Assembly (NCBI GenBank): GCA_015143295.1
Contig: CM026570.1
Coordinates: 2,876,047-2,940,046 of the forward strand
From: Tetracentron sinense
Taxonomy: Eukaryota > Streptophyta > Magnoliopsida > Trochodendrales > Trochodendraceae
Length of the DNA: 64,000 bases
Direction of reading: 5' to 3'
The position numbers and the translations under genes were made by a program. The notes below the pieces were generated by a model. The model did not search any database. It was not told where the DNA came from and worked only from the letters and a program-made list of their open reading frames with translations. This document shows, in pieces, positions 1-64,000 of the stretch; the stretch's first letter is position 1, and every line of letters begins with the position of its first letter.

Positions 1-27
1 CCTGTAATGTCTGTGAAGATTTTTTTG

Positions 28-185
28 AATATATGACAATGAAAGAACTCTTTGTAATTTTGGAGAAGATCATTGTGTTGCAATTGATTAACATATGACA
101 ATCAAAATACACATTCTAATTTTGGCGAACATTTTCATGTTATTATGAACATATGATAATCGAAGAACGGTTCGTTATTTTGTTA
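28..185. repeat. Short tandem repeat, about three degenerate copies of ~60 bp
   Basis: Three successive copies share the frame 'gaa(c/t)atatgacaat', then a variable stretch, then 'taattttgg', with a period near 60 bp. The copies have clearly diverged. No coding sense is visible. Confidence 0.55.
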
Positions 186-189
186 TCTT

Positions 190-780
190 GTAGAACGCTG
201 TTATTGCCGGTGTATTTACTCAGGCGATGTCCATACCCGCATGGGATTTATAGAAGAATTTGATAAAACCCCTTGTTTTTGGGGCTCCATGGCTAGTTGC
301 AGTTTCACACTAGGGTCATCTCGGTTAAAAACCGTATTTCAAAAAATAAATGATTAGTTTTTAAGAAGTGCGAATGGAAGGTCGCAATGTTTACTCAGCC
401 AGTGTGTTTACTCGCTCGCGCGACGTTGTAAGTCAGCCATCAATTAGTGTTCCCATGCTACGACGGCTAATATCTGTCTCAAGCCTTCATCCTCACCCCA
501 ACAGTCTTCAACCGGTGTAATTTTCCTCCAACGCTCATTTGAGAGCTTTATATATAGTTTTTGGATAAATAACATAACGCTTTTATTGAGGATGGTTTCC
601 CAGCTTTATACCTGTGGATATTGTTACATGCTGAAAATGGGTTAACAGTCCTCAATTGCCAACTGCTCAACCTCAAACTTCATCGGGCAATTGAAAAAAT
701 TCCAGGAACGCAGTAGGCCATCAGGGAATGCAAATATAGGCCATCAGGGAATGCAAATACAGTCACCATTGACATTCGGT
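190..780. other. Non-coding stretch, nothing recognised
   Basis: I see no gene, RNA or element end here. A short open frame starting at 691 has no recognisable protein character. It partly overlaps the start of the inverted arm at 781. Confidence 0.5.
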
Positions 781-1170
781 TTCAATTTTAGGCTATTTTG
801 GGTAGAACATTCTTTTGGGAGTAACACTTCCATACATCATTTCTTCTCTCTTCTTTGTATTTCATTTGTTCTCTCTAATTCAAATTTTAGATTTGTCATC
901 CTTGGGTTGTGATACTAATTTAAATTTCTTGTTACATCACTTATTTGCAGACTATATCAAAATGTTTTTCATATTGATGTGTTTGAATTGTGATTCAGGA
1001 AAGAAGACTAGTCATCCTGGAGTGTTGCTTGCTTCTAATGGTAGTCTAGGAGCGAAGGCATGAAGGAAAACATAGGGAGCATGGAGAGAGGAGGGGTGTT
1101 GCATCTAATGGTAGCCTGGGGCTCAAAGAAATGATTGGCTGTATAAGAATTTTGGGGGAAGAAACGAATG
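781..1170 (+). repeat. Left arm of a large inverted repeat (copy of the 3' region of the Ulp1-type element)
   Basis: Read on the plus strand, this stretch matches the minus strand of 5690-6050. Shared landmarks in order are 'cttgggttgtgatacta', 'catcacttatttgca', 'atatcaaaatg', 'gtgtttgaattgtg', 'catggagaga' and 'ttttggggga'. Identity is roughly 80% by eye, with small indels. The right arm lies just downstream of the minus-strand Ulp1-type gene, so this left arm is probably the tail of a second, truncated copy in opposite orientation. The weak open frame (Leu-Leu-His-His-Leu-Phe-Ala…Gly-Val-Leu-Leu) is conserved between the arms and may be a decayed last exon. Confidence 0.7.
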
Positions 1171-1574
1171 ACTCTATATGAATAGCTCTATTTTTTTAGA
1201 ACTCTTGTAAACTTGAATTTAACATTAAGGATCATGTGATTTTGTAATTGGTGAGAATTGCTTAAATGTTATTTGTTGGGATTGGCAGTTGCGTTACACA
1301 ATAACAAAATGGCTCTCAGGTGGATGTATGAACTTTTTAATGTAATAAACTACAGCTTTCCGATACAATCTCATTGTACCTTTTAGCAACTATAAAATGA
1401 TATACTGGATTAACAAATATAGCTAGTATGGATTGTTGGTCACCCGAAAGCAAACATGGGGCTATAATGTAGGTGCTGAAACTGAAAGCAGCTATATCAT
1501 CATCAAGATATGTCGCTCGAGTGGTTTAAGACTACTTCATAATGACCCTAGAAGTCTAAATTTCATTTCTCCTT
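1171..1574. other. AT-rich non-coding spacer
   Basis: No gene or element boundary is recognisable between the inverted arm and the first satellite array. Confidence 0.5.
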
Positions 1575-3400
1575 AAAAAAGAACTCATTTTTTTTCATGA
1601 AAAGACTTAAATGTACCCCTTCGAGTAATAATAACCTTGGGTGCAACTTTTTCGAGGAGGGGATCATCTATGAGTAAAAATTGAGATACATTTAAGCCTT
1701 TCATAAGAAAAAATTGGATCATCTTTGAGTAAAATTGAATTTTGGACTCTTAGAGCCAACTTCGGTCTGTTTCCGAGGCCTCAGGGCTAATTGGAGTTGC
1801 ACCTCAGTTGCATCGTCCTCAATAGAGTTGCACCCAAGGTTTTTTTTTACTTATTGTGATACATTTAAGGCTTTTATGAAAAAAAATAGGATCATCTTTG
1901 AGTAAAATTGGATTTTGGCTTCTTAGGGCAAACTTCGGTCTGTTTCGGAGGCCTCGGGGATAGTTGGAGTTGCACCTTAGTTGCACCCTCCTCAATAGAG
2001 TTGCATCCAAATTTGTTTTCACTCTTTGGGATATATTGAAGTCTTTCATAAAAAAAAAATGGGGTCATCTTTGAGGAAAATTGGATTTTGGACTCTAGGG
2101 TCAACTTCAGTCTGTTTCGGAGGCCCAGGGCTAGTTGGAGTTGCACCTCAGTTGCACCCAAGGTTTTTTTCATTCATTGAAATATATTGAAGCTTTAAAA
2201 CAAAAAAAATGGGGTCATCTTTGAGGAAAATTGGATATTGGATTCTTAGGGCAAACTTCGGTCTGTTTCGAAAGTCTCAGGGCTAGTTGGAGTTGCACCT
2301 CAGTTGCACCCTCCTCAATAGAGTTGCACTCAAGGTTTTTCTCACTCATTGGGATATATTTAAGCCTTTCATAAAAAAAAATAGGGTCATTTCTTAGGAA
2401 AATTAGATTTTGGACTCTTAAGGGAAACTTCGGTTTGTTTCGGAGGCCTCAGGGCTAGTTGGAGTTGCAACTCAGTTGCACCTTCCTCAATAGAGTTGCA
2501 CCCAAGGTTTTTTATACTCATTGAGATAAATTTAAGTCTTTCATAAGAAAAAATAGGATCATTTTTGAGTAAAATTGGATTTTGGACTCTTAGGATAAAC
2601 TTCAGTCTGTTTTGGAGGCCTTAGGGCTAGTTGGAGTTGCACCTCAGTTGCACTCTCCTCAATAAAGTTGCACCCAAGGTTTTTTTTACTCATTGAGATA
2701 CATTTAAGCCTTTAATCTAAAAAATAGGGTCATCTTGAAGAAAAATCTGAATGAAGGTATAATATTGTCAACTTTGATCTATTTTTGAGGCCTCAAGGCT
2801 TGTTGGAGTTGCACCTCAGTTACACTGCCCTCAATAGAGTTGCACTCAAGGTTTTCTTCACTCATTGGGATACATTTAAGCCTCTCATCAGAAAAAATGG
2901 GATCATCTTTGAGTAAAATTGGATTTTGGACTCTTAGAGCCAACTTCGGTTTGTTTTCGAGGCCACAAGGTTAGTTGAAGTTGCACCTCAGTTGCACCGT
3001 CTTCAATAGAGTTGCACCCAAGGTTTTTTTTACTCCTTGGTATATATTTAAGCCATTGATCAGAAAAAATGAGATCATCTTTAAGCTTCAGATATATTTT
3101 GGAATCTTAGAGCCAACTACGGTCTTATTTCGAGGCCTCAGGGCTTGTTGGAGTTGCACCTCAGTTGCACCGTTCTCAATAAAGTTGTACCCAAGATTTT
3201 TTTCACTCATTGGGATACATTTAAACCTTTCATCAGAAAAAATGGGATCATCTTTGAGTAAAATTGGATTTTGGACTCTTAGAGCCAACTTTGGTCTGTT
3301 TCCGAGGCCTTGGGGCTAGTTGGAGTTGCACCGTCTTCAATAGAGTTGCACCCAAGGTTTTTTTCACTCTTTGTGATACATTTAAGCCTTTTATAAGAAA
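1575..3400 (+). repeat. Satellite array A, ~172-bp monomer, about ten copies
   Basis: The landmark 'caatagagttgca' recurs near 1820, 1993, 2316, 2488, 2660, 2832, 3004, 3178 and 3339, with a degenerate copy near 2155. The period is therefore about 172 bp. Each monomer contains 'gttgcacctcagttgcacc', a T-run, 'cataagaaaaaa', 'gatcatctttgag' and 'aacttcggtctgttt'. Copies differ by scattered substitutions and small indels. Short open frames within the array are by-products of the repeat and carry no recognisable domain. The monomer length is close to one nucleosome repeat, as in many plant satellites. Confidence 0.9.
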
Positions 3401-3654
3401 TGGGATGCCCCACCCAAATCAAAGAAGAAAAAATGGTGCGAGGGGGTCGGGAGATCAGCCGAGAACCGTAAACAAGAAAGAGAGGAAACTTACAAGGACG
3501 ATGGGGGGTTGCAACGGATGATCCAAGGGGAAAAACGGCCTCCGATAGATATTGGAGGGAGAGAAGAGAAGAGGAGAAGGCAGGTGAAGAGTGGACAGTG
3601 GAGAGGTAGAGGATGACCCCATGGGGGAAATCCGAACTGTAAAAGAATCAGAAT
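3401..3654. other. Purine-rich junction between satellite array A and the palindrome array
   Basis: A GA-rich unique stretch (about 3420-3640) separates the last monomer from the first GATCG palindromes. No gene is seen. Confidence 0.5.
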
Positions 3655-4380
3655 CGTGAGTTTACGACCGATCGTAGATTACCGTACGAACGATCGTAAA
3701 TGGAACCATGTATTTGGCCAAATGAAAGGGACTCTACGATCGTTCGTATTTATTCTACGATCGTTCGTAGGTGTTCTACGATCGTTCGTAGGTGTTATAC
3801 GATCGATCGTAATATAAACAGAAAGTTTGCCTCTTTACTGTGAATCTACGATCGATCGTAGATATTCTACGATCGATCGTAAACGGAACAGAGAGTTTAC
3901 CTCTTTTCTGTGATTTTACGATCGTTTGTAGGTGTGTTACGATCGATCGTAACCCCGATTATTATTTATTTTTGGAATATGAAAATTGGGGGGTGGGATA
4001 CTTGGAACCCATCCAAAAAATCGACCCGACTTTTACGATCGATCGTAAATGGAACCATGTAATTGGCCAAATTGAAAGCGACTCCCCAATCGTTCGTATG
4101 TGTTCAACGATCGTTCGTATGTGTTCAACGATCGTTCGTAGGTGTTATACGATCGATCGTAATATAAACAGAAAGTTTGCCTATTTACTGTAATTCTACG
4201 ATCGTTCGTAGATATCCTACGATCGATCGTAAACGGAACAGAGAGTTTGCCTGTGATTTTACGATCGTTCGTATGTGTTCTACGATCGATCGTAAAATGA
4301 ACAGAGAGTTTGCCTCATTACTGTGATTTTACGATCGTTCGTCGGTGTGCTACGATCGATCGTAACCCCGAAATTTATTT
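3655..4380. repeat. Array of short palindromes (TACGATCGATCGTA and TACGATCGTTCGTA)
   Basis: About twenty near-palindromic 14-mers are spread over 725 bp, separated by short phrases such as 'ggtgtt', 'gatatt' and 'aaacggaacagagagttt'. A higher-order repeat of about 348 bp is visible: 'ggaaccatgta.ttggccaaat' occurs near 3701 and again near 4049, each followed by the same order of palindromes. The two palindrome forms alternate, with the perfect one usually second in a pair. No protein-coding sense is seen. The array is the centre of the inverted satellite locus. Confidence 0.9.
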
Positions 4381-4439
4381 ATTTTTTTTAGTTTTAAAAC
4401 TGGAGGGTGGGACTCGAATTTGGCCAAATGCATCCAAGC

Positions 4440-5245
4440 AAAAATCACCTTGGGTGCAACTCCATCGAGGAGGGTGCAACAGAGGTGCAACTCGAATTAG
4501 CCCTAAGGCCTCGTAAACACACCCAAGTTGACATTAAGGGTCCAAACTCGGATTTTCCTTAAAGATGACCCCATTTTTTTTTATGAAAGGGTTAAATGCA
4601 TCCAAATGAGCGAAAAAAACCTTGGGTGCAACTCCATCGAGGATGGTGCAACAGAGGTGCAACTCGAACTAGCCCTAAGGCCTCGTAAACACACCCAAGT
4701 TGACATTAAGGGTCCAAACTCGGATTTTCCTTAAAGATGACCCAATTTATTTTTGATGAAAGGCTTAAATGCATCAAAATAAGCGAAAAAAATCTTGGGT
4801 GCAACTCCATCGATGAGGGTGCAACAGAGGTGCAACTCGAAGTAGCCCTAAGGCCTCGTAAACACACCCAAGTTGACATTAAGGGTTCAAACTCGGATTT
4901 TCCTTAAAGATGACCCCATTTTTTTTATGAAATGGTTAAATGCATCCAAATGAGCGAAAAAAACCTTGGGTGCAACTCCATCGAGGAGGGTGCAACAGAG
5001 GTGCAACTCGAACTAGCCCTAAGGCCTCGTAAACACACCCAAGTTGACATTAAGGGTCCTAACTCGGATTTTCCTTAAAGATGACCCCATTTTTTTTGAT
5101 GAAAGGCTTAAATGCATCAAATGAGTGAAAAAACACATTGGGTGCAACTCTGTTGAAGACGGTGCGACTGAGGTGTAACTACAACTAGCCTATTCGGCCT
5201 TCCAAAATACACCGAAGTTGCACCTAGGAGTCCAAAATCCAATTT
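4440..5245 (-). repeat. Satellite array B, the same ~172-bp monomer inverted, about five copies
   Basis: 'gggtgcaactccatcgagg' and its variants start near 4452, 4624, 4797, 4968 and 5139, so the period is 171-173 bp. Reverse-complemented, the monomer reads like array A: 'gttgcacctctgttgcacc', 'ggagttgcacccaagg', a T-run, 'ggggtcatctttaagg'. Copies within B resemble each other more than they resemble A, which suggests local homogenisation. The last copy, near 5139-5245, is the most diverged and the closest to array A. Confidence 0.88.
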
Positions 5246-5249
5246 TTCT

Positions 5250-5440
5250 TGATACTCAATCGAGCGAGTTTAAATCGGTTTGTACTCATACATCATGTCG
5301 CATTTTTGTGTCATTTTTCTCTCCAGCAAGATTTATGGTCGCTCGAGCGAGCATGGTTTTGTTGTGACTCAAATACCAGTTGCGAAGTTATATCCCATCT
5401 GTTCGAGCGTGATTTATACTGCACGAGCGAGAATACACAG
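5250..5440. repeat. Dispersed CGAGCGAG words, one in a perfect 12-bp inverted form
   Basis: The words 'atcgagcgag', 'gctcgagcgagc', 'ttcgagcgtg' and 'cacgagcgag' occur about every 40-80 bp. The layout resembles the GATCG palindrome array to the left but uses a different core. No coding sense is seen. Confidence 0.5.
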
Positions 5441-5689
5441 AATTACCAGAATTACTAATTTTCCCAGATTCAGCTAGTGATATGTTATTCCTTTCAGGAT
5501 CCCCCCAAGGAACATTAGCGCATGCTTACAATGTCATTCTTTGTGACTTTAACAAGATTGCATGATATAATTATATAATTATGAACATTTGGTTGGGACT
5601 GGCACTTGCAAAATAGAAAATTTCATATAAATGTCAACTATAAAAATCATATACAAGACAACTCTATTGAATCCTTGAACAATTCAAAT
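5441..5689. other. Short non-coding spacer inside the inverted locus
   Basis: No gene is recognised. The phrase 'ggttgggactggca' near 5591 resembles 'gttgggattggca' near 1277 in the same orientation, so the two flanks share more than the inverted arms. Confidence 0.4.
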
Positions 5690-6050
5690 TGTACAAGGGC
5701 TGACACCGTTACAAAGCCTTTCCCCAAAAATTTTATACAACATGTCACCCCCTATCTACCATTACAATGCCCATTCTCTCTCCATGCTGCTTATGTTTTC
5801 CTCCATTGCACCTTTGCTCCCGAACCACCATTCCAAGCAAAACACCTGGATGACGAGTCTTCTTCTTTCTGAGACACAATTCAAACACACCAATATGAAT
5901 AAGCATTTTGATATTGTTTGCAAATAAGTGATGCAACAAACAATTTAAAATAGTATCACAACCCAAAGATGAAAAATCTATTATTTGAATTAGTAGGATA
6001 ACCCAAGGATGACAAATCTACAATTTCGAATAGTATCACAATCCAACAAA
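5690..6050 (-). repeat. Right arm of the large inverted repeat, 3' flank of the Ulp1-type gene
   Basis: This is the reverse complement of the 781-1170 arm, with the same landmarks in the same order. It lies immediately downstream of the minus-strand Ulp1-type gene and is probably that element's 3' untranslated or last-exon region. The phrase 'cttgggtt(a/g)t…tacta' is itself repeated inside this arm (5945-6050). Confidence 0.7.
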
Positions 6051-6519
6051 CAATTCCCATCCGTCATCACCTTAATGTCAAAGACAATTCCTCTAATCTA
6101 CATGCATGCAATAATGGCTCACTCCTCATGCTTGGTATATACAAAACTAGGACACTCCTATTTCCAACCAACAATATTCAACGGCTGCTCTCACCTTGAA
6201 GTTGAAGTGAGGTGAATGAAAGGAAAAAATATCACCAACAACAATGGTACCCCTATCGCGGACATTCCTACAAAAACACAAAATATGTTTGGTGGATATA
6301 GCAAATAAATCTCATAGATGATCCTCAATAAATAACAACATTCTTACTCGATTTAGTGGAGATAGCAATAGAGACACAGCTATCTTATCCTTGTAGGCTT
6401 CAATATCTCCCTGCTTGCAAATACAAATTTATCATTAATTAATAACAGAAATATCAGCGTGTATGTAACACCCGTTAAACATGAAGTCATACTTGACTGA
6501 ATGAGATACTGTTAGGCTC
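6051..6519 (-). other. Possible additional 3' exons or 3' flank of the Ulp1-type gene
   Basis: On the minus strand a stretch near 6420-6350 reads Gly-Asp-Ile-Glu-Ala-Tyr-Lys-Asp-Lys-Ile-Ala then Leu-Leu-Leu-Ser-Pro. That is the kind of sequence that follows the catalytic cysteine in plant Ulp1-like transposon proteases. A further readable piece lies near 6270-6200. Both lie beyond the stop at 6520-6522. They may be original coding exons now out of use, or used through a splice I cannot define. Confidence 0.45.
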
Positions 6520-9426
6520 TCAATTCCAGTACTCGATGTAGCCGATCATAAATATCCCGCAATCCGTACTGTAAAATGCCAACATTATAACGATGACCCC
6601 AAAATGATTTAAACAAATACTTAGATATAAAAAGACTCATTGAAGGGATTTATCACGAGTTTTGTTGTTGTGGTACGCTCTTCTCGTATTCACAATCTCA
6701 ATCTCTAAAATTATAAGAATGGCCACCTTCCAATTGTTTCCCTTGAGATACATATTCTAATCCCGCCAACTGAAAAATCAATGAATGATGAAGGTTATAT
6801 AACATCACTAAATAAAATTATATGTTTATTTTTTTTACTTACAAGTGTGCGTATTTCTAGTGCAATTTTTTCAGTCCGGCGTGGTCTCATTGAATCAAGT
6901 ATTGTAACCTTCCTACAAAGGAGGTCAACCTCTACCAAATACCAATGGACCCCACTCCGATTTACGGGTATAAAGACCTATAAAATACGAATGCAGAAAT
7001 ATTACAATTGATTCCATTTTTAATGTAAAATAAGTTGTAAATTTGTTAAACATGCGAAGAAAAATAAGGTGTACCCTATCACTCTTATAGATGTCAAAGC
7101 CCGCGGAGTTTGTGTGAACAGGGACCCCATAAGAAAACTTCCGCTCCATCACACATTTTCTCATGAATTGGTGTAGATGGGAGGACCCATAATAGGTTCT
7201 CTTCTGATGTGGAGGTCCCCATTCACGCTGTTGGTTGTCAAGTATGCGCATATATGCATCAATAACCTACAAAATAAAGATAATGAGTTATAATTTTCGT
7301 CTTATGTTACGACCAGAGTTATAATTATTTAACATGCATTGTTGATAGACTCACCATATCATCCAACAGGCCACCGGGCTCTAATGTCTTAAAAGCAGCC
7401 CTGTAGACAAATGCCTCGTCTATGCATACCACGATATCACTGCATTTTTTAAGACAATAATCAATAGATTATATCCATACGTGTATAGTGGTTTAAAACA
7501 ATAATCAAATTAGTAGCTTACCTCATACTACGAATACCATCACAACGTTGAGCATCATCAACTGCAGCTTTTTGAGAAGCAGTCAAGCTCGGAAAAAGGG
7601 AAGGCCGTACATGTGGGTCTCGAGCAAGGGTAGAAATCACCTTTCGCGGCTTCATCTTCTGATGGGTCGGTAAGTCCTCCGCATATGATTTATAACACTC
7701 TGTTTTATGGGGTCTACTCTTAACCCGACTATTAATTGCAACTCGTTTTCCCACTGTGCTACCTAACTTGTTCATCTCCTTTGAGTCAGATATCAAGGGA
7801 TGGACGGCACCTAACAGGAACACGCAACAAATCTTAGTACTCAAAATTGGATTTTAGCACATGAATATAAAAATAAAATAAACTATACATTTACATACTT
7901 CGTTTCACAGGACTTTCAGAAACATATATCGAGTCCTGTAGAGATCTTTTGTTGAACTCATTTTGAGTTGAGTTTTCTTTCTTAGCTAGCTGCTCTCGGA
8001 GGGTGTCAATAATAGTGTCCTGTGTAGCAATCTTCTGGTGAAGATCCTCAATAACAAATGACATTTGGGTATCGTGCAGCTCCCTCCGTGTAAGTTCTTT
8101 CTCTACTTCAACACGCCAAGCTGCTTGCTCACCAACAATGCGTTGCAAGTCTGAGATTTGCTCCAACGCTTTTGATAAGAGTTCTGTCATGTCATTATGC
8201 TAATCCGAAGTGGAAAATTATCAAATTAGTTATAGTTCCATAAGACATCAATTAAGATTCTTGAACTTTAGTAAGGTGCATCAACTAAAATGGAGGTGAG
8301 GTGCACACATGCAAATGCTCATCTCTAACTCCGGAAGCTAAATTAGGCAACCCTTCAGAAGACACCAACAATGGGTGCTCATCCCCAAGGGTTTTTTCGT
8401 CCACATTTGTAGACACATGACAAGGGACGATCTGCAATAACATTTCAAATTCAAATCACACATACAATTAATGATGATAATAGCAATACTAATGTGACGA
8501 GAATCACCTCCTTAACCGAATTCTCAGCCCCATCCTTAGGAAGTCTTTTCAATAATCGCTTCACTTCCCTCAATTGTTTTTCTTTAACAGTAGGATGAAG
8601 GTATAACACCAGCTCTTTAGGTTCCATGAGGTACTTTTCCCTTAAATTGAACATTTCTTCTGTCCAACTTAAGAACCGCGGGATTTGTTGTCTTAACAAC
8701 TTCTTCTCACCCTCTTGTATTGGCCCCACATGCTCCATGTACCAATACTAGTTAATAGAAAAGGATATCAGGATTTTATGCTTATGAATCAATATTACAA
8801 TGTTTAAAAATTGGAACAAAGCGTACCTGTAAAAACACAACAAACCCCCCAACATTTGCCACTTTTCCATGCTTCACTCTACAGATAGCCTCTACAAGTG
8901 TCGAGTATGCAAATTCCCCCCATGCAATCTTTTTTACGGTTTTCATTTCAACCAAGCCATACAAATACTTCTCTGACACATATTGTTTGGCATGAGGGAC
9001 AAACAACGTGCATAGTGCAAAGAGGATGAAGGTCCTTTGAAAGGTCTCACCGCTATCCCCTGCTTTCAGCATCTTTTCCAATGTCCCCTTGTAAATATAT
9101 CCACCTTTAACTTCGTAAAGGTCACGTAGCTCTCTGATTGAATCATCGTTTCCCTCCAAAACGATTCGAGATCCAACCACCGGCAACCCGAAACACAATA
9201 CCATGTCTGTAAGAGATATGGGTACTGTAGTATTGTCCACCATGACTGCACCACTATTCGGAGAGTAGTGCTCCACAACGAAGTCGATAATATGGCGTCG
9301 CAAATGTATCTTCCCATGTATATGCAACAAAGAACCTAAGCCAATGCTGGAAATAGCATCTTTTTGTTCAATAGAAAATTCTTTCGCGACGTTGTAAAAT
9401 GCAGACGGTGAACACCTGTATAGCAT
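6520..9426 (-). pseudogene. Ulp1/C48-type protease gene with an N-terminal plant-mobile-domain-like region (transposon-borne, probably inactive)
   Basis: Ten minus-strand exons join in phase: 9426-8827, 8747-8508, 8431-8309, 8199-7899, 7810-7522, 7439-7355, 7266-7075, 6977-6843, 6769-6657 and 6568-6520 (709 codons with the final stop). The first exon resembles the mobile-domain or DUF1985-like N-termini found before Ulp1 domains in plant Mutator-type elements. Exon 4 is a likely coiled coil (heptads, Glu/Gln/Leu-rich). The last four exons form a C48 peptidase fold: DAYMRILDN, then VHWYLVEVD with the catalytic His, ILDS with the Asp, and PQQQNSTDCGIF with the oxyanion Gln and nucleophile Cys. 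C48 enzymes process or remove SUMO-like modifiers. An in-frame TGA at 6698-6700, where the family often has Trp, would truncate the protein before the Cys. The open frame runs a little upstream of the chosen ATG. No terminal repeats or target duplication were found, so assignment to a Mutator-type element is inferred from family knowledge. Confidence 0.72.
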
Positions 9427-10644
9427 TTTAGCTAACCTTCTACCATTATGAGTAACAAATCAGAGAGCATATAAAGATAAGAGTGCATTTAAAATAAATA
9501 ATGTGCACAAGAGCTATAAAATGATATGTTTATCTTCAATTATTCCAAAATAAACGGGTGCAAGATCTACTTCTCGCATGACAGTCTTAGGTAAAATGAG
9601 AGAATACCTAAAATATCAATTTTGTTTCTGGAAGGAGTAGATCTTGTTACAACACAGATGGAAGGATTTCATATGAACAAGAGAGAAAACTTTTTATTTT
9701 TCTACAAACAAGTTGCTACAAACAAGTAGCTCAATAATTTCATATGAACATATATTGCTACAAACAAGCTTGTTACAACACAGATGGAAGGAGTAAGCAT
9801 TAAAGTGGGTATGTGGCTAATTCCTGTGGGTTCCACGAGAAATTATTGAGGAATACTCAACAAGAGAGAAAACTTTTTATTTTTGTCATAGATACGCAGT
9901 TAGCCCGCAACCCTGATCAATGGGGTGGTGCCTAGCAGATAGTACCCATGGGGCAAGTAATGCTTTCCTATTTTTATTATCTTTCAAGTGAGCTCAATTG
10001 TGTTGCACCTATTTTGTTTCTGGTTCGTATAATGTGTTAGCTTCAAAGGATACTTTGGTATCATTTCGCTACCCTTTCATAATCTCGTAAGAAGAATAAA
10101 GGGTCAGTCACAGCCACACTCTAATTGTATCTACTCTGAAAATTCTTGAGCTTACTGAGATGACAACACTTACACCCTCTCTCAATGGAGCGACAAAGCG
10201 AAACTTTGCCTTCGTTTTAGTTCTATGGAGCAACTGATTGAAGTTGAAGGGTCAGCTCTCTCATTTTATCATGCATAGATTGAAGGTAATATCAATCATT
10301 ATTTCAATATATCATGTGAACAAAGGCAATTGAGTTATTTTCAAGTAAAACTCTTAACAAACATTAGTACAATCTAAGGGGACACTTGTGTTCGTCAAAA
10401 TCTCAATAATGCTAGACTAGGATTTATATAATAGTTACAAGAGGAATGCTATCCCCGATTGCATTTACATACTCACCCTTTTATTTATATAACCCAAGAA
10501 GTTGAAAGTATGAAAACATGGATTGAGGTTAGCATTCCTTCATTTTTATTTATTTATTTTGTAAGTAGATAACTTCTTTGACAATTACAAGTTATGTACA
10601 AATGAATAACTCGGCCCTGTTCGCACTTGGGGAAGATCCCTTGG
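9427..10644. other. Non-coding upstream region with short duplications
   Basis: Between 9545 and 9900 two phrases occur twice: 'cttgttacaacacagatgga' (near 9650 and 9770) and 'aacaagagagaaaactttt' (near 9674 and 9858). 'gctacaaacaag' is also repeated. The rest shows no gene. This is the 5' flank of the Ulp1-type gene, but no clear promoter or element end is visible. Confidence 0.55.
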
Positions 10645-10935
10645 AGATAAATGTCGACGGATACTGATGTTCAGTGTCTTTTGGTCAAGGTCATGAGCAC
10701 TTCAATTAGCTGATCTAGGGATAAACTTAAAGATTACAGTGATACTGCTTTGCCGCAGAAAATTGATATCCACAACAATATGATGAAATTCAACATTCAC
10801 TATCATCGATCTCCGCATTCAAGAAGTATATGATTGCTTTAGAGTGAGATTCCACTACCACCTGTGGCTGTGGCCAATGGTGGGATATTGCCAATTGAAC
10901 ACCAGCCCGGATGGCTTCTGCTAGGATTTTTTTCA
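10645..10935 (-). pseudogene. LINE-type RNase H-like (RVT_3) fragment
   Basis: On the minus strand from 10935 the frame reads LAEAIRAGVQLAISHHW, then VVVESHSKAIIYFLNAEIDD, then FKFIPRSAN with a stop and SAHDL. This is the order seen in plant RVT_3 RNase H domains: the EA-[IL]-x-x-G helix, the v-E-S-D-S strand and the R-x-x-N-x-x-A-H-x-L-A end. The DS position reads HS here. At least one stop (TGA after RSAN) and frame damage are present. It could come from an L1-type LINE or a host RVT_3 gene; a LINE is more likely given similar pieces elsewhere in the window. Confidence 0.6.
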
Positions 10936-13900
10936 ACTCAAGAAAACACCTACGATTTATTTATCAATATACTTAGGGTATCTAATGTTTCTTCAAGAAA
11001 AACACCCAAATTATTTGTAATGCCAAATTAATGAGTTTAGTGTGAGCCCTAGCTAATAGGAAATCTGAGAATAGCAACTGGTTCAGTTTGCAAGAATAGA
11101 GTTGGCTAGTTTATGACTTACCCCATCTTAGAGGAGCAGTGAAAGGCCTGAGAGGGGAGAAAAGCAACATACCTACGTAGAATTTCATAATAAAACCCTA
11201 ATAGATCCAAGATATGTCAAAAAAACATTTGACAAAATAGATCTTATGACCCAAAATTACAAAAATATAAGCATAATAAGGGTATGGAAGTGTTACTCTA
11301 ACAATGAAATACCAAACAAGAAACAAGGATTGAGCTAAGGAAAAAAATTATTTCTTTTCCACAATACCTAGAGATGAAATTTTATTGCAGTAGAAACAAA
11401 TAAGAACGGAGCTACCACAAATGACATTAAGGGTCCAAATGGTTTATCACAAGAAATTGGTATGAAAGACGTTGAAAACGTGGAGAAGGATCAGTTCATG
11501 GGACATAATGGTTGTTGCAGATTCTCAACTCATTAAAACATTCAAATAATAGATCTTTTGCCAAAAAAATTACAGAAACTCAGCATAAGAATTGATTGAG
11601 CTAAGGAAAAAATTTATATCTTTTCACAATACTTAGAAACAATGATTGAGATGAAATTTGCAAACATACCAAATGGGGGTCTCTGATTTGAAGAAATTAA
11701 AATTTAATTCGTTGAAACTGTCGAGAGGGATCAGTGCTTGGGTGTCGGAAGAACTCTTTATGGCGGATTTGAAGAACTCTTTATGGCTGCTGCAGATTAG
11801 GATGAAGGAAGGAAGATGAAGATGAGAACAGAGAGAAAATATGGAGATACAAAGAAGAGAGAATAGAGAGAGAGAGAGCAGGGGGGTTGAGTTCAGCTAT
11901 GGAAGTGAAGTGCTTCTCTCCCGCCAACTTTCTGGGGTGAGAGTTGAGACCGGCTACTGCCAGTCACAAGGAGAAACCAGATGAACGGCCACGATTCTTA
12001 GGTACTTAACCCTTCGGTACACTAAGGGTATGGAAGTGCTTCTCTACCCTGAATTGGTGTTGCTATATATGTTTAGTTAATCTCCCGAGTGTGCATCATT
12101 ATTCAACTGTCTCAACTGTGTTACATCTTCCAAGAGCTATCAAGACTCTTTTCTTTTTCCAAGGAAGAAGAGATCATTCCTCAAAACAGTTTTCTCATCT
12201 CTTAAGGTAATTACTATTTCTCTCTCTAATAAAGAGTTAAACACTTCCCTCTCTGAGTTAATCACTTTCCCTTTCTTGTCCCCGTCATTTTGCATTGTAT
12301 TGCTCTTCCTGTTAGGGACCGTTCTGTCAAAAAAACACGTCTACTTCCATTCTAACTTTTCATTTTTCTTACATTGATCTTCGTCCCCGATTATGCTAGA
12401 TCGTGGCTGGTATGTGTAAATCAAGTAAATTCCGTGACAGATGAGAGGAATCAATGCCCTATATTTATCATTTTCTGGAGTTCGATTGGGTGATAAACTG
12501 GTCTGTTCATAATATGCTATAACATAAGTTGGTGATCAGTGAGAGCCGATGAGGCAGGAACAGGGGTTGTAGGCGACAAGGGCATCGAAGGGAGATGGTT
12601 CACCATGGCAATGACATCGAGAGGAGTTCATTGGATACTCATGCTGTAAAGTGTGCGTTGTTGTTCTCTACTCTCCGTAGGTATGCAGATCACATGTTTG
12701 TAAAAATGCGTATATAAAAGATTCTTTATTGACTCATTTCTGGACATCAGTTTTTTTTTAAGCTTGGTTGTTGTTTGTTATTGTTATAAGCGTTTACTTT
12801 GCTTTAAAATATGTTTAGGGTCCCTGTTGGGATCGTACACAACATGGAAGTTAATGTCCTCTCAGGTTTGTTTTGTGCTCCACTGATAGAAAATACGAAG
12901 ATTATAAAATGGTTTGTACGGCCTAAACATGGACTAATACAGTCCGATTTTAGAGTTTTCTCTTGGTTATTTACTTTTTTGTTTGATGCATGCATTTAAT
13001 CCAAAATCATGTTCTTTTGAGTTTGTGGTTTGTAACCTGAAAAACCAGGGTTTGAAGAGTTGCAAAGAAGAGAGATGGAATAGTGATCTACAAAATCCTT
13101 TGTCGATTTCACTTGGAAGAAATGGGTACCTGTCTTTTTCTTGATGTTTGATACAAATACAATAATTTGGTCATATCTTATGTGCATGCAAATGTATTTG
13201 TGGCAAGAAATCAACAAGTATTAATGGTATGGTGTCTTTTTTTTATAACCTTTAAGAGGAACTTTTACGAATAGGGAGACAAATATGCATCTCAATGATA
13301 TAGGTCGTGTTGCCTGATTTTCTGTAAAAAATTACAAACCAGATTTTACATGGTCCTAGCACCCAATATAAAGTGGGAGATGGAGTTATCTGGACTGATA
13401 TGTAGTCCAAATTTTTTGAGAGTTTTCTCTTTGAGTCGTGTGGCCTGATTTTTAATCCAAATTGCACAACCAGATTTCTTTGGATCTTTTGAGTTGTACG
13501 ACTCCATTTTTCCACCTCTTCATCTTCTTCTTCAAGTTTCTATCAGATTACAAATTCCAAAGCCGTGCTCTCTCTATTTCGCTCTGCCCCACCATATTTA
13601 TGTCACTCACCTATTGTTTCAGATGATTTTGGAGTCATTTACCAAATTGTGTATATTTTTTTGATGCAGACGCATGTGGATTGGAGGATACAAAGCGAAT
13701 TTATGTGATAACCTCTGTCAAAATTAAAATGAGGGCAATCTAGGAAATGATGACAAAGGTACCACATTTCATTTCATATCAATATAAATTCAATTTGAGT
13801 ATTTTCTCTCTCCAATTTCCATGCATTGACATTAAAAGTCTAGCTAACGATTAGTCTTTACTATGATTAATAGATGTTATTATAGGCCCTCTATTGCGCA

Positions 13901-14640
13901 TGCATACGTAGATTTTATTACTATTCCTTATATTAATTAGGGAAATTTAAAAAACCAAAATCATTGCATTTCCTATACAAATTTCACTTTATATACTTCT
14001 TAAGTTAAACAAGCTTTGGGTCCCGACCAATGATGTGTTTGGTCTTAATTCCATTAGAAAGTTTTTTTATTTATAAAGTTATAACAGATAAATAAGCTTC
14101 TGTTTTCTCATTTACTTTACAAATTTGAAGAGGAAAGGTTACTGGACTAAGAGATGTAACAAACATTCAAAACATTATCAATATCTACAACAGGTCACTC
14201 TGCTTCCTTCTGCTTCCTTCTGCTTTTATTTTTATCTTCCTCTTTTTTATTGCAACTAATTTCATATGTAGTGCTTATGTTTTTTCATTCATGATTTATC
14301 TTCAGGATGAATGATTATGTCCTTTTTTTTTTTTAATATGAGAAAAGACATTTTTATGTGTTTACACATTTATAGCAAACATCATTGTGATTAATCCATT
14401 TCAGCCACATTATTTAGGTAGAAATTTTGCATAATTTAATTCTAATGTGTCCTAAGAATCCCAATAGTTTTAAGTGAAATATGAAGCATGCTTCTCAAAG
14501 CAAAATGATCTCATTCTAAATATCAAACCAACCACAATCTATACTGAAGTGATGCATCATTGGACCTCCAAAAATTTATTTGACGAATGGACTCATAGAC
14601 GACAGTTGAAGAACGTGACCATTTTACATCTACTTTTTAC
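10936..14640. other. Long stretch without a recognised gene
   Basis: The phrase 'gtatggaagtg' followed by 'ttctct' or a variant occurs near 11283, 11898 and 12026. Near 12060 'gctatatatg' could be a TATA box on the plus strand, followed by a possible leader ending at a donor-like 'aaggtaatt' near 12205, but no coding exon follows that I can define. Near 11860 a GA-rich run and near 14200 a triple 'tgcttccttc' are simple repeats. At 13300-13510 a degenerate internal duplication ('gtcgtgt.gcctgattttt', 'ccagattt') is seen. No protein family is recognised. Confidence 0.5.
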
Positions 14641-14650
14641 TTAGATCTTA

Positions 14651-15220
14651 CTAGCAGATACCCGTGCGATGCACGGGGTGCACAAAAAAAATTAAGAGAA
14701 AAAATAAGAATAAGAAGGAACCTAATTAAAATAACTTTTAATTATTAGTAAACTGTTAATATAGGTTTTGGTACTCCCCTACAATTTTTTATGGCTCATT
14801 TAGTAGAGGGTGTTTATGAATTGGTTGGGACTTGAATATAAGAATTGAGAGAGAAAATGGGGAGTTAAATAAAGGGTATTTATGAATTGGTTGGGACTTG
14901 ATAGAGAGATAAGAATGGAGAGAGAAACAGGGAGTGTTAAGAGAGGGTATTTATAGCTCCCATCAAGTGATGATGTGGCATCACAAATCTTAGAATGAAG
15001 ATCAAAGAGGGATGCCACATAGGCATCCTAATTTCTTTGAAGAGAAAATGCAACTATTATTATTATTGAAATTGCTTCTGACATCAACATGAAGTTCCTC
15101 AAATTAGTGTCTTCCATTTTTATTAACATAAAACTATTATCGTTTTCTATCTACTTAAAAATTATTTGCATATCATTGAGCTAAATTATTATCCCGTGCA
15201 TCGCACGAGGTCTTTGCTAG
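14651..15220. mobile_element. 570-bp element bounded by two inverted Helitron-like 3' ends
   Basis: The right end reads CCCGTGCATCGCACG-AGG, a short spacer, then CTAG followed by T. This is a Helitron-type 3' hairpin plus CTRR terminus. The left end is the same structure on the other strand: CCCGTGCATCGCACGGG, spacer, CTAG then T, reading leftwards. The terminal ~28 bp of each end therefore form inverted repeats. Between 14805 and 14960 there are about three copies of a ~70-bp direct repeat ('ttatgaattggttgggactt'). No Rep/helicase coding capacity is present. I see no clear 5' TC end for either orientation. Confidence 0.6.
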
Positions 15221-16175
15221 TTACAACTCTAAATTTCCAAGCCGGCATTCTTGAAAAATATCTCTTCTTGCATGCTTGCTCATAAATTATAGGCCATAGA
15301 TGAAAACAAGGTTCTGGAAATTGTTGCCTTTTTTGCTTTCTTCTCCCAGACCTTCCACATGGAAGGCCACACCCCTACCACTCACGCAAGAGGCGGGGGG
15401 TGTTGCTGTGCAATAACTTACTGGCTTATTTATTCAGGTTCTGAAGTCTGAACACATCTTAAATGAGTCAAAGCCCGGATATCAGACAAACCATATGGGT
15501 GCTGGATTCATGAATTCATTTTTGTTCTTCCAAATATATAATTTTATTTTGTTGGAACATACAAGAGAGAAAATAAAATATTCAAAAAGGGCGTTGGAGG
15601 GGGACCCTTGGTAGCTTGCCCCAACCACCATAGACAATATATTTAGTAATATGAAGAATTTAATAATTTCTTCCAACATCTAAACTAATCAGGAGATAAC
15701 TTGCAAGTATCGAATATAAAAATAAAATGTTATTTTCATCTGATTTGTTGATATCTAACTGCGTTTGATACTGTTTTGTTTTCTTCCTTCCATCAGGAAT
15801 AGGTGGCCTGTTTACAGCATGTCAACCATTTATAAAACCATAGGTGGTTCATGTGCAGGGCATATCCTTAATTCCTGACATTGTATATATTTGCTCCTAA
15901 AATATATAGTACACAACTTTGATCTGGGATCAAATCCTGTGAGGGCTACTCTAGAACAGATACTAATCATAGTAACTGGGGTTGCGGGGTGCGGCCTAAC
16001 TTTATACTGTGAACCAAATATATATTAGTGGTTTAGTAAAAGCGTAAGTAAACTACTTGTGGACTTTGATCTCAAGACTATCCTCATGATAGGGTCAGGT
16101 GTATTCCTAATCCTTCAAAACTGGAATTAGAAGCATAAGCTACCTCAGGTGCTACAGATGCCAGGGTGTAATGGA
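15221..16175. other. Intergenic DNA, no gene recognised
   Basis: Short open frames here have no family character. Nothing else is seen. Confidence 0.5.
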
Positions 16176-16179
16176 TTAT

Positions 16180-16305
16180 AGACCTAATGGTTAGATTGTT
16201 GAACCTTAATCTGAGTTAATAGGGGTTAAAAAGGATGCGTGTTGACCTATGGGTGCAATTGAACTCTCCCTGAGTTCAATCGTGATTGGCTGTGATTCGA
16301 TATCG
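16180..16305 (-). mobile_element. Relic related to the Helitron at 55270-55545 (minus orientation)
   Basis: The plus strand here reads 'gagttaataggggttaaaa…gcgtgttgacctatgggtgcaattgaactctccctgagttcaatcgtgatt'-like sequence, in short blocks. The reverse complement of 55420-55500 has the same blocks in the same order (gttaataggagttaaaa, acgtgttaacc, cgggtgc, attgaactct, gagttcaatca). No ends are preserved. Confidence 0.55.
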
Positions 16306-16529
16306 TTTGGGTAGGCAACTAGGCAATCTCTTTTGGTTTACCGGCAAGTATGTATTAAATAATATTCGTTGAACCGACTTCATTTGTGGATTTGACCCGC
16401 ACTGAATGCATAGCCCTGAAATTTGTGGACATGAGCCATCTTTGATCCTTATGAAAAGGGAAGATGGAAGGCGCATCATACTCACTGTTGGTGAGAAGCA
16501 TCATACACTTGCTATTAATCACACTCTTT

Positions 16530-16795
16530 AGTCCTTTTTTTTTCTTGAATTTTTAATTTTATTTTATTAACAAAGTCACACACACTTTAACCCACTATAC
16601 ATGACCCACACACACGGCCTCTCATCCACAGGACCTCCCAAAAACAAGAGAGGGAGGTGGGGCTTTAAGGACCCCCAAGCACTAACTCACACACATTAAC
16701 AACCCCCCCCCCCCCCCTACCAACACACACACACACAAACACCTACCCACCCAGTATTCAAGACTCACATACCCCCCCGACACGTCACACTCTTT
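16530..16795 (-). repeat. CA/C-rich low-complexity repeat with an A/T tail, possible SINE-like remnant
   Basis: The block contains a run of about fifteen C (16706-16720), several 'cacacaca' runs and, at its left edge, an A-rich tail when read on the minus strand ('ttaataaaataaaattaaaa'). That tail suggests a retroposed element on the minus strand. I cannot find convincing A/B boxes. Confidence 0.35.
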
Positions 16796-17089
16796 AGTCT
16801 TTACTCTACCTCAAAAACAAAAAAAAGGTTTATTGAGGGATCTTTTTGTCTTTTTACTGGCACACTAGTGCTTTCGCTATATCGACAAGTCTTAAGAAAA
16901 AAAAGAAAAGAAAATGACAAAAAAAAAAAAAAGATTAAAGAGAGTAATCATTTTGACAGCAGTGCCACGTGGTCTAATTCCATAGTACGTCAAATCCAGC
17001 AGACCCAGAGCTGAAAATAAATAAATAAATAATAATTTTAATCAAATTCATCATTTTGCATAAATCAGGGATTCTCGAACAGACCACCG

Positions 17090-19008
17090 TTTCTCTTGAC
17101 TCTTGGCTCTTGCTCGCTTTTTATCCTACGCACCCCTCTCTCCATTTGCTTATCGTGCGCACCTTAGCCGCCTTCGGATCCTCCGGTGAGTAAGCTTCTC
17201 TCTTCCTATCTTGACCCGAGAGTCGTTTGAAAGAAGTAAAAGAGGAAAACGCAACATCAGCCGAATTAAGAGGTGAGATTTTTGCCCTAGAATTTCGTAT
17301 TGTTGCTTGAAAAGTCTAATAGTTATTGGTTCAGATCGATCTTTAGATGCTTTGATGTTAGTTCTTGTGCTCTTAGAACTGTAATCTTTATGTATTTGAT
17401 CGAAATTTGAGTTATAATTGCTGGGGTTTACTGTATACCCTTATTTCTATGAATGTAAAATAACTGAAAAAAATGTTCTATTAATGAGAACTTTTGATAG
17501 ATCTTTTAATAAATTTACTGCTTTTGCTGTAATTTGCAGTTGTGTTTTCTCTGATCTTTCAAATTTTTGATTTTTTTTCTTTCGTGTTGTGTAATACATG
17601 TTGGTTGTTTGGTTTTACTGCACGTCTTTGAATTGTATTGATCCGGATGCAGGATAAGGTGATGTGTTTAGTTAGATGCAAAAACATGGATAATCATGGC
17701 AGTCATCACAGAACTGTACTTTAGAATGCTTGAGTTGACTTCAATGGTGATAAAATAAATATCCTACCATCATGGGACTTCTAGTCCCCCTCCATTTGGG
17801 GGAGAACTTGAAATTTCTCATTTTGCGGCTTTTAAAATCTCTCAGTAATTGTAATCCCGAGAAATGGAAAGCAAGTGAACAACATAAAAATTGATAATTA
17901 GTAGAATTTTGTAACGATCATGCGATCTTTAGCTATTTGTGGTAAGGAGTCAGCATATAATATGTCAAGCTTGGCGTAGGGATATATGTTGTTAGATACA
18001 AATTGAGTTCTATAATGCCAGATTCATAGTTTTCGCTATCCTTTTGTTTTCCTTGTCTATATTCATGGCTGTCTTATTCAATGCCCAATCAACACAGTTG
18101 TGAAGCTTCTTTCTTTATCTTGTTCTCATACATATCATTATAATTTGGGTATAAACATGGTTTATCAATCAGAGGAGAATTATTGAATAATTTGGATTTT
18201 TCGGAGTGTTCTCGAATTCCTGGAAAGACTTTCAGATGGGTTCCTGTGTGTTCCTGTGTGTTGGTATCTGAGGGATTCTTGAAGTTATTCCGACCTCCAT
18301 TTGCTCCTAATTCATAATTGCACTATGGCGTGATCAAGCATTCAAGTAGAGTATTTGGCAATTGAGAATAGTGCATGATTATGATCATCTTCTTTTCATA
18401 CCACCTACAAAGAAAAAAGTGTAATACTAACCTTAAGCAGATCGATTCCCAACAGAATCCAAGGAAATGTACATAATTTCATATGCCCCACCCCTACCCA
18501 CCCACCATGTGCTGTTTGGAAGCAGGTTGGGAGACTGAAGAGGTATTTCTTTCTTTTTTTGGGTGAGAAAACCAGAGCTAAACACAATATGAATATTTTT
18601 ATGTTTATAGGGAGGGAAAAAATTCGGCAAGGTACGTTGTGTGCAGTGGTCGATGGTATTAGCCCATCCCAATTTCTATATTAAAGGAATTGGTACTTCT
18701 CAAGGAAGTATTCTTTCTAATCGTTGAATTTTACTTCTCCCCACGAGGAGACAATCAATATATATTAAAATGCCTCTTTATCTTTACAGCTAGTCATTAG
18801 TGTTCAGAAAATCTTAGCATATTTATTTTGGTGTATGATACTTTTGCCGAATAGATCAAAGTTTGGAAATTCACTTCTCCATGAAATCTATGCTACTGTT
18901 TTCTGGTCTGATGGTGTTTCAGAGGGGGGGCTTCTTTTTACTAATGCAAATTGAAGAATTTTTCTGTTCATACAGGGAGCTGCCTCAAGTAAATTTGTAA
19001 AGGTAATC
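17090..19008 (+). promoter_or_regulatory. 5' UTR and long 5' UTR intron of the PTI1-like kinase gene
   Basis: A CT-rich leader (about 17095-17185) ends at a good donor 'ggtgagtaag' (GT at 17186); a second donor lies at 17273. The likely acceptor is 'tacag' ending at 18975, leaving 33 nt of leader before the ATG at 19009. The 5' UTR intron is thus about 1.7-1.8 kb. No canonical TATA box is obvious upstream; 'aataaataaataataa' near 17025 is AT-rich only. 5' UTR introns are common in plant kinase genes and often raise expression. Confidence 0.6.
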
Positions 19009-22000
19009 ATGAGCTGCTTCGGTTGTTGTGAAGATGATGATATCCATAAACCTGCTGATAGTGGAGGCCCATTCATGGCGAACAATACAGCAGGTAATTC
19101 AGTATGCCCAAACTGTAGGCGTTGAAATAAGATTATGAGACATATCTGTTGCAGCTATAATGCACTCAAGTGCCAACTTTATTATTCTCTCAGCATCCGA
19201 AATGATTAATTCATAAACACGCAGTTGCCTTGATCAGTTTTGGAGAGAGGAATAGAGGATAGATATTTCTCATTCTTTTATATCTGAGTTATGAAGTACT
19301 TGTTACATGGTTTCTTTTGGCTAGACATTGAGTAACTTGTATGCTGTTTAATATTCTCCAAATATTCATTAAGACTGGATATACAAACTCGATTTTTTGT
19401 GTTGTGTGTTTGGTTGCATATCACTTAAGACATTTGTTTCTATGATTTGTGTTTTTAATTAAGTGGCATTGATCCATCTGTTATGGCATTGTAGCTATCA
19501 CTGTGTTAGTATCTTGCCACTGTATTTTCTTGTCAAGCTCCTTAGATTTGTGTTTTGCATTCTATTTTACTTCTCATTGAGGCTTTTAGTTTTTTTATCA
19601 ATGTGAAACTGAGCAGAAGTCCCATCATGCAGGCAATAATGGGGGTTATCATGCCACAGAAACTGCACCTAAGGGTGCTCAGGCTGTAAAAGTCCAGCCT
19701 ATTGCAGTTCCTGCCATTTCAGTAGATGAACTGAAGGAAGTTACAGAAAACTTCGGGACAAAAGTGTTAATCGGAGAGGGCTCATATGGAAGAGTGTATT
19801 ATGGGGTCTTGAGAGATGGGAAGGCTACCGCCATCAAAAGGTTGGATGCCAGTAAACAACCAGACCATGAATTTCTAGCGCAGGTTAGGTTTCTAACTGT
19901 ACATTGTGTTTTTTTCAACTTAATTATATGCAATTATGCATTCCCCTGATTCAGATTATTCATCAGTTGATGTGTGATTTTACAGGTTTCCATGGTATCG
20001 AGGCTGAAACATGAGAATGTTGTTGAGCTGGTTGGTTATTGTGTGGATGGAACTCTCCGTGTCCTTGCATACGAGTTTGCTTCTAATGGATCTCTTCATG
20101 ATATTCTCCACGGTATGTAGTATCTAGTCCCAATGATATTAAGTTAAAAGCCTAACTGCCAACTCTGACTGATGGTAATTTAAATCTTCATGAACTGTAG
20201 ATCGGACTGGTAATATGTTTGGTTTTTATATCCCAGTGATGTAGGTTTATAGATATGCTAAGTTTATGACTTTATGTACATTTAGCAAAAATATTTCTGG
20301 ACTCGCACATTTTGGATTTTGAAAATTGTTAGTTGATGCAGCCTGATGATGTGAGACTGATTTGGCAGTTGACATCAGTTTAGTCAAGGCATCGCTTAGG
20401 TGGTTTTGGACTGCGACCGCCTAGGCTCCCCTCTAGGCGGGCGGCAGTCACCTGGACCCTTTAACATTTAATCCAGTTTTACAGCTTATTTTCATAAATC
20501 TCATTTAAATAAATGATTGTATGGTTTTACACTTTACTTTTATTTACTTTAAGATATATAAATCTCATTTAAATAAATGGTTGAATGGATTTACACTTTA
20601 CTTTCATTTACTTAAGATATTAATATGTAAATAAGGTTATACCCCCTATTTGAATTCAATAACAATTATCCTATATCCAAATTCCCGAAGAATAAAAAGT
20701 CAATTTTTCAGTTCAAGAACAAAATCCGTTTTTCAACGTCTTTTTCAAAATTCCAACTTGCAAATGCTAAGGTATTTATCAAAATTTAAAATTTCTATAA
20801 ATTCTACTATAACAAAACATTACTAAAACCTAAAAGTCCAGTAAAAAAATCTCATTTTTTAGTCTTCATAGATATTTTCATCTACTGGGTCAAAAAGTCA
20901 ACTAACAATTTAGCAAAAAAAGACTTACATTCAAGCTTTACAATATTAAATGTTAATGTGCCTAGATTATTGTCAAACTTAGGATGTTTGAATTGTGATA
21001 TGTATATATTAATATTATATACATATGTATATGTGTATGTATATTATATATGTATATATATAATTTAATTATTATTATCGCCTAGGTAGTGCCTCGCCTA
21101 GCTAGACCTAATCGCCTAGGCATTGCCTAGACGCCTTGACCACACTGGTTGACATGTTTCCAGTTTCATGAATAAACGAGTTACAATGTTGCTTCATTCT
21201 TACTAGGATGTTTGATGTTACTGTCATGTGAATTTTATTTTGAATATTGCTCTGGTTGCTGTCTATTGACACCTTAGGTATTTCTTATCTTTGTCTCCCA
21301 AACATCAAATTTATTCATTGTCTTTTGAATTAGTTCAAGCAAAGTCACTAGTCTCCAGGAATAACTGGAGAACACTTCACCTTCTTAATTTGATTGAATA
21401 TTGTTTTTTCAATAATCAGTAACTTGTGGACAAAAGAAAAATCAAAACATCAATAAGTTCTGGTCCCAGTTTCTAAAGGTTCTTCACAAATGTGTAGTGA
21501 GAATTTGTAAAACTTGTACCAAATTGTAAAAATACCATTGGTTCATTAGCATGTGAGTTTTGCTTATTAGTGACCACTGAGTATATTTCATCTCCTTGGT
21601 ATTCCAAGTAATGTCACGTGCGATTTGTGGATGTAGGACGGAAAGGTGTAAAAGGAGCACAACCAGGTCCAGTTCTGTCATGGGCACAACGAGTAAAAAT
21701 TGCTGTTGGGGCTGCAAAGGGACTTGAATATTTACATGAAAAGGCACAACCTCATATTATCCATCGTGACATTAAGTCCAGCAACGTACTACTTTTTGAT
21801 GATGATGTTGCTAAGATTGCTGATTTTGATTTGTCAAATCAAGCCCCTGACATGGCAGCACGTCTTCATTCCACTCGTGTTCTTGGAACTTTTGGATATC
21901 ATGCTCCGGAGTAAGTTCTTGCTCGATCCTTTTAAAATAGGTGCTTACACACCGTTTCTTTTTTATATATGGAAAATGAAGAAACCTAAGGCACTCATCA

Positions 22001-23613
22001 CATTGACCATAAGGATGGTTTACCAGCAACAAAAAGGCATGCATTATATGCAAGCTTTTCTGTAGGAGATCTCCTAGGCCAAAATTTTCCTGACCAGATG
22101 AGCCTAGTTACCCACTATATTTTGCTTTATTGTACAAGAATATAGTATAGTGTATGGTCCAGAAAAAAAGATCAATTAGATGGTACGATTCATCCTGCGG
22201 GATCAATCTTCTACTGATTGAGTGGTAGGTCTTGGACTCTGTACATGAGCCATGCAACTGCTAATATGCTATGCAGTTGACAGACCCTCCATATGGTCTC
22301 CTCATCTGTCACCTGAGATCTCCTGTAGGCTGAACGACTATAGTATTCATTTCATCCAAGTACTTAGATTCAGTCAAAAGTTTTATTAGCACATTAACAG
22401 TGGCCAGTTTTTCTGATTGTGCACGGCAGATATGCAATGACAGGACAGCTGAGTTCAAAGAGTGATGTTTACAGCTTTGGTGTTGTCCTGCTGGAGCTCT
22501 TGACTGGGCGTAAACCTGTTGATCATACATTACCGCGGGGACAGCAGAGTCTTGTGACATGGGTACTATTTTTGTCTTAGTTTTTTTTTTTTTTTTCATT
22601 TTTAGAACTCATAGAGGATGGATGCTTGCACGATTTGTTTCCAACATTTTAAGAAAGGAAATTCATTTCTTTTCCCCTATACCCAAATCTGATTTCTGGA
22701 AATTCTGGAACATACTAGGCAACACCGAGACTTAGTGAAGACAAGGTGAGACAGTGTGTTGACACCAGACTGGGAGGAGAATACCCTCCCAAGGCAGTCG
22801 CAAAGGTAATTACTTTGTTTCAAGATAACTTCTCGTTATTTTGTTCTTCTAGCTATAACTGATATTTAGCTTCTGTTACCAATGCTAATATGTTAACAGG
22901 TGGGTTAGGCCTTTATAATCTCATTTAAATGTTTTATGGTGCATTTGGCTTAGATTTTTTCCCGATTTAGACGTGGAAATAGGGATTAAAATATTTTGTT
23001 TTTCAGTAAACCTGTTTGGATAACAAGTGATTAATCAATTTTATAAAATCACTACCATTGTAACTGTACCATTTTAAACAGCTTGGACATGTTTATGATT
23101 TATAATCAATTATTTTTTCAGTGATTATATCTCCAATGATTATAATATAAATGTTTATGGAAAAAATAATCAAAGCCAAACGCACCCCGCGTCCAAATTT
23201 TAATCAAGTGGTGAGCAGTTTGGACGTGAGGGATAAATCACAATATTCTAATATCTATTAACCGATTTTTAACATGCTTTTAAAAAATATTATTCTTATT
23301 CCTTCCAACGTTTGTGTTCCTATCCTCTTTCAAATGTTGTAGAATAAATGAAACAGTATTGTATTATCACCATTTTTATCTCCCATGCATTACATAATAA
23401 GTTCCCAGGATTAGATCTGCTATTTGATGAATACCAGACTGATATAGTATGTGGCATCTTCTAATCAATCTTGTTCTGAAACAGATGGCGGCCGTTGCTG
23501 CTTTGTGTGTGCAGTATGAAGCTGACTTTCGGCCGAATATGAGCATAGTTGTCAAAGCTCTACAGCCTCTGTTAAATACTCGGTCTGGACCACCTGGTGA
23601 CCCCGCTCTCTAG
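19009..23613 (+). CDS. PTI1: PTI1-like serine/threonine protein kinase (RLCK VIII type), 361 aa
   Basis: Seven coding exons join in phase: 19009-19093, 19633-19883, 19986-20112, 21637-21910, 22430-22562, 22719-22805, 23485-23613 (1086 nt including TAG). The length matches the PTI1-like family (~360 aa). The N-terminus [10 protein letters not shown] carries Cys3, Cys6 and Cys7, fit for S-acylation and membrane attachment. Kinase landmarks: Gly loop GEGSYG at 76-81, Lys97, HRDIKSSN at 197-204, APE at 244-246. The usual DFG is DFD (217-219), which is normal for PTI1 kinases. Thr234 in HSTRVLGT corresponds to tomato Pti1 Thr233, the Pto-phosphorylated site. Family members act downstream of Pto or OXI1/AGC kinases in immune and peroxide signalling. 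Intron 3 (1.5 kb) contains a hAT element. No damage is seen, and I regard the gene as functional. Confidence 0.95.
20376..21147. mobile_element. Non-autonomous hAT element in PTI1 intron 3, 772 bp, 8-bp target duplication
   Basis: The ends are CAGTTTAGTCAAGGC and, reverse-complemented, CAGTGTGGTCAAGGC. The flanking 8 bp GTTGACAT occurs at 20368-20375 and 21148-21155. CA…TG-type ends and an 8-bp duplication are hAT hallmarks. Subterminal 'cgcctaggc'-like words occur repeatedly near both ends. The interior is AT-rich, with a TA microsatellite near 21000-21065 and no transposase. It leaves the splice sites of intron 3 untouched. Confidence 0.82.
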
Positions 23614-24094
23614 CAAATATATGGCTTTGAGACTGTCCTATAATGGGTAGCTCCCATAGCAAAATATGTCGTCATGATTGTTTTATAATGAGTGGCTGAA
23701 GATTTTGTACCATCATTCCATACACTTCAATTATTTAAAAACTCTACTGGATTTTATTTTTGCGTGATACATAATAGATTGTTTCTGCAGATCCATTGAT
23801 GTAAGTGCAAAGCTGTTCTTTTCATTCGGGCTTACATTAGGGTTTTGGTCTACTTAAGAGTAGTCTCCTTTCTTTGATTGTACCGCAGCTATCGTTCCAT
23901 CTGGGATGAAATTAAACGAGACATGGATCTGCACACACAACTTACCTGCCTCACAGCAAAAACATGCACAAAAGTTAGATGTCTCTAAGAGAGAAAAATA
24001 TTACCATCATAGGATTCGAGACTAAGCCATGAATAAAAAGGAATATGGAACAGAAAAGTAAAATAAACATCAAAGAGCAAAAGTCCCCGAGTGG
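23614..24094. other. 3' UTR of the PTI1-like gene and intergenic DNA
   Basis: AT-rich sequence after the TAG, with possible polyadenylation words ('aataga', 'aattaaa') up to about 23920. No other gene is recognised. Confidence 0.5.
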
Positions 24095-25014
24095 TGTCTT
24101 GCCCCTTTAAAACTCGCCGAGTGAGTGTACCTTTTAACTGTTTTTAACTCCTTTTAATTGTGGTTAATATATTTAGGGTAATGTTACGTGCACACCAATA
24201 TTTGATGACTATACCCCATTTTTTAATTTTCTTATATTTTGAAATTCTCTATATTTTAATATGTGCACCCCATTTCTAATTCTTTTATTTTTTCAATCTG
24301 ACTGCTTTTTTATTCGTCATCACCTCTTTATGGTCTCAATTAGTTATCGTTTCTCTATTAACCAAAATTTTCTCATGTTCTCAGTTTTTAGTTTGACAAA
24401 TTTTTTTTTTAATTTTTTTAATTTTATTAAAAATTAATTATATAATTTTTCATGTCTTTGATTTTATTTGTTTAATCGATAGTTATTGAAAATCTAGTTA
24501 TTTGTTTGACAATTTTTAATTATTTGAAGTTTTTGCTGTTTAAGTAAGAGAAATTAATAAAAATAGGAGATAAAAATAGATAATGATATAGAAAGTTTGG
24601 TACACCACCATAAAAATTTGGTACACCACCATAGGGTACTTACATAGATTATCACTCTAAAGGAGAAATTCCAACTCCTTAATTAAACAATTGGTAATTA
24701 CATTATTTATTCTCGGGTAAAGTGACTCTCAAATTAAAGTGAAGCTAACATTATTCTTTATTCCTATAATTAATAAATTTGAAGTTTGGTCTGTAACTAT
24801 AAATTTTATAAGTATTTTTTTTATTTTGGTGTGCATTTAAAATTTTAATAAACTCAATTTTGAAAAATGGGGTGCAGTCATCAATTATTGGTGTGCACAT
24901 AACACCAGCCTATATTTAACCTTTTTTCCTTAAAAAACAGGGTTACTAAATCTTAACCACAGTTAAAGGGAGTTAAAAGGAGGGGGCAAGTGGTGAGTTT
25001 TAAGGGGGCGAGAC
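24095..25014. mobile_element. Foldback element, ~920 bp, long imperfect inverted arms
   Basis: The left arm begins 'gtcttgcccctttaaaactc' and continues with 'ccttttaactg…ttaattgtggttaa', 'gttacgtgcacaccaata' and 'ttgatgactatacccca'. The right arm, reverse-complemented, has the same blocks: 'gtctcgcccccttaaaactc', 'taactgtggttaag', 'gttatgtgcacaccaata', 'ttgatgactgcacccca'. Arms are about 150-200 bp at roughly 75-80% identity, around an AT-rich centre. No coding capacity is present and a target duplication could not be fixed. Confidence 0.7.
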
Positions 25015-25088
25015 GCTCTTCTAGTGGGGTGCCACAACGAGCGGATTTTTTCCCAACATCAAAAGCATTAGAAACAAGGACTTTGCTA

Positions 25089-25253
25089 CTGAGACCCATT
25101 AGGGCCGAGACCACCCCCATGCTCTAAGAGCATGGGATTTCATGTGTGGCCTACCATGTCCATGCTCTAAAAGCATTGGATTACAGGTGGGCCTATTTCA
25201 CATGGTAGGCCCCACATGAAGTCTCAGTGGTCTCGGCCCTAATGGGGTCTCAG
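25089..25253. mobile_element. Small foldback MITE, ~165 bp
   Basis: The left arm 'ctgagacccattagggcc' and 'gagaccac' is matched by the right arm in reverse complement ('ctgagaccccattagggcc', 'gagaccac'). The inner parts also pair ('catgtg.ggcctaccatgt'). The near-perfect arms suggest a young insertion or a strongly paired foldback. No clear target duplication is seen. Confidence 0.7.
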
Positions 25254-25709
25254 AAGCTTTATCCTAGAAACAACATATAAATTCATCTTCCAGTTTAAAG
25301 TACGATTAAGACATTGAGGGGAGCTGAGGAGGGGTTGCATTATCATCTGTAGAGCTTCTCGTTACTTAATTCTTCAAATGCAATAACAAAAACAGTTTTC
25401 TTTTTACAGCAAGAAAGGCATTTCATCAACAACCGTAATGAGCTACAAAGATCTGTACACACCACCAATGGTTTGGGTTCTTCATAATAACACCACTTTC
25501 ATACACAAACAATCTTCTCTCCAACATCTACAAGCGCTAATACGAACAAAAAAAAGCAAATATACCTCCCCTCCACCACTACTTTGCGCCCCACGCCCTT
25601 CATCTTGACTTAGGCAGGCAGACCCAAGAATTCAGAAGGTAGAATAAATGTAAGAATCACCCTCTACTTTATATATTCCTTAGATCCTCTAAATGACTCA
25701 ATTGTTTTG
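25254..25709 (-). other. 3' UTR and downstream region of the receptor-like kinase gene
   Basis: Located just past the minus-strand stop at 25710-25712. No other gene is recognised. The 3' end of the transcript probably lies in this interval. Confidence 0.45.
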
Positions 25710-28700
25710 TTACATTCGGTGGTTCTGTCTGCTCTCTGACGTTGAATCTGGATTGTCACTCTTGTCAGTGTCAGAATTCTCCCTCTGAGATTCAATGTCC
25801 CCGCTCCTTGCCCTATTCCTGCGGTGCCTTCGATCCTGAAATTTTCAATGAAAATATCTTACTCGAAAGGCTCGGTTAAAATTCATCTTTTTAAACTTAT
25901 TTCCATCATTCAAGATGGTGCAAACAGAAAAGTCCAGCCAATGATCCATGAACCTTGTTATTGATTCTAAAATGTGGAACCCAAGCTAGAATTTGAGTGA
26001 ACCCGGCGCGCGCGCACACACACACATATAAATATATATAGAGAGAGAGAGAAGCATACAAGAGAGCCACGCTCATTACACCTTGTAATGAGCGGCCCCA
26101 ATCTCCACCCTCCATTTTCGATCCAATGGCAATCCCGTGCCTTATATCAATTCTAAATTTTGAGAATAGTTTTGCAGTTTCGCAAACACTTTCTCCTCTC
26201 ATCTTCTCTCGGCTCTTTCCCCAGTTCAAACCCTAGCACGAGAGGAAGGGCCTGCCGTCACCACATTCAAAAGGCAAGCACGAGATGGGGGGTTTAGTGC
26301 TGCTGTAAAGAAGTGGGATGTCATTTGTTGCAATCTGAAACCACGTGGAAGTTCTCTCTGCATCAGATGTTCCTTTTAATATATGCATAGAAAAGATACA
26401 TGTAAAAGTAAACATAAGGGAAGTTGCAGGTCTATATTCTATGTTGGGAAGCCATATTGTGGGTGGTGTATTAGCACCACTGTTAACTATTTTTGGATTT
26501 GGGATCTTGAAATATTAATTTTTTTTTAGCAATGCAACACAAATATTTAATCATCTTTGAGATTTTCATTCTGGGATCATTGCTCTAATTTTACACATGC
26601 TGTCCAAGGCTTCAAATATTTCCACGAGTCCATAACAAGGTTTAAAAAAACGGTTTCGGACACCGTAATGGACACAGCCGAAACATTTACGTAACGCCGT
26701 TACGTAACGGTTTCGGCCTTTACTTTCTTTTTTTTTGCTTTAAAAATTCCAATAAATAGAAACAAATAAAAAAACATATAATAAATGAGTAACAAGATAC
26801 TTTTAAAACCAATATGAAGCTCAAAATTTAGAAATAAGGAAATTAAATGAATCGAGGGTTGAAACATAACCGAAATAAAGAGTGTGTCTTGGATTCCTTC
26901 AAATCATTAAACTCCAAATCAAGTTGTTAATTAACAAAAAACAAAAGGATTTTAGAAAAAAAAATGTATTAAGAATAGATAGAGAAGAAGAGAGGAAACA
27001 AATATGAGGTTTTAGAATGAGTTTAGGGATTTTTGGAACCCAGTCCTACGACCGAAACATTTACATATTGGGCGTAATGTCCGTTACGTAACGATTTCAG
27101 GCGTTATGGTTTTGTTTCGGGATAAACAGGTAAAGGTACGGTATCGGGTATTGGAAGTCACTGAAACTTTTATGTAACGGTTTCGGCGTTTTTTTAAACC
27201 ATGGTCCATAAAGACCCTGTAAAAACCTTATTGTATGAAAAGGGAAGAGAAAAGAGGGCTTCGGATTTCACCAAGGGGAAAGAAAAGAGAGAAGAAAATG
27301 CAGAGAAAATAGGCAACACTGACAGAAAGGTTCTCTCGTGTTAGCAGCAATGGCAAAGAAGAGAAAGATTGTGACAAGAAAGAGAAGATACAGGGAAAGA
27401 GAAAAGGGAAAAAGGAGAGCGTGAAAATGACATAAATTTTTGAATATATATAATGTTAGAGGACTGTTGGATCAAAAATGGAGGGTGGAGATTGGGGCCG
27501 CTCATTACAAGGTGTAATGAGTGTGGCTCTCTTGTATGCTTCTCTATATATGTATATATATATATATATGGTAAGAACCACCATTTTGAAAGTTCCTTAG
27601 AAGATCCCCTTTGCAAAGATAAACATGATGGATTCTTGTGATCAACTGATCATTAATAGTCTGTCATTTCCCTCCATCAAAAAGAATGTAATAGATTGAA
27701 TGATTGCACCATATGACTGTCTATTTCTGCATAGATAATCTCCTAAGTGAGTGAGAGTGACCCAATATTATTTCTTTGGATGTCCTCATCGAGGATTGGT
27801 CAATCAATAAATTTAAGAACCTCATGTTTGAGAAACGAAGGCATGTTTATGAATAAAAATGATTATTTCTTAAAATTCCGTAATTTTTATGCAGTATCGT
27901 TATAAATAACATCTAATATATAAAAGCTACACCTGATAAGATGCTTTTTGGTGTTTTAAGATGAGATAAGACTCAAACCTCTCGTGGAATGGGATATTCC
28001 TCTGATTCAAGCATGCGAGCAACTTGGCCCATCTTTGGTCTCTTGTCAGAATCAGGATCGACACACCTCAAAGCAGTCAAAAGGGCTCGTTTAAGGGCTC
28101 TTGTCGATGGCCTTGCCTCAATGTTTGGGTCCACCACTTCTTCTGAGCGCCGGTTTCCAACCATCATTTTGAGCCAGTCTACCAGATTTACCTGAGAACA
28201 CCACCAAATTCACATAAATAAGGACCAAGACAACTGTGACTGCTGGAGAATTCCTAAGTATTTTGAAATTGTTTGGAATGCATCAATTTATGCAACATTA
28301 CAGTTTCTAATGGAGTTTCAGGGTAACTTACAAACAGGAAACCTCAATTCAAAGGAACGAGGATCCGCTGAATAAAAGGGTGGGTGCAACAGGGTGGCTG
28401 AACAAATTTAGGGTTAAGGTTTCCGTTAGCCCCTTTGGAAACCTCACCCTAAATCCCTTACCATCCTCTTGCAGTGGATCCTAGTTCAACTCAAAGGGGG
28501 CACGTCAGGAAGTGTATTTCTGGCCTCTATTCCCTTTTAGTGTTTAAACTTTAAACCCTTGAAACTCACAATCCACAATGACTTGAGTCCAAGTGCAATC
28601 ATATTCTCATTGTCCTTTACGTATTCAATTAAGCACAAGTTTAAGAGACTTCCATTGCAGTACAAATTTTCAAGCTTTTTCGACTATCTAATGTACGTAC

Positions 28701-31412
28701 TCTATGATTTGAGACTCTGGATTGAGTTGAGTTGACTCAATCAGTTACCTGAGTATGTGATCCAGTTCTTAAATTGTGTTCCTCGTCTTTCTGCCGAAAC
28801 TTGTGGAAAAAGGACAAAATCTTAGGGTGAAGAAGGTTCAGACTTCAGATTGATTAGTTTACAATGTAACTAAAAGCCCCTGGAATGCATGGCGGAAAGG
28901 GAAATACACATGGTTGCATAGAACAAAAAAAAATACAGTTAACAGAACTGACTTGAGCAGCATCCAGAAGTTAGAAAAAATTGGCATTGGAGAGCATAAA
29001 ACGGAATGGGTTGAAACAACAGCTGTTGGAAAGGGAAAAAAAAGGTGGGCCCGCTTGGTGCAGTAGGCTTACTGAAATAACTGAACTTGTTCTAGGGATC
29101 AGAATCATTAAGATTCTGGTGAGAAAGAGCTACAGGACAATAAGATTGTTCTTGATGGATATTGAAGAACAGTAAACCCAAAAAAAGAGAGCATCTACGT
29201 GATTGTTCAATAACATAAAATCGAAAAATACTACCAATAATAAATAATAAATTAAGGACCAGTAGTGCTATCTCTGTAGCATTTTAACATATTTTTGTTT
29301 TGGGAAAATTTTTGCACACCTCATGGGCAGGGCGACCATAATCCACAGGATCTCTTCCAGTAATTGCTTCCAAGAGCACAACCCCAAAGCTATAAACATC
29401 ACTCTTCTCATTCAGAAGTCCACTATTGGCATATTCCGGAGCCACATATCTGTAAAATTAGGGAAAGGAACATAAAATGAAAGATGATTATTCCTCTACC
29501 ATCGACATTCACAATGTCAACCCAACAATGTAGGAACCCAAAAAAAATGAAGTAAAAAAAAAAAAGGAAATGGAAAGAACTGATGTACAATTCAAGTACC
29601 AGGCAGATGTGCATTAGAAATAATACTTACCCAAAGGTCCCCATAACTCGAGTGGTGATATGACTTTTCCCAGCACCCAGCAATTTGGCCAGACCAAAAT
29701 CAGATACTTTGGCATTATAATCATCATCAATCAATATGTTGCTTGATTTGATGTCCCGGTGCACCACTTTTGGCTCAATGGCCTCGTGCAAGTATGCAAG
29801 CCTGCAACAAGTATATGTGTTTAATAAAATAGATGAAATATAGATAAAGAGAAAATAGCTCACAGGTTTAGATATGAATGACTGTACTTACGCCTTAGCA
29901 GTACCGAGGAGAACCTTCATGCGAGCTTCCCAAGTTAGATATCCATGTTGGCGCATAGCTCCATGAAGCCACTGCTCTAAATTCCCATTGTTTACATACT
30001 CATAAACCAACATCCTGAAATTTTTAGTAAAAAGGTGAAACCAAAACCTAAAATATGGGCTACCACGCCCTTTTTCTGATATTAACGGTTTCATATAGTC
30101 TTTTTATTTTCAAGATATTCTATCTTCAGTAGTGACCAACATTTGGAATGCACCATTAATCTTTAAATGCAGGAAGTTGCATTTCTATCCTGTCAATGCA
30201 TTAAATTACGCAAAATAGAAATGCTAAGAATTTGGAGAACCGATTTTGGGCCCCTTATTTTAATAAGTGGGGATCCCTTCTAGTAGAAGACAAAACGGTC
30301 CCTATCAAACTATTATATAGTCAATGTAATAAGAAAAATTATTTTCTTTCACTAGGAGGGGTGCCTTATTCATTAAAAAAAAACAGCACTACCCAAATCA
30401 CTACCCAGAATTTATTGTCCAGATAAAACTGTTGGTATGCTTGTTGATCAAAACTATTAACTAAGTTTTAAGATATTGTTATGCAATAATTAGTTATACA
30501 TCAGCATATTTGCAGTAATAATTTTGGGGAAAAAAAATAGTACCTGTGAGTTCCTTCAATGCAGTACCCCAGTAGTCGAACCAAGTTTTTGTGCCGCACA
30601 TGACCGATGGCTTCAACTTCCACTCTAAATTCCTTCTCCGCTTGGCCACTATAAGAAAGTGTCCCAGAAGTTGCATGTTACAGGGATACTCACGGGAGAA
30701 AGAATGAATAAAACGTCTTAGTGTTAGGAAAACAACAAGATCATCTGCAAACTTACAGATTGTTGAGGAGCTTCTTAACCGCCACCGGAGTCCCATTGAT
30801 GAGATGACCCTGGTAGACAACTCCATATCCACCCTCACCGATGACATTTTCCTTCGAAAACCGGTTTGTTGCAACTTCTAGGTCCCTTAACGTAAACCAG
30901 TGACCCCAACCCAAGTGAGAGAATTCAGGCAGGCCAGTTAAAGGTGGAGATGCAGTAATGGGATACGAAGAAGAAGGCTTGTACACAGTAACTGTCCCGG
31001 AACTCCCTTCTTCTCCCGATTGAGACCCACCACAGTCTTTCTCCACATGCTGAAATGAACCTGATTTACTGTTATTATCTCCATTCTTTGTTTTCCCCAC
31101 TCCCAAATGAACCAGAACCTTATCTGACCCTTTGTCATGAATGGAGAGGGCTTTTCCATCATGAGGAACAAATTCGTTCGTTGATACTTGCTCCACCCTT
31201 ATCTCTTTGATTTCCTTTGAAACAGTTGGGATTTGGCTAAGGGGAAGCTTGTCTGTTGCCCTTCTCGATCTCTTCCGTGAAGTAAGGCATAGCGATAGCA
31301 CGGAGAGAATAAATATGATAAACACCCCGACAAAGATCCCAACTAAAACCCACACCTTAAGACCAAAAACACCTGTTTTCTTGGATAGTTCGGCATTAAG
31401 ATCAGTTGCCAT
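25710..31412 (-). CDS. Probable receptor-like protein kinase, At2g42960/At5g18500 type, 507 aa
   Basis: Seven exons on the minus strand join in phase: 31412-30757, 30648-30544, 30014-29892, 29801-29631, 29449-29320, 28191-27979, 25835-25710 (1524 nt with TAA). There is no signal peptide or ectodomain. A transmembrane helix (about residues 20-43, [14 protein letters not shown]…) follows a short N-terminus and precedes basic RKRSRR. A polar linker (about 50-165) leads into the kinase domain: Gly loop GEGGYG 192-197, Lys213, HRD 309-311, DFG 329-331, APE 355-357. All catalytic residues are present, so it should be an active membrane-anchored Ser/Thr kinase. The C-terminal tail is basic, then acidic and polar. 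The last intron is 2.1 kb and contains nested transposons. If that intron were retained, the protein would end one codon after exon 6 and lack the 41-residue tail. Confidence 0.93.
26051..27543. mobile_element. Long-TIR element inside the last intron of the receptor-like kinase
   Basis: Arms at 26051-26126 and 27467-27543 are inverted copies, about 76 bp long and nearly identical ('gaagcatacaagagagccac' outer end, 'ggccccaatctccaccctcc' inner). Each arm contains its own small palindrome 'gctcattaca..ttgtaatgagc'. AT microsatellites flank both arms, which obscures any target duplication. The interior is about 1.34 kb, including the 568-bp hAT element. Terminal repeats this long suggest a Mutator-like or foldback element, but no transposase is visible. 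Confidence 0.7.
26636..27203. mobile_element. Non-autonomous hAT element, 568 bp, 8-bp target duplication, nested
   Basis: The ends are CAAGGTTTAAAAAAACGG and, reverse-complemented, CATGGTTTAAAAAAACGC, followed by 'gaaaccg' words. The 8-bp duplication GTCCATAA lies at 26628-26635 and 27204-27211. 'cgttacgtaacggtttcgg'-type words recur near both ends. No coding capacity. It sits inside the long-TIR element at 26051-27543, so it inserted later. Confidence 0.85.
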
Positions 31413-31419
31413 TTTTTTC

Positions 31420-32220
31420 CTGATGACAAGATAACAACAAAAAAAGAAGATAAGAAAACTGAAAACACAATTCCATGTGTATACAATGACTCAAGTCTTA
31501 AATATATGTTGCATTTTTTGTTAACATATAACTGACATTAAAACTGTCTTTTTTATAATTCCCAACTCTTAAGAAACCTATCTGCAAGTACATGCTTGTG
31601 AACAACGAAGAATAAGAAGAAAGTGAGCATAAGTATGTAAATGTAAACACACCAAATAGTTTTTTTTTTTTTTTGTTCTTTTGGATGGGTAGTGAATTAG
31701 CAGATAGGGGTTTTGAAACAGACCACTGTTTCGACACCTGACAACTATACCAATTACCAACTTAACAAGATGGGCATCCCTTACACACACAAAATATAGA
31801 ATATAGATAGAGAGGGAGAGAGAAGAGAAAGGGGAGTTGGAGAAGCACATAACATCCAAATGACAATAGAAACAAACCCATTAGGCCATTACCAACCTCC
31901 AAAGATCGATAAGAGAACTAAATAAAATCACAGTAACCAATTATATTTCTTCAATTTCTTTCTCATAATCAATACAAAAACAAAAACCCATTTCTAATTT
32001 CAATTGATACATCCAGGAGAAATTCTATAAAAAAAAACAGAAATTTTGAAAAACAAGACAAATTTTCCATCTTTTCAAAAGTTCCTCAGGTTCATACCTG
32101 TGTGTGCTAAGATTCACAAAAGCATCAGATCTCTGAACCGCCTTCTCCACTCCCTTCCCCTCGGACAAGGAACCAAGCCCTAATCCTAGAATCCGATCAA
32201 AAAAAACCAGCAACCCTTGT
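31420..32220 (-). promoter_or_regulatory. 5' UTR exon and 678-bp 5' UTR intron of the receptor-like kinase gene
   Basis: On the minus strand a leader runs from about 32220 to 32098 and ends at donor 'gtatga' (32097-32092). The acceptor 'catcag' ends at 31420, leaving a few A-rich bases before the ATG at 31412. The intron contains a T-run and CT/GA simple repeats near 31800. Confidence 0.6.
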
Positions 32221-32269
32221 TAAAAAAAACCCCATCCCAGTACACCCAAATCAACCCCATTCTCCGAAA

Positions 32270-32290
32270 TGCCGGATATATAGGCAATTT
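32270..32290 (-). promoter_or_regulatory. Possible TATA box of the receptor-like kinase gene
   Basis: On the minus strand 'gcctatatatccgg' lies about 180 bp upstream of the 5' UTR donor, a reasonable place for a core promoter. This is inferred from position and sequence only. Confidence 0.4.
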
Positions 32291-33105
32291 GATTGGATTT
32301 CCTTTCTGGGATTTCTCTATTGCGCAAATGGGTATCTGAATCTAAGCTCGGATGGAGCTTTCTGACACCACCCCTTCCTCTTCTTGAAACCCCTAACCCA
32401 AGGCAAAAATGAAAATCTTCTCTCGTAGCTAAAGGGTGTACATGAACATGGAATTATGGTGGTGGGGATAATAAGAAGGGATGGAGTTATCAGTGGTAGG
32501 TGATTTAGAAACAGTAAAAGAGAAGCATGGAAATGGAAGGCTTCTTGGGTTTTTCTTCAACTGAGCTTTTGAAGATGACTGATTATCAGAAGGTTACTCA
32601 AATATAAAATTTAGAACTTTTTTTTTGTGGAGTTTTATTTTCTTTAATTTTTATAAACTTTTTGTTGGTCAAACATCAATGAAAAATAAGTGATGATTAT
32701 GATTATGGACGACAAGTAATCAGTGAGATTTAACTGTTTTGTGCCCTAGTGCTCTAAGCAACATTAACCCTAAAACTGTACGGTCCTAAACCAATAAAAC
32801 TTCATTTCAATGTAAAATATTAATAAGTTGGATGGTCAAATGAACAGACTGGATACCAAACTTCCAAAAACTACTGTAATGCCCTTAGTTGTTTGTATGG
32901 GAAAGCTACAAAGACAAGACTTTCATGAAAAATGTGATTTCTAAAAGAATGACCCTCCTTGAGTTTTATTGGTGACTCTGTGACAATGAAGATATGACTT
33001 TCTTGGTTTAATTTAAGAAATAGGTAGCGGATTGTGCATTTGACTTAGATAGTCAAATATCGGTCTTCATTGGTCTAAGTTCCACTTTTTATCGTTCACT
33101 AGTTA
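32291..33105. other. Upstream intergenic region
   Basis: Presumed promoter-proximal DNA of the receptor-like kinase gene, then AT-rich intergenic sequence. No gene is seen. Confidence 0.45.
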
Positions 33106-33109
33106 CTCA

Positions 33110-33770
33110 CTAGTTATGGTTAAGATTTACTAATTCCTAGGGTTTATTCATCCAACCTTGATTTTTAATTAATTTTTTAACTAAAGCTTAACTTATAGTT
33201 AAAAGTGACAAGTGGATCGACATATCCGAATGCAAGGTCTCACTGCAATTTAATTTATGGAAAAAGATAGTTTTTGTGCCTTATGCCCAGTAGGAACGCC
33301 GTGCATTTATGGAATGCCACGTGCTCTTTCATGCTCACTAACTTTATCTACCCTAGGGTTCATCCATATAACCTTGGTTTTTAGAATAAAAAAATTAAAA
33401 AATATTAACCTTAGTTTAGTTAAGTTTAATCATAGTTAAAGGGGCTATACAAACTGTCACATGTCTCTTTTAATACCCACTAACTGTGATTAAGATTCAC
33501 TCACCCCTAGGATTCATCCATCTAACCTTGGTTTTTAGAATAAAAAAATAAAAAATTATTAACCTCAAGTTAGTTAAGTGTAACCATAGTTAAAGAGACT
33601 CTATAAGTTGTCACGTGTTCCTTTTAACACCCATTAATTGTGGTTAAGATTCACTCACCCCTAGGGTTCATCCATCTACCCTTGGTTTTTTTTTTTTTTA
33701 AATAATTAATTCTTAAATTAATAAACGTTAAACAAGGTTAAAATAAATAAAAAGGAACATGTGGCAAGAG
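33110..33770. repeat. Tandem repeat, ~153-bp unit, three to four copies
   Basis: 'cctaggrttcatccatctaaccttggtttttag' in variant form begins near 33141, 33354, 33509 and 33661. Each copy also carries 'aaccatagttaaag' and 'gtggttaagattcactcacc'. The last two intervals are about 155 and 152 bp and the first is longer. The 'taactgtggttaa' word is shared with the foldback at 24095 and the Helitron at 55270. Confidence 0.7.
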
Positions 33771-34079
33771 GAGAGTTATGATTTTAACTGATCCTTCAGG
33801 TAATAGGGAGATGTAGTCATGTAGAGATATGTGTCCCTATCATCGTGAGACTTTGGAAATCTGAAAGGGTTAGCATTTCGCATATTAGATTATTGATATC
33901 AATGTCTCTCAAAATCCTGTTGTTCCTTGGCACTCCCTTGTTTGGTTCCATAATCACATTCTGGGACATTTTTTTATAACTTGAATTACCTTCTCCAATA
34001 GCCATCAAACCTAAGATCGTCTCCTCAATCACAAGATCTTATCCCAATCTAAATACATCTTTGTTGGGCCAGCTCTGAG

Positions 34080-34998
34080 AATACTTTAACATCTGTTCTT
34101 TGGCGACCAGATTTGGAAGCACATCCTTGGGCTCTGTTGTTATCGTAGTAGAAGTATTCTTACTTGGGAACTGGAGTTTGAATGAGCCTCCCAACGAATA
34201 ATCTAATTGGCACCATAAAAAAAAACTATGCTTCTTCGCTATTATTTACCACATCTGGGGTGAGCTGAACAATCGCATTTTCAACAACATTTTCAAACTT
34301 CTAGTCTTCTAGATATTATCATTCACGCTATTGTTCAAGATATCTGTCTTAAAATTGCAGGTGGTGACATCTCGACCGATGATACTGAGAATAACAGAGA
34401 ATTTCTTGCTCGTTGAGAAATCGACGCAAAATTTATCTCCTTGCCTGCCATGTGGTGCTCTTGGTCCCGTCCACCACTGGGCCATTGGACCTTGAATTAT
34501 GATGGTTTAGTTAGGAGTGGTGTTGCAGATTATGGGGTATCATCAAGGATCACTTGGGCCTCCCTAAGGTTGCCTTTGCAGTTGGTTCCTTAGTCTCTTA
34601 TATCTTGCAACTTGAGATTGAAGCTATTACCAAAGGTAACACAGTTGCCAGGGACTTTGAAATCCAAGATATTGTCATCGCCACTGACTCGCTTGGGGCT
34701 TATCGATGCGTATCAAATTCAGTTGAACCCTCTTTGTAGCTCAAGAATCTTGTCTACTGTTCTAGGGATGAGATAGAAGCCTTTCGAGCCTTTGCCATTC
34801 ACCATATCTGGCATGAAACAAATGGAGCCGCTGATTTTCTAGCTAAATTTTGTACTCCTAATACCTCAGTTATCCTTCTCCCATCTCCCATGGGAAGGAC
34901 AAATCATGATGTAAATATCTTAAATTGAATCTTTGTTGCTGATTACTTATATATCTGATAGGGGTCCGCCTAACCCAGCTTACCCTCCAAAAAAAATG
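34080..34998 (+). pseudogene. Degenerate LINE 3' end with RNase H-like (RVT_3) domain and tail
   Basis: In the plus frames the sequence reads WTLNYDG, then KDHLGLPKVAFAVGS, then LQLEIEAITKGNTVARD, then IVIATDSLGAYR, then IHHIWHETNGAADFLAKFCT. This is the RVT_3 RNase H order (N-x-DG, E-A-x-x-x-G, D-S, H-x-x-x-x-x-N-x-A-A-D-x-L-A). Stops and frame changes break it in several places, for example a TAG at 34737-34739. The element ends 'cagcttaccctcc' and an A-run near 34988. The upstream reverse transcriptase part is missing or too decayed to recognise. Confidence 0.68.
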
Positions 34999-35754
34999 TG
35001 TATCTAAGTAGGTTGAATAGTCAATCAAAGAAAAAAGAATTGGATATCAGCTCCCTAATAGTAATAAAAAACAATTATTTTTATGAAATTACAACGGTCT
35101 TTCGGTAGTCAAATTACAAGCACACCTAAGATTGAAAAGAGAGAAAAAAAATGGATATGCTTGAAACTGCCATGGTACCATTCAGAACATGAAGTAATTT
35201 CAATTTTCCAAAACAGTCCCAACAAGATAATATAACAGGTAAAGGATTCATGGTTTTTTCGAGAAGCAATAGGGAGGTGAAAAAGTAAAGGCAGATAATC
35301 GGTAAGGTATATGCCTATATGTTGCAGAAGAACAATGCATTAGGTTAAAAGGTGTACGAATTACTTCTATAAAAAGAAGTAATAGTCCCAAAGGTCCAAA
35401 ACCCTTTCTGTACAGTGGAGTTAGAGGCACCCTTCACTATTCACTGTAAGAGTCCTTTCTTTTGGTGGAACTTTTAAAGTCTAGAACTTTAATAGTTTCA
35501 TGCCTAATTTTACTTAATGTTTAGAACTATATTATTCCATAGAGTGTAAAAGTTTTACAAATATAGAACTTTTAAGTTCTACCCAAAATTTTGGATGTTT
35601 TAAGTTTCATCCATGTGGAACTTCTAATTAAGTTGAACCCAATAAATTTGAGATACCATTGTGTAAAAGAGTAAGAAATCATCTCGCCTCTCCTCCCAAA
35701 CACTTGTCTCTTGTTCCAAAATACTAATGTTCCCAACTTTTAAAAGTTTTACCA
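34999..35754. other. Intergenic DNA, no gene recognised
   Basis: AT-rich sequence without recognisable features. Confidence 0.45.
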
Positions 35755-35900
35755 AAAGAACGGAGCCTAATAAGGGAGGTCACGGGTTCGTCCCATTTGT
35801 AATCGCTAGCTGGTTACTAATTTGTTATCTTGTGTTGCTGTACTTGTCTTCTGGTCCTACATTAACCGTATCATCTATTTTATTTTATTTAAAAAAAAAA
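35755..35900 (+). mobile_element. SINE-like remnant
   Basis: 'gggaggtcacgggttcgtccc' carries a good pol III B box (GGTTCGTCC), followed by a ~100-bp body and an A-rich tail at 35890-35900. The A box side is weak, so the 5' part may be truncated. Confidence 0.45.
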
Positions 35901-35934
35901 ACAACGGCATAACTCTTTTTGAGGATAAATCCTA

Positions 35935-36105
35935 ACACTACCCACCAGGGGTTGGTGCAGTTGCCTAGCATCCCGAGTTTGCTCCTTGTGGTCTTGTGTT
36001 CAACTCTCACTCCTCGACTTATCCTGGTATCAGGAGGGAAACTTTTGAATGGGTTGGTGTGGATACCCCAATGGATTAACCCTCCGTTAACAAAAAAAAA
36101 AACCT
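35935..36105 (+). mobile_element. SINE-like element with A tail
   Basis: 'ggttggtgcagttgcctagc' resembles an A box region and 'gtgttcaactctc' a B box. The body ends 'accctccgttaac' plus an A-run at 36091-36100. The layout (tRNA-like head, short body, A tail) fits a plant SINE. Target duplications were not identified. Confidence 0.45.
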
Positions 36106-38100
36106 ACCACCGCCACCACATCAAAAAAACAAAAAAAAACCAAGAGTTTCTCGGGTTACCAATAAGAATAATATACTAAAAAATAATTCAGCTGGTTCTT
36201 TGGAAACTGATAAATTTGTCGAGCCTGATTTCTTTGACTAATTGTTAATTGGCACTTTAAAGTATTTTTTCCCCTGTTTTTTTTTTTTTTCTCATTTTGT
36301 ATATTAATTTATAGGAGTGCTAGCCTAAACTGCCCGACGCAAAGTTCCAAACTCTCAATGCGGGTGCAACACTTGTTATTGCTACCCGGGTAAAAAAAAC
36401 AACTTTTTCAAGCAAATAAGTAATGGTTTCAACTGATTCTTATGATAACTGGGAAAGTAGCTACACATGCTAGACCCCGAGTAAGGACTAATATTTCTCA
36501 TTAAAATCAAAATATTTCTTTTACGACATGTCATGGCTGAGAAATTAAGAAGAGAGTCTGTCTTGGATTAAAGATGACTTATCTTCAGGAATGTGATTCT
36601 TTGTAGCTTAAAACAGAGACCATTGCTTCAAATTCAAGTGTTTTTCCTCAATTTGAAACATTATATTGGCCCCGCCAGAAAAGAAAGAGCACAAGATAAG
36701 AGTACTTTAGGGGGGTCACATATCTTAATACTGCTTTAGCTACAAAAGCGTGTTTAACGCGTTGATTTTCTAGCTAAACAAGTATATGATTGCACCGCAT
36801 CCGATGGGCTTACGAAAAGTTATAGATTTTCATATATTTGAAAGGGGAAGAGGACCGAAACATGCTAATGAAAACGCGTTGGAATGACTTTTTTGTTGGT
36901 ATCCTAAAAACACATTGGAATGGTTTTTTGGTTGGTATCCTAAAAACACATTTTTCATTATTTTTCCTGGAGATCATCCCTTAACATATCATTCAATGTT
37001 AATTATTTTACGGATATTTAAAGGACAATTTATTTTTTTTTTTAAAATTTCCGTCCTCTTGAGTCTTGCCGGCCGAAATGAGAAATTGTCATTCTATTGA
37101 AGGTACAAAAGGCTTGTCACAAAAGTTGAAACCCTGAGGCATCAATGAATCCATGGCCTGCTTGAAATCTCTGCTAAACATCTTGACATACTCGACATTC
37201 AAGAGGCTATTTGGGGCATTAAAATGTTCTTCAATGCTACAATACATGTTCTCATTTTTCATACTCATGAAATGACAAAGTCACTTCCTTGAAAAAGTAA
37301 AAAGTTTGCCTTGAAAAAAGAAAGAAAACCTTAATTCTCCAAGTAATATGAGAAGGGTTACCAAAAAAAAAACAGTAATATGAGAAGAAATATTGACCAT
37401 GATCTCAGCCACATGATCAGTATATCAACTTTACCATCTTAAAAATCGGTGATCGGTATTGTCAAGTCAAATGGGTATTTTTGGTTCATTAGATCTACTT
37501 GGTGGGACCCATGATTGTAGGATCTTGTTATAACAGTGTGTGTGTCTATACATAAGAGATGGTTCGATTGGATATCCCTAACCATCTGATCCCATTACAA
37601 GCATACAGTAAGTAGTGGACCAGTGGTCCACAACATGGATGGTGATCAAACTGACAAAGATTATTGAGTTGATGCAGTAATTTTAGTCATGAGGAATGCT
37701 AACTCTGTCCCATAATTCAATAAAAAGTGTCTTGTTATTATCAACTAATTTTTAGTTTTTGCAATTGGATAAAACAACAAATTTTATTATTTTTTTCATT
37801 TTCTTTCTGCTAGCATTATTGGTCTGAGTCAATGCAAATGTGTATACAGATACAAAGATCAAAGGAAAGATAGGAATTGGGAGTATTGTAGGGGAGAAGG
37901 GCCATCATAGTCATGGATTATGGACGGTGGCACTGTCTCTTTGTTCCTTAATTCCTTTCGGTTCCACTTTTGTCCCAAGTCAGAAATGACGACTGAGACC
38001 AATTAACCATAGTCCATACATGATACATGTGTTTTGGACGAGAGAGTTTGCCTTCTCTCTCACAGAGCTAACGCACCCATAGCCAGCTGGGACAAGCACA
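36106..38100. other. Intergenic DNA, no gene recognised
   Basis: No coding exon or element end is convincing. 'ggttggtatcctaaaaacacat' in variant form is repeated near 36893 and 36930. A GT microsatellite lies near 37535. Confidence 0.45.
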
Positions 38101-38162
38101 ATATACACTACAACAAATCTTTCGCTTAGTGATGGAAATATTTCCGTCTCTAATATCATTAT

Positions 38163-39062
38163 TGTGAGGGGAAAAATTACCGGAAGGACACGCGTCAGCT
38201 GCAGCTTCTCCCACGCTCTGGTTTACTGGTAGAAAGTTGGAGCGGAGGGTGTGGCACCCTAACCTGTACTCCGATGGTAAAGTAAGTAGATGAAGAAGAC
38301 GATGAACAGTAAACACTAGAACAGTCACTGAAAGTTACGCAAGGCACTGGAAGCACTGAACACGTATATCATCAGGTCTAGATCAATGAACAAGTGTCCT
38401 GTGCACTAAAAATCACGGGGTTTTTATAGGGTAAGGTTGGTATGGCCATCGATGACCATGGATGGCCATAGGTGTCCATACCACGTGTATTTGCACTCAT
38501 TGCCAAATATCTTAGACATATCTGCTGCCGGTTGCATCACACGTGAGAGCCTCCTATGAGTCAAATCGGACGGGATCGGACGGTACGCAGAAGTGACCAG
38601 CATTAAATGCCAAGACAGTGCTTTCGGCACGAAACGGCGCGTTCGGCACACTTGTCGGAATTATGGATCGCCTCCTGATCACTTCCTCCTACGAGTCGGT
38701 CTCGTTGTTGACTTGAGCTCGGTTACGGCGTAGATGTCTTAAAACACAGCACGACATCGTTGTCGGTGAGACAACAGACTCGTTGTTCGCGTAACGACAA
38801 AGACGTTGTCAAAAGTACAACGGTCACGTTGTGCTTCAGACAACGAGCACGTTGTCCAAGCCACAACGGAAACGTTGTTCCGCAAGAGAACAAAGACGTC
38901 GTAATGCGCACAACGGGATCGTTGTGCATCAGACAACGTGTGACCCCTCTATTTTAAGCACGTGACCCCAACTCGTGTCCACGTGTCACTTTCGTGAACA
39001 AAACAACAAAAACGAGCTCGTTCTCCAACGCTAAGTTGATTTTACGAATTTTATCCGTTACA
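38163..39062 (-). repeat. 3' LTR of the Tat-lineage element
   Basis: 900 bp, same ends as the other LTR, same length without indels, about 99% identical by eye. It directly follows the polypurine tract when read on the minus strand. Confidence 0.92.
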
Positions 39063-39075
39063 ATTTGCCCCTTTA
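39063..39075 (-). other. Polypurine tract of the Tat-lineage element
   Basis: Minus strand 'aaaggggcaaat' lies immediately before the TGTAACGG start of the 3' LTR, the usual place for the plus-strand primer. Confidence 0.7.
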
Positions 39076-39677
39076 TGATGCTTGGAACGTAGTTCGAAGC
39101 GTCATAAACGGACAAAAAGATCATATCTGGCACTGCTCCGGAAGACGAAACGTTGCGTGCTTTAAACGCTCGCTGAGAAGGTCGACCGTTCACGCCAGCT
39201 GGTTACGCGTGCGAACCGTCACGTCTCTTTAATGCGGACAGGCTGTCATTATCGCCGTTTTGAATTTCAAAACGCTTTAATAACTCTGACGGTTACTCTC
39301 TTTTGGCGAAAAGACGATCTTGCCACTGCTCTTCTTCCCGTTGACACAAGTGTACGGCTCTGATGAAGGGTAGTGGTGTATTTTCACAAATCTGAGATGC
39401 TTTTAAAATCCCATCGAATCCTCCTTCTCTTTCACCCTGTTCCTTCAAGCGCTGTTAATCTGCCGAATTTTCTTCTCAACCGAAAGTTCATCTTCCTCAA
39501 GCTCTCAACAATCTCTCTCAGTCGTCTTCTGTTCGGTACGTTCTTCACCCCTTTCCCTTATTATTTCTTACTGTTTCTCCCTTTCTCTCTCCTCTGGTTC
39601 TTGGAGTGATTCTGCTCTGTGTACACTTTGTTGCTCTGTTCACTGTTCTTCTCCCTTTCGCTGTTTCTTCCAACACC

Positions 39678-42162
39678 ATGGCTGCCATCATTCCCATAGA
39701 ACCCGCTAGGTTAGAGGAAGTTAGAGGCCCTACCGATGATGAGACCAGTTGCACAGGTAGCGCACCTCATGGTGCCTACATCGAAAAATCCTCAGCTCTG
39801 CGCCAGCACCAGTTGGCACATCTGAACCATTACAAGGAACGTTTCGACTTCCCTTCCAACGTCAATCTCCACTTCAAGCGAGATGACGCTATCATAGATA
39901 GGCGTTCTGCCTGTACCGTTGTCTATCTCTCCCAGCTTGAGGCTGGCCTCCGCTTCCCTCTCCATCTCATCCCATCCTGGATGAAGTTCTATCTACCCTG
40001 CAACTCGCACCGGGACAAATGCACCCGAGCTTCCACAAATACATGTCCATGATGATCAAATTCATCAAGGACGGTTACCCAATAGAGGCTAGACATCTAT
40101 TCCACTTCTGCCATGCTGTCAGATGCCGAGGCAATGACGATGGTTTGCTCTCCTACTACTCGTGGAACAAGAAACCTCGATATCCAGAGCTCGTCTCAGG
40201 CATTCTCGATAGAGAAAGAAGGTGGAAAGTCATTCATTTCGTTGTCTCTGGCGGCTGGAAGGCAGAGAATTTCACGGTCCCTAACGTCTTCCGAGCGGAA
40301 GCAGGTATACCACTATAGTCGTCCGTTGTCCGTTGTGCACCATTGTCCTGACTCCGTTCTCGTTGTACGTTGTGTGCTCTCGTCCTGCTAACTTTCGTTG
40401 TACTCATTCTGTTTTCCTGTGTGCAGTTGACGCAAAGAAGATCCCGTACAAGAAGTTGGCCCCAGAAGAAGAAGGCCTCCTTACCGGTATCTGCCGTGCT
40501 CGAGGTGGGGAATACATCCGGTGGAAACCACTGGAGCCTGACACGCGGGTCTCCTCTAGCACTCCTGCAACTGCTCAACAACAACCACAACAACAGCACC
40601 AGCAACAGCAACCAGGTGCTTCCACTTCCGCACCTTCACCAGCAGCTATCCTAGCCGAAGAAGAAGAAGAAGACATGGCCGGCACAGATCCACCTCCACT
40701 GAGCATGAAGCCAAGGTCTGCCCGCCCTACAGTTCAGCTGCCACCACCGCCACCACCACTGAAGAAGAAGAAGAACCCTCCTTCCAAGGGTACAGCGACT
40801 GCTGACCCGAAGAGAAAGATGCCAACCCAGGCCGAGTACGAGGCCAGAAAGAAAACAAAGGCGGACAAACGCCTGGAGAAAGAGAACGCAGCCATTGCTG
40901 CTCCCCCCTCCACCTCTGCCGTTCCTCCAACAAGTCCAGGAGCAGAGGTGACAACGGCGGTGCCCGAAGCCAGCTCGGCGCCTGGCCCCTCTCGAGCTGC
41001 AACTGCCCCAGCCAGCACGAGTTCCGCTGTCGTTGCCCTGGCTGCAACGGAAGCTGGCACAACGAGTCTTCCAGCTCATATGCTACCGTCGTTCGTTCCG
41101 GACTGGTCGCCCGACTTCTCTCGGTTCGGGATACCGTCTGTGAACGACTCGGTGAAGAGTTCGGAGAAGACCGCCCGAGCTCTGACTTACGCGATGAGGT
41201 TGCCCCGGGACGTCGCTGAGGTCGGCAAACTCCATCTGTCCGATCTGTCCTACGCCGCCTGCCAGTCTGTGGCGACAGTAAGTTTCTCACTTCCTCTTCT
41301 CCTTACTCTACTGCTGAAATATTACTCCTCGTTGTGCTAACGCCCAGACTCTTCCTTGCAGATGAACGTGCTCGTGCAAGAACTCTGTGATCGTAGCCAA
41401 TATAGCTACAATCACCTGCGAGATAGGATCGACTACTGGAAAGGTAGGACTAAGACGTTGGAGCAGACTCTTGTCGAAGAGAGCTTCAAGGCAGACTTTG
41501 ATCTGTCTCAAGCCAAGGCTGACACTGTTCGTGCTGAGGTAAAGTTAAACACTGCCACCAAGGCACGAGAAAAGGCTGAGGCTGAGACACGATCAGCAAG
41601 GGAGGCCGAGAAGAAGGCCAAGCAGGAGGTAGAGAACGTTGTTCTACGCATCAGTGAACTGGAGCATGTCTCCCAAGCTTTGGGCAGACAGCTGGAGGAA
41701 TCTGAGGCAGCCAGGACAGCACTGGCGGAGGAGCTCGAGGAGGCCAAGAAAGCTCAAGAGGACACCGAGAGGTCCGTGACCCTGAGACTGCAACAGCACT
41801 ATCAGTCTCAGCTGGACACGCTCTTGGATGAAGATCGGGCAGAGACCGAGAAAGAGCTACTCGAATCGCTCCGCCAACAAGGCCGTCTGAAAGAAGACAA
41901 TGAAGATGACGCCACCACGTTCTCCGAGCTTCAGAGCAAGGACTTGATCGAGCTAGACAACGAGCCCGAGGTCCAAGGCGTTGAGCAACCTCACTCTCTT
42001 GAAGGTCCTGCACCCTTCCCTGCGGAGCCATACTCCGAGCCAGCTGCTCCTGAAGTTCCTACTGCTGCCGATGAAGCTACTCCAGTGGACACCCCAACTG
42101 CTGAAGCCTCTACTTCTGCCCCTGCTGCAACGACGACAAATGCTGAACTTGAGCTCGTCTGA
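39678..42162 (+). pseudogene. Antisense accessory ORF region of the Tat-lineage element (Transposase_28-like)
   Basis: This region lies between integrase and the 3' LTR and is coded on the strand opposite to gag-pol. Its N-terminal part resembles the 'putative gypsy type transposon' domain (Pfam PF04195; the GLRFPLHL…W motif is visible). A Pro/Gln/Ala-rich low-complexity linker follows, and then a long charged coiled coil (Glu/Ala/Lys-rich, about 41450-41900). Antisense accessory ORFs at this position are known from Tat-lineage elements such as Retand. The region is carried in several frames, so it is either spliced or broken in a few places. The function is unknown. Confidence 0.75.
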
Positions 42163-42489
42163 TCTGCTGTTCCTCTTCATGTTTCTGCTTTTCTTTTTTT
42201 TTGATGATGTAAACCATTTTCTTTCCCTTTTATGGGAGTTCGTTGCTGTAATTGCCCAAAGATGGGCCTTCTACATGAATGGATCACTTCTTTTTCTTAT
42301 GTTTGCACTTCTTTTCACCTCGTAGCGTAGCACAACGTATGCACACAGGAAAAGTAGAAATACAACATGAGTAGTTGAATAAATTTTCACAATTCACAGC
42401 ACTGATGTGAATATGGCACTTTACTATGTGAATGTATGTACGAGGGTGAAAATCATAATTGATGCACATACTTAAACAAATTATTTTGA

Positions 42490-42706
42490 TCAAAGCACTA
42501 CGAACAGAACACTGCGAGTAGAGCACTACGATCAAAGCACTACGAACAAGCACTACGAATAGAGCACTACGATCAAAGCACTACGAGCAAGCACCACGAG
42601 TAAACACTACGAGCAAAACACTACGAGCAAACACTACGAGCGAAGCACTACGAGCAAACACTACGAGCGAAGCACTACGAGCGAACACCACGAGCGAAGC
42701 ACTAAT
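42490..42706. repeat. Tandem array of 'cactacgagcaaa' words inside the retrotransposon
   Basis: About seventeen copies of a 11-15 bp unit with the core CACTACGA (variants CACCACGA, CACTGCGA) lie in the non-coding part between the antisense ORF region and integrase. Tat elements often carry tandem repeats in this region. Confidence 0.85.
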
Positions 42707-43079
42707 CCAGATACATCATTCGCGTAGTTCACTGTGAATGTAATCTGACAAATAAAATTCATATAATGAACACAATGTAACCCAGTTTCGAAGCACATGC
42801 TCAGAGGATGTCATTAGGATAAGCCACAGGATTTGTTCAGATGACATCCTTATATAAGCCACTCGTGTTCGTTATGAGTACGTTGTTCAGTCGAAATTTT
42901 ATTTGAATTACTTGCAAAACATTCACAATATTACACTGATGAACCAGACAATGCATAATGTAGACAATGAGCAGGCGCATAATATTGCAAATCACATGTT
43001 GAAATATGAGCACTATGATAATGTAAAATCACTGAAATCTTGTAAGCACAACGATGCATGTAGTAGCATATCACAGATT

Positions 43080-46000
43080 CTATTGAAAGAATTGCCTCAG
43101 ATTCATAATATTCCAGGATTTTGAGATGAGGTTACCTTGTAAGTCTTTCAAGTAACAGACTCCAGGACTTCCCAATCGTTCTACGATATAAGGCCCTTCC
43201 CAGTTTGGTCCCAACTTGCCACTGTTAAGCTCTCTCGTGTTCTGGAACACTCTTCGGAGAACGAGATCACCGACTTGCAGCACTCTCCGTTGTACTTTCT
43301 TGTTGTAGGCTTTCCTCAATCGTTGCTGATACCTCCTCATCTGAATGTTGGCATCTTCTCGCTTCTCTTCTAGCAGATCGAGATGAATGGCCATAAGCTC
43401 TGTGTTCTGATATTTCTCTCCATCCTTCTTCTTGTTGTGCCAAGAACGCACTGTAGGCAAACTGATCTCTGTAGGAATGACAGCTTCCATGCCATACACC
43501 AGAGAGAAAGGAGTTTCATTAGTAGGACTCCTCGGAGTTGTTCTGTACCCCCACAAAACGTTGTGCAGCTCGGTGGTCCACTTCCCCTTCGAATCTTCCA
43601 GTCTTCTCTTCAAGGCATTGAGAATATTCTTGTTGGCTGCCTCGGCCAATCCATTCCCCTGAGGATAATATGGGGAAGAGAAGACATGCTTGATCTTCAG
43701 CTCGCTACAAAATTCGGCAATCAAACGTTCTGAGAACTGCTTCCCGTTGTCAGTGATGATGGACTGCGGTATGCCAAATCTGCAGATGATATGCTCCCAC
43801 AAAAACTTCTTCACCACTTGTTCTCTGATACGTGCAAGGGGAACAGCTTCAATCCACCGAGAGAAATAGTCAGTTGCCACTAGAAGAAATATCAGATTCC
43901 CTGGAGCCCTAGGGAAAGGTCTAACAATGTCAAGTCCCCACCGCGCAAATGGCCAAGGCTGAGATACAGTGCTGAGCTCTTGAGCTGGAGCATGAATCAA
44001 ACGAGAAAACCGCTGGCACTGGCTGCACTTCTTCACATACTTCTGAGCGTCAACCTGCATGTAAGGCCAGAAGTAACCTTGCCCCAGAGCTCGATGGGCA
44101 ATGGTTCTCCCGCCTGAATGAATGCCACATATACCTTCATGCAGCTCAGCAAGTATTCTCTCCACGTCTGCATAATGAACACACTTCAGCAAATGCCCAC
44201 CAAAAGATTTCCTGAACAACTCTTCATGCACCAAGGTATAACGAGATGCCTTGAACACAATGCGCCTTGACTCCTTCACATTGATAGGAAGAACTCCGTC
44301 CTTCAGATAAGCCACCAGCCCTGTCATCCAGCTCGGAACTGGATTGAAAAAAAATACTTCTCGCTGTGCCTGAAGGGTTATTGAAGGATACTCTTGGAAC
44401 TCCATCAGAATAGCCTTAGGCTCGTCAGCCTGCACCATGGAAGCTAGATACGCCAAAGCATCAGCATGCCTGTTCTCATCTCTCCGGGTGTGCCTGATCT
44501 CCACAACGGTGAATGCTTCACACAACGAACGAACGAGAGTAGCATACTGCTTCATCCGGTCGTCCTTGCATTCATAAACACCATTCACCTGATTCACCAC
44601 GAGCTGTGAATCACAAAACACTCTCAACGTGGAGATCTGCAGCTCTCGTGCACTCTCCAACCCAAGGAGTAAGGCTTCGTACTCAGCTTCGTTGTTGGAG
44701 GCGGTGAACCCAAGACGCGACATCTTCTGCACTTTGATGTTCTCCGGACTTATAAGCACAACACCCAGTCCTGAACCACTGAAATTAGAAGATCCGTCCA
44801 CGTACAATAGCCAACCGCTCCACTCTGATGACTTGGCTCCATCCACAACAATATCTCCGTTGTCAACTTCAATAGGAAGCTCCCGAAGATCAACAACTAC
44901 CTCCTCTGCTTCCTCCTCCACTGGGAAATCAGAAAGAAAACCTGCCATTGCTTGCCCCTTTTCTGAACTCCTAGCCCGATACTGAATATCGAACTCACTC
45001 AGAGCCACGACCCACTTTGACATCCTCCCCGCCAGCTCGGGTCGTCCCAGCACGACTTTCAAAGAATACGTTGTGATGACAACGAAAAAAGAAGCATGAA
45101 AGTACGAACGAAGCTTCTCCGCAGAAAAGACAAGAGCCAGACACACCTTCTCGAGCTTACTATAATTGTACTCCGTCTTGAGAAAGGTTTTGCTGATGAA
45201 ATAGACAGGTTTCTCCACGCCATCACAACTCCTGACCAGGACGGAACCAAGGGCTTGCTCTGAAACAGACAGATAGAGATATAAGATTTCACCTGGCTCA
45301 GGCACCGAAAGGATAGGAGCTGAGCCTAAATACTCCTTCAAGGCAAGGAAAGCTCGGGAACACTCTGGAGTCCACGCAAAAATGGAGTCCTTTCTCAGCA
45401 GCTCGAACAGAGGTTTGCAACGATCAGATGACTTGGAGATAAACCGATTAAGTGCAGCAATCCGGCCTGTCAACTTCTGGATCTCCTTCTTCGAACTTAG
45501 GCTCTGGCATGTCCAGCAAAGCGCGGATTTGAGCTGGATTAGCCTCAATCCCCCGCTGACTCACAAGATAACCCAAAAATTTCCCTGAGGTAACTCCGAA
45601 TGTGCACTTCTCTGGGTTGATCTTCAGATTGAAAGATCGCAGCACAGAGAAAGGCTCAGCAAGGTCTGTCACCAGAGTACCTCGTACTCGACTCTTCACA
45701 ACGATATCGTCGATGTACACTTCAACCGTCTTGCCAAGGAGTGACCCGAACATGAGATTCATCAGACGTTGATAGGTGGCACCTGCATTCTTCAAGCCAA
45801 AAGGCATCACCCGATAACAGAACAAGCCTCGCTCTGTTATGAAGGTGGTCTTCTCTCGATCTGCTTCCGCTAGGAGGATCTGGTTATAGCCCGAATAACC
45901 ATCAATGAAGGATAACATCTCGTGGCCAGCAGTGGCGTTGATGAGCCTGTCTATCCTTGGCATGGGAAAAAAGTCTTTGGGGCAAGCCTTATTGACACCA

Positions 46001-46440
46001 GTGAAGTCAATGCAAACTCTCACCTTCCCGTTCTTCTTAGGCATAGCGACAACATTGGCTATCCAATCAAGGTACTGCACCTCCTGAATGAACCCGAACT
46101 GAATCAGCTTGTCAATCTCCTCATTCACTGCATCATGATAAGCTGGAGCAAGCCTCCGAGGTTTCTGCTTCACTGGAAGGATAGCAGGATCAACATTAAG
46201 GTGATGACAGATAACACTCGCATCGATGTCAGTCATGTCTTTGTGAGATCATGCAAAGACATCGAGATTCTGCCTAAGAAAACTCAGCAACTCGAGCTCT
46301 TCCTCCGCTGTCAAGCTTGTCCCGACCTGCAACACCTTTGACTCTTCTTCCGTTCCCAAATTGACAGCTTTCGTGGGCTCAACGGAAGGTCTGCACAACG
46401 ATGTTTCCGAGCTCTCTTCCACAACGGGAACGACCTGTAA
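43080..46440 (-). pseudogene. pol region of the Tat-lineage element (RT, RNase H, second RNase H, integrase)
   Basis: Domains on the minus strand: reverse transcriptase about 46240-45450 (palm sequence with YIDDIVV), RNase H about 45330-44950, archaeal-type second RNase H about 44840-44420 (YVDGSS start, EAEYEAL, CDSQLVV), and integrase about 44200-43100 (HHCC zinc-binding start, then the core with WGLDIV and ITDNG). The protein is close to full length for the lineage but broken in places. It lies head to tail with gag and ends near the 42490 tandem array. Confidence 0.9.
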
Positions 46441-48879
46441 CTGCTACGAAGGCACAACGGAAGCAGGAAAATCGCACTTCTGCGATGCCAACTGATCACC
46501 TCTGATCTCCTGAGGCCCGTCCTGCGTGGGATACTTCAACACCTGATAGTACGAAGACGGGACAGCCTTCATCTCATGGGTCCACCAACGACCCAAGATG
46601 GCATTGTACGGTGATGGCGCGTCCAGGACGGAGAACCTGGTCTGAAGGACAACGGGTCCAGCCACAACGGGTAAGACAACGTCGCCTACAGGCTTCATCG
46701 AGCTGCCATCAAATCCGAACAGGGGAGTCTGAGCAGGGATGAGGATGGAAGGATCCAGCTTCATCTGAGTGAAAGCATGGAGGTACAAGATGTCTGCCCC
46801 ACTCCCGGAATCTACGAGCACTCTTTTGATGTTGAAGTCTCCTATTCTCATGGTGAGAACAAGAGCATCATAGTGAGGTCGGATCACTCCTGCCAGATCA
46901 CGATCAGTGAATGTGAGTGCCTGCTCAACGCTTCTGCCAGGCACTTGCACCTGACACACTGCAGCCTCATGAGATAGCTTCCTGGCCTTCGCCCTGAAGT
47001 TCATCTCCACATCCGCTTCCGGTGCTTGCACGCGGCAAATGACATTGATCATGCCCAAGAAAGCCCCTCCACTGGTACTTGGGTTGCTGACAGGTTCTCC
47101 TCCACGAGATTGGGACACCGGCTCTCTGGCTTGCTCCACGCCACCGCTGCCAGAAGGAAGATACTCTCCCAAGTACCCCTCCTGAACCAGCCTCTCCAAG
47201 TACTCCCTCAGAATACGGCATCGGTTGGTGAGATGACCACGACACTTGTGGTAATGAAAATACTCATGCACCTGTGGTCCCGATGTAATATCCTGCACCG
47301 CCCTCGCCGGCCACTCGAAATATGGCTGATCCTCCATTGACCTCATGATGGTCGTCGGGCTGACCGTGAAATTGATGCGCGGTGTTTGATCTGCAAAAGA
47401 TCGCCTCTCATTAGGCTGCACACCTCTCTCGTGCTGTACTTGAGGCTGCACCTGGCGTGGCTGATACTGCTGCCTCGCCTGCTGGTCGTTAGGACGTCTC
47501 TCCGTCCTGCTCTGTTGCTGATTAAAATTTCTTTCAAACGGGCGCCGATCCGGCTGATCCCGTTGGGTCACATAGACAACTCTCTCATTCTGCTTCCTTG
47601 ATGGCGAGTCCTCAGATGATGAAGACTCGTACATCTGCTTCTTCTCCTTCCTCTTCGATGATTGGTGTGTCCTCTCCACGACATCCACCACTCTCGCTCT
47701 GGGCTTCGGCACTGATACAACGGATACGTCCTCCTCGTACCTTCCGTACTTGGTGGCACGTACCATCAACTCGTCCATCTTGGCAGGATAGTCAAGAGCC
47801 AAGGACTTATAGAGCTCGAAATGCTTGAGGATAACATTCTTGAAAGCAGCTATACAGCTCGCTTCGTCAACCATGTCGATGTTGTGGACTTCATCCGTGA
47901 AACGCAAAATGAAGTCCTTCAAGGATTCGACCGGCTTCATCCTCAAAGAGAAGAGAGTATCTGCACCTGCCTTCTTCTTCTTATTGATGATGAAACGATC
48001 AATAAAGGCCGACCTGAGCTCTGAGAAGTTGCTGATGGAACCAGGAGGCAAGTTCCGAAACCACTTCGATGCTGCCCCAGACAGGCTGTTGGGGAAAGCC
48101 TTGCAATACAGGTCATCATCCGGGTTACGAACAACCATCTCGTGTTTGAAATCAAACAAATGCTCCTCCGGGTCCGTCTTTCCGGTGTACATGGGGAAGA
48201 TCGGAGTTATGAACTTGGAAGAAGTATAGGACTGATTGATGGTGTCCGTGAAAGGAGAGTTCTCAACGTTGTCGTTTGCTGACTAAGCAAAGTGGTCAGG
48301 AATCCCTCCCTTCATGCTCTTAACACGAGCACCGATTAAAGCCTCCACCTCCTTAGCAGTCACCCAAGTCTTCTGGGCATCTGCACCTCCGTTACCCCCT
48401 CTCAAGTCTTCTCGCCCTGCCCCTTCTCAGAAATCCACACGATCTGAAGGGATACTCTGCTCTGCCCGAACCTGAGGTTGTCTTACATCCCCTTCAGTAG
48501 GATGAAGCACAAACCTGGTTTCACGATTCTCCGGGGCCGAAGGAGAAGAAGAGAAGTCAAACTGACGTCTCAAGGAAGGCCTCTGCAGTGGCACCTCATC
48601 CATCTCGAGCCTGCTATGCTCGAATGCCTCCAGCCTCGCCTGCATCACTTGCTGCTGCCTGGTGATTTGATCCAGAGCAGACTGCTGCATTTGCAACATC
48701 GCCAAAATGCGATCCAAAACGGAAAGCTCAACAGGAGGAGGCATGGTCCTCTCTGGTTGCCCAGACGAAGGACTGACCCCAGGGATGTGCACGACAGAAG
48801 GTATGAAAGAAGTGGCCTGAGGGGTTTGATCCTCATGCCCGAACACTACTGACTGATCAGCCATGATCACAAAGAGCAA
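46441..48879 (-). pseudogene. gag-protease region of the Tat-lineage element
   Basis: A retrotransposon gag domain is seen (about 48190-47750: FRNLPPGSI, FIDRFI), followed by an Arg/Gln-rich nucleic-acid-binding stretch, a Cys/His-like knuckle region and an aspartic protease with VDSGSGADIL (about 46860-46800). An N-terminal piece (48879-48430) starts with MADQ just after the primer site. The region is partly broken. Confidence 0.85.
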
Positions 48880-48900
48880 AGGGGGGTTCGTTTATTATTT

Positions 48901-48920
48901 CCCACAGACGGCGCCAATTT
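48901..48920 (-). other. Primer-binding-site-like stretch of the Tat-lineage element
   Basis: Minus strand directly after the 5' LTR: three A's, then TTGGCGCCGTCTGTGGG. It starts with the TGG expected to pair with a tRNA CCA end. I do not assign the tRNA. Confidence 0.7.
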
Positions 48921-49820
48921 TGTGAGGGGAAAAATTACCGGAAGGACACGCGTCAGCTGCAGCTTCTCCCACGCTCTGGTTTACTGGTAGAAAGTTGGAG
49001 CGGAGGGTGTGGCACCCTGACCTGTACTCCGATGGTAAAGTAAGTAGATGAAGAAGACGATGAACAGTAAACACTAGAACAGTCACTGAAAGTTACGCAA
49101 GGCACTGGAAGCACTGAACACGTATATCCTCAAGTCTAGATCAATGAACAAGTGTCCTGTGCACTAAAAATCACGGGGTTTTTATAGGGTAAGGTTGGTA
49201 TGGCCATCGATGACCATGGATGGCCATAGGTGTCCATACCACGTGTATTTGCACTCATTGCCAAATATCTTAGACATATCTGCCGCCGGTTGCATCACAC
49301 GTGAGAGCCTCCTATGAGTCAAATCGGACGGGATCGGACGGTACGCAGAAGTGACCAGCATTAAATGCCAAGACAGTGCTTTCGGCACGAAACGGCGCGT
49401 TCGGCACACTTGTCGGAATTATGGATCGCCTCCTGATCACTTCCTCCTACGAGTCGGTCTCGTTGTTGACTTGAGCTCGGTTACGGCGTAGATGTCTTAA
49501 AACACAGCACGACATCGTTGTCAGTGAGACAACGGACTCGTTGTTCGCGTAACGACAAAGACGTTGTCAAGAGTACAACGGTCACGTTGTGCTTCAGACA
49601 ACGAGCACGTTGTCCAAGCCACAACGGAAACGTTGTTCCGCAAGAGAACAAAGACGTCGTAATGTGCACAACGGGATCGTTGTGCATCAGACAACGTGTG
49701 ACCCTTCTATTTTAAGCACGTGACCCCAACTCGTGTCCACGTGTCACTTTCGTGAACAAAACAACAAAAACGAGCTCGTTCTCCAACGCTAAGTTGATTT
49801 TACGAATTTTATCCGTTACA
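48921..49820 (-). repeat. 5' LTR of the Tat-lineage element
   Basis: 900 bp, starting TGTAACGG and ending CCCCTCACA on the minus strand. A TATA-like 'ctataaaaacc' lies near 49179-49189 (minus) and could be the element's promoter. The U3 part holds a dense cluster of ACAACG/CGTTGT words (about 49510-49700). Confidence 0.92.
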
Positions 49821-49895
49821 ATTATTAGGGACAGAAATCGCATTATTAGTAACGGGACCTTTCCGTTACTAATCGCAGATTTGTTATAGTGATAC

Positions 49896-50090
49896 CCTCT
49901 CATCTTGCCAGCCAGTCTGCTACTTGCTTGGTTTCTCTGTTCACTACCTGTGAGTTGCCTTTAATCAGACTGGAGGAGTGGACACCAATCTGCTTTGCCG
50001 GAATAAGACCGATTCTTAGGGCCCTCCACTTTGTCATTAAACTGGGGCCTTTTCCAGCACGGTATTGATTTTTTGTAGCCCTGAGTTACA
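49896..50090 (-). pseudogene. LINE-type RNase H-like (RVT_3) fragment
   Basis: The minus strand reads WRALRIGLIPAKQIGVHSSS, then LIKGNSQVVN, then RETKQVADWLAR and a stop. This fits the helix, the [DN]-S strand and the R-E-x-N-x-V-A-D-W-L-A end of plant RVT_3 domains. It abuts the CACTA MITE, which probably inserted into or beside this older LINE remnant. Confidence 0.55.
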
Positions 50091-52560
50091 ACAACCATTG
50101 TTGCTAAGTTTCAATCATCTTACCTCATAATATATACCGTGCACAAAAAAAAAAAACCAAAATGCCAAAGTAATATTAAATTTTTTTTTGTGTGCAAAGA
50201 TAATGAGAATATCACTTTATTTTTCAGTGTATTGTGATTATGATGGCGAGTTTCGCAAAGCATACAATATTACTTGTTCTATGATAAGCGAAAAATCCGT
50301 ACGCTAACCAATTGCAGTAGATGATTTCAATTTCTTAAATTCGCAAGCTTGTGGTTAACCAAACAAATCTCTAATGGTATTTTCGAGGAACAAAACACGT
50401 GAAAAGGACATTAAACTAATTCCTAATTGATAGATAAAACACCACTAATATACAAAGTAGTCATTCTATGAACATGATGTTATTTAATTGTGGAATAATT
50501 CATGATAATGGGAAACTGGATTCATATCCCAATTATCAGTTGTCGCTGTTGTGCCAACTTTATTAGAAATGGCCAGAAATTTCGCTCATGAACACCCACT
50601 TGTCTTTGGCTTCTGCATCTTTTCCATCCAGATCAAACTTGTCTGTGTCCTAAATGTCAAAAAACATACATCCTATATGATAGGGATAACACACTCTAAA
50701 TAGATAAATATAGTCTCCGGATCCATAATTAGTTTGCTTTCAATACTTTGTTTCAAGGAAAAAGTTGCGGAAAAGAAACAAAAATCTCTCTTTTATTTTA
50801 GAGAAAATTCTCCTTCGAATATAAAGTAAAACTAGAGAATTATTTATAAAAAAAAACTCATTTTGTAGCATTCCTTGCTTTGAAATGATTTCAAGCATAT
50901 AATTATATATATTTATTAATTAAACAAAATATAATTGTGACCGTTCGGGTATGGGACCTAATCCAAATCGTACACAATTATAAGGTCATAAAACCCAATT
51001 TCGCAACCAACCAAATTTCCAAAACTGTAATCCAACTCGTAGAAAATCGGGCGGGATGATGGAGTGGGACAGAAATCGTGACTCCTACTTGTTGAACCAA
51101 AAAACAATACTAGCAGAAAAGGCATTATGGAAGTTTGATTTGGGCGATTCAAACAATTTCTCAGTTTACATCAGATTAATATGAAGTAATGTAAACAAAT
51201 TAAGTTAGGTTGGTTAAACCATCCAGCCTTTGGAATTAGAGAAAGATCCCCTAACAACCCAAAGTCAAATCAAGAAATACACTGCTTTATTTAAAGTAAA
51301 CTTTGGATTAATGAATAAGACCCTCTATAATCTAATAATTATGATAATACAAGTAGATTCCTCTTCTTCTACCACCCTCTGTAAGGGACACTTGAGCCCT
51401 ATGTTTCTATGGCAAATATGCAAATAGGACCCAATTTTAAAATAAACAAGATTAAGGGACTCATAATATGCCTTGGTTTGTTATCTGGTAGTTGTCTCTC
51501 AGTCAAATGCTAAAACCAAACGTGTCGAATTGGATTATATGCTAACTGCACATATTTTAATCTTAATTATATAATAAGCTAGTGTTAATCATCTAGCCGA
51601 ATTATTGAATTGGAATCTTGAATTTGAGAAGTTGGGTAACTGGAAACCGCCTACGAAGAAGCCACTGGTCTCTTTCATTGATCATTCTTTTTTTCATTTC
51701 AGATGTTTATTGCAGAGTCCTCCATTAACAACCAGAAACGTCGGTGTCCGGGCGCATGCTTGTGCCCCCTAACCCATGACATTAGTGGTTTAATTAAGCC
51801 ATATTATATATAGAACTTATCAGGTAGGTTGTTGCATCAAAATGTCCCATTGAAATGATTTATATCCAAATTATATCTCACTAATATTATTAATTAAACA
51901 TGGATTGGACTTGATTGTGACCCACAATGGTTGCTAATTGGATCAAGTTCAATGGCTTATTATTTTAAAATTTGATCTTCCAGACTTTGAGTGGATCTCA
52001 GTAGTGAAGTTCTCAGTTTATATGAGATTGAGATGAACTGATTGTTGAGATTTAGTCATATAAACAAAAGGTGCATATTATAGAATGTCTGTTCCTGTCT
52101 TTCAGGCCATTACTATACTTTGTTTTATGTAATCGAGTATTGCAAAGCCCATTTCTAATCGGCTCAGTTCCAATTTGAGTTGCTTGCTGATTTAGCGCTA
52201 ACCATGCTGAGCCTGACCCAACCCAGGCAGTAAACAAGCACACTGACAAACCTGACCTGTTAGGGTTGTGGCACTTCAACGGTTCAACCCATTTGCCAAA
52301 TATGTTAGATGCAGACTATGCATTTGGTAAATGGGTCATGAATCGACCCGACCATCAAGTTGTCAATATAGGAGGAAGGAGTGGAGGAAGGGGATATGAT
52401 TCTTTGAACTCTGCAAAGGACCACCTTAATATATTATATGAAAAATTTATTATACATTGCACATAGCTCTAACCGGACTCGAGTCATGGGAAGGGAATGT
52501 ATTTGTTAGGTTGCTGTGTGCGAAGATTTTAGCAATGAAAAATGTCTAATTCTATTGGGA
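50091..52560. other. AT-rich intergenic DNA, no gene recognised
   Basis: No coding exon or RNA gene is recognised. Around 52140-52310 GC-richer text ('cctgacccaacccaggca', 'ggttcaacccatttgcc') resembles decayed hAT-type MITE sequence, but no ends are defined. Confidence 0.45.
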
Positions 52561-52574
52561 CCCTACCCAACAGC

Positions 52575-52975
52575 AATTTCTCAATAAGCTAGCCCGATCA
52601 AGCCGGGCTTGAGCTAAAAAATTAGGCTCGATCGAGCCGAGCCAAGCTAATATTCCGAGCTTGAGCCAAGGCTTGTTGGATTCGGCTCGGCTCGATTGAG
52701 GCTCGGTTCAACTTGAATATTATATAATAAATATTATACTATATATATAAATCAAGTCAAGCTCGAACCAACCCAAGCTTGACTCGAGCTTTAATCAATT
52801 CGAGCTTGATTCAAGCTCGAACCAAGCTAACCAGATTCGAGCCAACCTTTTTGACCAACAAATCAAGTCGAGCCAAGCCGAGCTTGAGCCTAGATAAAAA
52901 CATTTCAAATCGAGTCGAGCTAGGCCAAGCTCGTTTCAGCTTGAATACACCCCTAAATCTGGTCAATTTAGGGCT
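52575..52975. mobile_element. GAGCCGAGC-rich hAT-like MITE remnant
   Basis: Dense repeats of 'gagccgagc', 'caagctcg' and 'tcgagct' in both orientations flank an AT-rich centre. The right end 'cacccctaaa' resembles the TAGGGGTG terminus of the element at 53150. The left end is not preserved. Confidence 0.55.
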
Positions 52976-53149
52976 TCAAAGCCTAAGTAAATGTGTCAGG
53001 CTTTGGGTCTGCCTATTCAAAAATCACTAAAACTTAAGCTCATACTCAGCCCATTGCCACTCCTATGCACGCATCTTTGTCCTGACATGTAAGCCTTAAT
53101 GCCTTCACAACTTGTCCAGTTTTATTCTTGTAATTCATAACACTTGTCC

Positions 53150-53547
53150 TAGGGTTGTCAATAACCGAAGCCAGCTCGACTCGGGTCGACTACTTCAATG
53201 AATACTCATGTACACTTATATCCCTACCAATATTGAGTTTTACATTAAAAAATATAAGAAAATGAAATAAGTTTTTTAAATTAAGAACATGAAATGTTAA
53301 TCATGTTAGTGAAAGCACTCCCATTTTCTTTGTACCCCACTATTTAATTCTTTAATTGTTAGAATATCATCACCACTATGCATTTTTTTTTAAAAATTTA
53401 GAGCTTAACGAGCCGGCTCGAGCTCGATGATTTGTGGACGAGCCGAGCCCGAGCTGAACTTTTCGAGCTCGAACCGAGCCTGAGCAACATCAAAAATCTA
53501 ACGAGCTGAACCGAAGCAATGCCCATCTCGGCTCGTTGACACCCCTA
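53150..53547. mobile_element. hAT-type MITE, 398 bp, 8-bp target duplication
   Basis: The ends are TAGGGTTGTCAA and, reverse-complemented, TAGGGGTGTCAA. The duplication ACTTGTCC lies at 53142-53149 and 53548-53555. Subterminal 'gagccgagc' and 'gctcgagctcg' words are dense, especially on the right. No coding capacity. Confidence 0.82.
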
Positions 53548-53555
53548 ACTTGTCC

Positions 53556-54125
53556 CCATTAACCCTAGTTTGTACATAGGATCAAGAACAGAGTTAGAGG
53601 GCAGGCCCCATCCTCCTCAACTTTTGAAAAAGATTATTATGTTATTTAATAAGGCCTAGCCATGAGACAAAAGGAAGCAGCTGCCCTTGGGCTTTTGAAA
53701 AAAAAAAAATGTATACTTTGTTATTCAGTTATTTAATATAGAATAGCTATGGGTAAGGAGGCAACTGATCCTAAAGAAGGAGAAACAACACCCTTGAATA
53801 TGTACAAACTCCACAAATGTATCATCAATTACTTACATTTTTAATCGGCCATTGCTTGCCCTTATAAGAAAATTCTGACACTACCCCCACTACATAGGAT
53901 TCTCTACAATTCCAATGGCTACACCAATGCAACACTTGTCCCATTAACCCATATAATTAATGATAATTTTACTTAGATTTTATAAAATAAAATAAAATAC
54001 TAATAAAAGTATATGATCAGTTCGCATCTGGCATCTAAAGTGTAATTTCTTAGAATTAATGCATCCTCACCTAAGATTTTCAGAGATAGGAGGGGTTAAG
54101 CCTTTTCTTCATCCTTACTCAATAT
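53556..54125. other. Intergenic DNA, nothing recognised
   Basis: No gene or element end is seen. Confidence 0.45.
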
Positions 54126-54129
54126 AGCT

Positions 54130-54545
54130 TCAAATTTGCTTTGGTGGATGCCCGAGTGCTTGGCTCGGGCATTCGCAAATGATGGGACCTATGGCGTTTA
54201 AAAGGAGAGAGATATCAAGTAGGGAGAAGTCAAAATCATGGGAAGAAAATGAAATTACTTCTCCCCCAAATCATCGTTAGGTGCTCCATCATTTGTGGAT
54301 GCCGGAGTGCTTGGCTCAGTGTCCACCAGATCCCAACTTTTGCACCTCAATATATGTTTGCAAGCAAAAGATTAGCTCTGATGCGCTCGGGCATCCACAT
54401 ACTAGTAGGCATGGTGACATTTTAAAGGGGAAAGATATCAAGTGAAGAGAAGTCAAAATCATGGGGAGAAAATGAAATGACTTCTCCCCGAAATTATTGT
54501 CAGTGCCCAATGTTTTGTGGATGCCTGATCGCCCAGCTAATCTTT
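54130..54545. repeat. Two diverged direct copies of a ~245-bp segment
   Basis: 'gagatatcaagt…gagaagtcaaaatcatgg' and 'gaaaatgaaat.acttctcccc' occur near 54207 and again near 54430. Each copy also has 'gtggatgcc' and 'ctcgggcat' words. The copies have diverged by substitutions and small indels. Confidence 0.6.
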
Positions 54546-55099
54546 TGCCATGTTTGCAACGGCTATCAACCTATCACTGTTCTCATGAATTACACGTAAG
54601 AGTATCAGGTGGCAATTGGTTGGGCCGGTCCTGGTCGGCACTCACCTCAACGACCAAGTCTCCAACCCGGACCATATTAGTACTAGGGTTGAACTATAAA
54701 ACCCTAACAACACTGGGTCTGGATCCGGAATCGATCCTACCGGGTTCAGATGACCCTCAGCCCCGAACGTCAACTTGATTATTAGTGGGGTTCATGAATG
54801 CCAGCACTGAGAAGCTATACTAAAAGGGCAGGTTAGGTGAGGAATTGCTATCCCTATAATTTATCAGTGTTGACTCTCCATTAACTTGCGCTAAAATAAT
54901 CATCTATTTGCTCTATCTGGATATGCATTCCACCTTCCGTTCTTTGCCTTCTATATGTATCGCAAAATAAAATTTAATAAAAGAATGATTAGAAACAAAC
55001 TTTCTATTTGATTGGAAACTATAAATTTCTTAGAAGGTGCCTCTTAGCCAAATTAAGTTTTAAAACAACCTTTAAAGTAGTACAGTCTATAGCCTATAC

Positions 55100-55732
55100 T
55101 AGGGGTGTCAATGGGGCGAGCTGGGCCGGCAGGCCAGCTCGAGACCAATTTTAAGCCCTAAGAAGTAGGGCTTAAGTGGAAGACCGCAAAATTAAGACTG
55201 GGCTAATACTTGGTTGATTGAAGCGTGGCCCAGCTCACTCTGATCACACACATATTATATATATATATATCTTTACTATTATAATGGGAGAGGCAGGCGT
55301 AGTCTAAATTTTTTGAAATTCCTAAACTACCCTTATATAAAACAAAACTTTAATTTAATGTTTTACTTTAATTCCCAAATTACCCTCATCTATCTATTTA
55401 AAGAATAGAATCACACTCAATTGTGATTGAACTCGGGAAGAGTTCAATCGCACCCGCGGGTTAACACGTGTCCCTTTTAACTCCTATTAACCGTGGTTAA
55501 CTCCTTCCCCTCACTCTCACGTGCATCGCACGTGCCACCCACTAGTATAAATAAAGTAAATTAGTTTACCTTTAAACCTAAGTGAATTGAAATGTTATTT
55601 TTTCCCCATCTTTGTGTGATATCATTTGAGCCCAGCTTCTGTTGGGGCCGAATTAGGGCTTGATCTTTTTCACTCAGGGGTAGGTCTGTACAGCCCCTAG
55701 CCTGGCCAAAGTCCAACCCGTTGATAGTCCTA
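55100..55732. mobile_element. hAT-like element interrupted by a Helitron
   Basis: The left end TAGGGGTGTCAATGGG and the reverse-complemented right end TAGGACTATCAACGGG resemble the 53150 element. GC-rich subterminal text ('gcgagctgggccggc', 'cagcccctagcctggcc') lies at both ends. No 8-bp direct duplication is clear; the flanks form a small palindrome instead. A 276-bp Helitron sits inside. Confidence 0.6.
55270..55545 (+). mobile_element. Complete non-autonomous Helitron, 276 bp
   Basis: The 5' end is TCTTTACTATTATAATGGG preceded by A. The 3' end has the hairpin ACGTGCATCGCACGT, a short spacer and CTAG followed by T. TC…CTRR ends, the 3' hairpin and insertion between A and T without duplication are the Helitron hallmarks. 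No coding capacity. Confidence 0.85.
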
Positions 55733-55749
55733 GTATAGGCGGCCGTGGG

Positions 55750-57960
55750 CTTTCGATTCCTTCCTCTTAACAGAAAAAAAACAAAAAAAAAAGGTAGCAC
55801 CTGTCTCTAGCTGTCTAGTATTTACGTGCTGCTCATAGCCCAACAATAAGGTCACATGAAAGCATCCGATGGGTCTCATGTAATGAATGATCATTCGGCA
55901 TCTTTTCTTTTGGGCATTTGAAATTATATGTACTTTTTTTTTGGTAAACAAATTATATGTACTTTGCGATTGACATATTGTTTTGATTCTAATCTTATGG
56001 AGTTAAGTGATCTAAAGCTTCGCATTCATTGGCATTTGTTCGTATTTCTTTTTTACGGATAACCATCACCCATGAGGTGGCAATTTTGATTAGGTATCGA
56101 CCCGACCAGCTTTTTCACGGGTTAATATTGAAGTTTGGAGCATGGATTAGATTTGGTTTGGCTTTTCTCAATCTGCATTATCTTTTGGTTAGGTTTGGAT
56201 TGCCCATCATGGCATAGGGTCACAATCCCTAAATATTATTATTATTATATATAATTGTATACTTGAGAGTTTTGGGTGTTAATAGGTATTCTAGGTTCAT
56301 CATGCGACCTTGTGGGTGCAATGCACTATTTCAAGAGCTACGACTTGAGCCCTTGATAATATATGCACTAGAGGGTAGCTTATTAGGAATATTAGCTATT
56401 TTAGATGCTTGGTTAGCACCATATATGATTTTTCATTAGTTGATTTTAGGATCTATGCTTCCACGATTTCTGTGCATGTGTGTTTCACTTTGTTATTATT
56501 TTTATTTTTTGGCTTTCTCCCAGCTCCTTCCTAAATGTCGTCGTTACTATTTTCTTTTTTCTTGTTGTTTTTTTCTCACTTACTTGAATTTTCAGATAAT
56601 TTCATAAATGTAGATAGGATAGAGGAATGGGATTCAACATCTTGTCATTAAGGGGTAGATTCTTATTCATATGTACAAATGACAATTAACCCCCTCACCT
56701 GGCCAACCCCACCTTGCAGCCCAACTCGTCTAACGCGCTACTTGCCTCGTGGGGGGAGTCCTTGCCCACTCTCCTATTAATGTATTGTCTATTTCTCCTT
56801 GCTTGAGAGTAGAGATGGTGGTTCTAGAGTTGTGAGATGGGACTATCTAGGGTGGTAGGTGCTGCTACTATTGGATTTGACGTGCTTTATTGTGTGTGAA
56901 ATCTCTAGCTATCTTGTTTCTTGAGGTCCAAATTTTTTATGTTTTTGTGTGCATAGTGACAAAATCAGGGTTCGGGGATAACTCGGTAAGGGAGAAGTTC
57001 AGAAAATTTTGGGAAATATTCGAAAAATTTCAAGAAAATAATAATAATTATAAAAAAGATAATTAATAATTGGACTAGATAATATACAAAACAAACAATT
57101 TACTTTGTCGAACTAAACGAATTGTTGTCAAATTTGTGAATAATTCGTGAAATCCGCAAATAATTCGACAAATCTAAAATTCACGAATAATTCAACACAC
57201 TTAAAATTCATGAATTTTTCAAAAGTTTGAAGAAGTTTGTTACAATGTTTGTGTGAGAACTATTCAAGTTCATGTGCGTGTGCGTGTGCGTGTGGATAAA
57301 CACATGAAATTGATGAGGGGAATTGGTTATAAACAGGATGTGATTGAGTTCGTTACACAATCTTGTGTTCTTCTAACATGCACCAATGGTGTGGGAGAGG
57401 GGATTTTACAATTCGATCTTTTTTTTTTTAGGGACACATCTATTGGAAACATAACGAACTCTTTGATTCCTTTTTACATTTTATACACTGGTGTCCATAG
57501 TTACCAAATACTCATATTATACCCATATAATACTATTAAGAGGGTTGCTGTTTAAAACGACATATTTTTACCGTGTTACAAATTATATGTATATCGTCGA
57601 ATAATATTCATTTAATACACGAATCACGTATTAAACACATACAACATATATCTTTTTCATACTTTTTACCATGTTAAACATATATTCCGTATTAGATGAT
57701 TATTATTATTTAATATCATGATTTTTATCTATTTATCATTATTAAAAAAAATTATTATCATGCATTTTTGCCGTATAACACATGTACTTCCTGAACGGAT
57801 CATTGTCGTATTATACTCGTACCTATACTTAGTAACTTTGTTGGTGCCTATTTAGGGAATGTTTGATAAAACTTATCTAATAGGTGCTTTCTAATTAAAC
57901 TCAAAAAATTAAAAACTAATTATAATGACAGAATGATCCAAAAATTAACGTTGTCTGTGT
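55750..57960. other. Intergenic DNA with simple repeats
   Basis: No gene is recognised. 'gtgcgtgtgcgtgtgcgtgtg' (in short units) occurs near 57272, and 'aattcg…' words recur between 57130 and 57200. A piece at 56080-56220 resembles decayed hAT-type MITE text. Confidence 0.45.
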
Positions 57961-57964
57961 GTAA

Positions 57965-58935
57965 GTGGTGGATTTTGTGAGTGTCGAGCTGGGCAGCTAC
58001 GTGAGCACTACTAAGGTGAGGGTACGGGGAATGATCACCAAGTCAGCCTAAACCTAAGTACGGCTATACTGATTGAGGTAGTTTTGGGGAGATAAATGAA
58101 TGTGAAATGGGAGATAGTAGAGCACACTTAGGAGCGAAGAATACCGAGAGTAGTCTTAGCATGATTGGAGAACGAGTTTGAGAAGATGAGTTCCTAGTTC
58201 GGAATCCCAATCCATTATTGTCCTACATTTTCCATAGGGAGTGTCCCTTATTTATAGACTTGGTAAAACCGCTTTATACCCGAAAATGATAAGCATTATC
58301 TAATAATGTTATCAAATCTAGACATCTCGAGTGTGAACCTTATCTAATCCCAAATTTTCTTGCGTCTCTATCTCGGGTGCTCATGACGACATTTATTCTT
58401 TATCGTACATTAAGTGAGCTGACACAGGCAGCACCCTGCTCTGCAGTCTCGCTGCTGAGCACGCAAGGGTGAAGGTCCTACCTTTGTCAGCGATCCCCTA
58501 TGACCACCAAACCACAAGTCCCATTTTATTTCCCGAATATTTAATATGCTGTGAGGTGCTGTGACCCACAGTCGACAATTGTCACCATGTCTCGAGGTGC
58601 CATAACCCACAATCGACCAATAATTTACTAAGGTAGTATAGTCTGACAATAGTACTTCGTATACTAATTTGAGGTGTCATGACCCATAGATATTAATAAG
58701 CATCTTTTATGAATGTCCGTGGTCAAGTTACTTAACCATTTTTATCCCCTCGAGGTGCAAGGGCCCACTTGTTCAGGATATAATTTTAGGCATTTAGCCA
58801 ACTTTAATGATTGTTTATTTATAATTAAATACTCGAGACGCAGTGGTTTACCAAATGAGTATATTAGCTAAAAATAAACTGTTAATCATTTTCAGCACTC
58901 ATGGTGCACCCGGAAAGGTCGGGCTGTATCAATAT
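57965..58935. mobile_element. Candidate solo LTR or LTR-like fossil, boundaries uncertain
   Basis: About 970 bp of GC-richer sequence in an AT-rich setting has plausible TG…CA limits ('tgtgagtgtcgag' on the left, 'gctgtatca' on the right) and an internal TATA-like 'ttatttatag' near 58250. 'gaggtgc…gacccaca' words recur between 58553 and 58770. I do not see a clear 5-bp target duplication, so this is tentative. Confidence 0.3.
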
Positions 58936-59264
58936 TTTCTTTTCCACGTCATACTAACAAAAGTGACTATCAACACCGTGTAACTGAAATAAATTTTTTT
59001 TAGAAAGTAGCTTTAGATTGCTTATCAAACAAGTTTTTTTTTTTGTTTTTGACTTATTGAATAATTGATAAAGTGATAAAATCATTTATTGCTAAAATAT
59101 TTAGACATCATTAAAATATTATCAAGCAGTTTTATTATTAAATAAGAACTTAATTTAATAAAATAAGTTAATAAATTTTTTTAAATATTTATCAAATGCC
59201 CCTTACTTTTTAGATGAATATAACAGTGATATTGCCACTATTACTTAAGCTTATTTTTTATTTT

Positions 59265-59302
59265 AATATTTTCCGTGCAATGCACGAGATCCTTACTTCT
59301 TG
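59265..59302 (+). mobile_element. Helitron 3'-end relic
   Basis: 'ttccgtgcaatgcacgagat' is a hairpin like those at 14651-15220 and 55545, followed by 'ccttact' rather than CTAG. No matching 5' end was located. Confidence 0.4.
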
Positions 59303-59689
59303 TTTATTTTAAAAGGATCAGGCGGATTGGAATCGAATTTTCTTTTTTCACCCGTTTAAGCAAGACATCGAATCCGGATATATGGTTCATGATCATGCCT
59401 TTGTCCTCAATAGACCCGACCCGACTCGACTCATAGTCACCCCACACTTCTGCTAAAGCTTCTGAGGCTCCGCAAGGAAAGGGAGGACGAAAACTGTTTT
59501 TCTGCAGAAAACCACTTGTACCGAAGTCTTGGTGACGGCAATTGCTTAATTGCTCACTAGAAACTAGAAAGAGTTTTGGCTTTCTCGAGGAAAACACTTC
59601 CGAGTTTCCTACTTTACGAGCTGGATTAAATTTCTTTCAGATACAAAACTCGCGATTTCATTTCTGGAGAATCGAAATCTAGGTTTACT

Positions 59690-59910
59690 ACTCTCCCACA
59701 GCTCACTTCGCCTCTTTCTCTCTCCTCTCTCTCTCTAAATTAGCAGTGCCGAAACCCACCTTTCTTTAGATCGAACCTTACTCTATATCTCTCCTTCTGC
59801 CTCTCTGTTGATATTGATCGGTGACTGCAGGGGATGAATGCTTGAAGTCCGCCATTGATCTGTCTCGGATCAGATTCGCAATTGTTCCAGGCGTTTGGCG
59901 ACAGATCTTG
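59690..59910 (+). promoter_or_regulatory. CT-rich 5' leader of a plus-strand gene whose coding part is not found
   Basis: 'ctctttctctctcctctctc' followed by about 180 bp of GC-richer sequence looks like a plant 5' UTR exon. The first ATG, at 59835, opens only a three-codon frame. A donor-like 'gaggttatg' lies near 59912. A possible next exon begins after 'gtttttcag' at 63463. The open frame at 60562-60810 has no family character and is probably intron. Confidence 0.4.
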
Positions 59911-61084
59911 AGGTTATGACTGTTTATCTTGCTGAGATAATAGATTTGTGCTCTATGGCTTGTTATTTGTGTCATTGTGTGTCTCAGATCAGATCAGACT
60001 CTGCATTGGCTTCGTATGGCTTGTACTTGATCTGTTTCGTATTAGATTCTGTGTTTTTTAATGCAATTTCTTGATTTTTGTTGATGAAATTGTGAAATTG
60101 ATAGCTGTTTATATGGTACAATTTCTAGGTTGTGTATGTAATGGTTTGTTGGCACTAGATACATAGCTTGGATTGTTGTTTATTGTACTGGGCTCAAATG
60201 CAGATTCTAGGTTGTTATTTTGTTTATGTGATGGAATTCTTGTTCTCAGTTCGAACCCAACCATTACGTTTATGCAACTTTTTAGTCAATGTGGGTTGTT
60301 GACAAGAGTTTGCATAAAGCTCTATAATGACTGACAATGTTGGTCATTTGTCATAAGATCCATCAATATTAAGGAATGGAGTTAATGTTCACCTTGTAAC
60401 TTAAGATTCCTTCTTATGAACTAGAGGTTCAGTATGCAGTTCGATTGCACCAATTTCTTTATTTGTTATGGCTGCAATTTGAATCCTTTCAAGATAAGTT
60501 GTCAAGGAGCAAAAGATTCATCTGTAGAAGTTCATGTTTGCCCCCTCATCTTCCTATATAGATGTGTCATGTTGGTATGAGGCCACCGTGGTGGGATTTA
60601 TGGTTTACATTAATTCGAGAGGATGTGAACAATTTAGATTGTATGTTCTATGGATTAGTTTGTAATGGGGTTAATTGTAATGAACAAATATGGGTTGTAG
60701 GATGTTCTTTATCCTGCCTTCAAGGCCTCTTGTGTTGTTCCTTGAGACATGACGATTTGTTTTCAGGTTGGTCAAGTGGGCCTTTAGACCAATGGATGAA
60801 GTTATTTTGAAGATCATACTGTATGTATTTCACTGTGGTTTAGAAGGCAGCGGAGAACTCCTTAGAAACTTTGAAATGTGATATCACATTAGGGAGCTTA
60901 TTAGTGGACTGACTATTATTTTTAGCAATAATGGTTTCCTTAGCAAAAAGGGTGTAAGTTGAAACTTTGGAATCTTTGATTCTTATCGGATGAAAAATAC
61001 CTGCAAAGGAATTCTTTTGTCATCCCTAAAAGCCACCTATACCAGAAGTAATGTGTATGGTTGGGAGGTTATTTTTTTTTAGGA

Positions 61085-61160
61085 AAAACAAGAATTATAT
61101 TAAGGAGAGAATGTACAATTGGAGAATTATATTAAGGAGAGAATGTACAAATGGGAATGA
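61085..61160. repeat. Direct duplication of ~31 bp
   Basis: 'agaattatattaaggagaga' plus 'atgtacaa' occurs twice in tandem. Confidence 0.75.
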
Positions 61161-61197
61161 GACAATTCCTAGTGTAATTAGTTAGAAAATTATGAAT

Positions 61198-61327
61198 TGG
61201 TGCTTGCTCAGTTGGTAAGGTCCAGTTATGGAATGCCAATAGACCTGGGTTCAATATCCCTAAACCAACGAAGCTTGGGTAATAACTAATAACCCCCCTT
61301 GCAAGCAGCTTACCTTCCCCAAAAAAG
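61198..61327 (+). mobile_element. tRNA-derived SINE
   Basis: 'tgcttgctcagttggtaagg' contains an A box and 'gacctgggttcaatatccc' a B box, about 35 bp apart. The body ends 'cagcttaccttcccc' and an A-run. Flanking 'aaaatta' on both sides (about 61186 and 61336) may be the target duplication. A tRNA gene is excluded because the intervening anticodon arm does not fold and an A tail follows. Confidence 0.65.
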
Positions 61328-61389
61328 TATTTGCAAAATTACTCGAGTTATAAAAAAAAAAACTTGACTCCAAGTCCAACTAGAAAAAA

Positions 61390-63005
61390 ATCGTAGGTGT
61401 TGACATCTCCAAACTCCTTAAGAGCAGCCGCCCAAGTTCGAAGATCCCAATCAATCAAGGCGTATAATTTCTGGATGTAAGATTTTATCCCATAAAAAAT
61501 TCCTTTGTTCTTCTCTCTCCATAAACCCTACATGATAATGTAGGGCATCTATGCCAAAGATTATTGCTCCTACTGCTATGTACTCCGTCTGGCCAACTGA
61601 GAATCAATTCTCCAACCTCCTTATGGGCCATTGTGGAGAGCTAGAAAGAGATATGAAACTCTAGATGCTCCATGCTACCATACAATGGAGAAGAAGATGA
61701 TGTATGTCTAACTCAACCTTCTGACAGGTCTAGTGATTAGTTCGCAAGTTTCCTGATTCGTCTTTTAGTTGCCCCCACATTTAGCCTCAGTGGAGATAAA
61801 TGTATATGGAAGTGGGATCCTAGAGGCGCTTTCTCATTTTGTTATTATTTTTGTTTTTTTGGAGAAACCTGGCTCCAACTTGGGTGGCTTTCTTTCCTTG
61901 GATTAATTCCCAATATGTGTTTTCTATGTTAATCTAACGGGGAATTTATTGAACAATTTCTTATCCTGTTGTGTTTCTTCAGAAAAATAAACAAATCCCT
62001 ATAAAAAAATGGATAAATAGTCCTCACGGACTTTGACATGTTGTGTACTCCTTAGAGGACTGTTAATTTGGTTCAAGGGCGGCAGACCACTGCCTTTGAC
62101 GTCTGGGGTAAATTCCTTCGATGACTTATTCTTTTTACCATTTTGTGAGTTATAGAAAGAGAGGAACATTTGCATTTTGGGGATAGATATTGCTCAAGGG
62201 AGGTGGGGATTGACATTGCTTATGAGAGGCGGTTAAGGTAACGATCAAGGCTTTGGTATTTCATTCTCAAAGAATTCATAGGGATTGACTTGACGTTTAC
62301 CTTTTTTGCATATAATTGGGAATCATTACTATTCGACAATCTGTAAATCACTATCTATAGCCTTTTCTCAGGATGAAAGCCCTATCTGGGGGTCCTTCTA
62401 TTTTCCTTCTTCATTAATAAAATCTTTCACCTATAAAAGAATAAAGTCTTTAATGTCCCGAGAAAACCTAGAACACCACACTACCAACTCCTCTAACCAT
62501 AGAAATCAGCTATAAATGCTTCCTTGGCACATATCTCAAAAATCGTAGGATAAATCCTCTCACCATAGAAACCAGCTATCAATGCCTCCTTCACACATAT
62601 CTCAAAAATTGTAGAATAGGCCATTTAAAGAGGAATCTCTCCTCACCAAAGGTCATCTCCTCAGGGAACCACATCCCCAACACCAACCCTGTACTTACTA
62701 ATTGGAAGAAAAAAAAACTGTACTTCACACTACCGAAGAACTTCAAAACTGATCGAATACCCTTCCAAACCCCATCCGCATATATGGTGGCAACTCTATA
62801 ACATCCCAACCTAAGTTCCTCGCCCCATATTTGGAAGAGATGACCACCCTCCAAAGCCTTAGATGCTCCACACTAAATATCCAACACCATTTCCTCAACT
62901 CCATGTGGTGCAAAAAAATCCCAACCGAAATTCGTTGTCTCATACTTGTGAGAGATGATCATCCTCCACAGCCTCATATGTTTGACTCATACAACATAAT
63001 TTATC
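61390..63005 (-). pseudogene. Degenerate L1-type LINE 3' region
   Basis: The minus strand from 63000 reads pieces such as LRLWRMIISHKYE, then GHLFQIWGEELRLGC, then YADGVWKGIRSVLKFFGS, then VGVGDVV. These fit the region after the reverse transcriptase in plant L1 elements (W-R-x-V-I-x-x-K-Y-G, G-V-W-K-x-I-R, v-G-x-G-x-x-v-x-F-W). Several stops and frame changes are present. Two internal direct duplications are seen: one of ~75 bp near 62490-62620 ('ctcaaaaat.gtag.ata') and one near 62830-62985 ('gagatgatcatcctccacagcc'-like). A zinc-knuckle-like end may continue to about 61400. Confidence 0.55.
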
Positions 63006-63463
63006 CAATAATGAAGTATTGATGGATGAAATAATGTCTAATTTTCATTCACCAACCTCCAAACCAGTTTTATAATCCAGAAGGTGATACTTTCTGGTCT
63101 CACTATTTCCTTTCCAAAGAAAATCTCATTGATCTAACTTTTCTATTCGTACTATTTTGTGTTCTTCTAGAATTCTGTTTGCTAGAAAGCATCTCTATGA
63201 ATGGGTTGTGTGCGTGGTCTCCATACACATCAATTTATTATTGTTGGCTATAACGTTGAGTTTTGTGCTGGGGTGATATTTCCTTTTAATGACTGTCACT
63301 TGAAAAGAAAATTTGTTTCTGAAATGCTTTATTGTTATGCATCATATATTGTATTGCATGGTTCTGAGATTTACTCACAGTGACAGCATTATATGTTATT
63401 CTGAAAATTGCATTATATTATGCTGAGCTGTATAATTTTGCTCATTTGCTCGTTGTTTTTCAG
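63006..63463. other. Probable intron or intergenic DNA
   Basis: No coding exon is recognised. A pyrimidine-rich stretch ends at 'gtttttcag' (63463), a good acceptor. Confidence 0.4.
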
Positions 63464-63790
63464 GTTTTTATCTCCCTGGATATCAGAATTACAACAATGG
63501 TTGCGGGAACCGATCTGTATACTGATCATCAATGATTAAGAGGATGAATCTTCATTCCAAATTTAGATGATTGCACCATATTTGTTGTGAAACATGTCTG
63601 GAATCATCTCATTCCTGGATTCAACTGGAACACTCATTTCTTAGATGCCCAGCAAGCTATAAATTGATAGAAAGGGATCTATATAAACTAAAAAGAAGAC
63701 ACAATGATCGGAAAACCCATCCTGTTAACCTATTTGTACCTACTAGTCTACATATTGCTTTCATCAGGAGTTATTCTGTACAACAAGGTA
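63464..63790 (+). other. Possible internal UTR exon of the gene starting near 59690
   Basis: This follows a good acceptor. The first ATG (63498) opens a 12-codon frame, so if it is an exon it is probably untranslated or carries a small upstream ORF. A donor-like 'aaggtaatg' lies at 63788. The product cannot be inferred. Confidence 0.3.
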
Positions 63791-64000
63791 ATGCACCTCA
63801 ATGCTAACTTATGTAACTTGTGAACATCCATGTCTACTAGTCTGCAGATCTTATTAATTCTGTACAGTTTGACATGATATTCTTTCTTATTTTAAAAATT
63901 ATATAAACCATGATTTTTGAATGGGTATTGTCATATAAACCCAACTGGATTTACCCATAAACCCAACTGGATTTACTTGCTCGGGAAATGGGGGAAGCAT

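Follow-up and report, generated by a model that had tools for sequence, protein, structure and literature searches.

Layout of the opposed-array locus

The window analysed here, the whole 64,000-nucleotide stretch of Tetracentron sinense DNA (C20:2876047-2940046), contains near its left end two arrays of a ~172-bp monomer in opposite orientation, separated by a palindrome core, and all of these lie within a copy of a Mutator-like element (MULE), here called Y. Searches were carried out against the genome of 1.16 Gb in 1479 contigs. The features in and directly upstream of the window are as follows.

L029:6053-6854 (upstream of the window), plus strand: array C, left of the transposase gene, 87% identical to array B
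L029:7424-9828 (upstream of the window): FAR1 and MULE transposase gene of the window copy, by Pfam
1-818, plus strand: interior of Y up to the foreign block on its right; directly upstream, outside the window, is the transposase gene
819-834, minus strand: inverted right terminus of a MULE, GAGTAACACTTCCATA; reverse-complementing the GTTACTC-type right ends of other Y copies gives the same letters
833-1679, minus strand: interior of MULE family Z, inverted, with the flank 875-1161 (homologous to 5718-5993); 91-99% identical to 19 loci
1680-3406, plus strand: array A, with 10 extracted monomers of ~172 bp; corresponds to the right array of Z in inverted orientation
3400-3410, strand not applicable: junction between array A and Y, seen in the window copy only
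3408-3662, minus strand: stretch of Y between the palindrome core and the site of the Transposase_32 gene, from comparison with other Y copies
3663-4364, strand not applicable: palindrome core, TACGANCGNTCGTA; 16 perfect copies, 20 sites at no more than one mismatch
4440-5250, minus strand: array B, the native right array of Y; 4.3 copies by TRF
5718-5993, minus strand, as the PMD segment: region right of array B, counterpart of 875-1161 by self-BLAST
8785-9459, minus strand: plant mobile domain (PMD, PF10536) coding segment, 225 aa open; Pfam E 1.3e-11
9625-9740, strand not applicable: 116-bp piece, missing from most listed Y copies and kept in a few
12028-12044, plus strand: right terminus of Y, GTATGGAAGTGCTTCTC; 25 other loci end within window 12032-12051
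12045-12053, plus strand: 9-bp target-site duplication (TSD), TACCCTGAA, with the same 9 letters directly left of the element at L029:5044-5052

The opposed diagonals that a preliminary description of this DNA had expected in a self dot plot are present: TRF, inverted-repeat search and self-BLAST all revealed array A in plus and array B in minus orientation. The best opposed match between the two arrays extended over 816 nt at 79% identity and scored 677 bits in self-BLAST, far beyond the 30 bits of the best of 50 Markov-resampled pairs. Likewise, the core of GATCG palindromes reported between the arrays was confirmed, as its 16 perfect copies of TACGANCGNTCGTA compare with none in 1000 Markov resamples. 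The shared monomer, of which array A was said to have about ten copies and array B about five, was recovered with the same orientations and with 10 and 4-5 copies, respectively; however, the average identity of A to B monomers was only 75%. Monomers were on average 77% identical within A, 93% within B and 96% within C, 87% between B and C, and 75-77% between A and either B or C. Arrays A and B, whose identity of 75% compares with 77% within A, 93% within B and 87% between B and C, are therefore no pair of arms from a single homogenised array. The proposed enclosure of the arrays by inverted copies of a transposon's 3' region holds in so far as the flanks 875-1161 and 5718-5993 are 78% identical in self-BLAST, but the true unit is larger: its left end lies 4.9 kb before the window, and its right end at window position 12044.

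The locus is the interior of MULE Y

Linking the locus to a transposon was right, as the locus is the interior of a 16,939-bp copy of Y, whose first 4.9 kb precede the window. In a search with window 8700-18000, the matches of 25 other loci stopped within 12032-12051, and further listed loci, mostly more diverged, matched in parts only. In a search upstream of the window, 19 Y-type (91-98%) and 12 diverged Z-type (80-84%) loci shared a sharp left end at L029:5048-5057; the matches of 8 more loci began at inner positions, and 7 of these had an additional, separate piece starting at L029:5048-5057. We compared the sequences adjoining both ends in the window copy and in 10 other copies with both ends fetched, paired by position and strand. 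A 9-bp TSD was exact in 6/11 copies (two of them T-rich), matched at 8/9 positions in one and was missing from four, whereas none of 110 cross-pairs reached 8/9. The putative terminal inverted repeats (TIRs) are degenerate: the two ends, with the right end taken from the commoner type and not from the window copy itself, were alike at 17/27 positions, which 1 in 100,000 shuffles reached. Taken together, these results demonstrate that Y is a dispersed Mutator-like family with sharp ends, 9-bp TSDs in 6/11 copies and short degenerate termini. The part of Y at window 1-818 was found at 93-98% identity in 8/20 fetched Y-type loci (L014, L019, L020, L022, L024, L025, L027 and L028), with L019 and L027 matching over a part of it only. 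At two loci, two MULE left ends lie in tandem ~123 bp apart (L009:8639/8762 and L015:1203/1326), perhaps as a result of nested or aborted insertion.

Thirteen open reading frames of Y copies were compared with Pfam, one more being set aside because it lies outside Y, and yielded FAR1, MULE, SWIM- and zinc-finger-like, Transposase_32 and PMD matches. The MULE transposase domain (PF10551) was recognised at L029:7759-9828 of the window copy with E 6.6e-33 and in L010 with E 9.4e-34, and the FAR1 domain of the Y transposase with E 6e-16. The FAR1 and MULE segments of the window copy sit in different frames, so this copy would be non-autonomous unless splicing joins them. Transposase_32 was identified in L020 (E 9.4e-16) and, as two weaker pieces below the curated cut-off, in L028; its gene is missing from the window copy. 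The PMD stretch is 87-99% alike in most of the listed Y copies and their relatives; an excerpt of PMC8616336 states that this domain occurs in angiosperms only, and with the Transposase_32 matches it marks the genome as plant-like. None of the 13 open reading frames, which cover a part of the exons, gave a VANC-like match.

Opposed arrays are native to Y elements. Their native pair consists of array C, in plus orientation left of the transposase gene, and array B, in minus orientation right of the core, and gene-bearing sequence separates the two. Array B begins ~50 bp past the core, both in the window and, for example, at C11:15475488/15475539. A monomer tag had 719 exact sites genome-wide (363 + 356; none for the control), the first 100 of which fell in ten places, as short arrays. 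Within these 100 sites, five elements with a located left end (C4:4.05, C4:13.26, C4:16.62, C5:2.62 and C5:14.84 Mb) carry both arrays, left-plus and right-minus in the orientation of the element; the tags of nested Z at C4:16.62 and C5:2.62 were set aside, and a sixth, mixed place (C5:21.28) was left out of the count. Y was also considered as a Foldback element and rejected as such, since its arrays do not reach near the ends: array C begins ~1 kb from the left end, and array B ends ~6.8 kb before the right one.

Array A comes from a second, inverted MULE

Array A, unlike B and C, does not belong to Y: its source is a related MULE family, Z, of which an inverted piece sits within Y. The 19 further loci that match window 833-1680 at 91-99% each start at 833-834, and partial matches were found on C18 (from 834, 86%) and C19 (from 1061, 99%). 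Past the position corresponding to 833, one and the same sequence follows in 15/16 fetched Z flanks; the anchor could not be located in the sixteenth. Matches from 808 on occurred at only two other loci, C4:16628164 and C20:31885971, and the left junction at 819-834 is thus common to three loci, including the window. Array A itself aligned in register at 90-93% over ~1.7 kb with 16 loci, the C20 composite included, and at 86% with the C4 composite.

The right-hand junction of array A is different in this respect. No match across 3400-3410 was found in any of the 20 fetched Y-type loci (L009-L028), of which 18 match from 3408 or 3410 on; the remaining two, L017 and L018, are without the core. 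At C4:16.62-16.64 Mb, the parts are arranged as follows: Y left end (plus), junction, array A, inverted Z-type left end (L016:1642), Y core and array B. This position of an inverted Z-type left end between array A and the Y core, together with the matches of array A and of the terminus, indicates that Y carries an inverted Z. The C4 and C20 composites are cut or rearranged on their right side. In the window copy, the sequence found elsewhere between array A and 3408, including the Transposase_32 gene as in L020, is gone; array A adjoins the core because the rest of Z and the Transposase_32 gene of Y are missing. All parts of the symmetry described earlier at three levels are there, but it is in part a historical accident, since array A and its flank stem from a related MULE lying inverted.

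The nested junctions contain extra bases and no clean TSD, with filler-like bases at 814-818 and in L016, so that both insertion and template switching are possible for Z. The same junctions would suit recombination of Y and Z through their arrays, by gene conversion or gap-repair template switching, with no insertion of Z at all. We regard this as possible but doubtful, as the right terminus at 819-834 and the Z-type left terminus at C4 resemble the two ends of one inserted element.

Could arrays A and B have been selected as a pair, for hairpin RNA and siRNA or for cruciform extrusion? Their arms of ~800 nt with 79% complementarity might serve in this way, but A and B come from different families and are 75% alike, the adjacency of array A and the core recurs in none of the 20 other fetched Y-type loci, and the native pair C and B has gene-bearing sequence between its members. 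Such a functional inverted locus is unlikely. Even less probable is a seed of satellite expansion from transposon tandem repeats, as had been suggested for this locus: there is one array of ~5.4 kb (C9:12476414-12481871; L017, L018), lying beside a Y fragment, but no larger one among the matches listed, and the 719 exact tags in 1.16 Gb, with the 100 listed confined to ten places, do not support it. Equally improbable is a mis-joined arm produced by the assembly, because, despite a right junction peculiar to the window copy, the left one is found again at two other loci, the outer 9-bp TSD is intact, and the best other listed match to array A is 93%, too low for a recent copy of any locus listed.

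The palindromes recur in LTR-retrotransposon-like repeats

The core of Y is present in the genome in 26 near-full copies, including that of the window, and one half copy; the others are 84-95% identical to it, and more distant partial matches elsewhere reach 68-79%. The palindromes are far more abundant: TACGATCGATCGTA has 4871 exact sites, compared with 13 for its backward control, and a second form, TGCGATCGATCGCA (e.g., at C1:304049), has 6889, compared with 1. Eight of ten fetched palindrome clusters on C1 aligned mutually over hundreds of bases, and the Y core aligned with all ten, with E values, from a search of these 10 loci only, between 5e-29 and 5e-4. Within 250 bp downstream of the palindromes, 8/10 clusters (one of which, L074, is a different repeat) have a TATA-type box, in six of these eight at a distance of 74-78 bp. 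With the palindromes masked, only short matches between the core and the clusters were left (E at least 0.07), so the case for shared spacers rests mainly on the pattern ACAGAGAGTTTG-N8-30-TACGATCG, which has 122 sites compared with 0 for the control, many of the listed ones outside Y cores (e.g., C1:14306565, C1:30882728 and C1:32858056).

The pattern palindrome-N80-110-TATAAATA had 547 sites, compared with 0 for the control. Its 100 listed places included 18 neighbour pairs on the same strand, 5.7-10.3 kb apart, as would be expected for two LTRs, and one opposed pair within 15 kb. From these sequence patterns we infer that the palindromes may be a U3 promoter motif of LTR-retrotransposon-like repeats. 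In L020, the Transposase_32 frame is preceded by the core. The distance from the last palindrome to a candidate ATG is ~385 bp, with no TATA-type box in between, and this ATG is in frame with the Transposase_32 match in L028 but out of frame in L020.

The window also contains an LTR retrotransposon (38162-49823) with gag, RT, RNase H and integrase domains, whose LTRs (38162-39065 and 48920-49823) are 99.0% identical. It has no core-type palindromes within it, and carries a 14-bp unit, CACTACGAGCAGAA, in tandem at 42488-42704.

Discussion

The symmetrical locus consists of known kinds of mobile DNA in rearranged form, and is probably no new satellite. We assign a probability of about 0.86 to the whole account, according to which it is the middle of a 16.9-kb MULE Y with an inverted piece of Z, a later deletion and an LTR-derived core. 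Z would have entered Y in inverse orientation, by insertion or by copying-in during repair, and the Y/Z composite may then have been copied to other loci. Y itself would move by its MULE transposase, as is usual for its family. A later deletion in the window copy may have joined array A to the palindrome core. The core would have come from the promoter side of an LTR-type retroelement to its present place upstream of the Transposase_32 gene of Y. Array copy number may have gone up and down by slippage or unequal exchange.

Among the closest known systems we count the FARE elements of Arabidopsis, which are plant foldback elements. The preliminary description knew of no family with such a layout, which is true of the exact arrangement, but the excerpts of PMC3169594, PMC5225508 and PMC5735166 describe both MULE/Foldback elements with tandem repeats in inverted ends (PMC3169594, PMC5225508) and VANDAL arrays (PMC5735166). 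According to the excerpt of PMC3169594, the Tm1 Mutator/Foldback elements of root-knot nematodes share with Y the 9-bp TSD, the inverted tandem-repeat arrays and a variable repeat number; in contrast to Y, with its 172-bp monomers well inside a 17-kb element, they have repeats of 13-15 bp inside the TIR and come in the two sizes given there, 1.1 and 2.6 kb. Similarly, Muta1 and other Aedes MULEs have subterminal tandem repeats and TSDs of 8-9 bp, whereas Muta1 differs from Y in its 12-bp repeats in a 145-bp TIR and its length of 3.2 kb, as given in the excerpt of PMC5225508.

The VANDAL elements of Arabidopsis resemble Y in being MULEs with accessory genes and non-coding tandem repeats that diverge between related families, and apparently also in their degenerate TIRs, as far as the excerpts of PMC5735166 and PMC10398659 describe them. 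In the same excerpts, the tandem repeats in their non-coding DNA are targets of their own anti-silencing protein and of RdDM. The differences are that the VANDAL motif has nine bases, as compared to the 172-bp monomer of Y in two opposed arrays, and that the Y open reading frames scanned gave no VANC-type match. PMD sequence in a transposon is also known from TE-encoded PMD proteins (excerpts of PMC8616336 and PMC7156037), proposed as counter-silencers in the former, which traces PMD presumably to Ty3/gypsy TEs, whereas the carrier here is a MULE. With its arrays, its PMD segment and its apparently degenerate TIRs, Y may work in a VANDAL-like manner, and its arrays are probably, by this analogy, non-coding regulatory or protein-binding DNA.

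A broader reading, which we put forward only tentatively, would join these observations. The CpG-rich 14-bp palindrome NNCGATCGATCGNN might be a transferable promoter module, which abundant LTR retrotransposons from more than one lineage would carry in repeated form ~75 bp before their TATA boxes, and which the MULE would have taken up, together with its spacers, ahead of the Transposase_32 gene. One host- or TE-encoded regulator might then act on both classes, and the MULE arrays and PMD/Transposase_32 proteins would perhaps form a VANC-like anti-silencing system.

Documented here is a large MULE family with PMD and Transposase_32 sequence and paired opposed arrays. A three-level symmetry that looks designed can arise from a related transposon inverted within another and a deletion, and dot-plot symmetry alone is therefore no ground for inferring function. 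The palindrome common to LTR-like repeats and the MULE provides a concrete, testable candidate for a regulator of two transposon classes.
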